Assembly: GCA_013414795.1 (NCBI GenBank) | Contig: CP058732.1 | Location: 310,001 to 374,000, forward strand | Direction of reading: 5' to 3' | DNA length: 64,000 nt | Source of the DNA: Candidatus Kapaibacterium sp. | GTDB taxonomy: Bacteria; Bacteroidota; Ignavibacteria; Kapaibacteriales; UBA2268 | Shown here: one piece after another, positions 1 to 64,000 of the stretch | How the letters are laid out: every line of letters starts with the position of its first letter | Position numbering within the stretch: position 1 is the first letter of the stretch | Notes under the pieces: model-generated | Told to the model about the DNA's origin: nothing | What the model saw: only the letters and a program-made list of their open reading frames with translations | The model's database searches: none | Program-made: the position numbers and the translations under genes

Positions 1-2
1 AT

Positions 3-3000
3 GATATCAGAAAGATACGTTTTGGAATAGGACTTGATATCACAAATACTTCGGAAGATATAAGAAAACATATAGAGGAAAATATAAAAATTAGAGAAGA
101 TGCTGCACGCCTTGTAAGCGATCTTTACACCAAAAAAACACATTTTATTCTTGAGTTAATTCAGAACGCTGAGGATAACGATTATGATGAGAACATTAGC
201 CCGATGCTTAATATCATTATTCAAGATGATAAGCTAATATTACGAAATAATGAAAAGGGATTCAACAAGGAAAATGTTCGGGCTTTGTGTGGGATTGGAA
301 CGACAACTAAGCAGAATAAAAAAGCTGGTTATATAGGCGAAAAAGGAATTGGCTTTAAATCTGTTTTTATGGTTGCGAAGGAGGTTACCATATATTCAAA
401 TGGTTTTCAGTTTAAGTTTGAATATGATGCGAACAACCCATTAAGTATAATAATTCCTCAATGGGTTGATGATATCCCTAGTTTTGTTGAACAAGACAAA
501 ACAAACATTGTTTTGCAGCTTAAAAGCGAGGTAAAAGAAGAGATAACTGAATTAACCCAAAAAATTGATCAACACCTTTTATTATTTCTTCGTAAATTAG
601 AAGCAATCGAGTTTGAGGATAAAAACCAGAATAAATCTTGGAAAATAGAGCGCTATGATTTGGATGGAAAAGTCGAGATTGTACATCCCAGAGGACAGAA
701 TTGTTGGAAAATTGTTAAAAGCTTATTTAAAGTACCTTCTGAAGTCCAAGAAGAGAAGCGAAAAGAAATTATAGAGACAGAAATAGTTCTCGGTTTCCCG
801 CTAAAGCCTGATGGTTCAGCAGAGACTTCAACAACTCAGAATATCTTTGCTTTTCTTCCTGTTCGGTCTTATGGTTTTAAGTTCATTATACAAGCCGATT
901 TTCTTGTGCCACCAAGCCGTGAAGATATTCATAAAGATAAATCCTGGAATTTATGGCTTCGGGATAATGTTGCTACTGTGTTTTTGAAAGCGGTAGAAGA
1001 ATTTAAACTAGATGAAAAACTTAAGAAAACCTACTACGACTATATCCCTCTCACTAGTGAAATTACCGATACATTTTTTTCTCCTGTGGTTAAGCAGATT
1101 CAAAATAACTTACGTGAAGCAAAATGCCTTTTAACAGAATCTAATGGTTGGCGAAAACCCTATGAGGTATATAGGGCTGATAATGATACAAGGGCACTGA
1201 TTACAAATGATGTTTTAAACAAATTTTTTAATAAAGAATACATCTCACCCGACATAAAAGTGAATAAAGAGATTCTTGATGAATTGGGGGTGCCAGAGTT
1301 TGAATTCAGTGATTTGGTTCAATGTTTGCAAAAAGAAGAATGGTTAATAAACCAAAGCGATGAATGGTTTACCAGGCTTTATGCATATTTGAACCATAAG
1401 GTATTAGAAGACAAGCAAATAGAAGCAATAAAGAAATTAAAGATAATACGATTAGAAAGCAACGAATTAACATCACCTTCTGAGAGCAATATTTTTTTCC
1501 CATTGGACAAAAAGAGCAATTATGGATTTGAGGCTGAACTACGCGTTATAAAAAGGACGCTTTTGGAGACAAAAGAAAAAGTAACAAGGGAAAGTATTGT
1601 TAAATTTCTTAAAAAGCTAGGCATTCGCGACGCACAACCTTACGATATTATCGAAAATCATATTCTTCCGATGTATGAAAGTGATAAATGGAAAAGTAAG
1701 AATAGTGAAACACTTTTAGGATACATCCGTTATATAAAAGATAATCTTCTGGATTATGAAAAGGAAAGCGACAAAAGGCTTAATGGGGACAAAGGAATTT
1801 GGAGAAATAAAGAAGATCCGCTAAAACGATTGAAAGAATCATTATTTATTCGCAGTAATAAAACCGTTGATGGTGTTAATAATTATTCTCGTCCAGAAGA
1901 TTTATACCTGCCAAGAACTTACGATAACAATAACGACTTAGAATTTTTGTTTGAGGGAATAGAGAGTATTCTCTTTGTACACCGAGAATATATTGACGAT
2001 ATTATTAGAAAATACAGACAAGCCAAGAGAAAGAGTAAAAAAGTAAGAGCAGATATACAAAAGAAAAGAGCAGAGGAGATCAAAGAATGGAAGGACTTTT
2101 TTGTTAAGTTAGGAGTTAATACCAAACCGAAAATAATCAAAAAACAAGAAGTACGAGAGCACCACACTTATTGCAATATTCATAAAAAAAATGTTCACAT
2201 TTTTAGTTCCCCAGATATTTGTTCCATTGTTCGTTTACAAGACCCCAAGAAAAGCAAAATATTATTAAACATTTTAGTTCACAATTGGGATTATTATAAG
2301 GATTTTGTAGAATATACTGACTTCTATTTTTCCCGTAGCTGGATCCCTCTAAGAATAGAATCCGATTGGTTTAGGACAGTAAAGGAGACTAAATGGCTAC
2401 CCACTTCTAAGGGAACCCTTGCCAGACCTTCCGAAATCTTTTTGGACAAACCAGAAATTAGAGAACTTTTAGGTGACAGCGTACTATATCTAGCCGTTGA
2501 CATCAAAAATGAAGAGTTCATAAAAACCTTGGGGATTAATACAGAAGCCAGTATTGAAAGTGTAATAATTAATTTAAAAAGTTTAAAGGAGCAGAGATGT
2601 CAGGAAATAACTCTTTATACTAAATTCTATGACTATCTAAATAAAAAGTTTGAAGGCAATGAATATGCCATTAAAACCGCTTTCTCCGAAAATTCAATCA
2701 TATATCTTCCAAACACAACTAAAAATTATTTTACCAGCAGGGAAGTTTTATGGAAAGATGTAAGCTTTGTTTTTGGAGAAATTAGAGGTTATCTAGAGAA
2801 ACAATATCCAAAACTTAAATCATTTTTTGTAGAAAAACTTGGTGTTAGCGAAAAGCCAACTCCAAAAGATTATGCTGGTGTTTTGTTAGACTTATCTCAA
2901 AAAAAGGAGATTACCGAAAAGGATGAAAAGATAATATTGAAAATTTACAGCGAATTGAACGATAACTTGAACCCAGAATTTAATGAGCATCTAATTTCTA

Positions 3001-4448
3001 AAGAAGTTTGGTGGAAAGATTTTGTTAACAAACCAATCTTCTGGACAGATAAGAATAAATTTTGTAATAAGGATGAAAATTTATTTGTAAACGATGAACC
3101 AGAACTTTACGAATTATTTAAGGAGAGCCCACAAATAGCGTTTCTTAAGTTACCTGGGAACTATTATCCTAAGATACAGTATTTTATCAGTGAGGCGAGC
3201 ATTTCCTTTCTTTCCCAATCGGTAGAAATGAGATTAGCAACAAGCGAAGGGAAAAAAATTGAAGAGAACTTAACAGAGCAAATTCGAAAGTTTACCCCGT
3301 ACATATTGCGATACATCTATAAATTAGATTACGATATTTACGAAAGACTTAAAAAAGACAAAACTTTTACTCAACTCAAAAATCTTAGTGTTTTTAGCGT
3401 TGATACCCTCCAAGTGGAATACATTCTTAAAAACTGCCAATCGATTATTACTCAGCGAAATGCAATTCTTTATGATGGTAATCTGTATGTACAAAAAGAA
3501 TATAAAGAGGATATAGATCGTTTAGCAGTAGAACTTTCTAAGTTGTTTGGGGTTGTGAGTGGATTAGATGACTTTTTGATCTTATTATTTGATAAAAAAA
3601 GCGAAGAGAAAATAGAAAATCTCCTTAGAGTAAAGGGAATTCAAGAATTGCCAGAAGAGGAGAAAGAATGGTTTGGGGTGGTGGATCAGGTGAGAGAGGT
3701 TCTTGAAGAAGGTTTAGAAACCATAGTTGAAAATAAACCACCAACGACTCATATACACGGAGTTCCCCCTACCCCAACCCTAACTGAAACTCCTGAAGTC
3801 CCTGGAAATGATATTGTACAAGAACCGATTGAGGAAGAAGATTGGCAACCTGAGTGTAAACCTACTGAGACTGAAACTAATTTTGAGGTTATACAAAGCG
3901 GTGAAAAAGCAGGGCAAACAATCACAGAGAGGGAAAAACAAAATGGTAAACCCCAAACACTTCCAAAGCCCCAAAAAGAAAAAGGGAAAGAAAGAGATAC
4001 TTTAAGTCCGAAAGTCAAAATAAAAATTGGCAGATGGGGTGAAGAATATGCTCTTAAATGTTTAAAGGATATACTAAATAAGGATTATCCAACAGGTAAA
4101 GTGGAAGATACTTCGGATGGTTTTACTATCCGTCATAATGACAAATTGATTGTTGAAGTTCATTGGTTAAATACAATAGAAGATAGAGGAGAAGGTTATG
4201 ACATTAAAGTAGTAGAGAATAATATCGAGAAATATATAGAAGTGAAATCTACCAAAACCGATACAAAAGATTGGTTTGATGTATCTGAAAAGCAATGGGA
4301 GTTTATGAAAGAGAAGGGAGATAAATACTATATTTATCGGGTTTACAACGCTGGAACCAAAGAGGCAAAACTCACTGTAATACCTAATCCATATAAAAAG
4401 TGGCAGGAGGGTAATCTAACAGCGTATCCCATTCGCATTCAAATATAA
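3..4448 (+). CDS. HSP90/sacsin-like ATPase fused to DUF3883 (NO VEIN C-terminal) nuclease-like domain, 5' partial
   Basis: The frame is open from base 3, so the true start lies upstream of the window; the first in-frame ATG (204) falls inside the ATPase domain. Encoded from base 3 is a GHKL N-box (ELIQNAEDNDY, about bases 150-182). It is followed by a degenerate G1 box (NEKGF) and the glycine-rich lid GYIGEKGIGFKSVF, the form seen in HSP90, sacsin and plant NO VEIN proteins. About 1,000 residues of unassigned sequence follow, then a Pro/Glu/Thr-rich linker near bases 3720-4010. The C-terminal DUF3883 domain has GYDI (about 4197) and EVKST (about 4239), matching the D...ExK core of Mrr-like restriction nucleases. 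Known: such fusions occur among bacterial accessory and defence genes. Inference: an ATP-driven sensor with a nuclease, probably antiviral. The substrate is unknown. Confidence 0.8.
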   Translation, partial: DIRKIRFGIGLDITNTSEDIRKHIEENIKIREDAARLVSDLYTKKTHFILELIQNAEDNDYDENISPMLNIIIQDDKLILRNNEKGFNKENVRALCGIGTTTKQNKKAGYIGEKGIGFKSVFMVAKEVTIYSNGFQFKFEYDANNPLSIIIPQWVDDIPSFVEQDKTNIVLQLKSEVKEEITELTQKIDQHLLLFLRKLEAIEFEDKNQNKSWKIERYDLDGKVEIVHPRGQNCWKIVKSLFKVPSEVQEEKRKEIIETEIVLGFPLKPDGSAETSTTQNIFAFLPVRSYGFKFIIQADFLVPPSREDIHKDKSWNLWLRDNVATVFLKAVEEFKLDEKLKKTYYDYIPLTSEITDTFFSPVVKQIQNNLREAKCLLTESNGWRKPYEVYRADNDTRALITNDVLNKFFNKEYISPDIKVNKEILDELGVPEFEFSDLVQCLQKEEWLINQSDEWFTRLYAYLNHKVLEDKQIEAIKKLKIIRLESNELTSPSESNIFFPLDKKSNYGFEAELRVIKRTLLETKEKVTRESIVKFLKKLGIRDAQPYDIIENHILPMYESDKWKSKNSETLLGYIRYIKDNLLDYEKESDKRLNGDKGIWRNKEDPLKRLKESLFIRSNKTVDGVNNYSRPEDLYLPRTYDNNNDLEFLFEGIESILFVHREYIDDIIRKYRQAKRKSKKVRADIQKKRAEEIKEWKDFFVKLGVNTKPKIIKKQEVREHHTYCNIHKKNVHIFSSPDICSIVRLQDPKKSKILLNILVHNWDYYKDFVEYTDFYFSRSWIPLRIESDWFRTVKETKWLPTSKGTLARPSEIFLDKPEIRELLGDSVLYLAVDIKNEEFIKTLGINTEASIESVIINLKSLKEQRCQEITLYTKFYDYLNKKFEGNEYAIKTAFSENSIIYLPNTTKNYFTSREVLWKDVSFVFGEIRGYLEKQYPKLKSFFVEKLGVSEKPTPKDYAGVLLDLSQKKEITEKDEKIILKIYSELNDNLNPEFNEHLISKEVWWKDFVNKPIFWTDKNKFCNKDENLFVNDEPELYELFKESPQIAFLKLPGNYYPKIQYFISEASISFLSQSVEMRLATSEGKKIEENLTEQIRKFTPYILRYIYKLDYDIYERLKKDKTFTQLKNLSVFSVDTLQVEYILKNCQSIITQRNAILYDGNLYVQKEYKEDIDRLAVELSKLFGVVSGLDDFLILLFDKKSEEKIENLLRVKGIQELPEEEKEWFGVVDQVREVLEEGLETIVENKPPTTHIHGVPPTPTLTETPEVPGNDIVQEPIEEEDWQPECKPTETETNFEVIQSGEKAGQTITEREKQNGKPQTLPKPQKEKGKERDTLSPKVKIKIGRWGEEYALKCLKDILNKDYPTGKVEDTSDGFTIRHNDKLIVEVHWLNTIEDRGEGYDIKVVENNIEKYIEVKSTKTDTKDWFDVSEKQWEFMKEKGDKYYIYRVYNAGTKEAKLTVIPNPYKKWQEGNLTAYPIRIQI

Positions 4449-4532
4449 AACAGCGAAAACGAAACACGAAAATTAACCCTTTACCTAGATATATATGTCT
4501 TTTAACAGATAAATATCTGGTTTCGTACCTCC

Positions 4533-4560
4533 ACCCAAATTCCACTTTGGGTTGTTTCTC
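4533..4560 (+). terminator. possible weak terminator after the ATPase-nuclease gene
   Basis: ACCCAAA and TTTGGGT form a 7-bp stem with a 6-base loop, followed by a pyrimidine-rich tract (TGTTTCTCTT) about 90 bases after the stop codon. The tail is not a clean T-run, so the call is weak. Confidence 0.3.
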
Positions 4561-5039
4561 TTATATGCTGGTGGGTTAAACGCAATTTCTAAAATAGAGG
4601 TGGAAATAGAAAAAAGAATATATAAAAACGAGTTTTACTTTACCTTAAGATTTTTTCATACTGCATTTTGGGTATGATTTAATTCATCAGGCTATTCTTT
4701 TCCGCCTCGTCGTGATTAACGAATTGCTACTTTAACATTAAAAAATGGCATTTTGGTCCTATCCCTTGGTAAGTTTGTTTGAATACTTTTTATTTATTGA
4801 AAACCCAGCAAAAGAAAAACCTTTATGTTGTAATATAGGTTATAATCAATAATTATAGTACTTTTGTTTGTTATGTGAATCTGTATTTAGTGTTTACTTT
4901 CATATGAAAAGTTTTAGTCTTGATTTTAGAAACATTATGGTCTGAATACCAGAAAAGAATATTGATAGTATTGTGTTTATTCTAAGTTTTAATATAGTTT
5001 TTCTTTCTTTTTCGGCTTGTCTACTTATCTGATTTACTT

Positions 5040-5063
5040 ACAAACCGCCGTGGTTTGTTTTTT
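5040..5063 (+). terminator. intrinsic-terminator-like hairpin with no gene directly upstream
   Basis: ACAAACC and GGTTTGT form a 7-bp stem around the loop GCCGT, followed at once by a run of six T. It has the form of a plus-strand intrinsic terminator, yet the nearest plus-strand gene ends about 590 bases upstream. It may end a long 3' tail or an unrecognised small RNA. Confidence 0.45.
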
Positions 5064-5273
5064 GATAACCTCTAAGATCTGGGAGTATTATAATAACAAT
5101 TTGATGTAATTGCAGTTTGTAATTACTTTCTTCAATTATGGAAATAATATAATAACGCAAAACACATCGTATAACACAACATAAAAAATATCACTTTTGG
5201 GTTGAGAAATGTGATCCTATCATAAAAAATCATAACGAAAAATAGTTAATTGATTTTGTTAGACTCAAATTTC

Positions 5274-7109
5274 CTACTCTATTCCTTCTAATGTTTGCAT
5301 TACGGCGTCGATTCTGCCGAATGGGGCGGAAATTTGCACGCCTTGAATCAAGTGGCGAATTTCGCTTATCGTTTCGCGGGCGATTGCAATCCCTTCTTCT
5401 AAACTTCGCTCCTTGCTGTCGGCTACCTTTCGCATTCGGTCAATTATTTCGTCGGGGACTACCACCCCTGGCACTTCGTTTTTCATAAATTCTGCATTAC
5501 GCAAAGAAGTTAATGGCCAAATTCCAGCAATTACCGGCAATCGATAATGTTCGATTTGCTTCAAAAACGATTTAAAGCCAGCGACATCGAAAATTGGTTG
5601 AGTTACGATGAATTCTGCGCCCGCGTCCACTTTCCAATAAAGCCGACGCAATTCTTCGTCCAAATTAACAGCGAGCGGGTTTACTCCAACCCCAATGAAA
5701 AATCCAGTAGGGTCGCCTATTGGATATCCAGCAATGTCCAAGCCATTATTCAGCCTTGTCAAAATGTTCACAAGTCCAATTGAATCGACATCGAAAACCC
5801 CGGTTGCGTCGGGATAGGTGCCCAGTTTCGGCGGGTCGCCAGTGATTGCCAAAATGTTTCTTATTCCCAAAGCGTAAGCCCCAAGCAAATCGGATTGTAT
5901 CCCGATTACGTTTCTGTCGCGGCAAACAAAATGGAGAACGGTTTCGATACCCACTTCCCGTTGTATTTTTACCGCAAGAGCCAACGCACTCATTCGGGCG
6001 CTTGCCCGTGGTCCGTCTGGAATATTGATTACATCGATTCCATTGTAAAACAATTCGCGGGCTTTGTTTATTTCTTTGCTTGGGTCAACTCCCCGAGGGG
6101 AGAGCAATTCCACGAACTTAACAAAATGCCCTTGAAGAAGCCTTCGAGCAAGTCGCGATTTATCTTTCTTTTCGATTGGCTTAACTTTGGGCTCTTCTTT
6201 CAATGTGATTTTTTCAATCTTCTGGAATGTGATTTTTGGTTGTAGCGCCAGAATAGCCGTAGACATCTTCTTGATGTGTTCAGGGTTGGTACCACAGCAG
6301 CCGCCGACAATGTTTGCTCCGGAACGCACGAACAGTTTGGCATACTCGGCAAAATATTCTGGCGATGCAAGATAGATGTTCCTTCCGTCGACGTTTTTCG
6401 GTTTCCCGGCGTTTGGCATTATCGAAATAGGCAATGATGTTAGCGGGCGTACCCTTTCCAGCCAATCCAGCATTGTTTGTGGACCGACTGTGCAATTGAC
6501 ACCGATGACGTCCGCTCCAATGCTTTCAAGTTCAGAAATTGTTGTCTCGGGGTCGGTTCCGGTCAATGTGTTTCCATACTCGTCGATTGTGATTTGGGCT
6601 ATGATTGGAATGGTAGTCATTTTCCGGGCTGCAATTACTGCTTGCCTCAATTCATCGATATTGATAAATGTCTCGAAAATTAGCAAATCCGCTCCGCCGT
6701 CCAGCAAAGGTTTTATTACTTCGGTGAAATACTCTTGGGCTTCTTCCCTTGAAATTGGTCCGAGCGGTTCAATTTGTACGCCGAGAGGACCAATCGACCC
6801 GGCAACGAAAACTTTTTCCCCAGCAACTTCCCGAGCAAGTTTTGCTCCCGCAAGCACAATGTCGTAAAGTTTATCTTGAATATTAAACCTTTTCAATTTG
6901 AATCTGTTGGCGCCGAAAGTGTTGGTCTCGATTGCTTGCGCCCCAGCGTTGATATAATCGATATGAATTTGCTTGACAAGTTCGGGGGCAGACAAGTTTG
7001 TTTCTTCAAAGCATTTATTAATAAATATTCCCCGGCGGTAGAGTTCGGTTCCCATTCCGCCATCAAAAAGCAGTACTCGTTCTCCAAGTTGAGATAAAAA
7101 GTCTTTCAT
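5274..7109 (-). CDS. bifunctional homocysteine S-methyltransferase / 5,10-methylenetetrahydrofolate reductase
   Basis: A 611-residue fusion. The N-terminal half (about 1-290) is a homocysteine S-methyltransferase barrel with the start LLFDGGMGTELYRRG and zinc ligands in IGVNCTVGPQ and GGCCGTNPEH. The C-terminal half (about 325-611) is a MetF-type FAD barrel, with FVELLSPRG, NIPDGPRASARMS and ITGDPPKLG. The two domains reduce methylenetetrahydrofolate and pass a methyl group to homocysteine in methionine synthesis, as proposed for the same fusion in Bacillus YitJ. The exact methyl donor used by the N-terminal domain is not readable from sequence. The gene stands alone, with no SAM or cobalamin riboswitch visible in the roughly 100 bases between its start and the divergent tRNA. 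Confidence 0.9.
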   Translation of the reverse strand: MKDFLSQLGERVLLFDGGMGTELYRRGIFINKCFEETNLSAPELVKQIHIDYINAGAQAIETNTFGANRFKLKRFNIQDKLYDIVLAGAKLAREVAGEKVFVAGSIGPLGVQIEPLGPISREEAQEYFTEVIKPLLDGGADLLIFETFINIDELRQAVIAARKMTTIPIIAQITIDEYGNTLTGTDPETTISELESIGADVIGVNCTVGPQTMLDWLERVRPLTSLPISIMPNAGKPKNVDGRNIYLASPEYFAEYAKLFVRSGANIVGGCCGTNPEHIKKMSTAILALQPKITFQKIEKITLKEEPKVKPIEKKDKSRLARRLLQGHFVKFVELLSPRGVDPSKEINKARELFYNGIDVINIPDGPRASARMSALALAVKIQREVGIETVLHFVCRDRNVIGIQSDLLGAYALGIRNILAITGDPPKLGTYPDATGVFDVDSIGLVNILTRLNNGLDIAGYPIGDPTGFFIGVGVNPLAVNLDEELRRLYWKVDAGAEFIVTQPIFDVAGFKSFLKQIEHYRLPVIAGIWPLTSLRNAEFMKNEVPGVVVPDEIIDRMRKVADSKERSLEEGIAIARETISEIRHLIQGVQISAPFGRIDAVMQTLEGIE

Positions 7110-7174
7110 TGCAAGAATTTGAAAAAAATAAAATTAAACAAAACGAATAATTTTTTTATCGAGTTGGATTTTGA

Positions 7175-7206
7175 TTTGCATATTTTGTTAAAATTGATTA
7201 ATTTTG
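7175..7206 (+). promoter_or_regulatory. Bacteroidota-type promoter for tRNA-Thr
   Basis: TTTG at 7175-7178 is followed after 20 bases by TAATTTTG at 7199-7206. This matches the TTTG-N19/21-TAnnTTTG pattern known for the primary sigma factor of Bacteroidota. The tRNA begins 11 bases after the downstream box, so transcription would start just before the mature 5' end. Confidence 0.5.
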
Positions 7207-7217
7207 TATTTCGATAA

Positions 7218-7290
7218 GCCACCTTAGCTCAGCTGGTAGAGCAGCTGATTTGTAATCAGCCGGTCGCTGGTTCGAATCCGGCAGGTGGCT
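7218..7290 (+). tRNA. tRNA-Thr (anticodon UGU)
   Basis: A 73-base cloverleaf. The acceptor stem GCCACCT pairs with AGGTGGC, the D arm has AGCTGGTAGA, and the anticodon stem GCTGA/TCAGC encloses the loop TTTGTAA (anticodon TGT). The T arm has GGTTCGAATCC and the discriminator base is T. CCA is not encoded. A terminator follows directly, so it is probably a single-gene transcript. Confidence 0.95.
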
Positions 7291-7292
7291 CG

Positions 7293-7321
7293 AAAAATCC
7301 ACCCAAGTGGTGGATTTTTTT
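7293..7321 (+). terminator. intrinsic terminator after tRNA-Thr
   Basis: ATCCACC (7297-7303) pairs with GGTGGAT (7309-7315) around a 5-base loop, with A/T extension and a run of T after the stem. It separates the tRNA from the biotin carboxylase gene. Confidence 0.8.
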
Positions 7322-7421
7322 ATTTTCTTCGAGCAGTTTATGTTAAATTTTTGCTTTGCTTCTCGTTGAAGTTTTTTTCAATTGCAAAAATTTATTAAAT
7401 TCACTTTTTTTGAAATCGCTT

Positions 7422-8930
7422 ATGTTCAAAAGAATTCTTATCGCAAACAGGGGCGAAATTGCTTGCAGAATTATCCGCGCTGCCCACGAACTGGGTATCG
7501 AAACTGTTGCGATTTATCACAAGGTCGATCGCGAGTCGCTCTACGTGCGGATGAGCGATTACGCTTTTGAAATTTTTGCCGACCAACCTAAATCTGCATA
7601 TCTGGATATTCAGCAGATAATTGATGTTGCAAAGCGAAGCGGGGCGCAAGCAATCCACCCCGGCTATGGTTTCCTTTCCGAGCGAGCTCCATTTAGCCAG
7701 GCTTGTCTGGATGCTGGCGTGAAGTTCATTGGACCGAAACCTTATTCGATTGACGCAATGGGTTCGAAAACCCGAGCACGCGAACTTATGGAGCGGGCTG
7801 GTGTGCCAATTGTTCCCGGGACGAAATCCCCAATCACTGATGTCGACGAAGGGCTTGCCACCGCTGAACGCATTGGGTTCCCCGTGCTTTTGAAAGCCTC
7901 GGCTGGGGGCGGTGGCAAAGGAATGCGCAAAGTATTCCGAGCCGATGAGTTCAAGGATAGTTTCGAATCTGCTCAACGCGAGGCACTTAAATCCTTCGGC
8001 GATGGCTCGATTTACATCGAAAAATTCCTCGAAAATCCTAAACATATAGAAATTCAGATTATTGGCGACGAGTTTGGGAACTATGTCCATCTTGGCGAAC
8101 GCGATTGTTCAATACAAAGGCGACACCAGAAAGTAATCGAAGAGGCTCCCTCGACTGTTCTCGATGATGAACTTCGTCACAAAATGGGCTCGGTTGCAAT
8201 CGAAGCAGCCCGCGCTGTCGAATATGTTAACGCCGGGACTATTGAGTTCCTTTTCGACAAAAATCGAAATTTCTACTTCCTCGAGATGAATACCCGCTTG
8301 CAAGTTGAACATCCGGTTACCGAATTCGTTACTGGTATCGATATTGTCAAGGAGCAAATAAGAATTGCAAGCGGTTACCCTCTTTCATTCAAACAGGAGG
8401 ATATAAAATGGCGTGGGCATTCGATAGAATGCAGAATTAATGCCGAAGACCCGTTCAACAATTTTATGCCCGATACTGGTAGAATTCGATACTTGCGCGA
8501 GCCAGGCGGAAAAGGGGTTCGCCTTGATAGCGGAGTGGAAACTGGCTCGGAAATTACTATCCACTTCGACCCACTTATTGCCAAATTGATTTCCTACGGG
8601 AAAGACCGCACCGAGGCTATCGCTGTGATGCTGAGGGCTTTGCGTGATTTCAAAATCTTTGGCGTCAAGACTGGAATACCCTTCTTGATTCAAGTGCTCC
8701 AGGAACCAAAGTTCATAGAAGGTTCCTACGACACTGGTTTCCTCGAAAATGAATTTGATTTTAGCAAACTTGAACGCCGCGACGAAGAGGTCTACAAGAC
8801 GATTTCTGCTATTGCTCTACACTTGTTTAAAACCAAGGAGAAAAAAGCCGAAATTTCCTTTGCCAAAAACCACGAAAAACACAAAAGTCGTTGGAAACTT
8901 CGTCTTCAATCTTACCGTAAGTGGCATTAA
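7422..8930 (+). CDS. accC: biotin carboxylase subunit of an acetyl-/propionyl-CoA carboxylase
   Basis: This enzyme carboxylates biotin on a carrier protein using ATP and bicarbonate. The start chosen gives MFKRILIANRGEIACR, the family's conserved first strand; a longer frame from 7356 adds only an unrelated stretch. Visible are the biotin carboxylase N-domain, the ATP-grasp glycine loop KASAGGGGKGMR, and the catalytic region EMNTRLQVEHPVTE with RINAEDP. At 502 residues it is longer than E. coli AccC (about 450). MGSKTRARELMERAGVP resembles acyl-CoA carboxylase alpha subunits more than AccC. No biotin carrier or carboxyltransferase gene is adjacent, so the substrate is uncertain. The stop codon lies 11 bases before the preferred queC start, suggesting co-transcription. 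Confidence 0.9.
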   Translation: MFKRILIANRGEIACRIIRAAHELGIETVAIYHKVDRESLYVRMSDYAFEIFADQPKSAYLDIQQIIDVAKRSGAQAIHPGYGFLSERAPFSQACLDAGVKFIGPKPYSIDAMGSKTRARELMERAGVPIVPGTKSPITDVDEGLATAERIGFPVLLKASAGGGGKGMRKVFRADEFKDSFESAQREALKSFGDGSIYIEKFLENPKHIEIQIIGDEFGNYVHLGERDCSIQRRHQKVIEEAPSTVLDDELRHKMGSVAIEAARAVEYVNAGTIEFLFDKNRNFYFLEMNTRLQVEHPVTEFVTGIDIVKEQIRIASGYPLSFKQEDIKWRGHSIECRINAEDPFNNFMPDTGRIRYLREPGGKGVRLDSGVETGSEITIHFDPLIAKLISYGKDRTEAIAVMLRALRDFKIFGVKTGIPFLIQVLQEPKFIEGSYDTGFLENEFDFSKLERRDEEVYKTISAIALHLFKTKEKKAEISFAKNHEKHKSRWKLRLQSYRKWH

Positions 8931-8941
8931 TGGAGCGAACT

Positions 8942-9625
8942 ATGAAACTTGCTGTTGTTTTGATGAGTGGCGGAATGGATTCGGCGACCACCGTTGCTGT
9001 GGCGAAATCTGTTGGTTACGAAGTTGCTGCTCTGCACGTAACTTATGGACAAAGAACGCAACAACGCGAATTGAAAGCCTTCAACGATTTGTGTGATTAT
9101 TTTCAAATCGAGAAGCGTCTTGTCGTCCCAATTGATTATTTGAAAGCGATTGGCGGTTCCTCGTTGACAGATACCCGCTTGCAAGTCGAAAAAGCAGAAC
9201 TGGAACGCAAGGAAATCCCTTCGACCTATGTCCCGTTTCGAAATGGAAATCTGCTTGCAATTGCAACAAGTTGGGCAGAAGTAATCGGCGCCACCGCAGT
9301 ATTTATTGGCGCGACACAACAAGATTCCAGCGGCTATCCCGATTGTCGAATCGACTTCTTCCTCGCCTTCGAAAAAGCGATCGATTTGGGAACTAAGCCC
9401 GAAACAAAAATTAGCATTCAAACACCTTTGATTAATTTGACAAAAAAGGATATCGTTCGGCTTGGTTATAATTTTGGGGTTCCGTTTGAATTAACTTGGA
9501 GTTGCTACCGGGAAAGCGACGTTGCTTGCGGGGAATGCGATTCTTGTGCCTTGCGACTTCGTGGGTTCCAGCAAGCGAACCTGGTCGACCCGCTTCCATA
9601 CAAGACATTCCCGAAATATGCATAA
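8942..9625 (+). CDS. queC: 7-cyano-7-deazaguanine synthase QueC
   Basis: QueC converts carboxydeazaguanine to preQ0 with ATP and ammonia in queuosine synthesis. The PP-loop LMSGGMDSATT lies near the N-terminus and the C-terminal zinc site is CYRESDVACGECDSCALR, both intact. The start at 8942 gives MKLAVVLMSGG and has a GGAG site a few bases upstream. An ATG at 8930, overlapping the accC stop, is possible but less well placed. Length 227 residues, normal for the family. FolE and a COG0720 synthase, which could supply the precursor, are far away at 44.7-45.9 kb. Confidence 0.93.
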   Translation: MKLAVVLMSGGMDSATTVAVAKSVGYEVAALHVTYGQRTQQRELKAFNDLCDYFQIEKRLVVPIDYLKAIGGSSLTDTRLQVEKAELERKEIPSTYVPFRNGNLLAIATSWAEVIGATAVFIGATQQDSSGYPDCRIDFFLAFEKAIDLGTKPETKISIQTPLINLTKKDIVRLGYNFGVPFELTWSCYRESDVACGECDSCALRLRGFQQANLVDPLPYKTFPKYA

Positions 9626-9628
9626 AGA

Positions 9629-9656
9629 AACTCCCGCCCGAACCCGAGCAGGAGTT
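9629..9656. terminator. shared terminator between queC and the convergent surface-protein gene
   Basis: AACTCC (9629-9634) pairs with GGAGTT (9651-9656) with further GC pairing inside. It lies between the two convergent stop codons and can fold on either strand. The flanking T-runs are short. Confidence 0.5.
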
Positions 9657-9679
9657 GAATTTAGAACAAAGTGGAACTT

Positions 9680-11500
9680 TTAGTACTGATAAACGCCCAC
9701 TATTCGCCAACCCGAATTTGCATAAACAAGTGTGATTCCTATATAACTATTGCCCGCGGTTCTTGTGATAGTTGTTAGACTGCCAATTTGAACATTATCC
9801 TCGTTCCCACTCGATGGATCTGGGTCATAAACCACAACATAGAGGATTTTGCCGTCGCTGGCTGTTGGCATTGTTAACACATCTGTGGTTCCGTTGTCGT
9901 CGGATGTAATATAAGCAACAGAAACGTCATTGGGGATAGTGAAAGTACCAGCGGAAGGTGCTGCATAAGACAATTTCACATCGCCGCCGCCATCAGCAAT
10001 TGAAAGAGCATTGTCGGAAGCTGTGTTGTCAATTGTAACATTGCCATTGAATGCGGCAGTATTAGCAGTTAGGTCACCTTCCTTGTCAACAAGAAAAACA
10101 GGCGTTGTGGAACCGTTTAGCACTGCAATCCTGGGATCGTTAGCATTGTTGCTCGGATTATAAAGCAACCGCACACCATAAGGCGTAGAAGGGTTATCTG
10201 GAACCCCTACGCCGACGGACCAGGAATTGGTCGTGATATCCCAACCTAAACCAGCGCGCAAATTGCCGTTGGTTCGGTCCTTGACTGCAACACCACCATT
10301 CTCTAGTGTCGAAGAATTAGTCGCTGGACCAATGGTAACAAGAGGTTGATTCGTTCCCGGATCAACTATGTCAAAGAATGCCTTCTGGGTGCTTGGGTAG
10401 TAAACCAATCGGTACCCGTCGCTCTCTGAACGAATACCATTGGCATATACTGTTCTCCATCTTTGAGTTGAACTTCCAAGGTCGTAAGTGATATTAATAT
10501 TTGGTATAATATGCGAATTTACCTCTGCATTAAATACGACGTTATCGGTATTGGCATTGCCCAATGTAACATCGCCATCAAATAGAGCATTACCAGTTAC
10601 TTGGAAGTCGTCGTTAACATAGACACGACCACTGTTGTTACTAGAAGTATTAGATATTGCTCCTTGCAAGTCGCTTGTGCCGGTTACAACCAAACTCGAG
10701 AATGTTGCCGAACCACCAGTAAGTGCACCAGAATAATAGATATCTTTCCATTGCAAGGCATTGGTTCCAAGGTCATAGGTATTATTAGTATTTGGAATGA
10801 AATTACTTCCAACTCGAGCGGTGAAAACAACATTATCCGATGTGGCATCCCCCAATGTAACATTGCCATTTGCAGTCAAGTTTGTAAATGTTCCCGCTGC
10901 GGGCGTTGTTCCGCCTATTGGTGTATTATTAATCGTTCCACCATTGATTGTTAAGTTGTCTGCTACTTCATTATCTGCCCACGGATTTGCAGTGTTATCC
11001 CAGTTGCCTGTGATTACTTCATTTTGACCCAAGTTTGCATAGTTTGGTTCGGCTGCCGTCCATACTGGATCCGTTTCTGGCAACGAAGCCCAAGACAAAT
11101 TTCCACTGCCATCTGTTGTAAGAACTTGCCCCGATGTTCCATATGAGGTGGGCAAATAGAAAGTTAGGTTGGAAGTAAGGCTTGCAGGAACGGCAAAAGT
11201 GATGTAAGCAGTTCCATTGAACAAGCCAAGCCCACCAGTTGCCCAAAGTCGCATACGTTCTATGTTGTTAGTACGGAAGATTAGGTCGAAAGCGTTAGTT
11301 GTGCCGAGGAAATGCGAGCCAGTGATAGCATTTCCAGTCAGCGTCCACCCAGCATTTTGAATTGCTTCGGGTGGAAGGAAATCCCAGCGCTGAGTTCCGT
11401 TTGAGTCCAGCCAGAGGACTTTTCCATAGGGCGAAGTTTGAGCGAAAAGCGAAAAAGAGCAGAATACTGCAAAAGCAAAGTAAATGAATAATTTTTTCAT
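9680..11500 (-). CDS. secreted tail-fibre-like surface protein, paralogue A
   Basis: 606 residues from the ATG at 11500, which begins a clear signal peptide (MKKLFIYFAFAVFCSFSLFAQ). The first 125 residues or so after the signal nearly match the neighbouring paralogue. The middle has two copies of a phage-tail-fibre-like motif, NTYDLGTNALQWKDIYY and ITYDLGSSTQRWRTVYA, each with VTLGDA/VTLGNA-type strands. The C-terminus ends in IVGVYQY and lacks the S74 chaperone domain and coiled coil seen in the neighbour. No type IX sorting domain is recognised. Inference: an exported, beta-rich fibre or adhesin. The function is unknown. Confidence 0.75.
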   Translation of the reverse strand: MKKLFIYFAFAVFCSFSLFAQTSPYGKVLWLDSNGTQRWDFLPPEAIQNAGWTLTGNAITGSHFLGTTNAFDLIFRTNNIERMRLWATGGLGLFNGTAYITFAVPASLTSNLTFYLPTSYGTSGQVLTTDGSGNLSWASLPETDPVWTAAEPNYANLGQNEVITGNWDNTANPWADNEVADNLTINGGTINNTPIGGTTPAAGTFTNLTANGNVTLGDATSDNVVFTARVGSNFIPNTNNTYDLGTNALQWKDIYYSGALTGGSATFSSLVVTGTSDLQGAISNTSSNNSGRVYVNDDFQVTGNALFDGDVTLGNANTDNVVFNAEVNSHIIPNINITYDLGSSTQRWRTVYANGIRSESDGYRLVYYPSTQKAFFDIVDPGTNQPLVTIGPATNSSTLENGGVAVKDRTNGNLRAGLGWDITTNSWSVGVGVPDNPSTPYGVRLLYNPSNNANDPRIAVLNGSTTPVFLVDKEGDLTANTAAFNGNVTIDNTASDNALSIADGGGDVKLSYAAPSAGTFTIPNDVSVAYITSDDNGTTDVLTMPTASDGKILYVVVYDPDPSSGNEDNVQIGSLTTITRTAGNSYIGITLVYANSGWRIVGVYQY

Positions 11501-11528
11501 TTTGCACCTTATGTTTTTTAGACAAAAA

Positions 11529-11536
11529 CAAAAATA
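11529..11536 (-). promoter_or_regulatory. possible -7 box for paralogue A
   Basis: Read on the minus strand the sequence is TATTTTTG, a match to TAnnTTTG, 28 bases before the start codon. Similar TATATTTTTGT strings recur near 11643 and 11678 in the same AT-rich gap. No well-spaced -33 TTTG is evident, so this is tentative. Confidence 0.3.
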
Positions 11537-11731
11537 TAGAAAAAAATATGCCAAACTCTTTGTTTCAATACCAAAAAATCTAATATTTTACTGATATTTA
11601 CAAACCAATAAAAATTGTTATACATTTAACAAAATACAAAAATATAAAAAAATTAATAAACAATGTTAAAATACAAAAATATAGAAAAAAAATAAAAAAA
11701 CAAAAAAATTTTCAAAATTTTTCGTTGGTTA

Positions 11732-13618
11732 TTACTTTGCTTGGCTAAATTTTCCCAAATTTATAACTTGTTGCTTAATGGTTTCAATTTCTGCTTGTAA
11801 TTGGTTGATCTGTGCTTCGTGTTTTGCTGCCGTTTGCCGGAGTTTGGCGTTTTCCTCCCGGAGTTTGGAGTTTTCTTGTCGAAGTTGTTCGATTTCCATT
11901 TGTTGCTCTTGTACTGATTTGATTAGTGGCATTACCAAGTCACCATAATCGAGTGTGTACACATCCTTGTCGTTTTGTGGTCGGTGCAAACCGGGAAATT
12001 CAAAACCAGTTTCCTTCATTGCTTGCTCGACGTCTTGGGCTATCAAGCCTATCCAGCGACGTGATCTTGCGTCGGTAAAATCGTAATTCTTCAAGACGCT
12101 GTCGGGTGTCCCCCATATACGATGCAATAGCATTGGGTCCTTGTTGAACGTAACCGGTCGCAATTTCATTACGAAGTCCAAACCGTGAACATCTTCCCGA
12201 ACATTAGTCTTGAAGCGTGCATCTGAATATGTTGTTATTGACCCAACAGCAGCACGAATTTGTGTTACACTGGTGTTCCCCAAAAGCACTTGGTTGTCTC
12301 CCGTGCATTCAGCATTGGAAATCCCATAACCCAACATAGTAACATTGGTTCTGTCTGTTGTTGGGTAACTATTTGCACCAACAAAGGTGCATTGGTTGAA
12401 GTTTACTCCAAACCCACCATATCCAGCATTGTACCCTACAGCAACATTATAACTGCCAGTAGAGTTGGAATAGAGTGCAGAAGAGCCGCTCGCTGTATTA
12501 AAATTGCCAGTGGTGTTGGAATAAAGTGCATCCCCACCGCTCGCTGTATTAGCAATGCCACTGGTGTTGGCAGTAAGTGCCCACGCACCGCTCGCTGTAT
12601 TCCCACTGCCAGTGTTGTTGGAATAGAGTGCCTCATAACCGCTCGCTGTATTAGCAATGCCAGTGTTGTTAACAAGTGTTTGATAACCCCAAGCAGTATT
12701 ATATGGGTAATCATAGTCAATCCAACCAGACTTCTGGTTGTTAACTTTGATTTGCAAGGCTTTGGCGTCAGTTGTTCCAATGAAATTTGTTGATGGATTG
12801 GTTCCAGAATTCCCTGTTAAAGACCAACCAGGGAAATTCGTCCATTGAGGTGTTACACCACTTGTAGTAAGCACTTGACCATTGGTACCCGCAGCCAATT
12901 TGCTCACAGCTATCGCCGCACTATTGCTTATGTCTGCATCTACTATCGTTCCGTCTGCTATCTTTGCACTCGTTATTGCGTTGTTGGCTATTGTTGTGTT
13001 CAATGTAACATTCGAAGTACCATTAAAAGATACAGCGCTTGCTGTTACATCTCCACTTAATGCAAAGTTCCTTGCTGTTTGCAATGCTGTCGCTGTTCCA
13101 GCATTACCACTGATGTTGCCCGTGATGGTATTGCTAAATGTCCAAGTGCCGGTAATTGTTGTTGTACCAGATTTGTCGTTTGTCCATAACGGGTCTGTCT
13201 CCGAACCCCAGGACAAAATTCCGCTGCCATTGGTTGTAAGGAATTGCCCCGATGTTCCATATGAGGTGGGCAAAGTGAAAGTTAGGTTGGAAGTAAGGCT
13301 GGCAGGAACGGCAAAAGTGATGTAATAAGTTCCATTGAACAAACCAAGCCCACCAGTTGCCCAAAGTCGCATACGCACTGTGTCATTAGTACGGAAGATT
13401 AGGTCGAAAGCGTTAGTTGTGCCGAGGAAATGCGCACCAGTGATAGCATTACCAGTCAACGCCCACCCAGCATTTTGAATTGCTTGGGGTGGAAGGAAGT
13501 CCCAATGTTGAGTTCCGTTTGAGTCCAGCCAGAGGACTTTTCCATAGGGTGGAATTTGAGCGAAAAGCGAAAAAGAGCAGAAAACTGCTAAGACGAAAAG
13601 TAGAAATGATTTTTTCAT
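11732..13618 (-). CDS. secreted tail-fibre-like protein with peptidase S74 intramolecular chaperone domain, paralogue B
   Basis: 628 residues with a signal peptide (MKKSFLLFVLAVFCSFSLFAQ) and the same N-terminal module as paralogue A. The middle carries YadA-head-like 17-residue repeats (NTASGxxALYSNxTG). These are followed by an S74 chaperone domain (YSDARFKTNV with its Ser and Lys, then WIGLIAQDVEQ) and a coiled coil near the end (EQLRQENSKLREENAKLRQ). Known: S74 domains help trimeric fibres fold and then often cut themselves off. Inference: a trimeric surface fibre. It lies downstream of dapA on the same strand, 114 bases away. Confidence 0.82.
   Translation of the reverse strand: MKKSFLLFVLAVFCSFSLFAQIPPYGKVLWLDSNGTQHWDFLPPQAIQNAGWALTGNAITGAHFLGTTNAFDLIFRTNDTVRMRLWATGGLGLFNGTYYITFAVPASLTSNLTFTLPTSYGTSGQFLTTNGSGILSWGSETDPLWTNDKSGTTTITGTWTFSNTITGNISGNAGTATALQTARNFALSGDVTASAVSFNGTSNVTLNTTIANNAITSAKIADGTIVDADISNSAAIAVSKLAAGTNGQVLTTSGVTPQWTNFPGWSLTGNSGTNPSTNFIGTTDAKALQIKVNNQKSGWIDYDYPYNTAWGYQTLVNNTGIANTASGYEALYSNNTGSGNTASGAWALTANTSGIANTASGGDALYSNTTGNFNTASGSSALYSNSTGSYNVAVGYNAGYGGFGVNFNQCTFVGANSYPTTDRTNVTMLGYGISNAECTGDNQVLLGNTSVTQIRAAVGSITTYSDARFKTNVREDVHGLDFVMKLRPVTFNKDPMLLHRIWGTPDSVLKNYDFTDARSRRWIGLIAQDVEQAMKETGFEFPGLHRPQNDKDVYTLDYGDLVMPLIKSVQEQQMEIEQLRQENSKLREENAKLRQTAAKHEAQINQLQAEIETIKQQVINLGKFSQAK
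12437..12690 (-). repeat. 51-bp tandem repeat coding for 17-residue YadA-head-like units
   Basis: The string GCTCGCTGTAT recurs at 12490, 12541, 12592 and 12643, exactly 51 bases apart, with a more diverged unit on the left side. Each unit codes for a variant of NTASGxxALYSNxTGxx. In-frame gain or loss of units would change fibre length without a frameshift. Confidence 0.85.
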
Positions 13619-13732
13619 TTTTCCCTCAAAAAAAATTTATAAAGAAAATATTATATTTTTGCCCTTTGCAAATGGCATCTAAAATTCCTCTGTTTAATTT
13701 ATATTACCTATAAATCGCCAAGTGGAGAAAGT

Positions 13733-14626
13733 TTAAGATATAATTTTTGCCCGCCTTAATGCTTCTTTGATTTTCTTTTTGGCTTCGTTTTCCAATGGGA
13801 GCAGAGGCAATCGGTAGACCTCTTTTGTGAATCCAAGAAGGGACATTGCATATTTGACTGGAATGGGGTTGGGTTCGATAAAGTTCAATTCCATTAGTTC
13901 AAGCAATTCGTAGTGGAGTGTGCGGGCTTTTTCGATTTTGTTTTGCAAAGCGAAACGAACCATATCGGAAAACTTTTTGGGGGCGTAATTTGAAATTACG
14001 GAAACAACACCTTTACCACCCAGGGCAATAATAGGGAGGGTCAAGGAATCATCTCCTGAGAGGACTGAAAATGTCGGAGGAGCATTTTGGATGATTTTCA
14101 TAATCTGGTCAAGGTTGCCCGAGGCTTCTTTGGTCGCAACAATATTAGGGCAATCCTGAGCAAGGCGGATTTGGGTTTGCGCTGAGATATTTACACCAGT
14201 TCGACCTGGTACATTGTAAAGGATTAGAGGTATGTCCACGTTAGTAGCAATAAGGCGGAAATGTTCGTACAATCCGGATTGATTTGGCTTATTGTAATAT
14301 GGAGCGACAAGCAAACAAGCGTCGGCGCCGTGTTCCATTGCAAAAATTGTCATATTCAAAGAGAGCTCTGTTTCGTTTGTTCCAGTGCCAGCAATAACTG
14401 GTACCCTTCCGTTGGTGTGTTCAACAGATTCGACAATAATTGCTTGCTTTTCCTTTAAGGAAAGAGTGGCGCTTTCGCCAGTTGTGGCGCAAACAACGAT
14501 ACCGTCAACACCGTTTTCGATTTGAAAGTCAATCAATTTTCTTAATGCTTTGAAGTCGACTTCTCCTTTACGGTTGAATGGAGTTATCAATGCAGTGAAA
14601 GTTCCAACTGGTGTAAATTTTTTCAT
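13733..14626 (-). CDS. dapA: 4-hydroxy-tetrahydrodipicolinate synthase DapA
   Basis: DapA condenses pyruvate with aspartate semialdehyde, the first committed step to lysine and diaminopimelate. 297 residues, family length. Visible are the substrate loop GTTGES in the form CATTGESATL, LYNVPGRTG with the catalytic Tyr, and VATKEASGN with the Schiff-base Lys. The N-terminus FTPVGTFTALITPF is typical. It is divergent from the TonB receptor gene. No lysine riboswitch is visible in the short leader. Confidence 0.95.
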   Translation of the reverse strand: MKKFTPVGTFTALITPFNRKGEVDFKALRKLIDFQIENGVDGIVVCATTGESATLSLKEKQAIIVESVEHTNGRVPVIAGTGTNETELSLNMTIFAMEHGADACLLVAPYYNKPNQSGLYEHFRLIATNVDIPLILYNVPGRTGVNISAQTQIRLAQDCPNIVATKEASGNLDQIMKIIQNAPPTFSVLSGDDSLTLPIIALGGKGVVSVISNYAPKKFSDMVRFALQNKIEKARTLHYELLELMELNFIEPNPIPVKYAMSLLGFTKEVYRLPLLPLENEAKKKIKEALRRAKIIS

Positions 14627-14930
14627 AACATTTACTCCAAATTTCTAATTTTCAATTAATTTTCTCTCAATTTATCAAACAAACTTGTCTAAATTAATTA
14701 AAATTCGTCAAAAACAAAAATTTTTTAAAGTTTATCTTTAAAAATTGTGTATAATTTTAAATCTAAGCTATATTTCTAGCTTATTTTATTACAGTTCTTG
14801 ATTTTAGATTAAAGAAATTGTAGTAAATATTTTATCATCAGAAAAGGAAAAGAAGGAACCCAAATATAAAAATATTTTAGCGAGGTGTCGTCTAATATTT
14901 TTTTTAGTTTTAACAAACTTTTGATGTTGT
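14627..14930. other. divergent intergenic region, dapA / TonB receptor
   Basis: About 300 AT-rich bases between two divergent genes. They must hold both promoters. TATAAT-like and TTTG strings occur, for example around 14750, but none is clear enough to assign. No reading frame or structured RNA is supported. Confidence 0.4.
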
Positions 14931-17213
14931 ATGAAAAGATATGTTATATATTTTTTGATATATTGCTTTTTGGGATTGTCGTCACTGCTTGCCCAAGAGC
15001 AAACTGTTTCGATTTCTGGAAAGGTTGTAAATGCAAACGATGGGAAACCAGTTCCCGGTGTTACAGTTCTTGTCGAAGGGACAAAACTTGGTGCTTTCAC
15101 GAATAGCGAAGGTAAATTCCAAATCAAAGGGTTGACCCCGGGAGTGTACTCTGTTCGGTTCTCTGCTGTCGGTTTCGAAACCTTTGTCAAAGCAAATGTT
15201 TACGTAACCAACGTAAAGCCCGTCTTTTTGGAAGTGGACTTAGTCGAAAAAGTTGTTAACATTGAAGGAGTGGAAGTCCGAGGGAAATATTTCGAAAGAT
15301 TTATCGAAACGACGACAAGCACAAGCACTTTCAGTGCCGAGGACATTCGCCGAGCCCCGGGCGTTCAAGAGGATATTGTACGAGCCACGGCTTTGTTGCC
15401 AGGTGTTGCTGTAACCTCTGCCGGTCGCAATGATTTGATTGTTCGGGGAGGTGCCCCATTCGAAAATTTATTCATTGTTGACAACATTGAAGTCCCAAAT
15501 ATTAACCATTTCGGGACGCAAGGTGCCAGCGGCGGACCACTTTCGATTATAAACATAGATTTTGTGAAGAATGTACAATTTAGCGCCGGCGGTTTTGGAG
15601 TTAAATATGGCGACCGTACATCCTCCCTTACCCAGATTTCACTGTACAATGGGAACGAGGAGAAGTTTGGTGGCAAATTTGTAATTTCTGCGACTGGGGC
15701 TGGTTTGAACCTCGAAGGACCAGTAAATAGCAAAGGTACATTCTTCTTCTCTGCCCGCCGTAGTTACTTGGATTTTATTTTCAAGGCTGCAAACTTTGCG
15801 TTCATTCCAGAATATTGGGATTTTCAAGGCAAACTGAATTTTAAATTGGATGAACTAAATACGTTAACTTTTCTTGCTATCGGAGCGCTCGACTATGTGA
15901 ATTTGAACAATGATAATCCAGATAATGCTTACAAGAATAGCAGAGTTGCCGTTCCCGAACAAAAGCAATATTTTTCTGGGCTTAATTGGAAACACATTTT
16001 TAATAGTGGATTTTTCAATATTACCCTTGGGCGAACATACACAAAATTCGATACATTTCAAAACGACTCCAATCTTGTAGAGATTCTAAAAAACAAATCG
16101 GTCGAGGGCGAAACTTCGTTGAAAGCAGATTTTGAAGTAAAATTGTCTAATATTTTTAATCTTTCCTTTGGCAATCAAACAAAATTTGGTAGTAAACTAA
16201 ATTACGACATCTTTGTCGACGGGCGGTTTCGCTTAGATGAAAATGGGAATCCTTCGGAATATCGTGTCGATACCTCTTTTAGCACGGTTAAGAACGGAAC
16301 TTATGTCAATCTTGCAACATCGATTGGACGACACAGGGTGTCCTTTGGATTAAGAGGGGACTACTACAACTTTACAACAACCAAGTATTTCGTGTCCCCG
16401 AGGATTTCTGTTTCGTATATGATTAATCCAGTCTCTACAATTATATTTAGTTTAGGTAGATACTACCAATCTCCTTCCTACATATGGTTGGTTGGAGCAC
16501 CAAACCAGAAACTTGAACCAATTCGCGCCGACCAGGTTGTCCTTGGGTATGAGCATACACCATTCGAAGACTTAAAAGTACAACTTGAGGTTTATTACAA
16601 ACAATATAGAAATTATCCAGCGCGTGTCTTTCGTCCCCAAGCAGTTCTTTCCCCAAGTGGTTTCGACGATTTGTCGAGCGATATACCTTTTGGAATAGAG
16701 CCGCTTGTCTCCGAAGGCAAAGGCTGGGCACGGGGCGTGGAATTGTTGATTCAAAAACGTTTCAATCCAAGTTTCCCGTTGTATGGTCTTTTGAGCATTA
16801 CGGTTAGTCAAAGCAAATTTGCTGGGTTGGACGGGATTGAACGACCAAGCGCCTACGACAGCCCTTTGATTTTCAATCTCTCGCTTGGCTATCGATTCAA
16901 TCCCGAATGGGAAGTTAGTTACAAATACCGTGCAGCCATTGGACAGCCAACAACTCCTTATCTTCCCAATGGAAGGCTGGACTTTTCTCTTTACAACGAA
17001 GGTGAGCGACTTCCTATGTTCCGACAAACAGATATTCGCGTAGATAAACGATGGTTTTTAAAAAATTTCAACATAGTTACATATCTTGATATTCAAAATG
17101 TATTTTCGACAAAAAATAAGACTTCTGTTCGTTGGAATTTCCGTGAACGTAGAACTGAGTATTTGGAATCGTTTGGAATTCTCCCAAGCATTGGTGTTTA
17201 TTTAGAATTTTAA
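14931..17213 (+). CDS. TonB-dependent outer-membrane receptor with N-terminal carboxypeptidase-regulatory-like domain
   Basis: 760 residues. After a signal peptide ending ...SSLLAQ comes a CarboxypepD_reg-like beta-sandwich (about 25-110, VSISGKVVNANDGKPVPGV). A plug domain follows (about 125-230, with LLPGVAVTSAGRNDLIVRGG), then a 22-strand-type barrel. This architecture is characteristic of Bacteroidota receptors that take up siderophores, glycans or other large ligands with energy from TonB. No SusD-like partner is adjacent, so it is probably not a glycan-uptake SusC. The ligand is unknown. A bidirectional terminator follows. Confidence 0.9.
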   Translation: MKRYVIYFLIYCFLGLSSLLAQEQTVSISGKVVNANDGKPVPGVTVLVEGTKLGAFTNSEGKFQIKGLTPGVYSVRFSAVGFETFVKANVYVTNVKPVFLEVDLVEKVVNIEGVEVRGKYFERFIETTTSTSTFSAEDIRRAPGVQEDIVRATALLPGVAVTSAGRNDLIVRGGAPFENLFIVDNIEVPNINHFGTQGASGGPLSIINIDFVKNVQFSAGGFGVKYGDRTSSLTQISLYNGNEEKFGGKFVISATGAGLNLEGPVNSKGTFFFSARRSYLDFIFKAANFAFIPEYWDFQGKLNFKLDELNTLTFLAIGALDYVNLNNDNPDNAYKNSRVAVPEQKQYFSGLNWKHIFNSGFFNITLGRTYTKFDTFQNDSNLVEILKNKSVEGETSLKADFEVKLSNIFNLSFGNQTKFGSKLNYDIFVDGRFRLDENGNPSEYRVDTSFSTVKNGTYVNLATSIGRHRVSFGLRGDYYNFTTTKYFVSPRISVSYMINPVSTIIFSLGRYYQSPSYIWLVGAPNQKLEPIRADQVVLGYEHTPFEDLKVQLEVYYKQYRNYPARVFRPQAVLSPSGFDDLSSDIPFGIEPLVSEGKGWARGVELLIQKRFNPSFPLYGLLSITVSQSKFAGLDGIERPSAYDSPLIFNLSLGYRFNPEWEVSYKYRAAIGQPTTPYLPNGRLDFSLYNEGERLPMFRQTDIRVDKRWFLKNFNIVTYLDIQNVFSTKNKTSVRWNFRERRTEYLESFGILPSIGVYLEF

Positions 17214-17220
17214 AAAGAAA

Positions 17221-17252
17221 GGCGAAACGGTAAACCCGTTTCGCCATATTTT
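17221..17252. terminator. strong bidirectional terminator
   Basis: GGCGAAACGG pairs perfectly with CCGTTTCGCC around a short TAAAC loop, with A-rich sequence before and T-rich sequence after. It serves the TonB receptor gene and the convergent GlmU-like gene. Confidence 0.85.
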
Positions 17253-17262
17253 TATGATATTT

Positions 17263-18555
17263 CTATCTTCCACGCTTGTTTGATTGGATTTTGTGTTCAA
17301 TCTCCAAGATTTGTCTTTCTTCCTCTAAAAGGGATTTTCCTCGTCGAGCCATCATAGTTTCAATAGACTTGACGGTTCGCTCGAAATTTCCAATTGTGCT
17401 TTGGGTTTTATTTCCTCCCCAAGTGAACGAGGGGATATATTTAGATAACAGACCCGAATTGTAGATGTTGCAACAGATTCCAGTTATTGTTCCAGTGTTG
17501 AATGATGTATTAATTGCAGTGCGTGTGTGGTCCCCACAAATCAAACCGAGGAAGGTTCGTCCCGTATCAAATGTTTCGTTCTCAATTCGAACGGTAACGG
17601 ATTCGTATGTATTTTTCAAATCCGATGTTGTTGTCCCTGCTCCAAGATTGCACCATTCCCCAATGTAAGAATGGCCAAGGAATCCGTGGTGTTGTTTGTT
17701 CGAGTAGGCTTGGATAATAGTATTTTCAATTTCGCCACCAACTTTGCAAACTTCGCCAATGCTTGTTCCTTGATAGATAAACGACCCAGTTTTGATTGTC
17801 GAATTTTTCCCAATAGCAACTGGACCTTCGATGTAGGAGAATGGTTGTATCGTAACATTGTCCCCAATGATTATGGCTCCTTTTTCAGCATTGAGAACAA
17901 CGTTGGGTAAAATTCTTACATCTTTCCCTATCTTTATTTTGTTTTCATTGATTAAAGAAACTGATTGCGAACGGAGTTGGTCGAAGTCTGCAAAATTTTC
18001 GAAATAGCGAAAGTCGTTTTCGATTGCATCAGCATTGTATTCGATTGCATCCCACAAAAAATTTATCACTTTGGGGATTGGCAGTTCAACTCGTGGTAAC
18101 TTTTCGAAATATTTGTGCAAAAGTATTTCGTAAAAACGATTATCGAATTCTGTTGGGTTAACCATTTCTTCGGCAACGATGTAGAAGGCTATCGGAACAT
18201 TGCCAACAAAAAATGTGCAAGATTTTGTCTCTCGGGAAGAATTGCAAAACTCATCGTATGCTTTGTTGATATTTGCCCAAAAATTTCTTTCGGGCAAAAT
18301 TCCAGAATTTAAAACGAACAGATTGCCCTTCTCGATTGAATTATCTGCTATCAAAAATTTCTTTAAAAATAGTTTAAGATAGGTTTCCCTGTTAGTATGG
18401 AAAACCAATCGTGCGTTGGGAAATTCTTTTTGGACTTTTTCGAATAGGCGTAAAGCCCCACAGCGGACTTCCCATTGCGTATGCAAAAGATAGAATGGGT
18501 AGAGACTTCGAAAATACTCGTTTTCAAAAAGTAGAATTGTATCGGGTGAAATCAT
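17263..18555 (-). CDS. GlmU-family protein with left-handed beta-helix acyltransferase domain
   Basis: 430 residues. The N-terminal half (about 1-190) resembles the divergent nucleotidyltransferase-like domain of Bacteroidota GlmU-family proteins; its conserved LYPF motif is present but a canonical pyrophosphorylase signature is not seen. The C-terminal half is a hexapeptide-repeat beta-helix (IGKDVRILPNVVLNAEKGAI, IGDNVTIQPFSYI, IGEWCNLGAGTTTSDLKN). Inference: a sugar-phosphate acetyl- and/or nucleotidyltransferase for cell-wall or LPS precursors. Its start overlaps the FKBP stop by 4 bases (ATGA), indicating translational coupling with FKBP and pyrG. Confidence 0.8.
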   Translation of the reverse strand: MISPDTILLFENEYFRSLYPFYLLHTQWEVRCGALRLFEKVQKEFPNARLVFHTNRETYLKLFLKKFLIADNSIEKGNLFVLNSGILPERNFWANINKAYDEFCNSSRETKSCTFFVGNVPIAFYIVAEEMVNPTEFDNRFYEILLHKYFEKLPRVELPIPKVINFLWDAIEYNADAIENDFRYFENFADFDQLRSQSVSLINENKIKIGKDVRILPNVVLNAEKGAIIIGDNVTIQPFSYIEGPVAIGKNSTIKTGSFIYQGTSIGEVCKVGGEIENTIIQAYSNKQHHGFLGHSYIGEWCNLGAGTTTSDLKNTYESVTVRIENETFDTGRTFLGLICGDHTRTAINTSFNTGTITGICCNIYNSGLLSKYIPSFTWGGNKTQSTIGNFERTVKSIETMMARRGKSLLEEERQILEIEHKIQSNKRGR

Positions 18556-18971
18556 TCGATTTTCATCAGTTCAACTTCAATAATAAGTTTTGAGTTTGGA
18601 GGTATTCCACGATAGGAATGACCACCAAAACCCAATTCTGGTGGGACCATAAGCACTCTTCTGCCTCCGACACGCATAGTTGCAACTCCTTCTTCGAGTC
18701 CCTCGATTGCATCTTTATTGCCAAGTACGAAACTCATCGGAATTCCGCTTTTGTAAGTATCTTCGATAACAGTACCGTCTTCCAGTTTCATAATAAAATT
18801 GATAGTTACCTTTTGTCTGGGTTTTGGCATTTCGCCTTTACCTTCGATTATGTCGCGAAATTGCAAGCCCGAAGGGGTTGTAATCCACTTTTCTTCTTTC
18901 TCTACTTTGCTTGTTCGGCAAGCAATAAGCACGAAAGTTGCAAAAAGCAAGAAAAGAGTCAACTTTTTCAT
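18552..18971 (-). CDS. FKBP-type peptidyl-prolyl isomerase, lipoprotein
   Basis: 139 residues. The N-terminus is a lipoprotein signal with the lipobox LIAC, so the protein is probably membrane-anchored in the periplasm. The FKBP domain covers about 35-138 (GQKVTI-like strand, [24 protein letters not shown] and [13 protein letters not shown]). It catalyses proline cis-trans isomerisation and probably helps envelope proteins fold. It overlaps pyrG upstream and the GlmU-like gene downstream by 4 bases each. Confidence 0.9.
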
Positions 18972-20620
18972 ACTTCCTCCAATTTATGTTCTTTGACTTT
19001 GCGATGTCTTAATGCGGCTTTGATGAAACCAATGAAAAGGGGCGCGCCTGTAACGGCACGCGATTTCAATTCTGGATGGAATTGCACCCCAATGAACCAC
19101 GGATGGTCTTTTAATTCAATCATTTCAACAAGTGAACCATCGGGTGAAATTCCGCTCATTATCATTCCGTGCTTTTCAAACAAAGGTCGAAATTCGTTGT
19201 TGACTTCATAACGATGTCGGTGGCGTTCATATATTAGTTCTTGGTTGTAAACAGAATATGCAAGTGTATTGGGTAGAATTCGGCAAGGATATTGTCCAAG
19301 ACGCATCGTCCCGCCTTTGTTGAATATTTTCTTCTGCTCTTCCATCAAGTCGATAACATTATATTTGGTCTTTTTGTCAAATTCTGTGGAATTGGCTCCT
19401 TCGAGCCCGCAAACGTTCCTTGCGAACTCAATGATAGCGCATTGCATTCCCAAGCAAATTCCAAAGAATGGAATCTTGTGCTCGCGGACATATCGAATAG
19501 CACAGATTTTCCCTTCTATTCCTCGTTTCCCAAAGCCAGGACCAACGAGTACTCCGTCCAAGTCTCCAAGCACGTCTTCGCAATTGCTTTCGTTCAATTC
19601 TTCGGAATCAATCAATTCAACTTGAACAGCAGTATTGTTTATTGACCCAGCGTGGACAAATGCTTCTAAAATGCTCTTGTAAGAGTCTCGATAGCGAACA
19701 TATTTCCCAACAAGTCCAACTTTGACAGAATACTGTGGATTTTTAATCTTGCGAACAAATGCTTTCCATTCTTCGAGGTCGAGACCATTGCTTGGAACAT
19801 TTAATTTTCGAAGAACAATTTCGTCCAGGTTGCTTTTCGAAAGAATCAAAGGAACTTCGTAAATAGTATCAACATCGTACATATCGATAACAGATTCCTC
19901 GTCGACATTGCAAAACAAGGATATCTTGCTTTTGACATCCTTCGAAAGTTTTGTTTCGCTACGACAAAGTATAATGTCGGGGACAATCCCGTGTTCCATC
20001 AGCGCTTTCACAGAATGTTGCGTCGGTTTGGTTTTCAATTCGCCCGCACTTTTGATGTAGGGAACGTAGGTAAGAATTATATTCAATGCGTTGTTCATTC
20101 CCCGCTCGAGTGCAAATTGACGTGCTGCCTCGAGAAATGGCAATGATTCAATGTCACCGACTGTGCCACCAATCTCAACAATTACGAAATCAAATTCTCC
20201 GTCGAAGACTGAAATCCTACGCTTAATTTCGTCGGTAATATGAGGAATAACTTGTACGGTTTTGCCAAGATAGTGGCCTTCGCGTTCTTTCAGAATTACG
20301 GTGTAATATACTTGACCAGCAGTTGTGTTGTTAAGTTTGCTCAAAGAATAGCCAAGGAAGCGTTCGTAATGCCCAAGGTCTAAATCGGTTTCTGCACCAT
20401 CGTCGGTAACATACACCTCGCCGTGTTGAAACGGATTCATTGTTCCGGGGTCGACGTTGATATATGGGTCGAGTTTCATAATTGTAACCTTGAAACCCCG
20501 CTGTTTCAAGAGCAAGCCAAGGGAAGCAGAAGCTATTCCTTTCCCCAGCGAAGAAACAACTCCACCGAACACGAAGATATACTTCGTCTGCTTACTACTT
20601 TTTTCTTTTTCTCTTTCCAT
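18968..20620 (-). CDS. pyrG: CTP synthase
   Basis: PyrG makes CTP from UTP, glutamine and ATP. 550 residues, family length. The synthetase domain has [13 protein letters not shown] with its P-loop, [20 protein letters not shown] and the allosteric/CTP region. The class I glutaminase domain has [16 protein letters not shown] with the nucleophilic Cys and a C-terminal FHPE with the catalytic His and Glu. It is first in a coupled operon with the FKBP and GlmU-like genes. Confidence 0.97.
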
Positions 20621-20717
20621 AATCAGACTAAATTAACAAAAACAAAGCGAAATCAAGTTGGAAATGTTCTAGGCGATAAAACTAAAAAAGTACAGAAGTT
20701 CCCCAAATGTTATAAAG

Positions 20718-20750
20718 AAAAAAGCCCATAAGACTAATTAGTCTTATGGG
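20718..20750 (-). terminator. intrinsic terminator of the DUF1573 gene
   Basis: CCCATAAGAC pairs perfectly with GTCTTATGGG around TAATTA. Read on the minus strand, the stem is followed by GGGCTTTTTT. It lies about 25 bases after the DUF1573 stop codon. Confidence 0.85.
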
Positions 20751-20774
20751 TTTGAAAAAGTTTGTATGTAATAA

Positions 20775-21479
20775 TTAATTGTTAAACAATGGAGATTCTT
20801 TTACATTGCCGTAGCCAGGGATTATGATTTCCATTTGGTCTGGGTTGTTTGTTTTCAATTTCAAACTGCAATTGAAGTAGCCTTTCTTGTCGGGAACAAC
20901 TTTTGCAACGACTTCAAATGATTCCCCGGGTTTCAGCACCAACTTCTTTGGAATGTTAATTCCCATATTTTCGGGGACAACTTGTTCGGGAGTAATTGTT
21001 ATGCTTTCTTTGGTATTGTTCGTAATTGTGACTTTTGCAGTCGACTCTTTACCGACAGTCATTTCGTTGAAAGCAAAGTAGGAAGTTGGAGTGATTGATA
21101 TAGGTACAAAAATATTGGCTTTCAAATAGAGATATTTGTTTGGATTTGTTGGGTCGTTCGAGGCTATTCTGACACTTTTTGTAACACTGCCTTGATAACC
21201 AGTAATTCTTAAAGTTACGTCCAAAGTTGCAACCTCGCCCGGTTTCAATTCGTTTTTATCGAGCGGAGCAGTTGTGCAACCACAGCCAGGCTTGACTTCC
21301 GTTATTTTCAAAACTTCTGTTCCAACATTCTTGATTTTAATTTTTGCGTGGAGTGGGTCATCGGTTCTTTTAACGGTTCCCCAATCGTAGGTGTCGCCAC
21401 CAACGATTTCGATTTTTGGTTGGGCAAAGAGAAGAAAAGGAACAAATAAAAACACAACTAAAGCCATTGTTCTTTTCAT
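20775..21479 (-). CDS. exported DUF1573-domain protein
   Basis: 234 residues with a signal peptide (MKRTMALVVFLFVPFLLFAQ). Two Ig-like DUF1573 units follow; the first has the hallmark GCGCTTAPL within VKPGCGCTTAPL and LKPGEVATLDVTL, the second GESFEVVAKVVPD. Such proteins are abundant in Bacteroidota and are predicted to be periplasmic or surface beta-sandwich proteins of unknown role. Monocistronic, judging by its own terminator and gaps on both sides. Confidence 0.85.
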   Translation of the reverse strand: MKRTMALVVFLFVPFLLFAQPKIEIVGGDTYDWGTVKRTDDPLHAKIKIKNVGTEVLKITEVKPGCGCTTAPLDKNELKPGEVATLDVTLRITGYQGSVTKSVRIASNDPTNPNKYLYLKANIFVPISITPTSYFAFNEMTVGKESTAKVTITNNTKESITITPEQVVPENMGINIPKKLVLKPGESFEVVAKVVPDKKGYFNCSLKLKTNNPDQMEIIIPGYGNVKESPLFNN

Positions 21480-21602
21480 AGCATTTCTCCTAACTTGTTT
21501 AAATTAAAATTTAGTAACGAAGTTATTTTTTTCATATTTTAATTTTTCTAAATATTTTAAAATTACTCGATTGAAAAAGTTTCAACTATTAATCTTAAGA
21601 AA

Positions 21603-21830
21603 TCAAAATTCCTCGTCCTCCGATTTATCCTCCTTTAATGAATTCTTAAACTTGGAATTTAACTGAACAATTTTCAATTCGGCTTCGTCCAACAATTTCC
21701 GCAGTTCAAGGGCAAGTTCCATACCTTCTTCATACAATTTGATAGATTCGTCCAATGTGATATTACTTTGGTCAAGATGACTCACAATTTCTTGCAATCG
21801 TTTAAGTTTTGATTCAAATGTATTTTCCAT
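21603..21830 (-). CDS. xseB: exodeoxyribonuclease VII small subunit
   Basis: 75 residues with the family signature FESKLKRLQEIVSHLDQ and LDESIKLYEEGMELA. XseB binds the large subunit XseA to form the single-strand exonuclease VII. The large subunit is not adjacent; instead the gene begins one base after the stop of the saccharopine-dehydrogenase-like gene, in the same transcript direction. The acidic tail (KEDKSEDEEF) is slightly longer than usual. Confidence 0.9.
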   Translation of the reverse strand: MENTFESKLKRLQEIVSHLDQSNITLDESIKLYEEGMELALELRKLLDEAELKIVQLNSKFKNSLKEDKSEDEEF

Positions 21831-21831
21831 T

Positions 21832-22950
21832 TCATTCCTCGAAAACTTGTATTTGAACTTTTCTTTCTTTTAAGTAATTAATTGTAAAATCGAAGCAATC
21901 TTTGTCCCGAGCAAGAATTTCGGGAGGAATAATTCCTTTTCGAGCAATTTTACCTTTCGCTAAAAGATTCACCACAGCACACGCAACAAAGCCAGTTGTA
22001 CGTCCCATTGAATAGTCTTTGCCAACAGTATCAGTTCGGTCGAATATTTCATAAATGGTCTTTTTCTTGGTATTTTTTTCTTTAAGAACTATTCTCATAA
22101 TTGTAAACTCTTCGTCTTCGGGGGAAAGTTTCCATTGCGAAAGAAGAAGTTTTTCGGTGATATGCATTGGAACAACATTTCCGCTTTTAGTTTCGATTGG
22201 TTCAGTACTTAAAAAGCCACAATCTTTCAGCAATTTGATTTTTTGGGCATAACCAGGATAACGCAATGTTTTTTCCTTCAAGTAAGGGACATTAACAGTG
22301 GAAAGCAAAGTCCTCAAACCATCGGTGAGGAAAGCCTCGAGCGTGCCGATTCCTTTAAAATTGAGCAATTCGAGTTCCGTTAGTGGCTCGCGTTGAATTA
22401 TTTTCCCGTTATGGAGAAAGCGAGCTGGTCTAATATATTCCTCGAGAACATCAACTGGTGAGAATGGAGCCTTGTATTCAAAGGGCAGGGTTCGTTCAAA
22501 AGGTAGTCCGCCAACGTATATTGTTGCCTCTTCTATGTCGGCAATACTCGAATGATAACCAATAATCATATGGCTCAAACCGGGCGCAATTCCACAATCG
22601 ACAACGGCAGTTACATTGTTTTGTTTTGCCAATTCATCCAACTCGAAAGGATTTTCCGGGAAAAAGGCTATATCGACAACATTTTTATCAAACTCGATTA
22701 CTGATTTCAGAACACGAAAGCCGAGAAAACCGGGTACCGCAGATACAACTAAATCGAAATTCTTTACAATTTCCGAAAGGAAATTTTTGTCGTCTACACT
22801 TCCAATGTAAGTGTCAACAGAAACAAATTTCCTAACTTCCTCAAGGTTTTCTTTGGAAATATCAACAACAGCGACTTTGTGGTTTTTTGCCAAGTCTTTG
22901 ACTATCGTCCGACCTACAAGCCCACACCCAAGAACTAAAATATTTGCCAT
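21832..22950 (-). CDS. saccharopine dehydrogenase-like NAD(P)-dependent oxidoreductase
   Basis: 372 residues. The N-terminal Rossmann fold begins ILVLGCGLVGRTIVKDLA with the dinucleotide glycines. A catalytic-domain segment has VVDCGIAPGLSHMIIG, followed by the saccharopine dehydrogenase C-terminal region. Related enzymes act on saccharopine or on other imino acids such as carboxynorspermidine or opines. The substrate cannot be chosen from the sequence, and no lysine-degradation genes are adjacent. It is divergent from lptC with a 54-base gap. Confidence 0.85.
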   Translation of the reverse strand: MANILVLGCGLVGRTIVKDLAKNHKVAVVDISKENLEEVRKFVSVDTYIGSVDDKNFLSEIVKNFDLVVSAVPGFLGFRVLKSVIEFDKNVVDIAFFPENPFELDELAKQNNVTAVVDCGIAPGLSHMIIGYHSSIADIEEATIYVGGLPFERTLPFEYKAPFSPVDVLEEYIRPARFLHNGKIIQREPLTELELLNFKGIGTLEAFLTDGLRTLLSTVNVPYLKEKTLRYPGYAQKIKLLKDCGFLSTEPIETKSGNVVPMHITEKLLLSQWKLSPEDEEFTIMRIVLKEKNTKKKTIYEIFDRTDTVGKDYSMGRTTGFVACAVVNLLAKGKIARKGIIPPEILARDKDCFDFTINYLKERKVQIQVFEE

Positions 22951-23004
22951 TTTTTTTGTTTTTCAAATAATTTAACTAAATTAGAATTTAAAATTAATTA
23001 ATTT

Positions 23005-23562
23005 ATGTGTAAAATTATTCGGAAATGTAGGATAGTTTTTAGTTTCATTTTAGTTTTGCTTTTTCTCTCCTCTGCTTGTGTTCAAAACACCGAAGAAAAG
23101 TTCACAAACGAAATCAAAATGAAATTGGAACAAACGCCCGACCAGTTGGCGAAAGACGTTGTTGTTGAATTTCTTGATTCTTCGTTTTTGAAAGCAAAAC
23201 TTTGGGCAAAAATTGGTAAAGTTTATTATCAGCGGGGGGAAACTTGGTTGTACGACAGTTTGAAGGTTGAATTCTACAACAAACAAGGCAAAAGACAAAG
23301 TGTTCTAACAGCCGATAGCGCTCGAATCAACGACAGAACTAAGGATATGTATGCATTCGGTCGAGTAGTTGTTGTCTCCGATAGTCCAAGAACGGTTCTC
23401 CGCACTTCTTTCCTTGAATGGAGGAACAAAGTACAACGTCTATATTCCAATGAATATGTTGAAATTTCAACTCCACAAGAAGAGATTCGTGGCTTTGGCT
23501 TTGAATCCGACATTAATTTGAATAATTATAAAATTTATCGTGTAAGTGGTGTTAGAAAATGA
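23005..23562 (+). CDS. lptC: LPS export ABC transporter periplasmic protein LptC
   Basis: 185 residues. The N-terminus has a hydrophobic segment ending LLFLSSACV, a likely lipobox. The rest is a single LptC/OstA-like beta-jellyroll with LTADSARINDRTKDMYAFGRVVVVS and SNEYVEISTPQEEIRGFGFES. LptC hands lipopolysaccharide from the inner-membrane LptBFG pump to LptA and LptD. LptD is encoded at 46.7 kb. The stop overlaps the tpiA start (ATGA). Confidence 0.85.
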   Translation: MCKIIRKCRIVFSFILVLLFLSSACVQNTEEKFTNEIKMKLEQTPDQLAKDVVVEFLDSSFLKAKLWAKIGKVYYQRGETWLYDSLKVEFYNKQGKRQSVLTADSARINDRTKDMYAFGRVVVVSDSPRTVLRTSFLEWRNKVQRLYSNEYVEISTPQEEIRGFGFESDINLNNYKIYRVSGVRK

Positions 23563-24323
23563 AACAAATGTTGATTGCGGGCAATTGGAAAATGCATAAA
23601 ACTTTCACCGAGGCTAACAACCTTGCAAAGCAAATTGCCGAATGGGTTGGTTCCAACAAACCGAAGAGCGAAGTGGCGATATGCCCTCCTTTTCCCTTTC
23701 TCTATTCGATTTCGCAATTACTAAATGGTTCGAAAGTCAAACTTGGAGCCCAGAATTGCCATTACGAACCCGAAGGTGCTTTCACTGGCGAGGTTTCTCC
23801 TTCGATGCTCTCCTCTGTTGGATGTTATTATGTCATCCTTGGTCATTCCGAAAGGAGAACATACTTTCACGAAACAGATGATATAATCAACAAAAAAATA
23901 CTTTCCGCTTTGCAATTCGGTTTAAACCCAATTTTTTGTATCGGCGAAACGCTTACAGAACGACAAAACAACCAAACTTTTGCTGTTATCGAAAAACAAA
24001 TTCAAAACGGATTGAAGAATATCGCATTAAATCAAATTCCACATATTGTTATTGCTTACGAACCCGTCTGGGCTATTGGAACTGGTATATCAGCCACAGT
24101 TGACCAAATCGACGAAGCACACAAATTCATCCGAAATTTGCTTGTAAATTTGTTCAACGAAGCGGGTAGAGATATTCTTATTCTTTACGGCGGAAGTTTG
24201 AACTCGACAAATGCCAATGAAATTTTAAAACTACCCGAGGTCAATGGTGGCCTTATAGGAAAATCATCACTCGATGCTTTGGAATTTACTTCAATTATTG
24301 AATTTGCAGAAAAATCGATGTAA
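23559..24323 (+). CDS. tpiA: triosephosphate isomerase
   Basis: TpiA interconverts dihydroxyacetone phosphate and glyceraldehyde 3-phosphate. 254 residues. The active-site Lys lies in AGNWKMHK, the His in VILGHSERR, the Glu in IAYEPVWAIGTG, and the phosphate loop in LYGGSLNSTNANE. All are intact. It sits in an operon between lptC (4-base overlap) and pgsA (3-base gap). Confidence 0.97.
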   Translation: MKQMLIAGNWKMHKTFTEANNLAKQIAEWVGSNKPKSEVAICPPFPFLYSISQLLNGSKVKLGAQNCHYEPEGAFTGEVSPSMLSSVGCYYVILGHSERRTYFHETDDIINKKILSALQFGLNPIFCIGETLTERQNNQTFAVIEKQIQNGLKNIALNQIPHIVIAYEPVWAIGTGISATVDQIDEAHKFIRNLLVNLFNEAGRDILILYGGSLNSTNANEILKLPEVNGGLIGKSSLDALEFTSIIEFAEKSM

Positions 24324-24326
24324 ATT

Positions 24327-24938
24327 ATGAAGTATTTGAATTTTCCCAATACAATTAGTTTTTCAAGAATTTTGGCAGCGCCCGTGTTCTACTACTTCTT
24401 CGTTTCTGGAAATCCAAAGTTTGTGAGCATCGCTTGCTGGATTTTCATTATCGCATCTATAACCGACCTCATAGATGGTTGGGCTGCGAGAAGATTTCAA
24501 ATTGTTACTCAATACGGTGAATTCATCGACCCCCTTGCAGACAAAATTCTTACTTTGCTCGCATTGGTTGCTTTTGCACGCAACGGAATAATACCAACCT
24601 GGATGGTTATTATTATTTTAATTCGGGATGTTATTTCAACAAGCCTTCGTATAGTTGCTCTTTCGAAACGCTCGCCAATCGAGACTTCTCGGAGTGCAAA
24701 AGTCAAAACTACTATTGAGATGGTATTCATTTCTTATGTTTTGTTGTTAATCTTTGCAAAAATAAATATCGAAAGCATAAACCCGCAAATTATCGATTCA
24801 ATTATTTTTTCGAAATATACTTATCTTTTGGCATTGGTTGTAACTTTGATGGCTCTTTATTCGCTTGTTGGATACCTTTTAAAATATAAATATTTTGTAA
24901 AAAAGTTCAAAAATGTTGAAAAAATCGAAAAAAATTGA
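24327..24938 (+). CDS. pgsA: CDP-diacylglycerol--glycerol-3-phosphate 3-phosphatidyltransferase
   Basis: 203 residues, multi-pass membrane protein. The CDP-alcohol phosphotransferase signature is complete, from DLIDGWAARR to YGEFIDPLADKI (D-x2-DG-x2-AR-x8-G-x3-D-x3-D). PgsA makes phosphatidylglycerophosphate for anionic membrane lipids. The sequence PNTISFSRI near the start is typical of PgsA. Last gene of the lptC-tpiA-pgsA operon. Confidence 0.93.
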   Translation: MKYLNFPNTISFSRILAAPVFYYFFVSGNPKFVSIACWIFIIASITDLIDGWAARRFQIVTQYGEFIDPLADKILTLLALVAFARNGIIPTWMVIIILIRDVISTSLRIVALSKRSPIETSRSAKVKTTIEMVFISYVLLLIFAKINIESINPQIIDSIIFSKYTYLLALVVTLMALYSLVGYLLKYKYFVKKFKNVEKIEKN

Positions 24939-24947
24939 AAAAAACTC

Positions 24948-24977
24948 TTGACAAATATCGAAAAAATTTATATTTTG
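24948..24977 (+). promoter_or_regulatory. promoter for the HU gene
   Basis: TTGACA at 24948-24953 is followed after 17 bases by TATTTT at 24971-24976, within TATATTTTG. It reads both as a sigma-70-like promoter and as a near match to the Bacteroidota TTG / TAnnTTTG pattern. It lies about 200 bases before the HU start, so the transcript would have a long leader. Confidence 0.5.
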
Positions 24978-25176
24978 CATTTGCCAAAAAAACAAAATCT
25001 ATGATTTTGTTATTTGTAAAGAATTTAGAGGTTTTTTTATTAGACTTTGAAAGATTTTGCAAGGACTTACGCCGAAAATGTTCTCAAAGTGTCGACAGAA
25101 AAAGATTTTCAAGTAGTAGTTATGCGATTGGAGGTCCCAATCGCAGTGTTTTATGTTAAACAAAATGAGGTGAAGC

Positions 25177-25488
25177 ATGGCTTTAAACAAAGCACAATTG
25201 GTTTCGGAAATCGCTAAGCGAGCCGAAATCAAAAAAGGCGACGCGGAAAAAGCAGTAAACGCATTCGTCGAGGTTGTTTCGGACGAACTCGCAAAAGGCG
25301 GGAAAGTCACTCTCGTCGGCTTCGGCACTTTCTCCGTAATCGAAAAGAAAGAAAGAACTGGCATCAATCCACGCGACCCGAAGAAAACAATCAAAATCCC
25401 AGCACGCAAGACTGCGAAATTCAAACCCGGCAAATCCCTTCGCGAAAAAGTTAACGTCAACGCTGGAAAGAAGAAGGGGAAGAAATAA
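25177..25488 (+). CDS. HU family DNA-binding protein
   Basis: 103 residues. The N-terminal dimerisation helices start MALNKAQLVSEIAKRAE. VTLVGFGTFSVIEKKERTG and NPRDPKKTIKIPARKTAKF form the beta-arms that enter the DNA minor groove. The C-terminal tail is lysine-rich (NAGKKKGKK). HU bends and compacts DNA. A GAGGTGAAG Shine-Dalgarno site precedes the ATG. A strong terminator follows, and a truncated frr copy lies just beyond. Confidence 0.95.
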   Translation: MALNKAQLVSEIAKRAEIKKGDAEKAVNAFVEVVSDELAKGGKVTLVGFGTFSVIEKKERTGINPRDPKKTIKIPARKTAKFKPGKSLREKVNVNAGKKKGKK

Positions 25489-25503
25489 TCTCTGCTTCTG
25501 TCG

Positions 25504-25550
25504 AACCTCGGGGCAATGGTCTTTTTGCACCATTTCCCGAGGTTTTCTTT
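25504..25550 (+). terminator. intrinsic terminator of the HU gene
   Basis: AACCTCGGG (25504-25512) pairs with CCCGAGGTT around a long arm that also pairs AATGGT with ACCATT. TTTTCTTT follows. Clear intrinsic terminator. Confidence 0.85.
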
Positions 25551-25705
25551 AATTTTTATTTAAACTCTCGCTAATATTTGAAGAATTCAATATTTCTTTG
25601 GTTATATTGTATTGAGCCTAATTTTTTTCATTTAATTAATAAATTCTACACTTTTCTTTAGTAATTCTTAAAGATAATTTGTTTTTTTGGCTGGTACTTG
25701 CTTCT

Positions 25706-25960
25706 TTAAGATTCTAATATTTCCTTTTCTTTTGCGGAGAATAGTTCATCAATCTTTTTGATGAACTCATCGGTAACTTTTTGGATTTTTTCCTCGCCAA
25801 GTTTTCGGTCGTCTTCGGTCAGTTCCTTGTCCTTTTCTGCTTTGCGGATGACTTCGATCTGGTCGCGTCGTATGTTTCGAATAGCAATTTTCGCATCCTC
25901 GGTCAATTTCTTGCAGAACTTGACGATTTCCTTTCTCCGCTCTTCTGTTAAAGGAGGGAC
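25706..25960 (-). pseudogene. truncated 3' copy of frr (ribosome recycling factor)
   Basis: The frame codes for the C-terminal 82 residues or so of ribosome recycling factor, from VPPLTEERRKEIVKFCKKL to KEKEILES and a stop. It matches the intact frr at 32516-33076 except for the last residue (Ser for Thr). Upstream of the Val-Pro-Pro the similarity stops and the frame runs into unrelated sequence (KTFWISA), so the ribosome-binding N-terminal portion and the start are missing. All four base differences between 25721 and 25960 are synonymous. Confidence 0.93.
25721..25960 (-). repeat. direct repeat, left copy (frr 3' end)
   Basis: 240 bases align with 32531-32770 at a constant offset of 6,810. 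Four mismatches are visible, at 25790, 25856, 25877 and 25959. Both copies have the same orientation and bracket the Rnf operon. Confidence 0.95.
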
Positions 25961-26168
25961 AGCAGAAATCCAAAACGTTTTGATAAAAAAAGAACACTTG
26001 GATTACAATCGAATTTTTCGAAATTAATTGAAAAAATATGGACTTGAAATTGGATTCAAGATAATAAAAGCAACAAAGGAACTTAATTAAATACTTTAAT
26101 GCTATTGTTTAGAAATGTAAATGATAAATTTGATTTTTTTTGTAACACATTTGTGGTAATATTGAAAG

Positions 26169-27509
26169 ATGGAAATAAATGGTGAAAAAATAGCATTGAA
26201 AAAAGGTAGTTTTAAAGGTGGAGTACACCCCGAAGAGTGGAAGTATTTAACAGAGGATAAAGCATTCGAAATTTTGCCCAAACCAAAAGAAATAATTTTA
26301 CCGTTGACACAACATCTTGGAAGGCAAGCAAAACCTGTGGTTAAGAAAAAAGACAAAGTAAAAATTGGACAATTAGTAGCCGAATCAGATGGTTTTATCT
26401 CAGCACCGATACATTCTCCGGTTTGCGGAACAATCAAAGATATTACCAACACAAGTTCCGCTTACGGAATTCCCCAAAAATCAATTATCATCACAGCCGA
26501 AGAAGGCGAGGAAAATCAATTTTTGGAACCCTTAGACCCGTCAACAATGTCTTCGGAAGAAATTATCGAAAGAGTGAAGCAGGCTGGAATAGTTGGAATG
26601 GGCGGAGCAGCATTTCCAACATACGTTAAGTTAACTCCACCCCAAGACAAAAAGATTGATATGTTAATTATTAATGCTTGCGAATGCGAACCATACTTAA
26701 CCCGTGATTATCGAATATTGATGGAATACCCAGAGGGTTTCCTTCAAGGGGTGAAGTTGCTGATGAAAGCACTAAAAGTGGAAAAGGGGATTATTGGAAT
26801 AGAAGACAATAAAATCAAAGCAGCCGAATTGATTGGAAAATATTTAAAAAACGAAAAGTCTTTGAAAATTGCTTTATTGAAAACAAAGTATCCCCAGGGC
26901 GCTGAGAAGATGTTGATATATGCAACAACAAGAAGACAAGTTCCACCAGGAAAATTACCCTTGGACGTGGGCGTAGTTGTCCAAAATGTAGGTACGGCTT
27001 TTTCTGTTTACCAAGCAGTTGTAGAAGGGAAACCACAAATTGAAGCATACCTTACTGTCTCTGGTTTGGGAATAGAAAATCCCAAAAATCTTATCGTTAA
27101 AATTGGAACGCCTATTAAGGACATACTGGATTATTGCGGTGGAATTAAAGATGACGCAGTCAAAATAATAGTGGGCGGACCGATGATGGGAACTCCAATC
27201 TACGACCTAAAAACGCCAATAATGAAAGCAACATCTGGTATAGTTGTCCTGTCAAAGGACGAAGTTGTCGAGAAAAATATACAAAATTGCGTCAGATGTG
27301 GGAAATGCATTGAAATATGCCCGTTAAATTTGCTCCCAACGAAACTTGCACGTTTAGTTCAATTCAAAAGATATGAAGAAGCGTTGAAAAGTGGGATTAT
27401 GAATTGTATGGAATGTGGCACTTGTTGCTACAATTGTCCTTCTAATGTACCAATCGTACACTGGATTCGAATTGGCAAAACCAGAATTAAACAATTGAAA
27501 TTGTCTTAA
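26169..27509 (+). CDS. rnfC: Rnf electron-transport complex subunit RnfC
   Basis: 446 residues. RnfC is the peripheral NADH- and FMN-binding subunit with two 4Fe-4S clusters. Visible are the NuoF-like loop VGMGGAAFPTYVK, NACECEPYLTRDYRIL, and two cluster motifs, CVRCGKCIEICPLNLLP and CMECGTCCYNCPSNVP. First gene of the Rnf operon. The complex couples electron flow between ferredoxin and NAD to ion transport across the inner membrane. The short C-terminus, with no long Ala/Lys-rich tail, is the form found outside Gammaproteobacteria. Confidence 0.96.
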   Translation: MEINGEKIALKKGSFKGGVHPEEWKYLTEDKAFEILPKPKEIILPLTQHLGRQAKPVVKKKDKVKIGQLVAESDGFISAPIHSPVCGTIKDITNTSSAYGIPQKSIIITAEEGEENQFLEPLDPSTMSSEEIIERVKQAGIVGMGGAAFPTYVKLTPPQDKKIDMLIINACECEPYLTRDYRILMEYPEGFLQGVKLLMKALKVEKGIIGIEDNKIKAAELIGKYLKNEKSLKIALLKTKYPQGAEKMLIYATTRRQVPPGKLPLDVGVVVQNVGTAFSVYQAVVEGKPQIEAYLTVSGLGIENPKNLIVKIGTPIKDILDYCGGIKDDAVKIIVGGPMMGTPIYDLKTPIMKATSGIVVLSKDEVVEKNIQNCVRCGKCIEICPLNLLPTKLARLVQFKRYEEALKSGIMNCMECGTCCYNCPSNVPIVHWIRIGKTRIKQLKLS

Positions 27510-27524
27510 CAAGTTGGAACAACA

Positions 27525-28496
27525 ATGAAACAGCAAACAGTTGATGATTTGGTTGAGAAAAGATTAAGACTTGAGAGTTCACCGCATATTAAATCTGCGT
27601 TTACAACTTCAAAAGCAATGTATTGTGTTATAATTGCATTAGTTCCTTGCATTGTTTCTGCCATTGTCTTCTTTGGTTTTTATCAACTTGTTGTAATATT
27701 AACTTGTGTTTTGTTTGCAGTTGCGACAGAATATATAGTAAAAAAGGTTAGAAAACAAAACCTAACAATATCAGACGGGAGTGCTGCTCTTACTGGCTTG
27801 CTTCTTGCTTTGACGCTACCTCCTAACTATCCATTGTATGCTTGTGCCATTGGTTCAATTTTTGCCATTTTCATTGGTAAAGAAATATTTGGTGGTCTTG
27901 GTTTCAATATTTTTAACCCTGCGTTGTTGGGTCGGGCTTTCTTGCAAGCCTCTTTCCCAGTAGAAACAACAACTTGGGTCAATCCCAAAGCAATACCAGA
28001 AGCAATCACTTCGGCAACACCTTTGGCACACTTTAAATTCGACCGAGTTTTGACTGATGTTTCGAATTTGTTTTTAGGGAACATCTCTGGGTCTTTGGGT
28101 GAAACCTCGGCTCTGGCAATACTTTTAGGAGGAATATTTTTAGTTATCATTGGCGTTATTAATTGGGAAATTCCTGTTTCAATGATTGTCGGTATGATTG
28201 TTTTCGAAGGAATTCTTTTCTTAATCGACCCTACAAAATTTGCTCATCCTTTGTTCCATATACTATCTGGTGGATTTCTTTTTGGGGCTATTTTTATGGC
28301 CACCGATTGGGTAACTTCTCCATTGACCAAAAAAGGGATGTGGATTTTTGGTATTCTTATTTCTTTGTTAATTGTTATTATTCGGAACTTCGGTGGTCTA
28401 CCCGAAGGGGTAATGTACGCTATATTATTAATGAATGCAGTTACTCCTTTGATTAATAAATATACTGTACCGAAAATTTTCGGAGAAGGTAAATGA
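27525..28496 (+). CDS. rnfD: Rnf electron-transport complex subunit RnfD
   Basis: 323 residues, multi-pass membrane protein of the NqrB/RnfD family. SDGSAALTGLLLALTLPP and GGLGFNIFNPALLGRAFL are family signatures. The covalent FMN acceptor is probably Thr165 in ITSATPLAHF. The FMN would be attached by the ApbE encoded in the same operon. The stop overlaps the rnfG start by 4 bases. Confidence 0.95.
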   Translation: MKQQTVDDLVEKRLRLESSPHIKSAFTTSKAMYCVIIALVPCIVSAIVFFGFYQLVVILTCVLFAVATEYIVKKVRKQNLTISDGSAALTGLLLALTLPPNYPLYACAIGSIFAIFIGKEIFGGLGFNIFNPALLGRAFLQASFPVETTTWVNPKAIPEAITSATPLAHFKFDRVLTDVSNLFLGNISGSLGETSALAILLGGIFLVIIGVINWEIPVSMIVGMIVFEGILFLIDPTKFAHPLFHILSGGFLFGAIFMATDWVTSPLTKKGMWIFGILISLLIVIIRNFGGLPEGVMYAILLMNAVTPLINKYTVPKIFGEGK

Positions 28497-29056
28497 AAAC
28501 AATTATTCAAATGGTAGTTGTTCTAACTGTAATTAGTATAATTTCAGCAATTGCTTTATCGGAAATTTCATCCTGGGCTAATCCAAAAATCGCTCAAAAT
28601 AGGGCGAAAGAAACTGAAAAAGCAATTTTCCGTGTGCAACCGAAAGCAAAGTCGTATAAAAAAATTAATCAAAGTGGACTTGAATTGTTCCAGGTTTTCG
28701 ACGAAAATAACAAACCACTTGGTTATGTATTAACTTACGAAGGGAATGGTTTCCAAGGCAAAATTCGTCTCATTGTTGGATTAAATGATTCCTTAAACGT
28801 GATTTCTCGCGTTGAAATTCTTGAACAAGTTGAAACCCCAGGTTTGGGAAATAAGATAACCGAGGAACCATTTTTGAAGCAATTTGAAAATCTCTTGACC
28901 ATACCAGAGATTGAGTGGGTCAAAGGAAGCAAACCAACGAAACCCAATCAAATCCAAACTATTACCGCTGCAACGATTTCATCTAAATCTGTTGTACAAA
29001 TCCTAAACGAAGGAATTAGCAAATTGAAAGATTTGAAACAAAAGGGTTTACTGTGA
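28493..29056 (+). CDS. rnfG: Rnf electron-transport complex subunit RnfG
   Basis: 187 residues. One N-terminal membrane helix (about 5-25) and a periplasmic FMN-binding domain. VEILEQVETPGLGNKI is the family signature. The flavinylation motif reads TITAATISSKSV, with Thr161 the likely FMN acceptor; the usual SGAT is TAAT here, a mild deviation. The stop overlaps the rnfE start (TGATG). Confidence 0.93.
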   Translation: MKTIIQMVVVLTVISIISAIALSEISSWANPKIAQNRAKETEKAIFRVQPKAKSYKKINQSGLELFQVFDENNKPLGYVLTYEGNGFQGKIRLIVGLNDSLNVISRVEILEQVETPGLGNKITEEPFLKQFENLLTIPEIEWVKGSKPTKPNQIQTITAATISSKSVVQILNEGISKLKDLKQKGLL

Positions 29057-29703
29057 TGGCAAAGGTAAATAAATTATCTTATGAATTTTTAAAGGGACTT
29101 TGGGATCAAAATCCCATTTTGAAACAAATTTTGGGGATGTGTCCTACGCTTGCAGTAACTGTATCGGTCATTAACGGCATTGCAATGGCACTTGCAACAA
29201 CTTTTGTGTTGGTTTTTTCAAGCTTTTTGATTTCAATAATAAGGAAGTTAATTCCTAATCAAGTGCGAATTGCATCCTTCATTGTTGTAATTGCAACATT
29301 TGTTACTGTTGTCGACTATGTTATGAGGGCTTTATTCCCAGAAATGTCCAAACTCCTTGGTCCTTTCATCCCATTAATTGTTGTTAACTGTATAATACTT
29401 GGGCGTGCCGAAGGATTTGCTTCAAAGAACAATCCATTTAGGTCTTTGCTTGACGCTTTGGGAATGGGAACTGGATTTTTAATTTCTCTTCTGGTTTTAA
29501 GCAGCATTCGGGAACTTTTATCTTCGGGCACAATTTTGGGATTTCAAATTTTGCCAAAGGGAACGCCTCAACTTTTAGTTATGATATTACCTGCTGGTGC
29601 TTTTATTACTCTTGGGTTACTCTTCGGGGCAGCAAATTTGTACACACTTGTTCGCGAAAGGAAGGAGAAAGAAGTGATAATTACTAAATACATAAATACT
29701 TAG
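29056..29703 (+). CDS. rnfE: Rnf electron-transport complex subunit RnfE
   Basis: 215 residues from the ATG at 29056; a GTG at 29053 is a less likely start. Six-helix membrane protein. GMCPTLAVTVSVINGIAMA (Cys29) and VVNCIILGRAEGFASKN (Cys112) carry the half-membrane cysteines that, with RnfA, hold an intramembrane iron-sulfur centre. Confidence 0.94.
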   Translation: MAKVNKLSYEFLKGLWDQNPILKQILGMCPTLAVTVSVINGIAMALATTFVLVFSSFLISIIRKLIPNQVRIASFIVVIATFVTVVDYVMRALFPEMSKLLGPFIPLIVVNCIILGRAEGFASKNNPFRSLLDALGMGTGFLISLLVLSSIRELLSSGTILGFQILPKGTPQLLVMILPAGAFITLGLLFGAANLYTLVRERKEKEVIITKYINT

Positions 29704-29727
29704 TAGAAAAAAGGTGGGTAGATAAAA

Positions 29728-30306
29728 ATGAAACTCATATTAATTTTTCTCTCATCAGTACTTATTAATAACTTTGTGCTTTCATATTTTCTTGGTATTT
29801 GTCCCTTCATTGGGGTATCCAATAAAATATCTTCCGCTTTTTCAATGGGGATGGCAGTTACATTTGTTATGACGATTACTTCGATTGTTACTTGGTTGGT
29901 GAACCATTACATTCTGATACCCTTCCATTTGGAATTTCTTCAAACTGTGTCTTTCATTCTTGTAATTGCGTCGCTTGTTCAATTTGTCGAAATGTTCATA
30001 AAAAAGGTGAGCCAGCCGCTTTATAGGGCTCTTGGAATCTATCTTCCCTTAATAACAACCAATTGTGCTATTATGGGGTTGGCCTTGCTAATTTCGATGA
30101 AGAATTATAGTTTCCTCGAAGGTATTTTCTTTGGGTTAGGAGGTGGCATAGGGTTTTCCATTGCCTTAATTCTTATGGCCAGTATAAGGGAAGAATTAGA
30201 TTTGGCTGATGTTCCCAAGCCTATGCAGGGTGCTCCAATAACTTTAATTATTGCTGGTTGTCTTGCGCTTGCTTTTATGGGTTTTGCTGGTATGATAAAT
30301 GTATAA
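29728..30306 (+). CDS. rnfA: Rnf electron-transport complex subunit RnfA
   Basis: 192 residues, six-helix membrane protein homologous to RnfE in inverted topology. FLGICPFIGVSNKI (Cys25) and TTNCAIMGLAL (Cys113) are the iron-sulfur cysteines. The ATG follows an AAAGGTGG site. It overlaps apbE by 8 bases. Confidence 0.95.
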   Translation: MKLILIFLSSVLINNFVLSYFLGICPFIGVSNKISSAFSMGMAVTFVMTITSIVTWLVNHYILIPFHLEFLQTVSFILVIASLVQFVEMFIKKVSQPLYRALGIYLPLITTNCAIMGLALLISMKNYSFLEGIFFGLGGGIGFSIALILMASIREELDLADVPKPMQGAPITLIIAGCLALAFMGFAGMINV

Positions 30307-31273
30307 GTTTTTGAAAAATAAATTATTTTTCTTTTTAATTGTTAGTTTATTGTTCTCTTGTGGCTCTAAAGAAAAAATCCACAAGAGAACAACTATTTCA
30401 ATGGGCACTATCGTTGAAATTCAAGTAGTTACCAACGATGTTACTTTAGCCGATAAAGCCATTGATTCAGCCTTTGCAGAAGTTCAAAGGATAAACGACA
30501 AATACACTGTCTATAACAAAAATTCTTATTTAAATCAAATAAATTCAAGCGATACTTTTCAACTAGATGAAGAGACATACTTCCTTTTCAAAAAATGTGA
30601 GTATTATCACAATCTTACCAAAGGAGCATTCGATCCAGCGATTGGCAATGTAATTAAGGCGCTTGGTTTCGAGGATTCACAGGGGCAAGAAATTCCAGTA
30701 GATTCCATTCGAAATTTTATTCAACAAAACAACTGGAAATTGATTCAATTAACAGATGATCGCAAGATTGTCAAGCCAAAAGAGTTGAGAATAAATTTAG
30801 GAGCAATTGCTAAAGGCTACGCAGTCGACAGAATGTTCAATATACTTAAATCATTCGGTTTGAAAGTATTTTTGGTAAATGCTGGTGGAGAAATTAAGTG
30901 CACTGGCAAAATCTGGGAAATCGGAATCCAGCATCCACGCGATAAGGCAAAGATCATCGGAATACTTAAGATTAAAGATTTAGCAGTTGCGACTTCGGGC
31001 GATTACGAAAGATATAAAATCAAAAATGGAAAGCGAATTAATCATATTATTAACCCAATTACTGGGAAAATATCTGATGAATGCAGAAGCGTTACGATAA
31101 TTACTGAAAATACCATTGACGCCGATGCTTTGGCAACTGCTGTCTTTGTCCTTGGACCAAAAGATGGGCTTTATTTGCTCGAAAAAATACCTAATTGTGA
31201 AGCGTTTATAATTAATAGTAGTGGAAGTATCTTTAAAACAAAAGGAATAGATAAATTTTATGTAGCAAATTAG
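30299..31273 (+). CDS. apbE: FAD:protein FMN transferase ApbE, lipoprotein
   Basis: 324 residues with a lipoprotein signal (LLFSCGSK). ApbE moves FMN from FAD onto a Thr of RnfG and RnfD in the periplasm. Family motifs are TISMGTIVEIQVV, GAFDPAIGNVIKALGF, INLGAIAKGYAVD, NAGGEIKCTG, and NHIINPITGK with TENTIDADALATAVFVLG. The gene lies inside the Rnf operon between rnfA and rnfB, so the substrate proteins and modifying enzyme are co-expressed. Confidence 0.95.
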   Translation: MYKFLKNKLFFFLIVSLLFSCGSKEKIHKRTTISMGTIVEIQVVTNDVTLADKAIDSAFAEVQRINDKYTVYNKNSYLNQINSSDTFQLDEETYFLFKKCEYYHNLTKGAFDPAIGNVIKALGFEDSQGQEIPVDSIRNFIQQNNWKLIQLTDDRKIVKPKELRINLGAIAKGYAVDRMFNILKSFGLKVFLVNAGGEIKCTGKIWEIGIQHPRDKAKIIGILKIKDLAVATSGDYERYKIKNGKRINHIINPITGKISDECRSVTIITENTIDADALATAVFVLGPKDGLYLLEKIPNCEAFIINSSGSIFKTKGIDKFYVAN

Positions 31274-31285
31274 GGTGAATGAGAA

Positions 31286-32107
31286 ATGGAAAATACAGTT
31301 TTGATGGCAATTTTTACAATGAGTAGCCTTAGCCTTTTCTTTTCAATTTTTTTGGGTTTTGCCGATAAATTCTTACGAGTGGAAGAAAATCCTTTGATAG
31401 CAAAAGTAAATGAATTGCTACCTGGAGCAAACTGTGGTGGTTGTGGTTTTGCCGGTTGTTATGATTTTGCAACGAAAGTTGTCGAAGGCAAAGTCGAGCC
31501 CTCGGCTTGCTCGGTTAATGATCCCGATAATATAAAAGAAATTGGGGCTTTATTGGGCAAAGAAGTACAAAGTGGACCCAAGTTGGTTGCAAGAATAATG
31601 TGTAAAGGAGGAAAAGCCGAGGCTGTTCGTAAGCAAACGGAATACTACGGTCCAAAAACTTGCTTGGCAATGCATGTTCTATCTGGTGGTGATAAACTTT
31701 GTTTCTATGGTTGCCTCGGCGGAGGTGATTGCGTTAATGCTTGCCCGTTCCAGGCTATGTTTATGAACAGCAACGGCTTGCCAGTAGTTATTGATGAACT
31801 TTGTACTGGCTGTGGGATTTGCGTTCAAAATTGTCCGAGAAATATTATCGAATTACATCCAATTGACCGAAAGGTATTTGTCTTTTGCAAAAATCAAGAC
31901 GACCCAAGAACTTCTGCTCAAGTTTGTAAAGTTGCTTGCACGGGGTGTTCTGTTTGTGCTCGGAAACTTGATGGTGCAGTCAAAATTGAAAATAATCTTG
32001 CTTTCTTAAATTACGAGGCTTTTGAAAAATTGGAAACTGTTGAACTTTCTGAAATATGTAAAACTGGTGCTTTAAGTAAATTGAAGGGAAATGGAAATTT
32101 TAACTGA
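31286..32107 (+). CDS. rnfB: Rnf electron-transport complex subunit RnfB
   Basis: 273 residues. The N-terminal membrane helix (about 5-25) is followed by a 4Fe-4S domain with Cys50, Cys53, Cys58 and Cys75 (NCGGCGFAGCYDFA). A double ferredoxin region carries GGDCVNACPFQAMFM and CTGCGICVQNCPRNI. Extra C-terminal cysteines (CKVACTGCSVCARK) make a further cluster likely. RnfB is the ferredoxin-side entry of the complex. The end overlaps rseC by 17 bases. Confidence 0.95.
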   Translation: MENTVLMAIFTMSSLSLFFSIFLGFADKFLRVEENPLIAKVNELLPGANCGGCGFAGCYDFATKVVEGKVEPSACSVNDPDNIKEIGALLGKEVQSGPKLVARIMCKGGKAEAVRKQTEYYGPKTCLAMHVLSGGDKLCFYGCLGGGDCVNACPFQAMFMNSNGLPVVIDELCTGCGICVQNCPRNIIELHPIDRKVFVFCKNQDDPRTSAQVCKVACTGCSVCARKLDGAVKIENNLAFLNYEAFEKLETVELSEICKTGALSKLKGNGNFN

Positions 32108-32492
32108 AAAAGGTAAAATCGTTGAAGTTAAGGGAAACAAGTTGAAAATCGAAGTTCCACGGCGGGAAGAGTGCGAGCACTGTGGCTCTTTGTTTTGCAG
32201 TTTAAAAGAAAGAAACAGTGCGATCATCGAAGTGGAGGCTGCCGAAGGTTTCAAGGTTGGAGATTCGGTCGAAATTCAATTGCCTGGAAAGCAACTCGTC
32301 TGGGTTACGTGTCTTATTTATCTTTTTCCTCTTTTAATCTTAGTTGCTTCGATTTATTTTGGCTTCGAGTTTACTGGAAATGTCTTATATTCTTCTCTTT
32401 TGGCTTTTACCTTTGTTGGCATATATTTTTTAGTAATACGTAAATTAGGCTTTGGTAACATTAATCCCAAAATCCTAAGAAAATTGAACTGA
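32091..32492 (+). CDS. rseC: RseC/MucC-like positive regulator protein
   Basis: 133 residues. The N-terminal cytoplasmic part has the cysteine pattern CEHCGSLFC. Two membrane helices follow (about 69-87 and 92-112). RseC homologues are encoded next to Rnf genes in many Bacteroidota and are related to the E. coli rse locus protein. Their role with Rnf is thought to be in assembly or redox-linked regulation, which is inference. Its stop lies 24 bases from the stop of the convergent frr gene. Confidence 0.85.
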   Translation: MEILTEKGKIVEVKGNKLKIEVPRREECEHCGSLFCSLKERNSAIIEVEAAEGFKVGDSVEIQLPGKQLVWVTCLIYLFPLLILVASIYFGFEFTGNVLYSSLLAFTFVGIYFLVIRKLGFGNINPKILRKLN

Positions 32493-32515
32493 AACTTTGG
32501 AAATAATAATTTCTG

Positions 32516-33076
32516 TTACGTTTCGAGGATTTCCTTTTCTTTTGCGGAGAATAGTTCATCAATCTTTTTGATGAACTCATCGGTAACTTTTTGGATTTTC
32601 TCCTCGCCAAGTTTTCGGTCGTCTTCGGTCAGTTCCTTGTCCTTTTCTGCTTTGCGGATGACTTCAATCTGGTCGCGTCGTATGTTACGAATAGCAATTT
32701 TCGCATCCTCGGTCAATTTCTTGCAGAACTTGACGATTTCCTTTCTCCGCTCTTCTGTTAAAGGAGGAACTGGTATCCTTAAAATTCGACCATCGTTTAC
32801 CGGGTTGAATCCCAAGTCGGATTGTTTGATAGCCTTTTCGATTGCATTGATTATTGATGTGTCCCAAGGTTGAATAATGATTGTCTTTGCATCGGGAACG
32901 TTAATCGTTGCAACTTGTGGAATTGGGGTTGGAGTTCCGTAGTAATCGACTTTTACATTATCGAGGATTGAGGCGTTCGCACGACCAGTTCGAACTTTGG
33001 CAAGTTGTTGTTTGTAATGTTCCAAAGATTTGTTCATCTGCTCTCTTGTCTTCTCGATGATTTCATTCAATTCCAT
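32516..33076 (-). CDS. frr: ribosome recycling factor
   Basis: Frr splits the post-termination ribosome together with EF-G. 186 residues, full length: KVRTGRANASILDNVKVDYYG, INVPDAKTIIIQPWD, the hinge IPVPPLTEERRKE and the long C-terminal helix. A GGAGGAAC Shine-Dalgarno site lies just before the ATG. It is the last gene of the rpsD-to-frr translation operon. Its last 240 bases are duplicated 6.8 kb away, on the other side of the Rnf operon. Confidence 0.97.
   Translation of the reverse strand: MELNEIIEKTREQMNKSLEHYKQQLAKVRTGRANASILDNVKVDYYGTPTPIPQVATINVPDAKTIIIQPWDTSIINAIEKAIKQSDLGFNPVNDGRILRIPVPPLTEERRKEIVKFCKKLTEDAKIAIRNIRRDQIEVIRKAEKDKELTEDDRKLGEEKIQKVTDEFIKKIDELFSAKEKEILET
32531..32770 (-). 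repeat. direct repeat, right copy (inside intact frr)
   Basis: Partner of the repeat at 25721-25960, with 236 of 240 bases identical. A crossover between the two would join the intact 5' part of frr to the left copy's 3' end and excise the 6,810 bases between. Confidence 0.95.
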
Positions 33077-33089
33077 AGTTCCTCCTTTT

Positions 33090-33809
33090 TTAGTTTGTTA
33101 CTAAAGAACCAACGTTTTCCCCTTTGATTAGACGAGCAAGGTTGCCTTTCTTGTTAATATTCAAGACGACAATTGGGATATTGTGCTCGCGGCAAAGTGT
33201 GAAGGCAGTTTGGTCCATAACTGCCAGATTGTGCAAAATTGCATCGTTGTAAGTTAGTAGTTTCAAGAGTTTTGCCTCTGGGTTCTTCATTGGGTCGGAA
33301 TCGAATATTCCGTCCACTTTTGTTCCTTTGACAATGACGTCGGCGCCAATATCGATTGCGCGAAGGACCGCAGTTGTGTCTGTCGTGAAATTCGGCAAGC
33401 CAGTTCCGCCGCCAAACAGGACGATTCTTCCTTTTTCAAGATGGCGAATCGCTTTTCTTCGGATGTATGGTTCTGCGACGGAGGTCATTGTTATTGCAGT
33501 TTGCAAGCGAGTTTCGATTCCCAAATCTTCGAGCGCCGATTGAAACGCAAGGCAATTGATTATCGTTGCCAGCATTCCCATATAATCGCCGGAGACCTTG
33601 TCGATTCCTTTCGCAGCGGATTGCAAACCGCGGAAAATGTTTCCCCCGCCGATGACTATTCCTATTTCAACGCCAAGTTTGTGGACTTCGTGGACTTCTT
33701 CTGCAAAAAATTTAAGGGCGGAGGGGTCGATTCCAAAACTCCCTTCGCCCATTAACGCTTCGCCGCTAAGTTTTAATAGTAACCTTTTGTACTTAGGTTC
33801 TACTTCCAT
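33090..33809 (-). CDS. pyrH: UMP kinase
   Basis: PyrH phosphorylates UMP to UDP with ATP. 239 residues of the amino-acid-kinase fold: RLLLKLSGEALMG, IVIGGGNIFRG, GGTGLPNFTTDTTAVLRA and ADVIVKGTKVDGIFDSDP. It is 13 bases from frr and 5 bases after tsf in the same operon, the usual neighbourhood. Confidence 0.97.
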   Translation of the reverse strand: MEVEPKYKRLLLKLSGEALMGEGSFGIDPSALKFFAEEVHEVHKLGVEIGIVIGGGNIFRGLQSAAKGIDKVSGDYMGMLATIINCLAFQSALEDLGIETRLQTAITMTSVAEPYIRRKAIRHLEKGRIVLFGGGTGLPNFTTDTTAVLRAIDIGADVIVKGTKVDGIFDSDPMKNPEAKLLKLLTYNDAILHNLAVMDQTAFTLCREHNIPIVVLNINKKGNLARLIKGENVGSLVTN

Positions 33810-33814
33810 ACGAT

Positions 33815-34684
33815 TTATTCAACTTCGCCAAGATAATATCTTACAAATTGCGAAATTTTTACTTTTGCACCAAGAGAATTTTCAACTTTGTTCAAAACAT
33901 CGCGAACCGAAAGGCTACCATCTTTGATAAATGTTTGTTCTGTCAAGCATTGCTCGGTGAAGAATTTCGACAATCGACCCTGGGCAATTTTTTCTGCTAT
34001 CTCCGGCTTCTTCCCTTCGTTGATTGCTTGTTCTTTGTATATTTCAATTTCTTTTTCGATTACATCTTTTGGTACAGAATCCTTGTCAATGAACATTGGG
34101 TTCATCGCAGCAACTTGCATTGCTATGTCTCGCAATGAATGCTTCTCTTCGTTGCCCAATTGCACTGGTTTGTCGAATTCATAGACCACCAGGACACCAA
34201 GTTTGCTCCCGGCGTGGACGTAATGGGCAATGTATCCGTCGGTTTTAATTCTTTTGAATCTTCGGATTTTGATATTCTCCTGGAACTTTGCCAGAATTTC
34301 GTTGTGAAGGTCCTGCAATGTTTCGCCGTTGACTTTGCTTTGAAGCAATTCTTCGACTGTGTTTACATCGTTGTCGAGTAGTGTTTTTGCAACAACTTCT
34401 GCGTGTTTGACAAAGAATTCGTTGCGGGCAACAAAATCGGTTTCGCAATTAATTTCAACTATTGCGCCAATCTTGCCATCTTCGGTAACTGCTGTGGCAA
34501 TTATTCCTTCTTTTGCTTCGCGGCCGGCGCGCTTTTCTGCCGAGGCTGCGCCCTTCTTTCGCAATATTTCGATTGCAAGTTGAAAATCGCCGTCTGCTTC
34601 TTGCAGTGCTTTCTTGCAATCGCCCATTCCTGCGCCCGTCTTCTCGCGCAACTCGACTACCATTTTCGTTGTTATTTCTGCCAT
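33815..34684 (-). CDS. tsf: translation elongation factor Ts
   Basis: 289 residues. The N-terminal UBA-like domain has VELREKTGAGMGDCKKAL. The core has NCETDFVARNEFF, the motif that touches EF-Tu to release GDP. It sits between rpsB and pyrH, the classical order. Confidence 0.97.
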   Translation of the reverse strand: MAEITTKMVVELREKTGAGMGDCKKALQEADGDFQLAIEILRKKGAASAEKRAGREAKEGIIATAVTEDGKIGAIVEINCETDFVARNEFFVKHAEVVAKTLLDNDVNTVEELLQSKVNGETLQDLHNEILAKFQENIKIRRFKRIKTDGYIAHYVHAGSKLGVLVVYEFDKPVQLGNEEKHSLRDIAMQVAAMNPMFIDKDSVPKDVIEKEIEIYKEQAINEGKKPEIAEKIAQGRLSKFFTEQCLTEQTFIKDGSLSVRDVLNKVENSLGAKVKISQFVRYYLGEVE

Positions 34685-34722
34685 CTCTTCCCTTTTTTAT
34701 TTTTATATAACAAAATTTTCGT

Positions 34723-35592
34723 CTATGAACCTTGTTCTTCTTCTAATGATTCCACTTTTGGTGTTTTCCCGCCGATACCAACTCCAACATCGCCTTTCTT
34801 GGTTTTTCGTGGACGAAGTTTGGTCTTGATTGGTGGAGTTTCCGCCGGTATCTCTTCGATTTCCGAAATCTTTGGCTCTGCCATAAACTCGCGTGTCCTC
34901 TCCTCGTAAACCCGACGCCCTTCGATTATTGCGTCTGCCATAACTCGGGCAATCAATTCAATAGTCGACTTGGAATCGTCGTTCGCCGGGATTGGATAGT
35001 CAACCAATTCTGGGTCGCAGTTTGTATCGACTATTGCAACTGTTGGAATATTAAGCAATCGCGCTTCCTTGACTGCGATGTGTTCTTTCTTAATATCTAC
35101 TATGAACAAAGCCGAGGGCAACGTCAGCATATCCTCGATTCCACCAAATACTTTGCGCAAGCGTTCTCTTTCGCGAGTAAGAAGCAATCGTTCCTTCTTT
35201 GTCAATTTTTCGAATGTTCCGTCGGTTTCCATCTTGTCGATTGTGTTCAATCGCTTAATACTTTTGCGAATTGTGGCAAAGTTGGTCAACATTCCGCCAA
35301 GCCATCGTTCCACAACATAGAAGGAATTGCACCGAGTTGCCTCGCGTGCAATGATTTCCTTGGCTTGTGGCTTTGTTCCTACGAATAGGACGTGTTTGCC
35401 TTGCGTCGCAAGATTAAAGAGAAATTCCCGGGCGATGTCGATTAATACTTGTGTCTTTCGCAAATCGATGATGTGAATCCCGTTCTTTTCGGTGAAAATG
35501 AATTTCTCCATCTTGGGATTCCATCGGCGGGTGAGGTGTCCAAAGTGGGCACCGCTTTCGAGCAGTTGTTCAATTGATACGTAATGTGCCAT
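34723..35592 (-). CDS. rpsB: 30S ribosomal protein S2
   Basis: 289 residues from the ATG at 35592, which follows an AAAGGAG site and gives [20 protein letters not shown] longer frame from 35670 is unlikely because it crosses the leader hairpins. Family motifs include [22 protein letters not shown] and PIPANDDS. The C-terminus has an extra tail of about 50 residues, acidic then basic, beyond the S2 core. A nested hairpin lies in the 105 bases between rpsI and rpsB. Confidence 0.96.
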
Positions 35593-35618
35593 TATAACTC
35601 CTTTTTGTGTTGAACATC

Positions 35619-35680
35619 TGTTTCGTTCATCTTGCTTGCTCAAGGGCAAAAAGCCCCCACACACAAGCAATCCCGAAACA
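35619..35680 (-). promoter_or_regulatory. structured leader RNA before rpsB
   Basis: Three helices nest inside one another on the minus-strand transcript: TGTTTCG/CGAAACA (outer, 35619-35625 with 35674-35680), TTGCTTG/CAAGCAA (35632-35638 with 35664-35670) and GGGC/GCCC around A5 on the plus strand (35644-35656). Autoregulatory rpsB leaders are known in other bacteria. Here the fold is seen but its role is inferred. It could instead be an RNA-processing or attenuation site. Confidence 0.5.
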
Positions 35681-35697
35681 TGGTAGTTTCAAAAAAA

Positions 35698-36084
35698 TTA
35701 TCGTTTCGAAAATTGGAATCTTTTTCTTGCTTTCTTCTGTCCGTATTTCTTTCGTTCGACCATTCGCGGGTCGCGTGTCAAAAGTCCAAATTCCTTTAAT
35801 GTTGGCTTGAAGGACTCTTCGTATTCAACGAGAGCGCGGGCAATTCCCAATTGCACCGCTCCGGGTTGACCACTTATTCCACCGCCATTGGTTTTTACCA
35901 CAACATCAAACTTTCCCAAAGTATTCGTAACTTCCAATGGCTTGATGATTTGGATTCGGTGGAACTCAATGGGGAAATATTCCTCGAACGGTCTATCGTT
36001 GACCGTGATTTTCCCAGTTCCCGGGTATAGCCGAACTTGGGCTACCGATGTTTTCCTTCGTCCAGTTGCTATTGCTTCTTTCAT
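35698..36084 (-). CDS. rpsI: 30S ribosomal protein S9
   Basis: 128 residues: [17 protein letters not shown] at the N-terminus, [19 protein letters not shown] in the core, and the basic tail ending [12 protein letters not shown] that reaches the P-site. Follows rplM by 22 bases, the universal pair. Confidence 0.97.
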
Positions 36085-36106
36085 CTATCCATTCCTTATT
36101 TTAGTT

Positions 36107-36562
36107 TCAATAAGGCAGAACATATTTTTCGGGTTTCTGTGCGATGTGTGGATGATTCTCGCCCCGATACACTTTGAGTTTAGTAATCAACCTTCGTCCC
36201 AATCGATTCTTTGGCAACATTCCCCATACTGCATGCCTTATAACAAATTCGGGTTTCGTTCGAATTAAATCCTTGAATTTTCGAATTACTTCTCCGCCGG
36301 GATAACCAGTGTAGTGGAAATATTCTTTCTTTTCGACTCGTTTGCCTTCGACTTTCACTTTATCTGCGTTAATTACAATCACATAGTCGCCGCAATCGAT
36401 GTGCGGTGTGAAGTAGGGTTTGTGTTTCCCGCGGATAAGCCGCGCAACTTGCGAAGCCAGCCGCCCAAGCGTTTGCCCGCTTGCGTCGACTACCCACCAT
36501 TTTTTCTCGACTTCGCTTTCCTTGGCTGAACGTGTGATTTTGCCTAAATTTTCTATATCCAT
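36107..36562 (-). CDS. rplM: 50S ribosomal protein L13
   Basis: 151 residues from the ATG at 36562; the frame extends to a TTG at 36574, but the ATG is the better start. WWVVDASGQTLGRLASQVA, GDYVIVINADKV and AVWGMLPKNRLGRRL are family signatures. It is second in the operon, after rpsD. Confidence 0.97.
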   Translation of the reverse strand: MDIENLGKITRSAKESEVEKKWWVVDASGQTLGRLASQVARLIRGKHKPYFTPHIDCGDYVIVINADKVKVEGKRVEKKEYFHYTGYPGGEVIRKFKDLIRTKPEFVIRHAVWGMLPKNRLGRRLITKLKVYRGENHPHIAQKPEKYVLPY

Positions 36563-36595
36563 TTTCTCACCCAATCTTTCCTTTCTAATAATTTA

Positions 36596-37198
36596 TTACC
36601 TTGCGTAGTATTCAACTACTTGTGGCAATTCCACCTGTACTGGAATTTCTTCCTTTGGTGGTACATACAGATACTTGAACGTAAAGTCTGCCTTGACCAA
36701 ATCGATGTATGGTGGCGGTTGAACACTACGAATCGAATCTACTATCATTGGTATCTTTCGGCTGGATTCTTTAACCGATACCACTGAATTTGGGCGAACC
36801 AAATAGGAAGGAACATTGACTCGTCGCCCGTTGACAAGTATGTGTCCGTGGGTTACCAATTGCCTTGCTGCATAAATTGTTGGCGCCAAGCCAGCCCGAT
36901 AGACCAATGCGTCCAATCTCGATTCAAGATATTGCAAAAGAAACTCGCCAGTGTTACCAACTCGCTTCGAGGCTTTCTTGAAGTAGTTCACCATCTGTCG
37001 TTCGGACACATTGTACTGGTAGCGTAGTTTCTGCTTTTCGAGCAACTGCCTTGCAAAATCGGACATCTTGGCTCGTCGTTTCAATTTCCCGTGTTGTCCC
37101 GGGGGATACGGCTTCTTCGCAGTATACTTCTGCGACTTCGGTGTTAGGTTCAACCCAAGTTTTCGCGACAGTTTTACCTTTGGTCCAGTGTAATTCAT
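36596..37198 (-). CDS. rpsD: 30S ribosomal protein S4
   Basis: 200 residues from the ATG at 37198, preceded by AGAGGAGCG. The N-terminus [15 protein letters not shown] lacks the zinc-binding cysteines (the C-minus form). The S4 RNA-binding domain has [35 protein letters not shown]4 nucleates 30S assembly. It is normally in the rpoA (alpha) operon; here it leads the rplM-rpsI-rpsB-tsf-pyrH-frr operon, which is unusual. Whether another rpsD copy exists elsewhere cannot be seen. Confidence 0.95.
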
Positions 37199-37342
37199 CG
37201 CTCCTCTAAAAAAAATCAAAATAAAAGAGTTATAAAAATACGAAGAAAAAAAATAATAACAAAAAAAATTTTAAATTTTTACCAAAAAAGCAAAAAATTT
37301 ATTGCCTTTTTGGCGTTTTGAATTGGCTGGAACTTTGTGTCC

Positions 37343-40300
37343 CTACAAACTTTCGACTATTTTAATTGTTTCGAGGCTGACGGTTACAATTTTTTTAATC
37401 AAACGAATGATGTATGTCGGGTCGTCCGCTCGGTTTGGGTCGTTGACTATCCCACTGCGTGGGTCGACTTTCACCCGATACTGGTCGACAACCCATTCCA
37501 ATGCACTGCGGTTCCCCAATCGATAGTTGTAAACTTCGAGCGGGACGCCCGCAAGCGTTAGAAAATCGTTGTACTTTATGCTTTGTTTGTCCTTGGAAAT
37601 TACCATTTTCTCGACTCGGTAGTCGAGCTGTTCATTCGGGTTCTCTATCGCTTCCAGCGGGTATTCCTCGGCTTGTTCATAGTTGACGTGCAAATCGCCA
37701 AGTTTCCGCCCGGCTTGTGCAAATTTCCAGAAATTCTCGTACAACGGAATGCGAGGCAAACTTCGCCGCAGGTTCTGTTGGTAGCGCTGGCGGTAGTCCT
37801 CCTTGTGCAAAACCGCATAGATGTAATAAAAAATGTCCCATTTGGTAATTCGCTCGTCGTGGTAATGGTTGCGGAAAAGTTCGAGTGCCCAATCGGAAAT
37901 GTTTTCCCTTCTTCCGCTTCCGTCCACTTCGTACACATAAAACGGAAAGCATTGGGTATCACCACAAAGATGCATATCTGGAATACAATTTATCATTAAC
38001 GAATGGAAAGGTTTCGAACACCCAATTGCTGTAAAAGCAATGACTCTATTTTCATTTTCACTTTCCGCCGTCGGAAAAATTTTGTAGAATAAGGTATATG
38101 TATTGTTTAAAATTCTATCATAATACAGAAATTGTTTAACAAAAGGTCGATAGATAGAATTTCTAATTTGATTTTCGTTGTATTTAGCAAATTGTAAATA
38201 CTTAAGGCAATTTTTTAAGTGGCTGTCCCAACTAATTTTTTTGTCATCATATTCAACAAAATCGTCAATGTTTGGTTTTTCTTCAAGTTGTTGATATTTA
38301 AAAACGTGATAATTGTATGTATCGGTAATAATTTTAATGTTTTTTATCAATACATTTTTGTTCCAATTATAAACCCAAGAATCTCTATTTGTTTTAACAC
38401 CATTTATAAAAATAGAAAACAAAGCATTCTCTTTTCCGGCTTTTGCTTCTTTGGTTCCGAGCGGGACAAGGCTGTCGAAATCTTCTTGCAAGCCTTCGGT
38501 TAGCCAGGTGTGATTGCTATCGGGAACTATCTCGCGCCACGGCACATTGTAGATATTCCCAAAATTCTCAACTATTTTCCTTTTCTCTTCGGAGGTTAAA
38601 TAATCTCCAATATCATAATAAAATATTTTTTTATCATTTCTATTTTTAAATTTTACCAAGATTGTAATTCCAACACCAACTCGGATTTTGTCTTCAAATA
38701 TATTGCCTTTCTCTTTTCGCCTTTTTTCCCCAGATGTACGAGCATTTCCCCTTAAATTAAAATGATAAATCAAATTGAAATTTTCGTAGATATGCTTTCG
38801 CATACCGTCGAAGGCGATTCCATCGATAAAACCATTGTTCGAAATGAATGCGATTATTCCTTCGCCTTGCTCCATTATTTTGTCCATCGCAAAGCGGAAG
38901 GCTCGAACGTATGGGTCGTACAAAACATTTTTATTTGTGGCTTTGGAATCCTTTACAAACGTTTCGCGAATGCGTCGGTCGATTGTGGGATATTTGCGGT
39001 TCTTGTTGTTGTCGTTTTCGTTCACCTGGCCAGCGTTGTAGGGCGGGTTGCTGATGTAGACGAAAATTGGCGTTTGTTTCAACTGTTCAATTCGTTGTGT
39101 GTTTTCCTCCGAAAAACCAAGTTCAAGTTGTCGGCTTTCGGCAAGTTCAAAAGTATCGACAAGGCAAGCACCGGGGAACGGCTCGTATTCGCCTATGAGT
39201 TCATAATATGTATGCTCGATGTTCATCGTTGCCACGTAGTAGGGAAGCAACATCACCTCGTTGCAGTGTAATTCGTGGCGATATTTGTATTGCAGTTCGG
39301 TCTTCTTGATTTTCCGCATAATGTTCAAAATGAAGTTGCCAGTGCCGACGAACGGGTCGAGAATGTGGACGCCCGGGGAAGCGAGCGAGCGGTTGAACTC
39401 CCGCCGAAGGATTTGCTCGACGCTGTCGACCATAAAGTTGACCACTGGTTGGGGAGTGTAGACAATTCCAAGCGTGTCGGCTTGCTTGACAGCAAAGCCT
39501 TGGAAGAACTTTTCGTAAACTGTGTTCAAAAACGATTGCTTCGAAGCGAAGTCGAAAAGCAAATCCGAATTGTTGGCAACGTTCTTAATCGAGGCGAAGA
39601 AAGGATTGAGCGGTTTGAAAAATTCTTGCTTGTTGAAGTATTTATGAGTCAGCGCATCGACAACACTTTCGATTTGGCGAGCGATAATGTTCTTTTTAAC
39701 AAAGTCTGGGTTGTTGAAAACAGAAGAAAAAATCTGTTCGGTCAGAAGATGTTGGATAAGCATTTCTTCGATAGCCGACTCGGATATGTTCGGATTTATC
39801 GACAAGCGAATAATATCGGCGAAGGAGCGATAGGCTTGGCGAAAGTGGTGATTGTTTTGCATTTCCTTTTCAATCAACTCGAGGAGCGATTGGGCAAGCG
39901 CGGGAATTTTTTCTTTAAACTGTTCGACTGCTTGCTCCCAATCGGCGATTGGTTCCGACTTGTAGTTGAAAAGCAATTCAAGTGCGGTGACCAGATTTTT
40001 GGGCTTGTCGATTGGCTCGTCGAAGACTTTGATTTTGTTCTGGAAAATAACGGCGTGGTAAGGTGCTTGAAAGATTGTGTTAATCGCCGGGTAGCCTTTC
40101 TGGAACTTAAGTTTGATTTCCTTGTCGAGGTCGTCCTGGCTATCTTTTGCTTCCCAGAAGCCGTGGGTAAGGTTGAAATGGTCGAGGAACGCCCCGTCGA
40201 TAATGATTTTGGTCTTTTTGAAAGGGTTTTCGATTGAGTATTCGCTTACAAGTTGGAGATTAGTTTGCTTGCAACAATAGTCGAGGACTTTGCGGAATGC

Positions 40301-40402
40301 TTCGCGAACCGAAGTTTCGTGTGAAATACCAAATTTCTCGTACTGGTCGAGTTCGATGTAATAATTTTTAACAATTTTCAGATTTTCATTCAATTTCAAC
40401 AT
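37343..40402 (-). CDS. single-chain restriction-modification enzyme (PD-(D/E)xK nuclease + N6-adenine methyltransferase)
   Basis: 1,019 residues. An N-terminal nuclease-like region has Asp69 (IIIDGAF) and the ExK motif GFWEAK (Glu84, Lys86). A helical linker precedes the methyltransferase domain, with the SAM motif DPFVGTGNF (349-357) and the catalytic NPPY (452-455) of N6-adenine enzymes. The remaining 500 residues or so should hold the target-recognition domain. The sequence resembles Type ISP enzymes (Eco57I/LlaBIII-like), but no helicase motifs are seen, so it fits Type IIG better. No separate methyltransferase or specificity gene is adjacent. Inference: restricts foreign DNA while methylating the host's. 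Confidence 0.85.
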   Translation of the reverse strand: MLKLNENLKIVKNYYIELDQYEKFGISHETSVREAFRKVLDYCCKQTNLQLVSEYSIENPFKKTKIIIDGAFLDHFNLTHGFWEAKDSQDDLDKEIKLKFQKGYPAINTIFQAPYHAVIFQNKIKVFDEPIDKPKNLVTALELLFNYKSEPIADWEQAVEQFKEKIPALAQSLLELIEKEMQNNHHFRQAYRSFADIIRLSINPNISESAIEEMLIQHLLTEQIFSSVFNNPDFVKKNIIARQIESVVDALTHKYFNKQEFFKPLNPFFASIKNVANNSDLLFDFASKQSFLNTVYEKFFQGFAVKQADTLGIVYTPQPVVNFMVDSVEQILRREFNRSLASPGVHILDPFVGTGNFILNIMRKIKKTELQYKYRHELHCNEVMLLPYYVATMNIEHTYYELIGEYEPFPGACLVDTFELAESRQLELGFSEENTQRIEQLKQTPIFVYISNPPYNAGQVNENDNNKNRKYPTIDRRIRETFVKDSKATNKNVLYDPYVRAFRFAMDKIMEQGEGIIAFISNNGFIDGIAFDGMRKHIYENFNLIYHFNLRGNARTSGEKRRKEKGNIFEDKIRVGVGITILVKFKNRNDKKIFYYDIGDYLTSEEKRKIVENFGNIYNVPWREIVPDSNHTWLTEGLQEDFDSLVPLGTKEAKAGKENALFSIFINGVKTNRDSWVYNWNKNVLIKNIKIITDTYNYHVFKYQQLEEKPNIDDFVEYDDKKISWDSHLKNCLKYLQFAKYNENQIRNSIYRPFVKQFLYYDRILNNTYTLFYKIFPTAESENENRVIAFTAIGCSKPFHSLMINCIPDMHLCGDTQCFPFYVYEVDGSGRRENISDWALELFRNHYHDERITKWDIFYYIYAVLHKEDYRQRYQQNLRRSLPRIPLYENFWKFAQAGRKLGDLHVNYEQAEEYPLEAIENPNEQLDYRVEKMVISKDKQSIKYNDFLTLAGVPLEVYNYRLGNRSALEWVVDQYRVKVDPRSGIVNDPNRADDPTYIIRLIKKIVTVSLETIKIVESL

Positions 40403-40406
40403 AATA

Positions 40407-40414
40407 CAAAAATA
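40407..40414 (-). promoter_or_regulatory. possible -7 box directly before the restriction-enzyme ATG
   Basis: Read on the minus strand it is TATTTTTG, a match to TAnnTTTG, ending only 4 bases before the ATG. If used, the mRNA would begin at or next to the start codon and be leaderless. A matching -33 element is not clear. Confidence 0.3.
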
Positions 40415-40557
40415 AGAAAAAGCGGAGGAAGAGAGGAAATTGAAAATTTAACAATTAAAAACAAAAAAATTTTTTTAGATTAATTTCAAATTTGTAACAA
40501 ATTTCAAGAAATTGTCTTAATTTTTATTAATTTGTTATTTTATAAGGCACAGAAAAA

Positions 40558-41055
40558 ATGAAAAAGATTGCTTTGCTTTTTGCTTTGCTTTTGCTTTTTG
40601 CCAGCAACTCTTGCAAGGAAGAAGAGACCAATGTTCCAAGCGCCTTTGCCAACATCTCTGCTGTGATTTCCGGCGCCATCAATTTGGAATACTCGGGTGC
40701 TGGACTTGTAACCACAGCAACGTTGGACAGTTCCCTTGTCTTAAACCTGGGGACATCTACCAGAATTAACAACAAACTGTGTATGCTTGGAGTATTTATC
40801 TTCTTCCGAGACTTTCAAGAAAAAACTGGCACCTTCCAATTTGCCAACCGAAACGATGTCATTCCCGGAGACTTCGCAATAGGTACTTTCGACTACGGCG
40901 AGGGGAATTCCCGAAAGCAGTTTATTTCCGACTCTGGCTGGGTGGAAATTACCAAACTCGAAGGGAACACAGTTCGCGGTACTTTCTACTTCCGAGCCAA
41001 GGAGAAAACAACCGGGGAAGTTATCGAAGTCCAAAACGGAGTGATTGTATTTTAA
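40558..41055 (+). CDS. lipoprotein of unknown function
   Basis: 165 residues with a signal peptide and lipobox-like Cys (LFASNSCKEEE). The mature part is predicted to be beta-rich (ISAVISGAINLEYSGAGLV, TGTFQFANRNDVIPGDFAIG, VRGTFYFRAKEKTTGEVIEV). The pattern resembles small Bacteroidota lipoproteins of the DUF6252 type, which is only a resemblance by eye. The next gene starts 18 bases later on the same strand. Confidence 0.75.
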   Translation: MKKIALLFALLLLFASNSCKEEETNVPSAFANISAVISGAINLEYSGAGLVTTATLDSSLVLNLGTSTRINNKLCMLGVFIFFRDFQEKTGTFQFANRNDVIPGDFAIGTFDYGEGNSRKQFISDSGWVEITKLEGNTVRGTFYFRAKEKTTGEVIEVQNGVIVF

Positions 41056-41073
41056 CAAATAGAAGGGAGAGAT

Positions 41074-42075
41074 ATGAAAATCTTCAAAGGTTTTGTCCTT
41101 GCCATTGTAGCACTTTTTGTCCTTTTCTTAATAGTAACAGTTTTTCTCCCCTCACGTTATTCAGTGGAAAGGAAAATCGAAATCAAAGCCCCGCAATCGA
41201 TTGTCTATTATTTGATTGATGATATGCGAAATTGGAAATATTGGGACACCTGGTGGAACCTCGACACAAATCAGAAAAGAATGTACGCTGGTCCAATTTT
41301 TGGTTTGAATAGCAAGTTTTCGTGGTCGAGCCTAAACAAAGACGTGGGCAAAGGAGAAATTGAAATAGTCGAGGAAAAGCCATTTGAATATGTCAAACTG
41401 TTAATCACATTTGGACAAGAAATGCAATCGACGAGCACTTTGCGTTTTATGGATTTAAACGAGGAAAAAGTGCTTGTTACTTGGAAGATGGAAGGCGATT
41501 TGAAGTTCCTTGCGAAATGGTTTCGTTTCTTTCTGGACCAAGCAATTGGCAAGGATTTCGAGCAAAATTTGGCGAGAATAAAAAAGTTATCCGAAGAAAT
41601 TGCCCGCAATAAAGTAATGTTCTTCAGAGACACATTTCCCGAGACCAAGATTGTGTATATTTCCGACTCAACCAATATGGGTTCGGAGGAAATAGAGGAA
41701 AAATACACCGATGCATTTATGGAACTAATGGATTTTGTTCAGAAGAACAAGTTGAAAGTCTATGGCGGTCCAATTGCCATTACCCGTTCACATTCAAAAG
41801 ATTTCTATGCTTTCGACGCTTGTATCCCAGTTGAAACAACGGGCGATTTGCAACCCACTGGGAGAATTAAATTTGGCACCATTCCGAAGTCCTACACTTT
41901 GCGAACGGTTTATCTTGGCTCGTACAACGGGTTCGAAAATGTGTACAATCTTATCTTTAAGCATTTGCAAGAGCAGAAATTAGCCCCCAAAGGCAACCTG
42001 TTTGAAATGTATTACACCGACCCGCAAATTGTTAAGCCAGAGGAGAATATAACAATTATTTATTGTCCAATTTAA
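41074..42075 (+). CDS. SRPBCC-domain plus GyrI-like-domain protein
   Basis: 333 residues. An N-terminal membrane helix (about 5-24) is followed by a SRPBCC/polyketide-cyclase-like domain (VERKIEIKAPQSIVYYLID, MRNWKYWDTWWNLD). A C-terminal GyrI-like small-molecule-binding domain (from about 190) has YGGPIAITRSHSKDFYAFDACIPVE and VYLGSYNGFENVYNLIFKHL. Such fusions bind hydrophobic ligands in principle; the ligand and role are unknown. Preceded by an AGAAGGGAG ribosome site. Confidence 0.8.
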   Translation: MKIFKGFVLAIVALFVLFLIVTVFLPSRYSVERKIEIKAPQSIVYYLIDDMRNWKYWDTWWNLDTNQKRMYAGPIFGLNSKFSWSSLNKDVGKGEIEIVEEKPFEYVKLLITFGQEMQSTSTLRFMDLNEEKVLVTWKMEGDLKFLAKWFRFFLDQAIGKDFEQNLARIKKLSEEIARNKVMFFRDTFPETKIVYISDSTNMGSEEIEEKYTDAFMELMDFVQKNKLKVYGGPIAITRSHSKDFYAFDACIPVETTGDLQPTGRIKFGTIPKSYTLRTVYLGSYNGFENVYNLIFKHLQEQKLAPKGNLFEMYYTDPQIVKPEENITIIYCPI

Positions 42076-42129
42076 TTCGACATTTGTCAAATCGGATAAG
42101 ACTTACTATCAGAAAAGCAAAAGATTTGG

Positions 42130-44001
42130 CTACTTTTGGTTTTGCACTTTGTTTATTTGAGCAATAACGTCACTCAATTTGTTTGAAAGACTTTCGTAAA
42201 GCGAAAGGCTGTTCGAATCGTTATTCTTGTAGTAATTAAGTAATGCATTATACGAATCTATTCGAAGATTTAGATACTGTTGAAGCAATCGAACAAGTTG
42301 CTTGTTCTCATCTGCGATATTAAGTGTATCGAAACCGTTCATTTTGTCTTTAAAGTAGGACCAAATTTTGTTGCCATCTTCGAGGGCAGAAATTAATTCA
42401 TTAGTCGGGGCATTGTTTTGCAACAAAGTGTAGTAAGCCAAGGCTTGTGGTTCCATTTGGACAAACCTATTGTAAGTGATACCATACAAAAAAGCGTGGA
42501 CAACCCAGACCTCTGGAAGTTTGTAAATGCTATCTTTTTTTATGACTTTGGTCAATTTTAAGTAAGCGTTAATAAGAGTATCGATGGGGTCTTTGTATGT
42601 AGTGGTATCGTCTGAATAAACAGCCCGAAGAATGTAATAAGTTTCAAGCCAGGCAGATAGATATTCTTTCATATAATTTACGAATTTACGATTATACGAA
42701 TCCAATCTAAATTGTTCGGCTTTACGGAATAAATTCAGTGCCTCTGTTCTCTTTTGAATATCGTTTTCAATAGCCATAAGAAACTGATTGGTCTGTGCAT
42801 CGGGATTTTCCATCATTAAATCGTAAAAAGATTGGGAGTTTTGTGCAAGAGAATCACTTTTTTCTGCCACTTGCAAAAATTGGGAACGATAATCTGGTGT
42901 CATTTGAACAACATAGAAAGGAACGATAATTCCCAGCAAGATTGGGGCAACAACAGAAACCTTCTTTTTTTCGAATTCAACTCCTTTGAAATCCAGGAGG
43001 TAAAACAACCCAACAAGAATCCCAGAGAGAAATCCGCCGTAATGTCCCCAATTGTCAACTTTGGGGTCGAAAATCCCGCTTACAAGTGTAAAAATTACCA
43101 GGATAGCAAGATCCCAAAATGAGTTTCTTCTTAACTTAACCTTTTTGTTGACAAAAAGAACGAAGAAAATAGCATAAAGCCCGAGAATGCCCCCCGAGGC
43201 GCCAACGCTAACCGAAAAATGGTTGTACATTGTATACAATGAGGCACCAATGACACCAGTTACAAAAAAGCCAATCAGAAATCGAAGATTTCCAATCCTT
43301 GGTTCAAGCAGTGTCCCAATTGAAATTAAAGCAGCAATGTTGTTAAATAGATGTTGAATATCAGAATGTAAAAGAATGCCCGTCAACAGCCTCCACCACT
43401 CGCCGTTAAGAATATTAGTAGACCAGACGCCACCAAGATTGATAAGCGATTGGGGGCTTAAGTCCAAAATGCTTGATTTCGACACAATAGCAACAACGAC
43501 GTAGTAAAGTAGAAAAATTCCCGTAAGAACAAATGTAAATGTTGGAGCATATCTGTGATGTTTAGAGAATTGTTCAGAGATTTCATCAAGCGATGTTAGT
43601 TCCAAAGGTTCAATGCCCACCCTATTCTGAAAATCTTCTTTTAACTCGTAGAGTTTAGAAAGAAAATTTTGAGTTTGGTTCAAAACTTTTTTTCCCCTAG
43701 CAAAAATTGCTAATTTACTGGGTTTAAAATCGAGGACAGCATTATTTCCCTCGAAACACAATTTAAATTTGGGAGGCATAGACTTTGCATATTTAAAAAA
43801 TGCGAACTTGCCTTTGGGTAGAAATTTTGCATTTTTAGGTTTTGCCTCCAATTCGAAAATGAAGCACCCATCATCGACAGAATAAAGACTATATCCCAAT
43901 TCTTCGGCAGCGAATGGTAAAAAGATTTTCATTTTCTCAAATTCAAGTTCAAGATTGGAAAGAACAACTTTGTAATCATTGATTGGTGGAATATCGCTCA
44001 T
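42130..44001 (-). CDS. rhomboid-family intramembrane serine protease with large extra domains
   Basis: 623 residues, far longer than a simple rhomboid (about 200). The membrane core spans about 155-340 with HSDIQHLFNN, the catalytic Ser in VGASGGILGLY (Ser269) and His in WGHYGGFLSG (His320). Residues 1-150 form a soluble N-terminal domain. Residues 360-623 form a soluble, probably helical C-terminal domain with many aromatic and charged residues and no recognised family. The protease cleaves membrane-protein helices; its substrate is unknown. It is the last gene of the PTPS-folE-rnhB group. Confidence 0.88.
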   Translation of the reverse strand: MSDIPPINDYKVVLSNLELEFEKMKIFLPFAAEELGYSLYSVDDGCFIFELEAKPKNAKFLPKGKFAFFKYAKSMPPKFKLCFEGNNAVLDFKPSKLAIFARGKKVLNQTQNFLSKLYELKEDFQNRVGIEPLELTSLDEISEQFSKHHRYAPTFTFVLTGIFLLYYVVVAIVSKSSILDLSPQSLINLGGVWSTNILNGEWWRLLTGILLHSDIQHLFNNIAALISIGTLLEPRIGNLRFLIGFFVTGVIGASLYTMYNHFSVSVGASGGILGLYAIFFVLFVNKKVKLRRNSFWDLAILVIFTLVSGIFDPKVDNWGHYGGFLSGILVGLFYLLDFKGVEFEKKKVSVVAPILLGIIVPFYVVQMTPDYRSQFLQVAEKSDSLAQNSQSFYDLMMENPDAQTNQFLMAIENDIQKRTEALNLFRKAEQFRLDSYNRKFVNYMKEYLSAWLETYYILRAVYSDDTTTYKDPIDTLINAYLKLTKVIKKDSIYKLPEVWVVHAFLYGITYNRFVQMEPQALAYYTLLQNNAPTNELISALEDGNKIWSYFKDKMNGFDTLNIADENKQLVRLLQQYLNLRIDSYNALLNYYKNNDSNSLSLYESLSNKLSDVIAQINKVQNQK

Positions 44002-44056
44002 ATGTTTACCTTGTAAAAAAACAAAAATAAAATTTTAAATTATTTAAATCAAATTT

Positions 44057-44683
44057 TTATTTAAACAAAATATAATCTTCTTTTAAGATTTTTCGCAGAA
44101 AAAAATTCCTATGGAGTGGTGTTGGCTTGTTCTTTAATATCTGCTCGATGTGATACTTCGTGCCGTAGCCTTTGTGTTTGTCGAAGCCAAAGTTTGGATA
44201 TTTTTGGTGTGCAATGTTTGTCATCCAGCGGTCTCGCTCGACTTTTGCAAGGATTGAGGCAGAAGCAATCGAGAAGGATTTTGCGTCACCGTCGACAATA
44301 GTTCGGTGCTTGAAATTCCCTTCAAATCGATTGCCATCAATGAGAGCAAAAGGTTCAAGGTGGGAAAGTTTGCTCAATGCATTATTCATTGCAAGGAAAG
44401 TTGCACGCAAAATGTTCGTTGAATTGATATACTCAACGTCCACGAATTCAACGGAATAAGCCAGACAAGAGGAAACTATCTTTTCGTAGAGAAATTCACG
44501 CTTTTTGCTGGAAATTGCTTTAGAATCGTAAACATTGAAATCTGGCTCGAAATTCACGGGAAAGACCACAGCAGCGGCAAAGACTGGACCAGCCAACGCC
44601 CCTCGTCCCGCTTCGTCGACCCCAGCGACTAATATGCCCTTTGACCAAAACTTTTTTTCTTCTTCAAAATTTGGAAGAATCAA
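44057..44683 (-). CDS. rnhB: ribonuclease HII
   Basis: RNase HII cuts RNA in RNA-DNA hybrids. The catalytic motif VAGVDEAGRGALAGPV is intact, with FALIDGNRFEG and the later Asp in VDGDAKSFSIASASILAKVERD. No in-frame ATG is available. A TTG at 44683, one base after the folE stop, gives a family-like N-terminus (ILPNFEEEKKF). A TTG at 44707 would overlap folE by 23 bases. 208 residues with the chosen start. Confidence 0.93.
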   Translation of the reverse strand: MILPNFEEEKKFWSKGILVAGVDEAGRGALAGPVFAAAVVFPVNFEPDFNVYDSKAISSKKREFLYEKIVSSCLAYSVEFVDVEYINSTNILRATFLAMNNALSKLSHLEPFALIDGNRFEGNFKHRTIVDGDAKSFSIASASILAKVERDRWMTNIAHQKYPNFGFDKHKGYGTKYHIEQILKNKPTPLHRNFFLRKILKEDYILFK

Positions 44684-44684
44684 T

Positions 44685-45407
44685 TTATTTTGCGTATCCC
44701 ATACCAATCAGATTAAGGAATTCGTTTCGCAAGTTCAAATCTGTTAACAAATAGCCACGCATAACCGAGGTTATCATCAGCGAGTTGTCTTCGTTGCCTT
44801 TGACACCACGGGCAATCATACAGTAATGACGGGCTCGGATTACAACACCTAATGCTTTCGGCTTGATTAAATTCTCGATGTAGTCGGCTATTTGTTCGCC
44901 AAGTTCTTCTTGAATTTGACCACGTCGGCTGAACCAATCGACGATACGACTTAATTTGCTTACGCCAAGCACATATTTATTTGGAATGTAACCAATTGCA
45001 CAATCGCCCGAAATCGGTTGCCAATGGTGAGAGCAAACGCTCATCACTGTTATTCCTTTGCTAATGATGAGTTCGTTTACTTTCTTGCGATTTGGGAAAA
45101 CAGTGCTCTTGGGTGGTTCTTGATATCGACCAATAAAGAGTTCGTTTACAAGCATTTTGGCAAGGCGATAGGGTGTTTTGGTACAATTTGGGTCACGTCG
45201 GGAAATGCGAAGTATTTCCATAACTTCGATGAACTTCTGTTCAAGGCGTTTAATCATAATTTCTCGTTCTTCTGGGCTTAAAGGCATATTTCCGTTTGAA
45301 TCGAAAAGCAGTTCGCCCCATTGATTATGTGTTGGCAAAGATTCAAGCACTTCGTCTGGTTCTGTTTCGAATTCGTCTAAATGATTGTCATCAAAATATT
45401 CTTCCAT
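44685..45407 (-). CDS. folE: GTP cyclohydrolase I
   Basis: FolE converts GTP to dihydroneopterin triphosphate, the entry to folate, queuosine and biopterin. 240 residues with a variable acidic N-terminal extension of about 45. The zinc ligands are in VCSHHWQPISG and RHYCMIARGVKG. LGVSKLSRIVDWFSRRGQIQEELGEQIAD is the conserved core. CSHHWQ replaces the commoner CEHHLLP, a minority variant. Between the COG0720 synthase and rnhB in one operon. Confidence 0.94.
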   Translation of the reverse strand: MEEYFDDNHLDEFETEPDEVLESLPTHNQWGELLFDSNGNMPLSPEEREIMIKRLEQKFIEVMEILRISRRDPNCTKTPYRLAKMLVNELFIGRYQEPPKSTVFPNRKKVNELIISKGITVMSVCSHHWQPISGDCAIGYIPNKYVLGVSKLSRIVDWFSRRGQIQEELGEQIADYIENLIKPKALGVVIRARHYCMIARGVKGNEDNSLMITSVMRGYLLTDLNLRNEFLNLIGMGYAK

Positions 45408-45422
45408 CGCTTTTCCAAGACA

Positions 45423-45854
45423 TTAAACAAATTTATGTAAATCTATTTTTTCGCCGTAATATTCGACCACATTGTTTTCGGTTTCGTAAAGTTTTATTCG
45501 ATAGAGTTTGCAATTTGTAAATTTATCCTCGAGTTCTTTCCAGAAGGCAACTGCAAGGTTTTCGACAGTTGGGATTATCCCTTTTAAGAATTCTACATCA
45601 AGATTCAAGTTCTTATGGTCTACTTTGGAAATGATATGGGTTCGAATAATCTTTTTAAGTTCTTTTAAATCAATTAGGTATCCAGTGTTTGGGTCGGGAT
45701 ATCCACAAACTGTAACTTCGAGTACGTAATTGTGTCCGTGCCAGTTTGGGTTGTTGCATTTGTCGTAAATCCTTTCGTTTTCCTCGTCGGAAAACGTTGG
45801 ATTGTACAATCTATGGGCTGACGAAAATGTTTCTCTTCTTGTTATGTAAATCAT
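45423..45854 (-). CDS. 6-pyruvoyltetrahydropterin synthase / 6-carboxytetrahydropterin synthase family (COG0720)
   Basis: 143 residues. The active-site Cys and zinc site read CNNPNWHGHNY, which is C-x5-HGH. QueD normally has C-x3-HGH, while C-x5-HGH is the spacing of true 6-pyruvoyltetrahydropterin synthases (biopterin pathway). VDHKNLNLD gives the catalytic Asp-His, PTVENLA the loop, and YETENNVVEY the pterin-binding Glu. Followed by folE, which makes its substrate. It may act in biopterin or queuosine synthesis; the motif spacing favours the former. Confidence 0.85.
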   Translation of the reverse strand: MIYITRRETFSSAHRLYNPTFSDEENERIYDKCNNPNWHGHNYVLEVTVCGYPDPNTGYLIDLKELKKIIRTHIISKVDHKNLNLDVEFLKGIIPTVENLAVAFWKELEDKFTNCKLYRIKLYETENNVVEYYGEKIDLHKFV

Positions 45855-45943
45855 AACTCAATAAAGTATTAATTTGCAATTCTAAATTGCAAATTACGAA
45901 TAAATTTGGTAAAAATTTGGAACGAAACGAAGGTTTCAATTTT

Positions 45944-46669
45944 ATGTTGATGTTCTTGGGTCTGTTGGTAATGTTTTCATTTAGTAGAATCGAAGCCCAA
46001 GACATCGCCGAAAGAAGTCTTTCCACACACGGAAAAGATACCGCTTTGATTTATGTTCGAGGCAAAATTGATTTTGCATTGTCGAATTTAAATTTTTCTG
46101 CACAATTCGAAGCAAAAATTGTTGGCGAGGACTCTGCGGTTATGTCTTTTTATGGTCCAATGGGAGTTCTTCTTGCAAAAGTCTTTGCCAACAAGGACTA
46201 CTTCCAATATTACGATGTTTTCAACAACTGGGCTGTTGTCGGAACACCAACCAGAGAAAAGATTTTCGAGGCGTCGCAAGTTCCTTTATCTTTTTTAGAC
46301 TTCATACGATTATTCAAAGGACAAATTCTATATCCACTTGATTCGTTGAAGAATAGCAAACAAGAAGGCGAAAGAAGACTGTTCTCATACGTGGGAAACA
46401 ATTATGTCGACTTCTTTTTGGTTGACAATGACGGTAGACTTTTGCAATTTCAAAAGAAGAGCAAGGACGACAAGATTTTGTTGAACATAGTGTATCCAGA
46501 ATATTTCAATTCCGAAGGTGATGCTTTTCCCAAAAGATACATTATGCAAATCGAAGAGAGGAAAGGAAATGTTAGCCTCGTGATAGACAAGATTGAATAC
46601 ACATTCGACACATCGAAGCCATTTTCGTTTTATATACCAAAATCTGTCGAAATTTTCGAATTTTACTGA
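45944..46669 (+). CDS. DUF4292-like (LolB-like) exported protein
   Basis: 241 residues from the first in-frame ATG at 45944; the longer frame from 45887 starts with TTG. A signal-like N-terminus (MLMFLGLLVMFSFSRIEAQ) precedes a beta-rich domain (YVRGKIDFALSNLNFSAQFE, SFYGPMGVLLAKVFANKDYF, YPEYFNSEGDAFPKRYIMQI). This is the pattern of the DUF4292/LolB-like half-barrel of Bacteroidota. No lipobox Cys is evident. Position before lptD suggests an envelope role. Confidence 0.7.
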   Translation: MLMFLGLLVMFSFSRIEAQDIAERSLSTHGKDTALIYVRGKIDFALSNLNFSAQFEAKIVGEDSAVMSFYGPMGVLLAKVFANKDYFQYYDVFNNWAVVGTPTREKIFEASQVPLSFLDFIRLFKGQILYPLDSLKNSKQEGERRLFSYVGNNYVDFFLVDNDGRLLQFQKKSKDDKILLNIVYPEYFNSEGDAFPKRYIMQIEERKGNVSLVIDKIEYTFDTSKPFSFYIPKSVEIFEFY

Positions 46670-46735
46670 AACTTTTTAGTGGTTTTTGCATAATAAACAA
46701 ATAGTTTGGCGAATAGATATTGATTTGGCTCTGGA

Positions 46736-49432
46736 ATGAAAAGTTTGGTTTGCTTTATTTTGCTTTGCTGTAATGTATTGGTTGCTTTTGCAAATTTGGA
46801 TGCAGTTGTTACTGTGAAAGGGAAGGAATATGACAATTTCTACTCTTTCAAACCCCAACAAGAAGCACCTAAAAAGAAATTGCAAATAAAAGAAACGGGA
46901 AAAGATACACTTCAACCTCAACAAGTCGAACCACTTGAAAGACAAATTCAAAAGACTCCAGATACAATCGAAACCAAAAAAACTGAATTGAAGTCCCCCG
47001 ACACCACAGAAGTTAAAACAACAATCGACGATATCATAAAGTTCAAAGCACAAGATTCAATACAATTGAATGTCAAAGAGAAGCATCTTTATATGCGTGG
47101 CAAAGCAGTTGTCGAATACAAAACCCAAAAACTCGAGTCGGAGATAATTGAATTCTTTTTCGACCAATCTTTGTTAAAAGCACAAGGAACGAAAACCGCA
47201 GAGGGGAAATCTTTTGGCTTTCCTGCGTTCACCGACAACAAAGAAGTCTATTATGGTGAACGCATTCTTTACAATTTTAGAACTAAACAAGGGACTATCT
47301 CTTTGGGCGAAACACAGATGGGCGAAGGATACTACTTTGGTGATAAAATCAAAAGAGAGAACGAAATCGAATTCTTTGTTCAAAATGGTTGTTATACAAC
47401 TTGCAACGCACCCCACCCACACTACTACTTTGGTTCACCAAAGATGAAGATTGTGGCTGGCGAAAGCGTTTACCTCGACCCATTGATATTTTACGTAGAA
47501 GATTTGCCCATTTTCGTCCTTCCGATTGGTCTGTATTTCCCAAATCGTAGTGGACGACAGTCGGGTTTGATTGTTCCTTCGTTCTTCTTTTCTCAAAAGC
47601 GTGGGGTAACAATCCAAAACTTGGGCTTATACCTTGCTTTAAGTGATTATTACGATACACGCTTTTCATTAGATTTTTACACGAAAGGTGGTTTCCTTGC
47701 GAAAAACTACACACAATGGAAATATCGCAATAGTTTGGCTGGGAATTTCGAACTTTCTTACGGGCGAGTTCGCTTCTCTGTTGATGAGCCATACCAAAAA
47801 ACTTGGTCTTTCAGTTTGCAACACAATCACAAGATAAATCCCTTTGAAAACTTCACTGCCGACTTGCGGTTCTATTCCCAAGATTTCTTTCGAAACACCT
47901 CGATTGATATTTTCACACGACAGCAACAAGATTTGACTTCCAACGCTTCATATTCAAGAACATTCGAGAATGGTTCAAACCTTTCGCTTTCCTATTCACG
48001 TTCTCAAAATATTCTCACAACAGCATACACAGAAACGCCATCGTTAAGTTTTACCATTCCACAGATGAACCCATTTCGTTCACTTGCCCCAAACAATGAC
48101 TTCTTGCGTAGCGTTTCTTTCCAATACTCATTGCGTGCCTTTCAGACAAGAATAAAGCGAGAGCAAGATTCCTCCTTCGTTTTTGATTTCTCCACAAAAA
48201 TTACTCATTCACCTTCGCTTTCGTTCCAACTTCCGAAAATTTCGTACTTCACTTTTACGCCTTTCTTCTCTTTTTCATTTAACAACTACTTCCGAAGAGT
48301 TACCAAATCGGTAAACCCGACAGATTCTTCAATTTTTGAACAAATTGACAAAGGCTTTTTTACAGAGTATAATTACTCTTTTGGGATTAGTTCTTCAACC
48401 AAATTGTATGGTATTGCAAAACCAAACATATTTGGCGTGAAAATGTTTCGACACACAGTTTCCCCAAGCATTCAATATTCCTATACCCCAAATCTTTCCG
48501 ACCCGAAGTTTGGTTTTTACGGAAAATACTTTGATTTAAAATCACAAAGGGAAGTTGTTTACTCTCGATTTGAAAAAGATGGAGGTGGGCTTGCCTCCCG
48601 CTCGCTCTATCAGTTGCTTTCGTACAGCATTCAAAACAACTTTTCGGTGAAATACAATCCTTTGGATACTGGCGAAGATAAAACTATCGACTTGTTGAAT
48701 GTGAACATTTCGGGCAATTACAATTTCGCTGCTGATTCCTTGCGGTTTTCCGATATTGCTGTTTCAATTTATACTACTACTATACCATCGTTAAATGTTA
48801 ATTCTTCGATGGGCTTCACGCTATACGACCAAGAGCCCTATCTTGACCAGCAAGGTAATCCAACAAACACATACCACAAAGTCAATCGTTTTTTGATTAA
48901 TTCTGGCAAAGGTTTGCTTCGCCTGACCTATTTCACACTGTCTTTTGGAACCAGAATAGGTGGTGGGCAAATTCCGATGCTATCGGACAAAGAAGGGAAA
49001 CCTTCGGATTCTCTTTCACTTGGCGAAAGGTTTTCTTTGCGAAGGAATTTGGAAGAAAAAGAATTCGATTTCTGGGGCGAAAACTCCGATGGCTATCAAC
49101 CTTTCAAAGCGATGTGGAGTTTATCTATTGATGTTAACTATAACTACCGCCGTGATTTAGTCAATCAAAAAAGCGAAACATTGAATTTAAGTTTAGATGG
49201 TTCATTGAAATTGACTCCAACTTGGAATATTTTCATTTCTACTCAATTCGATGCAATTAACAAGGAAATTATCTCTCCAGTTATTCGAATTAACAAAGAT
49301 TTGCATTGTTGGGATTTGTCTTTCACCTGGTACCCATACGGCACATTCACTGGCTTTTACTTCCGCTTTGGAATAAAATCCTCCGTGCTTCGAGATTTGA
49401 AAATTGAGAAGAGAAGTTCGCCTTTGTATTAA
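46736..49432 (+). CDS. lptD: LPS-assembly protein LptD-like outer-membrane barrel
   Basis: 898 residues. After the signal peptide (MKSLVCFILLCCNVLVAFA) and a Lys/Thr/Pro-rich stretch there is an LptA/OstA-like beta-jellyroll (about 100-250; LYMRGKAVVEYKTQKLESE, GERILYNFRTKQGTIS). A conserved Cys pair region (NGCYTTCNAPHPHYYF) and LPIFVLPIGLYFPNRSGRQSGLIVP lead into a large barrel (about 290-890). LptD inserts lipopolysaccharide into the outer leaflet with LptE. LptC is encoded at 23 kb. No lptE-like gene is recognised next to it. Confidence 0.88.
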   Translation: MKSLVCFILLCCNVLVAFANLDAVVTVKGKEYDNFYSFKPQQEAPKKKLQIKETGKDTLQPQQVEPLERQIQKTPDTIETKKTELKSPDTTEVKTTIDDIIKFKAQDSIQLNVKEKHLYMRGKAVVEYKTQKLESEIIEFFFDQSLLKAQGTKTAEGKSFGFPAFTDNKEVYYGERILYNFRTKQGTISLGETQMGEGYYFGDKIKRENEIEFFVQNGCYTTCNAPHPHYYFGSPKMKIVAGESVYLDPLIFYVEDLPIFVLPIGLYFPNRSGRQSGLIVPSFFFSQKRGVTIQNLGLYLALSDYYDTRFSLDFYTKGGFLAKNYTQWKYRNSLAGNFELSYGRVRFSVDEPYQKTWSFSLQHNHKINPFENFTADLRFYSQDFFRNTSIDIFTRQQQDLTSNASYSRTFENGSNLSLSYSRSQNILTTAYTETPSLSFTIPQMNPFRSLAPNNDFLRSVSFQYSLRAFQTRIKREQDSSFVFDFSTKITHSPSLSFQLPKISYFTFTPFFSFSFNNYFRRVTKSVNPTDSSIFEQIDKGFFTEYNYSFGISSSTKLYGIAKPNIFGVKMFRHTVSPSIQYSYTPNLSDPKFGFYGKYFDLKSQREVVYSRFEKDGGGLASRSLYQLLSYSIQNNFSVKYNPLDTGEDKTIDLLNVNISGNYNFAADSLRFSDIAVSIYTTTIPSLNVNSSMGFTLYDQEPYLDQQGNPTNTYHKVNRFLINSGKGLLRLTYFTLSFGTRIGGGQIPMLSDKEGKPSDSLSLGERFSLRRNLEEKEFDFWGENSDGYQPFKAMWSLSIDVNYNYRRDLVNQKSETLNLSLDGSLKLTPTWNIFISTQFDAINKEIISPVIRINKDLHCWDLSFTWYPYGTFTGFYFRFGIKSSVLRDLKIEKRSSPLY

Positions 49433-49516
49433 TTCTCTTTTCCAGTTGGAATTACTTGGTACTTTGCAATTATTTATACAATTTGTTAATTTTGAAAAGT
49501 ATTAATATTTATTGAT

Positions 49517-51337
49517 ATGAGAAAATTCATTTTTCTTTTTTCGATTTGTTTGGTTGCTTTTTTGATTTCCTGTGCAACAAGAGTAAAGGTGCAAAAACCA
49601 GTGGTCAAGTATATTCGGGAACAAAAATGCAGTCCAAACAAATGGTTTGGCATACCAATCGATACCAGTTCTGAATACAAAAAGGTTGCCGAAAGTTACT
49701 ACATTTTCGAGGCAGTCAAGGATATCAATTCACCTGCGGATGAGTGGTCGTTGACTTTTTTAGATGAAAAGTCTGCAATCTTAACTTACAATGACAACGA
49801 GCAACAATCTTCTGTTGTAGTTACATTTTTTAACGAAACAAGGGCAAGAATTACTTCGGGCTTAAGCATACCATTGGATGGTCATATCGGGAATTTTGCT
49901 ATCAAGGACAATGAAGCATATTTTGCTCGAAGTCCTATCCTTTCGAACAAGGATGAAATTACGGGCAATTCAGATTTATACACTGCACGCTTCAATAAAA
50001 ATGTGGTCGCAAACGTAAAACCTTTGCCAAATTGGATAAACACATACTATGGCTCTTGGGAATCCCATCCCTCAATATCCAGCGATGGAAATGTGCTTTT
50101 CTTCTCTTCCGACAGAATTCCCTACAAAGGTCCAGATATTTTCTTTACCATTAGACTACCCAATGGTGAATGGAGCCAGCCGATAAACTGCGGGGACTCA
50201 ATCAATACTGAATGCGACGAAATAACTCCTTTCGTTACCAAAGATGGAAAATACTTACTTTTCAGTTCAACTGGACACGAAAATGTTGGTGGCTACGATT
50301 TGTTTATCTCGAATATTTCCAATGAGTTTTGGAAAGAAGTAAAAAATTACACCGAAGGGAAAAATGTCGACTTTTCAAAATTTTTTAGCAAAGCAAAGAA
50401 TATGCGACCGCCAACAAATACAACTGCCGATGAAATTTATCCATCGACACCAACCGACCCAAACGACTTGTTGTATTACAGTTCCAATCAGTTCAGTTCG
50501 CAATCTGGTTTATATCGACGGGGAGGTTTCGATATATACTGTCGATACAAATTTACAAAGCCAAAGAAAGTTGCGGAAGTTAAAAAGCCAGAAAAAATTG
50601 GTTTTGAAATCAAAGAAGAAGTTGATGTTACTCCAAAAGTTGAATTCGACCCCAACTTCAAATTGTATGGTTATGTCTATTCGGCAGAAAGCAACTTACC
50701 AATAAAGGGAGCGAATGTTTACGTATATCAATTCGATACATTAACCCAGGAATTTCCAGATGTAACTAAAGTGCCTCCGATGTTTTCAACCAAAACGAAA
50801 GACAATGGATATTACGAGTTTTCTTTATTAAAAAATATCGAGTATCAACTTTTCGCAGAGGCTTCGAATTTCTTCTACGATATGAAAAGGATACGTTTGG
50901 AATTTACCGAGCCAGAGAAAGAAAAGCGTTTGGATTTTTATTTGCCATTGAAATTGACTTTGCGAATTAACTTCCCATTTGATGTGTACGACAATCCATA
51001 CAAATTTGTACTCGATACGAACGGGCTCGAAACAAATATTACTTGGGAGGAAGCCGTTAAAATGCTCGCAATGCACATTATCAACAACAGTATGTATATA
51101 AAAAAGATTGTACTTGTTGGACACACCGACGACGTCGGCACAGAGGAATATAACTTGCGTCTTGGAAAAAACAGAGTGGATTTCATCATCAAACAACTTG
51201 TAAAACTTGGAGTTTCGCCCGAGATACTCGAAGGACAGTCTGCGGGAGAAAGCCAGCCTTTACCCAGACGACCCGACGAAGATTTGACAACATATCGCAA
51301 GCGTTTGCGTCGTGTTGAAATTTTGAAAATTTACTGA
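49517..51337 (+). CDS. OmpA-family lipoprotein with PD40 beta-propeller and carboxypeptidase-regulatory domains
   Basis: 606 residues with a lipobox (FLISCAT). Domain order: WD40-like PD40 repeats (about 170-310; HPSISSDGNVLFFSSDR, TPFVTKDGKYLLFSSTG), a carboxypeptidase-regulatory beta-sandwich (about 380-470; GYVYSAESNLPIKGANVYVY), and a C-terminal OmpA peptidoglycan-binding domain (VLVGHTDDVGTEEYNLRLGKNR). The arrangement resembles PorE of the type IX secretion system, but without the N-terminal TPR. An outer-membrane-to-wall anchor is likely. PBP1A follows 7 bases later. Confidence 0.85.
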   Translation: MRKFIFLFSICLVAFLISCATRVKVQKPVVKYIREQKCSPNKWFGIPIDTSSEYKKVAESYYIFEAVKDINSPADEWSLTFLDEKSAILTYNDNEQQSSVVVTFFNETRARITSGLSIPLDGHIGNFAIKDNEAYFARSPILSNKDEITGNSDLYTARFNKNVVANVKPLPNWINTYYGSWESHPSISSDGNVLFFSSDRIPYKGPDIFFTIRLPNGEWSQPINCGDSINTECDEITPFVTKDGKYLLFSSTGHENVGGYDLFISNISNEFWKEVKNYTEGKNVDFSKFFSKAKNMRPPTNTTADEIYPSTPTDPNDLLYYSSNQFSSQSGLYRRGGFDIYCRYKFTKPKKVAEVKKPEKIGFEIKEEVDVTPKVEFDPNFKLYGYVYSAESNLPIKGANVYVYQFDTLTQEFPDVTKVPPMFSTKTKDNGYYEFSLLKNIEYQLFAEASNFFYDMKRIRLEFTEPEKEKRLDFYLPLKLTLRINFPFDVYDNPYKFVLDTNGLETNITWEEAVKMLAMHIINNSMYIKKIVLVGHTDDVGTEEYNLRLGKNRVDFIIKQLVKLGVSPEILEGQSAGESQPLPRRPDEDLTTYRKRLRRVEILKIY

Positions 51338-51344
51338 AAAGAAT

Positions 51345-53438
51345 ATGAAATGGAAATTAACACCTTTTAGGCTTTTGTTAATTTTGGTCATTGGAACTTT
51401 AATATTTTTGCTTTCCATTGCCATCTATGTCTACGACGTAGCCTCGAACAATTTGCCCTCTTTGGAACTTTTGGAAAATCCACCGCAAAATTATGCGACG
51501 CAAATATTTAGCAACGATGGCGTTCTTATTGATTATCTTTTCGTCGAGCGTCGGGTTCCGCTCCCGCTCGATAGCATTCCGAAGGATTTCATAAACGCTT
51601 TGTTGGCTACCGAAGATAGGAAATTCTTCGACCATTGGGGAATTCATTTAGGAAGAGTTTTTCGTGCTATCGTTAAAAACTTGTTCTCGATGCGGGTGAA
51701 AGAAGGTGGTTCGACGATTACTATGCAACTTGCCCGAAATTTGTATTTCAATCAAGACCTGTCTTTAAAAAGAAAGATTCGGGAGGCTTTGACTTCGATA
51801 CAAATTGAAAAGCAATTCACCAAGGAAGAAATTCTCGAAATGTACATCAATACGGTTCCTTTTGGGCGAGGTGCCTATGGGCTTTCTGTTGCTTCGAAAA
51901 TCTATTTCGATAAGTCCCCAATGGAGTTGACTACTTCGGAGTGTGCGTTTCTTGTGGGAATATTGAAAGCCCCAGAACACTACAATGCTATCGTCGATTA
52001 CGATAAGGGAATCGAAAGGAGAAATCTTGTCCTTCGCTTGATGTATGAACAAGGATATTTGAACAGTGCCCAATATCTTAAAGCATTGGAAGAGCCGATT
52101 CGGCTTGCAAGGGTACGAGTGAAGGACAAAAACCAATTTTTACTTGCTCCACATTTCGTTGATTATGTTCGTCGACAAGTTGTCGCAGACGAAAGATTGA
52201 AGGAGTATGATTTGTATCGTGATGGTCTGATAATCTACACAACGCTAAACGCAAAAATCCAACAATATGCAAAAGAGGCTATTGAAGAGCATTTGAGACA
52301 ATTGCAAGAAACTTTCAACAAGTCTTGGAATTGGAAAACTAAACAATCACTTTTGAACAAGTTGATTGATGAAGCAATTCAAAAGAACCCAGAATATATC
52401 AATGCGACAAACGATAGGAAAAGCCAAGTTGCAAACAAACTTCGCCAAGACAAACAATTTATCGATTCGATTAAGAACGCAGTTACAACTATCCAGGCTG
52501 GACTCGTGGTCATTGACGTGCAAACTGGGGAAATACTTGCAATGGTTGGGGCTTCGCCAAAATTTATCAACGAGAATCCCTATGCGAAACATTCTTTGAA
52601 CCACGCCACTCAAATCCGACGGCAACCTGGTTCTGCTTTCAAGCCTTTTGTTTACACTGCTGTTCTCGAAGATACTTTGACTCCTACCTCATTGATTGAA
52701 TGCGGTCCATATTCATACACCCTACCCGATGGTCAGGTGTGGACACCGCAAGGATTTGGCAATTGCGAACCTGGGGAAAAGGTAACTTTGATGGAGGCAC
52801 TTGCAAAATCGATTAACTCTGTAGCAGCAAGATTGATTACGCAATATACAACCCCATTGAAAGTTATTGAAATTGCACATAAAATGGGAATCGAATCGCC
52901 TCTGCAAAATGTACCCGCATTGTCGTTGGGCGCAGGCGGAGAGGTTACTCCGCTGGAAATGACGGTCGCATTTTCGACATTCGCCCGCGAAGGGTTACGA
53001 TTGAAACCCAAAGCAATTAAATACATTGAAGACAATCGAGGGAATTTGGTCGTCGATTACCAAAAAGTGTTTGAAATAAGTGACGCCATATCCCCAAGAA
53101 TTGCCCAAACAATGGTGAAGATGATGACCGGCGTGATAAATTTTGGAACTGGTTACGAAATTCGCAACTATCTTACCAATTGCGAAGCAGCGGGGAAAAC
53201 TGGCACGACAAACAATTTTGCCGACGCTTGGTTTATTGGCTTCACACCACAAATATGCGCCGGTGTTTGGATTGGTTTCGACGACCAGAGGATAAGTTTC
53301 ACTGGTGGATACGGCTATGCTGCAAAAGCCGCAGCGCCAATTTGGGGCCGCTTAATGGCAAAAATATACAACGACCCTACGCTTCCCTACAAGCAACGCA
53401 AATTCGGCTTCCTCGACAGTTTACAGGTTGTGCCGTAG
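51345..53438 (+). CDS. penicillin-binding protein 1A (bifunctional transglycosylase/transpeptidase)
   Basis: 697 residues. One N-terminal membrane helix (about 8-30) precedes a glycosyltransferase-51 domain (TEDRKFFDHWGIHLGR, GGSTITMQLARNLYF, NTVPFGRGAYG). The transpeptidase domain has SxxK in RQPGSAFKPF, SxN in AKSINSVAA and KTG in GKTGTTNNFADAWF. It polymerises and cross-links peptidoglycan. 7 bases after the PD40-OmpA gene, so probably co-transcribed. Confidence 0.93.
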   Translation: MKWKLTPFRLLLILVIGTLIFLLSIAIYVYDVASNNLPSLELLENPPQNYATQIFSNDGVLIDYLFVERRVPLPLDSIPKDFINALLATEDRKFFDHWGIHLGRVFRAIVKNLFSMRVKEGGSTITMQLARNLYFNQDLSLKRKIREALTSIQIEKQFTKEEILEMYINTVPFGRGAYGLSVASKIYFDKSPMELTTSECAFLVGILKAPEHYNAIVDYDKGIERRNLVLRLMYEQGYLNSAQYLKALEEPIRLARVRVKDKNQFLLAPHFVDYVRRQVVADERLKEYDLYRDGLIIYTTLNAKIQQYAKEAIEEHLRQLQETFNKSWNWKTKQSLLNKLIDEAIQKNPEYINATNDRKSQVANKLRQDKQFIDSIKNAVTTIQAGLVVIDVQTGEILAMVGASPKFINENPYAKHSLNHATQIRRQPGSAFKPFVYTAVLEDTLTPTSLIECGPYSYTLPDGQVWTPQGFGNCEPGEKVTLMEALAKSINSVAARLITQYTTPLKVIEIAHKMGIESPLQNVPALSLGAGGEVTPLEMTVAFSTFAREGLRLKPKAIKYIEDNRGNLVVDYQKVFEISDAISPRIAQTMVKMMTGVINFGTGYEIRNYLTNCEAAGKTGTTNNFADAWFIGFTPQICAGVWIGFDDQRISFTGGYGYAAKAAAPIWGRLMAKIYNDPTLPYKQRKFGFLDSLQVVP

Positions 53439-53803
53439 GAAAAGTTTTTCCTTTGATAGAAAAATAAGGCTCGGACAACATTTTAGTGTAATAAACTTTA
53501 AGCGTAAAGCAGAAAAATTATTAGTAAATGCCTTGTCTCAAAATGTTTTTGCTAAACACTAATCGATTGGTTTATGATAGAGAATTATCAAATAAAAGAG
53601 AATTAGAACAATCATTAGTTTTAGGGATAACAATTAATATTAATTGAAGTGAATATTAGTTTTCCAAACTGACCAATTTATTCACATTTGCATTTAGGAT
53701 TTGTTATCAATTCTTCATTCAATTTTTTGATTTATCATTTCGTTTGAAAATTAAAAGTTTTTTAAATTTGAAGTGTAAGTTCTACAGAGTAGAAGGAAAT
53801 AAA
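53439..53803. other. AT-rich non-coding region after PBP1A
   Basis: 365 bases without a supported gene. A small A/T hairpin (AGGAAAA/TTTTTCCT) lies just after the PBP1A stop. A perfect 16-base palindrome, CAATTAATATTAATTG, at 53631-53646 could be an operator or chance in AT-rich DNA. Confidence 0.4.
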
Positions 53804-54328
53804 ATGTTAAGTAACAAGACTTTTTCACTTCCTTTGAAAATGTCAACTATTCTATTTATGCTTTTTTTCGTTGCGAGTGTAAATCTTCCAGCACAGACCG
53901 ATTATATTGTAAGCGAGGGTCATATTGTGGGCGACTTTGAAGGTTGGGACGGAGAAACCCTTTTCGAAATGTCCGATGGTACTTTTTGGATACAAGCAGA
54001 GTATTCTTACATCTATTACTACGCATACAACCCTAAGGCAATTGTTTTCAAAAGGGGTCCCAACTATTATCTAAAAGTTGAACGCGTTCGTAAAATTCTC
54101 AAAGTTCTTCCTGTTGATAATGTGATAAAAAGTAGAATTGACGGCGACTTTAAAGGGTTTGAAGGCAATACTATTTATAAATTGACAAACGGAACTGTGT
54201 GGCAACAAACAGATGGCAAGTATCAATATAAGTATGCCTATTCACCGCGGGTTGTTATTTACAGGGTGGGATTTGGTTGGAAAATGTCTGTCGAAGGTAT
54301 CACAGTTTCTGTTGAACGACTCGAGTAA
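53804..54328 (+). CDS. small exported protein with two GDFxGxxGxT repeats
   Basis: 174 residues from the ATG at 53804, which follows AGAAGGAAAT and begins a signal peptide ending VNLPAQ. The mature protein is two copies of a unit of about 50 residues: HIVGDFEGWDGETLFEMSDG with IYYYAYNPKAIVF, and RIDGDFKGFEGNTIYKLTNG with YKYAYSPRVVIY. Similar single or double units occur in proteins of many phyla without a known function. The aromatic-rich YAYxPxV strand suggests a small SH3-like or beta-barrel fold (inference). Confidence 0.8.
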   Translation: MLSNKTFSLPLKMSTILFMLFFVASVNLPAQTDYIVSEGHIVGDFEGWDGETLFEMSDGTFWIQAEYSYIYYYAYNPKAIVFKRGPNYYLKVERVRKILKVLPVDNVIKSRIDGDFKGFEGNTIYKLTNGTVWQQTDGKYQYKYAYSPRVVIYRVGFGWKMSVEGITVSVERLE

Positions 54329-54596
54329 CTGTGGATAAATGGCTGTGCTGTGTTCTTCCTAATTGCTTTCCACCAATTTCTTGGCTCGGTCCACTGGGCT
54401 TTGGAGTTCATACTTATAACTCAAACAACCTGACGACTAATCAATTTTTGCAATTTTTGACTTATATGAAAAGAATTGAAAAAGATAATACAATTTTAAA
54501 TTTCCGTTTCCTGCTTTGTTATTTAAAAATTTAAAATTATTTTTACATTATTCTTTTTAGGGAAACTAATATTTTATACAATGTAGTGATTTGAAT

Positions 54597-55271
54597 ATGA
54601 AAAAATATTTGCATTTCACTGATGGTCGAAAATTGGAACTTTCCAATATTTACGCTGTTGCAAGCAATTATCGTAAGCATGCCGAAGAGATGGGGACTTC
54701 GATTCCCGAAGCACCAGTAATTTTCCTTAAACCTACGTCTGCTTTTGTCTCCAATGGTGGAACTATCCTTTTACCCAACTTTTCCAACGAAGTCCACCAC
54801 GAAGTGGAACTCGTTATTGTAATTGGTAAAGATGGCGTAAACATAAGCGAAAACGAAGCACGACATTTTATTGCTGGTTATGCAGTTGGAATTGATGTTA
54901 CCTTGCGGGATTTGCAAGCCAAAGCAAAAAAGGAAGGAAAACCCTGGGGAATTGCCAAAGGTTTCTATACCTCGGCACCAATTTCTGATGTTATCCCTGC
55001 GGAGCAATTCGACGGTGAAATTCCATACTTCGATTTGTTGTTGAAAGTTAACGATGAAATTCGTCAGAAGGCAAGTACAAAGTTAATGGAACGTTCGGTT
55101 GCACAACTTGTCTCCTTCATCTCCAAAGTGTTTTCCCTAAACGAAGGAGATTGCATTTTCACTGGTACTCCCGAAGGTGTTGGTAAAATTCTCCCAGGTG
55201 ATAAAATCTATGCAGAATTATCTGGCTATGTTTCCTTAACTTGCAATGTCGAAAAGTACGATTTAGGATAA
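54597..55271 (+). CDS. fumarylacetoacetate hydrolase (FAH) family protein
   Basis: 224 residues from the ATG at 54597. AVASNYRKHAEEMG, VIFLKPTSAFV, HHEVELVIVIGKDG (metal-binding Glu residues) and GYAVGIDVTLRDLQAKAKKEGKPW are FAH signatures, with IFTGTPEGVGKILPGD near the end. Family members are metal-dependent hydrolases, decarboxylases or oxaloacetate tautomerases acting on beta-diketo acids. The substrate is not readable. The next gene starts 3 bases later. Confidence 0.92.
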   Translation: MKKYLHFTDGRKLELSNIYAVASNYRKHAEEMGTSIPEAPVIFLKPTSAFVSNGGTILLPNFSNEVHHEVELVIVIGKDGVNISENEARHFIAGYAVGIDVTLRDLQAKAKKEGKPWGIAKGFYTSAPISDVIPAEQFDGEIPYFDLLLKVNDEIRQKASTKLMERSVAQLVSFISKVFSLNEGDCIFTGTPEGVGKILPGDKIYAELSGYVSLTCNVEKYDLG

Positions 55272-55274
55272 ATT

Positions 55275-56681
55275 ATGATGAAAAAGTTTTACTACTTTAT
55301 TTTTATTTCTGCTTTTGTAGCATTTCTAAATAGTTGTGGCTCGTTTCACACGCGGACTGAAAGCGAACTTTACACAATTGTGGTTCGCGACACATTGAAC
55401 CAAATCGAAGTGAAAAACGCACCTGGACGTCGTGACAATGGTATCGTCTATCCCTCTTCTAAAGTTCTTCAGTCTACAAGAGAGATTACCACCCGCGACA
55501 GTCTTGTCGAAAGATACTATCCCAACTTTATTAGGCTTGGTGTTTTTGAGTCTGTCGGGTTGATTGGTACAGCCACGACTGACCAATTGGGTGCTGGACC
55601 ATTTGGTATATTCCATGTGGTTGAAAAGGTCCCAGAAGGGAAAAATGGCTACGAAGGGAAACTTTTCTCGGGTGCATACTATCGCTTTGGAATTGGAGAA
55701 TGGAGACTGCGGTGGTTCCGTGATTCTAAAAATTGGTCGATTGGAACATCTTTGTTTGAAATTATCGCTAAAGACAATTATCGAAACCATACTCTTTCCA
55801 GTACTTTTCCACTATATATAAAAAAACGGTTCTTTATTAGCGAAAAGATACCATACATTTCAATTTCGCCTTCCTTTGGTTTTGGACTATACCCGTCGCA
55901 ATATATTAACCCGAATGTTGCAATTGAAGTGGGCTCGCTCGGTGGATTGAACCTTCGCCTTTATGCTGGCTATGCAATTGGGCAAAATCCAACTTTTTCT
56001 CCTTTCAACAATGATCCTGGTAGCGAAACACAAATAGTAACAACTCCGTATCTTGGACTTGGCGTTTCGTTCCTCGACTTTGTGAACATTGTTCCAGAAT
56101 TATATACCGAATGGAAAGACCACCCCCATTCCTCCTGGAATATTGGAATGATGCAATTTGCTTTGCTTTATACAAATTCAGATACAAGTTTGGGGAAAAA
56201 TACAAAATCTTTGGTCAAGGGTGTTCATCTACGTATTTTCCCAGCATCAATTTCAATTCCAATACTCGACAATGGCTTCTACCTTGGGACTTCCTTGTTC
56301 AATGGATTTATCTTTGGGTTAAAAGATATCGGCTTAAGTATTTTGCCAATTCGACTTGGCTATTGGCGTGTGATTCTCCCAGATGAACTATCTATCGAAC
56401 CATTTGTCGAATACAACTACTTTCCATCAACTTTCATTCACATTGGTAATCGCTTTAATTTAAAAATCAGTGAATCCTTTAACTTTTCAATCGTAATGGG
56501 TTACGTTGATGGAAATAATAAGCGATTTGTGAACGCTGCTAAATCATACGTCAATGATGCTTTTGACTTTACACCATACGCAAACTTTTCCCGCTATTAT
56601 CTTGGCGTTTCAATTGGGATAATTGACCGAATTTTCCAACCAGAAGAGTTACGATACAATAAGGAGGGTTGGGAAAGATGA
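55275..56681 (+). CDS. lipoprotein with predicted beta-barrel-like body, unknown function
   Basis: 468 residues with a lipobox-like signal (LNSCGSF). The body has repeated amphipathic strands rich in aromatic residues (GKLFSGAYYRFGIGEWRLRW, FISEKIPYISISPSFGFGLY, LNLRLYAGYAIGQNP) and ends in a strand-like region. No known family is recognised. The next lipoprotein gene overlaps the stop by 4 bases (ATGA), so the two are probably made together, and the FAH gene is 3 bases upstream. Confidence 0.7.
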   Translation: MMKKFYYFIFISAFVAFLNSCGSFHTRTESELYTIVVRDTLNQIEVKNAPGRRDNGIVYPSSKVLQSTREITTRDSLVERYYPNFIRLGVFESVGLIGTATTDQLGAGPFGIFHVVEKVPEGKNGYEGKLFSGAYYRFGIGEWRLRWFRDSKNWSIGTSLFEIIAKDNYRNHTLSSTFPLYIKKRFFISEKIPYISISPSFGFGLYPSQYINPNVAIEVGSLGGLNLRLYAGYAIGQNPTFSPFNNDPGSETQIVTTPYLGLGVSFLDFVNIVPELYTEWKDHPHSSWNIGMMQFALLYTNSDTSLGKNTKSLVKGVHLRIFPASISIPILDNGFYLGTSLFNGFIFGLKDIGLSILPIRLGYWRVILPDELSIEPFVEYNYFPSTFIHIGNRFNLKISESFNFSIVMGYVDGNNKRFVNAAKSYVNDAFDFTPYANFSRYYLGVSIGIIDRIFQPEELRYNKEGWER

Positions 56682-57316
56682 AAAATATTGGTTTGTTTTT
56701 TGCTTTGCTTTTGGTTCTCTACTCCTGTTGTTCGCCAAGAGGTGGAGAAAGTTTGCCTTTGTTAACGCCAAATTTTCGTGGCTACGTTGGTTCTGCTCCC
56801 GAATATTTTCTGCTAAATTGTTTTTACGAACAACAAATACTTGGAACAAAATTTGGCAACCCAGATTCCGTAATAGTTTTTAACAACACATTAACTATTA
56901 ATCCAGGCAATAGGGTTTCCTTATGCGTAAAGGATTTAAATACGATGGACGCCGATTTTTACGTTAGAGTTCCCTATGGCGACGGTGTTAGATTTTATTT
57001 TCGTGCCCCAGGAAAAGATTTCGACCTTTTTCCAAAGTTGATTTTTGAGTACACCCGAACTGGTAGTCGCTTGTATGAAGATAAGAAATTGATTGTCGCA
57101 GTCGATTCAATTGTGTTGGACAACGCAAGGCAAAGCCGAATATTTATACAAAACGAAGGGGAAGTTGTCCACGTAATCGTTGGAATCGACACAGTTTACC
57201 AAGGGCGAACGAAATTGCCTCTATCTGAATACATCTACGTTGAACCAATTAATTCCAAAGTTATTATCGACGACGTTTATTTTTATCCAATAACCCAACC
57301 AACTTATTATTATTAA
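56678..57316 (+). CDS. lipoprotein of unknown function
   Basis: 212 residues from the ATG at 56678, overlapping the previous stop by 4 bases. The signal peptide ends in a double Cys (LYSCCSPRGG). The mature part is beta-rich (GNRVSLCVKDLNTMDADFYV, GVRFYFRAPGKDFDLFPKLI, GEVVHVIVGIDTVYQG) and ends in Tyr-rich PTYYY. No family is recognised. Probable partner of the preceding lipoprotein. Confidence 0.7.
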   Translation: MKNIGLFFALLLVLYSCCSPRGGESLPLLTPNFRGYVGSAPEYFLLNCFYEQQILGTKFGNPDSVIVFNNTLTINPGNRVSLCVKDLNTMDADFYVRVPYGDGVRFYFRAPGKDFDLFPKLIFEYTRTGSRLYEDKKLIVAVDSIVLDNARQSRIFIQNEGEVVHVIVGIDTVYQGRTKLPLSEYIYVEPINSKVIIDDVYFYPITQPTYYY

Positions 57317-57339
57317 AAATTCCCTCTATTGTTCGGTTT

Positions 57340-58242
57340 CTACTTTTTGGGATAGAAAATTAGATTTAGCATCTTGTAAATCAATCTGGCTGTGGTCAAA
57401 TCTGGATGGTTCAAGCCTTTAATTGGGGCAAGTTCTACAACATCGAAACCAATTATTTGTCGACCACTGCGAACTATTTCACGGATGATTTCAATTGCTT
57501 CTGTGTAATAGAAGCCTTCTGGCTCGGGAGTGCCAGTCGACGGTATAACCGATGGGTCGAAAAAGTCCACATCAAATGTTATATACACTTGTTGACCAAG
57601 TGATTTAACAACTTTCTTTATCCAATCTTTGCCATATTCATTTTGACGAATTTTAGAAGCGAAAAAAGTTTTTATTTTCATCTCTTTGATTAAACTTGCT
57701 TCTTCGACACAAAGTGCTCTTATTCCTACTTGAACAAGCCTTTCGGCTGGAAAGAAATCAATTACTCGAGCCATTACGGAAGCGTGGGAATATGGAGTGC
57801 CTTCGTAACTTTCTCGTAAGTCGGAGTGTGCATCGAATTGGAGAATGCTCATTTGCGGGAACTTATTGTAAAATGCTTTTATAATTGGATAACTAACTGA
57901 ATGCTCGCCACCAAGACAAACAAGGAATTTCCCAGTTTCAAGCAAACTTGCAACAGTTGTTTCAATCAAATTCATCGCATTTTCTTGGTTCATCTTTTTA
58001 AAAGAAAGAGGTGCTAAAGTTGCAATGCCTTTTTCAAAGCATAGTTCCTTGTCGGTCTCATCGTCGTAAAATTCAACATATGCACTTGCTCGAAGTATTG
58101 CCTTTGGTCCTTTTTTTGTCCCTTTTCCGTAACTTGTCGTTACCTCGTAAGGTATTGGAAGAATTGCAATTGCGGAATTTTCGAAGGAAGAATATTCTGC
58201 TTCAATTGCAAGAAAGTTTTTGTCTTTTCCCAAAACTAACAT
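57340..58242 (-). CDS. speB: agmatinase / arginase-family ureohydrolase
   Basis: 300 residues from the ATG at 58242. The dinuclear manganese site is complete: GGEHSVSYP, FDAHSDLR, and FDVDFFDPSVIP followed by STGTPEPEG. The last motif is typical of agmatinases, which make putrescine and urea from agmatine. Arginase or guanidinase activity cannot be excluded. It is divergent from the glycosyltransferase gene, with start regions about 50 bases apart. Confidence 0.88.
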   Translation of the reverse strand: MLVLGKDKNFLAIEAEYSSFENSAIAILPIPYEVTTSYGKGTKKGPKAILRASAYVEFYDDETDKELCFEKGIATLAPLSFKKMNQENAMNLIETTVASLLETGKFLVCLGGEHSVSYPIIKAFYNKFPQMSILQFDAHSDLRESYEGTPYSHASVMARVIDFFPAERLVQVGIRALCVEEASLIKEMKIKTFFASKIRQNEYGKDWIKKVVKSLGQQVYITFDVDFFDPSVIPSTGTPEPEGFYYTEAIEIIREIVRSGRQIIGFDVVELAPIKGLNHPDLTTARLIYKMLNLIFYPKK

Positions 58243-58294
58243 AATATTATTCCCTTTATTAATATTTTTGCAAATTATCAATTTTGTTTCGAAT

Positions 58295-59758
58295 TTGAAA
58301 AGTAATTATTTTAAACTGTTTGTTTTTTTCCTTTCAATATTAGCGATTATTCGCTTGTTTTTGCTTGGAGCATTCAATCTGGTTCCACAAGAAGCATACT
58401 ATTGGCTCTACATTCAACATCCAGCGTTAAGTTATTTCGACCATCCACCGATGTGTAGTTACACCATCGGAGTGTTTACTTCAATATTTGGCAACAATGA
58501 ATTTGGTGTCCGTTTCGGTATGCTTCTATATTCGATTGGGACAAGTCTTTTTCTCTTTCTATTGGCAAGGAAATTTTTCAACTCGGAAAAGGAAGCCTTT
58601 TTGTCCTTTGTTTTCTTAAACTTAACTATCTTTTTCAATTTGCATTCAATTGTTGCCACGCCCGACGCTCCATTGCTTTTCTTTTGGAGCGGTGCAATGT
58701 ATTTCTATTTTAAGGCAATATTCGAAGGCGACCGCTGGGTTGATTGGGTTGTTGCGGGTCTGTTCTCTGGCTTTGCCCTTGCAAGCAAGTACACTGCTTC
58801 TTTTATCGTTTTCAATCTTGTCCTCTTTTTCTTGGTTTCTCGGGAATGGAAACGAATTTTCAGTCCCAAGTTCATTGTTTCAATTTTTGTAACATTTATT
58901 CCTTTTACCCCAGTCATAATTTGGAACATTCAAAATGGATTTGCTTCCTTTCTTTTTCAAACATCTGGAAGAGCAAAAGGAGTGAAAAGTTTGGGATTGA
59001 ACTATTTCTTCCAACTGATTGCCAGCCAGTTGTATGAACTAACCCCCTTGTTCTTTATCCTTTTGCTTACGCTAATTGGAAAGTACATTAGTTCATACAA
59101 AACAATCGACAAAAAGGAACTTTTCTTTGCAAGTTTTTCGTTTCCAATTGTCATTTTCTTCTTCTTTGTAAGTTTTACAACTCTGGTAAAAATGAATTGG
59201 ATTCTTCCTGGTTATCTTGCCTTTATGCTTTTGGCTGTAAAATATTACAAAGAAGCCAAAGGTTTATCAAATCGATTAATAAAGTATTTGGGGTTCCCTA
59301 CAAGTTTTGCATTAATTGTTTTTAACTTGCTGATTATTCTCTATCCAATTGTTCCAATTGAAAAAGGCGATAGTTGGACTGGCTGGAAAGAATTGGCAAA
59401 CAAAGTGATTGAATTGAAACAAAACTACGATAAAGAAAACAGAACTTTTATCTTTTCCAATGAATACAAAATCCCCGCAGAACTTTCGTTCTACACACCT
59501 TACAAGGATGTAATTCTTGCAGAAAACGTATACGGCAAACCTGCACTGCAATTCGACTTCTGGTTCGATGTTTCAAAATTTTCTGGTTGGGATGGAATCT
59601 TTATCTATTCAGATTACAATCCTTCTGTAAAGATTGACGAGATACTTAAATATTTCCGAAGTTTTGAATTTGTCGAGGAAATGAAAATAGTAAAGAACGG
59701 AAAAGTATTCCGCCGTTTTTACATTTATAGATTTAGAAATTATCTACCACCGAAATAA
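58295..59758 (+). CDS. membrane glycosyltransferase of the ArnT/PMT (GT-C) type
   Basis: About 487 residues with 10-12 membrane helices. The first luminal loop has the catalytic acidic region EAYYWLYIQHPALSYFDHPPM, typical of lipid-phosphate-sugar-dependent GT83/GT39 enzymes, followed by FVFLNLTIFFNLHSIVATPD. No in-frame ATG precedes this motif. TTG at 58295 is the best start; a TTG at 58220 would run into the divergent speB start. The acceptor (lipid A, protein or polysaccharide) is unknown. Confidence 0.82.
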   Translation: MKSNYFKLFVFFLSILAIIRLFLLGAFNLVPQEAYYWLYIQHPALSYFDHPPMCSYTIGVFTSIFGNNEFGVRFGMLLYSIGTSLFLFLLARKFFNSEKEAFLSFVFLNLTIFFNLHSIVATPDAPLLFFWSGAMYFYFKAIFEGDRWVDWVVAGLFSGFALASKYTASFIVFNLVLFFLVSREWKRIFSPKFIVSIFVTFIPFTPVIIWNIQNGFASFLFQTSGRAKGVKSLGLNYFFQLIASQLYELTPLFFILLLTLIGKYISSYKTIDKKELFFASFSFPIVIFFFFVSFTTLVKMNWILPGYLAFMLLAVKYYKEAKGLSNRLIKYLGFPTSFALIVFNLLIILYPIVPIEKGDSWTGWKELANKVIELKQNYDKENRTFIFSNEYKIPAELSFYTPYKDVILAENVYGKPALQFDFWFDVSKFSGWDGIFIYSDYNPSVKIDEILKYFRSFEFVEEMKIVKNGKVFRRFYIYRFRNYLPPK

Positions 59759-59819
59759 TTAATTCTTTTTAATTGAATATTTTACCAAGAAAAGTTAATT
59801 TAGATTTTTTTTGCATTAA

Positions 59820-60557
59820 ATGAAAAAGATTTTAGTACTTGGCGGTTATTCTGCGATTTCCCAAGCAGTTCTTGAATTGCTTGCGAAAGAAGAAGTTATT
59901 CTCTATCTGGTTGGTCGGGATATTCAAAAATTGGAAATTGTTCGTGACCATTTAAATTCAATTGGTCGAAGCCAAGTTTACATTGAAGCAATGGATTTAA
60001 ACAAAATCGAAGAACATCGAGCCTTGCTTGAAAGAGCAACGAAGCAAATGAATGGCTTGGACTTGCTTTTTGTTTGCTACGGTGTTCTACCAAACCAGAA
60101 GAAATTAGAGCAAGAGCCAGAGAAAGCACTCGACAACTATTTCACAAATGCTTTTAGCACAATAAACTTTGTTTCGCTTGTTGCAAATTACTTTGAATCA
60201 AAAGGCAAGGGTACAATCGCTGTTGTTACTTCGGTTGCTGGCGAGCGTGGTAGGAAAAGCAACTATTTTTACGGCTCTGCAAAAAGTTGTGTCGATACGT
60301 TCCTCGAAGGACTACGCCATCGACTTTTCAGCAAAGGAATAAAAGTCGTTACGATTAAGCCAGGAATTGTGGATACTCCTATGACTGCAAACTTGGAAAG
60401 AAAAACATTGATGGCAAAACCAGAAAGAGTTGCCCAAGATATTGTAAAAGCGTTCGAGGGAAGGAAGTCAGTTGTCTATACGCCTTGGATTTGGCGATAC
60501 ATTATGTTGATAGTCAAACTTCTACCAGGAGGTATTTTCTATCGTACAGATTTTTAA
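59820..60557 (+). CDS. short-chain dehydrogenase/reductase
   Basis: 245 residues. The Rossmann start is ILVLGGYSAISQAVLELLA. The catalytic triad is Ser in VVTSVAGERG and Tyr-x3-Lys in FYGSAKSCVD. The sequence resembles the decaprenylphosphoryl-2-keto-ribose reductase type (DprE2-like) and related SDRs by eye, but no DprE1 gene is near. Its position after a polyprenyl-sugar-type glycosyltransferase makes a role in lipid-linked sugar synthesis possible. The substrate is uncertain. Confidence 0.85.
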   Translation: MKKILVLGGYSAISQAVLELLAKEEVILYLVGRDIQKLEIVRDHLNSIGRSQVYIEAMDLNKIEEHRALLERATKQMNGLDLLFVCYGVLPNQKKLEQEPEKALDNYFTNAFSTINFVSLVANYFESKGKGTIAVVTSVAGERGRKSNYFYGSAKSCVDTFLEGLRHRLFSKGIKVVTIKPGIVDTPMTANLERKTLMAKPERVAQDIVKAFEGRKSVVYTPWIWRYIMLIVKLLPGGIFYRTDF

Positions 60558-60608
60558 ATGTTTTTAGAATTATTTAAATTGCATATGTGAATTTAACGGG
60601 GGGAGTAA

Positions 60609-62864
60609 ATGAGGAAGTTTTTATGGTTAATATTTTGCTTATTTTTGCTTGAAGTTTCCTTTGCACAGAAGAACCAAGTTGGCAAACAAATCAAAGTATT
60701 CCCAGACGAATATTCTGAACTTGATGATATACCAGTTACCCAGCAAATAGATGACCCGTTTATTTTGAAAACGCTCGAAAGAGCAAGGCTAAAGTATTTG
60801 CGTGCCTTGTCTTTCATCGAAAAGAAAGATACTTTGCAAGCAGAGGAAAATTTCGAACAAGCCATCGATATTCTCAATTCTATTAGTTACTATCCCAACA
60901 TAAATAAATACCGTGATTATACAGATTTGATTTTATCCATTCTCGAGGATTATGAAAAAAACATCAGAAACATTGACCATTTAGACGAAAGTTCTTCGCT
61001 ATTTTTAATGAGAGAAACGCTAACCAAAGAATTAGAAAAGACCAGTCGAAGCAAACCCCAAATTGGCTCGCTTCAACCAAAGCAAAAGGATACAACCAAA
61101 TCCCTTGAATTGAAAACTGGATATGCATTTCAAATTCCAATGGATGACAACGAATATGTAAAAAAGAGCATCGAGTTTCTAACTCAAAAGCCGATTGGAA
61201 GAAAATTCGTTCGAAACAGTCTGGCTCGGAGCACAGTTTGGGGCAATATAGTCCGAAAAATCATCGAAGAAGAGAAAATGCCGAAAGAACTCTACTATCT
61301 TGCAATGGTAGAAAGTGGTTTCAACCCCTTTGCGGTTTCGAGAGCCAAGGCGGTTGGAATGTGGCAATTTATAATGTCGACTGGACAACTTTACGGTTTG
61401 AATGCAAACAATTCGCCTTGGATTGACGAGCGACGAGACCCAGTCAAAGCGACAAGAGCAGCAATGCGACATCTTCGTGATTTATACAATGAACTTGGGG
61501 ATTGGCATCTTGCTATTGCCGCCTACAACTGTGGAATCAATGCAGTGCAACGTGCCATCGCAAAATTGAACAATTCGGACAGCGTAAACTTTTGGAATAT
61601 AATGCAATTCCTTCCAAGAGAAACTCGAAATTACGTCCCTCTTTTCATTGCTACGGTGATGGTGGTTAATAATCTTGAAGCATACGGTTTTGGTAAATCT
61701 GATATAGAATTTCTTCCAGAATTGAAATTTGACAAATACACCTTGAAGGAGCCAGTAAGTTTGTCTGCTCTGGCAAAATGTGCCAATGTTTCTATTGAGG
61801 AACTTCGGCAACTGAACCCAGAATTGGTCTACTCTTTTACTCCCCCAGATGTCGATGAGTATGAACTTCGAATACCCTACGGTTCGAAACAAACATTTAT
61901 TGCAAACTTATTGAATTTAAGCCCAAGCGAGAAGCAACCATTTTTTACCTATCGCACAGAAAAGAAAGAGACTATTAGAGATATTGCAGAAAAATTCAAC
62001 GCTAATCTTGATGAAATTCTTTTGATAAACAAAATTGCATCGGCTTCTAAAAAGTTGCCAAAAGGCACTACTATTAAAATCCCAATTTCTAGACAGGAAG
62101 TCGCAAGTAGTGAGATTGAAAACGACACACCAACTGAATCGAATTCCCTGGCAGAATCGAAAAACTTAACTCCCTCTGAAAATAAAATCGGAAACAAAAC
62201 AACTGAAAACCGAACCGTTAATGTTGTTAGATACATTGTAAAAAATGGTGAAAATATTTTCTCAATTAGCCAAAAGTTCAATACACACATAGATAGCATT
62301 GTCAAATGGAATGATTTGAGCACACGTAATGTTAGTGTTGGTCAAGTATTACGAATCTATACCAGCGAATATTCAAATTCTTCTTCCCCAGAGGCAAATC
62401 CTATGTCTGAATCAAATAAAAACAATTCGAAATCCGCTGAAACCATTGGTAATGTTCAGGTTCCTAATCAAAAGAAATCCGAAAACCTTGTTCCAAAGAA
62501 CAGAAAATATCACACAGTTCGAAAAGGCGAAACATTGCAGTCAATTGCAAACGAATATGGTGTTTCAATCCAAGAATTGCTCCAATGGAATCCCAAACTT
62601 CGCCAAAGGAAACATAATATACTTGTGGGAGAAAAAATCAAAGTAAGTGGCGAGACAAGTATTGCAAGCGAAAATTCTTCTACGAAAGCAAGCAAAAAAC
62701 AAGACCAAACAAAAAGTAAAACAAAATACCATATTGTTCGTAAGGGGGAGACATTAGAGAAGATTTCGAAAAAGTATGGATTGACCTTGAATGAAATCAA
62801 ATCACTTAATCCCAAAATGAAATCGAAAAAAATAAAAGCGGGAGAGAAAATTCGTATCAATTGA
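60609..62864 (+). CDS. MltD-like membrane-bound lytic transglycosylase with LysM repeats
   Basis: 751 residues with a signal peptide (ending VSFAQ). The SLT domain (about 200-330) has YYLAMVESGFNPFAVSRAKA with the catalytic Glu, VGMWQFIMSTGQLYGL and LAIAAYNCGINAVQRAI. Four LysM domains follow, separated by Ser/Asn/Lys-rich linkers. The last two are most canonical (YHTVRKGETLQSIANEYGVS and YHIVRKGETLEKISKKYGLT). It binds and cleaves peptidoglycan. A GGGGGAG ribosome site precedes the ATG. Symbol withheld because the LysM number differs from E. coli MltD. Confidence 0.92.
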   Translation: MRKFLWLIFCLFLLEVSFAQKNQVGKQIKVFPDEYSELDDIPVTQQIDDPFILKTLERARLKYLRALSFIEKKDTLQAEENFEQAIDILNSISYYPNINKYRDYTDLILSILEDYEKNIRNIDHLDESSSLFLMRETLTKELEKTSRSKPQIGSLQPKQKDTTKSLELKTGYAFQIPMDDNEYVKKSIEFLTQKPIGRKFVRNSLARSTVWGNIVRKIIEEEKMPKELYYLAMVESGFNPFAVSRAKAVGMWQFIMSTGQLYGLNANNSPWIDERRDPVKATRAAMRHLRDLYNELGDWHLAIAAYNCGINAVQRAIAKLNNSDSVNFWNIMQFLPRETRNYVPLFIATVMVVNNLEAYGFGKSDIEFLPELKFDKYTLKEPVSLSALAKCANVSIEELRQLNPELVYSFTPPDVDEYELRIPYGSKQTFIANLLNLSPSEKQPFFTYRTEKKETIRDIAEKFNANLDEILLINKIASASKKLPKGTTIKIPISRQEVASSEIENDTPTESNSLAESKNLTPSENKIGNKTTENRTVNVVRYIVKNGENIFSISQKFNTHIDSIVKWNDLSTRNVSVGQVLRIYTSEYSNSSSPEANPMSESNKNNSKSAETIGNVQVPNQKKSENLVPKNRKYHTVRKGETLQSIANEYGVSIQELLQWNPKLRQRKHNILVGEKIKVSGETSIASENSSTKASKKQDQTKSKTKYHIVRKGETLEKISKKYGLTLNEIKSLNPKMKSKKIKAGEKIRIN

Positions 62865-62944
62865 TTTGCAATTATTATTTCCTTCAAACCGATAATTTTT
62901 TCTTTGATACAACCCACTGCATTTTTATTTTTAATTTTGTCATT

Positions 62945-63718
62945 ATGGAAAATATTTACGAGGCATTTAAGAAACTTGATTACTTCGTGGTTGCCCACAG
63001 AGGAGCCAGTGCAGTTGCACCAGAAAACACCCTTGCCTCTTTTGAAGAAGCAATTTCCGTCGGTGCCCACTTCATCGAAATGGATATTCAAGCGACTGCG
63101 GACGGTGTTCCAATCGTATTCCACGACAAAGGTTTAAGCAGAACAACCGATGGGAAAGGCATTGCATCTCAACTCACTTTCGAAGAACTAAAAAAATTCG
63201 ATAGCGGGAAGTGGTTCGGTAATGAATTTGCGGGCGAGCGTATCCCTTCGCTCGAAGAAGTTTTGCAATTTGTCAATGGAAGAATCTTTCTAAATTTGGA
63301 ATTGAAGAATCTTGGGAACAATTCCCAGCAAAATATTGCGAAAATCCTTGAACTAATTGAAAAATACAACTACTGCGACAAGGTTATCATTTCCTCCTTC
63401 TACCACGAACAACTTAAAATTGTGAAAAGACTAAATTCCCAAATACCTATCGCTCCTATTCGCTTTCCAAGGGACGAACGATTGCCATCGCAACTTAAAC
63501 AAGAACTCGATTGCCAGGGATTTGTTTGTAGTATCGATGAGTTGGATCAAAAGATTGCGGAAGACGCTCGCAGTAACAACATATTCATTGGCGTGTATTC
63601 TGTCGATACAGAAGAGCAACTCGATTTTGTGCTATCCCACAATGTAAAGGCGATTGTAACAAACTTACCTGGAAAAATATTGAGTATTCTTCGAAACAAA
63701 TACAAAGCAATCGTATAA
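62945..63718 (+). CDS. glycerophosphodiester phosphodiesterase
   Basis: 257 residues from the ATG at 62945; a longer frame from 62861 adds a non-conserved tail. The catalytic core is VAHRGASAVAPENTLASF, FIEMDIQATADGVPIVFHD and the downstream LNLELK. GDPD cleaves glycerophosphodiesters to glycerol 3-phosphate and an alcohol. No signal peptide, so it is probably cytoplasmic. The stop lies one base before the stop of the convergent isochorismatase-like gene. Confidence 0.92.
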   Translation: MENIYEAFKKLDYFVVAHRGASAVAPENTLASFEEAISVGAHFIEMDIQATADGVPIVFHDKGLSRTTDGKGIASQLTFEELKKFDSGKWFGNEFAGERIPSLEEVLQFVNGRIFLNLELKNLGNNSQQNIAKILELIEKYNYCDKVIISSFYHEQLKIVKRLNSQIPIAPIRFPRDERLPSQLKQELDCQGFVCSIDELDQKIAEDARSNNIFIGVYSVDTEEQLDFVLSHNVKAIVTNLPGKILSILRNKYKAIV

Positions 63719-63719
63719 T

Positions 63720-63999
63720 TTAAGTTTGAAAGGTTTCGATAATCTCAATAGTTCTGGTAACATAAGCAAAGCCAAAAGATAAGTTTAGCAGAGATGCAAA
63801 ATGCATTTCTTCATTGACGCTCCCAGTTGCATCGGCAAGGAAAAACACACGGTAGTCTCGATAGTAGGCATCTCTTGCTGTCGATTCACAACACATATTT
63901 GTCATAATACCCGTGATAACCAAATCTTCTATTTTTAATCCACGAAGATAAACTTCTAAATCGGTATTATAAAATGCTGAATATCTATGTTTAAGAATA
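63720..63999 (-). CDS. isochorismatase-family cysteine hydrolase, 5' partial
   Basis: The minus-strand frame stays open to the right edge, so the N-terminal part with the catalytic Asp is outside the window. Present are KHRYSAFYNTDLEVYLRG with the catalytic Lys, VITGIMTNMCCESTARDA with the catalytic Cys, and FFLADATGSVNEEMH. These are the hallmarks of the isochorismatase/nicotinamidase-like family (cysteine hydrolases). The substrate is unknown. Confidence 0.9.
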   Translation of the reverse strand, partial: ILKHRYSAFYNTDLEVYLRGLKIEDLVITGIMTNMCCESTARDAYYRDYRVFFLADATGSVNEEMHFASLLNLSFGFAYVTRTIEIIETFQT

Positions 64000-64000
64000 A

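What the first reader, a model, noticed from the sequence alone, without database searches (positions are those of the whole stretch)
9680..13618. Tandem modular surface paralogues sharing an N-terminal block but with different bodies and ends
After nearly identical signal peptides and a block of about 125 residues (roughly 15 differences by eye, and very similar at DNA level), the two proteins diverge completely. One carries tail-fibre TYDLG repeats and no chaperone; the other carries YadA-like head repeats, an S74 self-folding domain and a coiled coil. This suggests domain shuffling or gene conversion that keeps an export or anchoring module constant while the exposed part changes.
Basis: partly seen in the sequence, partly recalled or inferred. 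Interest (0 to 1): 0.5.

Follow-up and report, generated by a model that had tools for sequence, protein, structure and literature searches.

The report
Chimeric pair of secreted tail-fibre-like proteins
Two neighbouring bacterial genes encode secreted proteins that begin with almost the same piece and then become completely different, most likely because one front end was copied onto another fibre-like protein; such mosaic phage-tail-like surface fibres are already known in bacteria, so this is a clear but modest new example.

Summary
Protein A (9680-11500, minus strand, 606 aa) and B (11732-13618, minus strand, 628 aa) share codons 1-139: 20 of 139 residues and 44 of 417 bases differ. Upstream of the ATGs and after about base 425 they are not alike. 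dS in the block is 0.24, whereas dapA synonymous sites are saturated against three congeners, so the sharing is recent. B ends in a Peptidase_S74 domain with an SDxxxK motif plus a coiled coil; A has neither.

The block is not a unique anchor. After the signal peptide it is fibre-type hairpins around an LTGN/FLGTT module found, mostly internally, in 42 of 60 genomes searched (own included). The chimeric reading is well supported: B's C-terminal part has a 71%-identical relative in a congener behind a similar header but a different middle, and A's C-terminal cap occurs on proteins with an unrelated 'NYQ' N-terminus. One array in another genus repeats the pattern with that other N-terminus.

Closest known system: the mosaic adhesive trimer (MAT) fibres of Bdellovibrio. 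It works like a MAT pair (one S74, one non-S74), but membership is not shown. Strain-level swapping could not be tested.

The parts
9680..11500 (-). Protein A, 606 aa: signal peptide, shared N-block, tail-fibre-like body, non-S74 C-terminal cap
11732..13618 (-). Protein B, 628 aa: signal peptide, shared N-block, second LTGN module, 17-residue head repeats, Peptidase_S74, coiled coil
11084..11500 (-). N-block of A (codons 1-139); the near-identical tract begins at about base 30 of the gene
13202..13618 (-). N-block of B (codons 1-139)
10474..10869 (-). Two tail-fibre-like units in A's body, 291 bp (97 codons) apart
   Evidence: families D4 and D5; PHROG 25747
9683..10066 (-). C-terminal cap of A, related to caps of long NYQ-type proteins in relatives
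   Evidence: hits from query residue about 340, i.e. A residue about 479
12454..12670 (-). 51-bp (17-codon) tandem head repeats of B, 4.3 copies
12005..12226 (-). Peptidase_S74 domain of B, with SDARFK at residues 465-470
11735..11926 (-). C-terminal coiled coil of B (residues about 565-628)
   Evidence: coiled-coil Pfam matches (below their cut-offs); long helix 558-627 in an otherwise poor model
11501..11731 (-). Very A+T-rich spacer between B and A (16.5% G+C) with three TATTTTTG sites

Best explanation
A and B are secreted, phage-tail-fibre-like mosaic proteins of the bacterium's own genome. They probably form trimeric surface fibres whose different distal parts bind different targets. The pair is chimeric: a tract of about 395 bases, from inside the signal peptide to the ETDPxWT linker, was copied between the two genes by recombination (gene conversion or a partial duplication), most likely from B to A. 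The same export and cell-proximal segment therefore now carries two unrelated bodies. B's C-terminal S74 domain should act as an intramolecular chaperone that helps the trimer fold and then cuts itself off; A ends in a cap that has no S74. Shown here: the tract, its limits, its recency, the domain make-up and module differences between species. Inferred: trimer formation, surface display, binding function, self-cleavage and the B-to-A direction.
For: Tract limits and lack of similarity outside. Recency: dS 0.24 in the block against saturated synonymous sites for dapA in congeners G001, G003 and G004; the block is only 62% (A) and 59% (B) identical to the G004 gene lying beside dapA. Purifying selection on the block (dN 0.077, dS 0.242). 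B: S74 over cut-off, SDARFK at 465. G001 has a B-like gene: residues 340-626 at 71% behind a similar header but with a different middle. G064, another genus, has the same header, a second LTGN module and head repeats before its contig ends. A's cap occurs on NYQ-type proteins: 48% in G024, 49% in G075, 33% in this genome, consistent with A having received B's front end; the N-termini of the other cap-bearing proteins were not checked. The pattern repeats in G019:C90 with an unrelated N-terminus: 81% N-block, no similarity in the rest. Signal peptides by reading; eight neighbouring proteins match no structural, packaging or integration family of phages; no phage record matched A's N-block (13 of 13 rows start at residue 207 or later).
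Against: No strain comparison was possible, so swapping within the species is unproven. A partial tandem duplication gives nearly the same pattern as conversion. The first 30 bases might simply evolve faster, as signal peptides do. The longest identical run is not unusual (p 0.13), so a second, more recent conversion is not indicated. In most other tandem array pairs examined the bodies are partly alike too (17 of 20 pairs). The G004 N-block is slightly closer to A than to B (62% against 59%) and its body is unknown, which leaves the direction open. Nothing here demonstrates trimers, surface location or cleavage; the full-length B model was poor (pLDDT 39.8).
Confidence: 0.7

Rival explanations
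1. Plain tandem duplication of one whole gene, after which the bodies diverged beyond recognition while the N-block stayed conserved by selection.
For: The genes are adjacent and in the same orientation. The block is under purifying selection.
Against: Synonymous divergence in the block is low (0.24), so bodies of the same age should still match; they do not, and upstream DNA does not either. B's body has a 71%-identical relative in a congener, so it is not evolving that fast.
Confidence: 0.07
2. Remnants of a prophage, or phage tail fibres acquired recently, rather than cell-surface proteins.
For: Bodies match phage tail-fibre and tail-spike families and phage records over parts of the bodies.
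Against: Signal peptides; eight neighbouring proteins (queC, a biotin carboxylase, dapA, a TonB-dependent receptor and others) match no phage structural, packaging or integration family (receptor and carboxylase domains). Phage identities are under 60% in 105 of 105 and 13 of 13 matching records. An N-block gene lies beside dapA in G004 too.
Confidence: 0.05
3. The repeated N-block is an active switching device: recombination between the two direct repeats (2118 bp apart, 91% over 300 bp) deletes or re-forms the set, putting A's body behind B's start, so that cells vary the displayed fibre.
For: Direct repeat in the right orientation and spacing. A G004 contig ends inside its N-block gene, which could reflect a repeat.
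Against: No strain or read data; the two copies have already diverged by about 10%, with no sign of ongoing homogenisation.
Confidence: 0.12

Closest known systems
Mosaic adhesive trimer (MAT) superfamily, Bdellovibrio bacteriovorus (PMC10769870)
   Same: Signal peptide followed by a beta-rich block of about 120-130 aa; members with and without a C-terminal S74 domain (SDxxxK); phage-tail-like mosaic bodies; conserved front end and varied tip.
   Different: The N-block here shows no sequence similarity to the N-terminus of one Bdellovibrionales fibre (L040) or to the NYQ N-terminal domain seen in this bacterial family. No predation, display or binding data. One S74 match in the genome, against 13 S74 members in B. 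bacteriovorus HD100 (paper).
Phage tail fibres and tail spikes with an S74 intramolecular chaperone
   Same: B's body and S74 end; A's TYDLG units and common linkers.
   Different: Signal peptide; no phage genes recognised among eight neighbours; A's N-block not matched in the phage collection, and the 15 of 105 rows seen for B start at residue 281 or later.
NYQ-type tandem surface proteins in the same bacterial family (G019, G024, G075, G076, G008 arrays)
   Same: Tandem secreted genes that share an N-terminal block; two G019:C90 pairs have unrelated remainders; similar head repeats, S74 ends or caps in various members.
   Different: The N-terminal block is a different domain (hhalign probability 0.1-0.2% against the A/B block).
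Trimeric autotransporter adhesins (YadA)
   Same: Head-like short repeats in B by eye.
   Different: Repeat period 17 residues; no YadA_head or anchor row among the 25 of 31 Pfam rows shown; ends in S74 and a coiled coil.

Membership tests
MAT superfamily | Conserved beta-rich domain of about 130 aa right after the signal peptide, of the MAT type | tested here: inconclusive
   A beta-hairpin-rich block follows the signal peptide (model pLDDT 77, pTM 0.44). It shows no BLASTP similarity to the N-terminus of one Bdellovibrionales fibre, L040 (E 19), and no profile similarity to NYQ domains. L040 itself is only sub-significantly like the NYQ profiles (E 1.6 and 0.17). The HD100 MAT N-domains themselves were not at hand.
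MAT superfamily | Phage-tail-like mosaic fibre body with S74 and non-S74 members | tested here: met
   B has S74, A has none; PHROG tail-fibre or tail-spike matches for both
MAT superfamily | Trimeric fibre, displayed on the cell surface, with an adhesive tip | not testable with these tools
   No experiment; weak structural matches of the N-block include Bd3182 and Bd2133 fibres, but at Z 2.0-2.8 only, tied with unrelated rows
Peptidase_S74 (chaperone of endosialidase) | Match above the curated cut-off | tested here: met
   B residues 465-538, 42.3 bits against cut-off 22
Peptidase_S74 (chaperone of endosialidase) | SDxxxK catalytic motif (as given in PMC10769870) | tested here: met
   SDARFK at residue 465 of B, none in A; SDGRFK in the G001 relative
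Peptidase_S74 (chaperone of endosialidase) | Self-cleavage and release of the chaperone | not testable with these tools
   Needs expression
YadA-type trimeric autotransporter | C-terminal beta-barrel anchor | tested here: not met
   B ends in S74 plus a coiled coil, with no anchor match in the Pfam rows shown (25 of 31); A's only Pfam row is an unrelated one at E 0.18
Type IX secretion cargo | C-terminal sorting domain | tested here: not met
   No such domain for A in Pfam or NCBIfam at E <= 1; none for B in NCBIfam (15 rows, all shown) or among the 25 of 31 Pfam rows shown. A divergent signal is not excluded.
Prophage tail fibre | Phage genes alongside | tested here: not met
   Eight proteins between 5277 and 20620 scanned against PHROGs at E <= 1e-5: four gave no match; the others match enzyme-like families (QueC-like, aminotransferase, NAD synthetase) or families of unknown function, none structural, packaging or integration. 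The rest of the window was only read by eye.

The most novel reading that the evidence does not exclude
Bacteria of this family run a MAT-like repertoire of secreted recognition fibres in which at least two unrelated N-terminal 'socket' blocks (the SPYGKVL/LTGN block and the NYQ block) serve the same role. Tandem copies of a socket act as landing sites for recombination that fits new distal bodies onto the same export and display segment.
Probability: 0.3. Interest if true: 0.6.

Novelty: new variant of a known kind. Interest (0 to 1): 0.35.

Why it matters
That makes a specific question testable: whether such blocks dock to a common surface partner or are just interchangeable shaft pieces.

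Tried and rejected
Considered and rejected: whole-gene duplication with later divergence (block dS too low, no shared upstream DNA); prophage origin; lipoprotein (my reading: the only Cys near the start, residue 14, sits in AVFC, which lacks a lipobox; Cys positions); type IX sorting domain.

Led nowhere: AlphaFold of full-length B (pLDDT 39.8). PDB fold search with the N-block model: no match at E <= 0.001; best was a Bdellovibrio Bd3182 fibre tip at E 0.6; structural realignment at most Z 2.8. The viral library gave 14 matches at E <= 0.001, with query TM-scores of only 0.25-0.35. Solved-structure sequence search: B only a Dec-protein fragment (E 0.0035), A nothing. Promoter-like sites equal chance (10 found, 10.0 expected). 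Rfam on 5000-18000 found only a tRNA at 7218-7290. Papers: five listings showed no account of this kind of pair; one listed title concerns shuffling of phage protein fragments (PMC10684548, listing and start of abstract only). Test of longest identical run: not significant. The genome-contig scan with B's N-block gave 4 loci, each matching only part of the block or weakly (61% over residues 100-137 in a Bdellovibrionales MAG; 38%, 51% and 32% in the others). Viral-contig scans gave 1 and 3 relatives over body segments, not followed up. A degenerate DNA pattern for SPYGKVL found only A in this genome; B has PPYGKVL.

Bias to note: the comparison arrays (G019, G076, G024, G075, G008) were chosen because they matched B's body. 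Of 20 within-array pairs, the window pair included (the 2.18-Mb pair of this genome, which shares no block, left out), all 20 have an N-terminal match, 19 of them at 50% identity or more. Only three (the window pair and two G019 pairs) have essentially unrelated remainders; the window pair keeps one 35-residue match at E 7e-4. Two G076 ORFs with broken or fused starts were dropped before that count, and some array genes are cut by contig ends or runs of N.
Full report
What is there. The window lies in a 2.66-Mb single-contig genome, unnamed in these tools. Between queC (8921-9625, plus strand) and dapA (13733-14626, minus strand) lie two minus-strand genes: B (11732-13618, 628 aa) and, downstream in the same direction, A (9680-11500, 606 aa, taking the ATG at 11500). 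queC, the biotin carboxylase and the TonB-dependent receptor beside them are supported by family matches; dapA is my reading of its translation.

The shared block. Codons 1-139 align without gaps: 20 of 139 residues and 44 of 417 bases differ. The first 30 bases hold 11 of the 44 differences and the other 387 bases hold 33 (Fisher p 6e-5). A change-point scan places the break at base 30, with 13 of 2000 permutations as strong. After about base 425 similarity stops; upstream of the ATGs only short A+T-rich matches are seen. So what is shared is a tract from inside the signal peptide to a short linker (ETDPxWT), not a gene or a promoter-plus-gene unit.

Its age. Nei-Gojobori dN is 0.077 and dS 0.242 in the block. 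For dapA between this genome and G001, G003 and G004 synonymous sites are saturated; queC against G001 gives dS 2.5. The block is 62% (A) and 59% (B) identical to the N-block gene of G004, and 53% and 50% to the G001 gene, so the two copies share an ancestor well after those species separated. dN/dS of about 0.3 suggests the block is still constrained.

What the block is. A1, a profile of five N-blocks, matched 30 of 54 genomes of the family, own included, and the single protein matched 42 of 60 genomes, own included, with up to 42 matches in one genome. Of 79 distinct matches in the fetched loci, 72 begin at model position 23 or later, that is, they lack the header and cover the module W.LTGN...FLGTT...TNN.ER.RI, mostly inside longer proteins. 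The header from its start (signal peptide, then [SP]PYGKVL, an NG.Q.W turn and the module) was seen in three proteins of this genome, one of G001, one of G004 and one of G064 from another genus. A model of the block (53 sequences, pLDDT 77, pTM 0.44) is a string of beta hairpins; by my reading the first (GKVLWLDSNGTQRW) and last (GQVLTTDGSGNLSW) hairpins of A are the same motif. The block is thus made of common fibre modules behind a signal peptide, with no visible membrane anchor.

The bodies. B has a second LTGN module, 17-residue head repeats, S74 with SDARFK, and a coiled coil; it holds the only S74 match in the genome. A has tail-fibre units and a cap. Phage-record matches fall in the bodies: from residue 207 on in A (13 of 13 rows) and from residue 281 on in the rows seen for B (15 of 105).

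Comparative evidence for shuffling. In G001 a B-like gene lies at a different place, beside another biotin carboxylase gene. Its C-terminal part is 71% identical to B residues 340-626, but between header and head repeats it has another module. Its reading frame is broken inside the N-block, by mutation or assembly error. B's middle (residues 140-249) is instead 64% identical to part of a 1300-aa G003 protein. In G004 an N-block gene lies beside dapA as here, cut by the contig end after 87 residues. G002 and G003 have no such gene among ORFs of 100 aa or more beside dapA or queC. A's cap occurs on long proteins of G024 and G075, and weakly of this genome, that begin with an unrelated 'NYQ' domain. 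B's layout being shared with G001 and partly G064, and A's cap being found on other N-termini, together favour copying from B to A. The missing body in G004, whose block is slightly closer to A, leaves this open.

Is the pattern wider? In G019:C90 three adjacent secreted genes share an NYQ block; two of them are 81% alike there and unlike afterwards (one ends in S74, the other in a collagen-like stretch and a Lcl_C-like domain below its cut-off). In four other arrays the N-blocks are 50-89% alike and the bodies are partly alike too. These arrays were found through B's body, so they are not a random sample. The A/B block and the NYQ domain are unrelated by profile comparison (hhalign probability 0.1-0.2%; the two NYQ subgroups score 97% with each other).

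How it probably works. From the families involved, I infer export by Sec, assembly into trimers, and display with the N-terminal block nearest the cell and the body outward, with S74 in B serving as a folding chaperone that cuts itself off. None of this was measured. The closest characterised system is the MAT superfamily of Bdellovibrio. I saw the abstract, passages and the whole Discussion of PMC10769870. [quoted passage not shown] A and B repeat that layout.

Verdict. I rate it a new variant of a known kind, interest 0.35.

Noticed in passing
G000:C1:2178000-2191000 (L082): A second cluster of secreted modular proteins in the same genome: a 344-aa protein with the SPYGKVL header, a 1256-aa protein, and a 1803-aa NYQ-type fibre-like protein whose cap weakly resembles A's.
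   Followed up: partly
G000:C1:2444800-2448000 (L083) and G003:C3 (L079): A 1045-aa secreted mosaic protein and its 1300-aa relative in G003 seem to differ in module content; the G003 copy carries a stretch 64% identical to B's middle.
   Followed up: partly
window 11501-11731: Spacer between B and A is only 16.5% G+C, with three TATTTTTG sites on the minus strand, one with a TTG at Bacteroidota-type spacing (recalled consensus); chance was not assessed.
   Followed up: no
window 9629-9656: Terminator-like hairpin (12 pairs) just past the 3' end of A, facing queC's end; no minus-strand terminator-like site was listed in the spacers between dapA, B and A.
   Followed up: no
L166 (G019:C90), 1882-6782: Three tandem secreted genes share an NYQ N-block; the middle one has a collagen-like stretch plus Lcl_C-like domain instead of an S74 end.
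   Followed up: partly
L072 (G001:C63), about 5880-7240: B-like gene with a frame break inside the N-block; real pseudogene or assembly error not resolved.
   Followed up: no
window 3-4448 (+) and 37343-40402 (-): Two likely defence genes: a TmtA-like protein (PADLOC E 4e-262, with a NOV_C end) and a Type ISP/IIG restriction-methylation enzyme (PADLOC E 6e-244; Pfam Type_ISP_C).
   Followed up: partly
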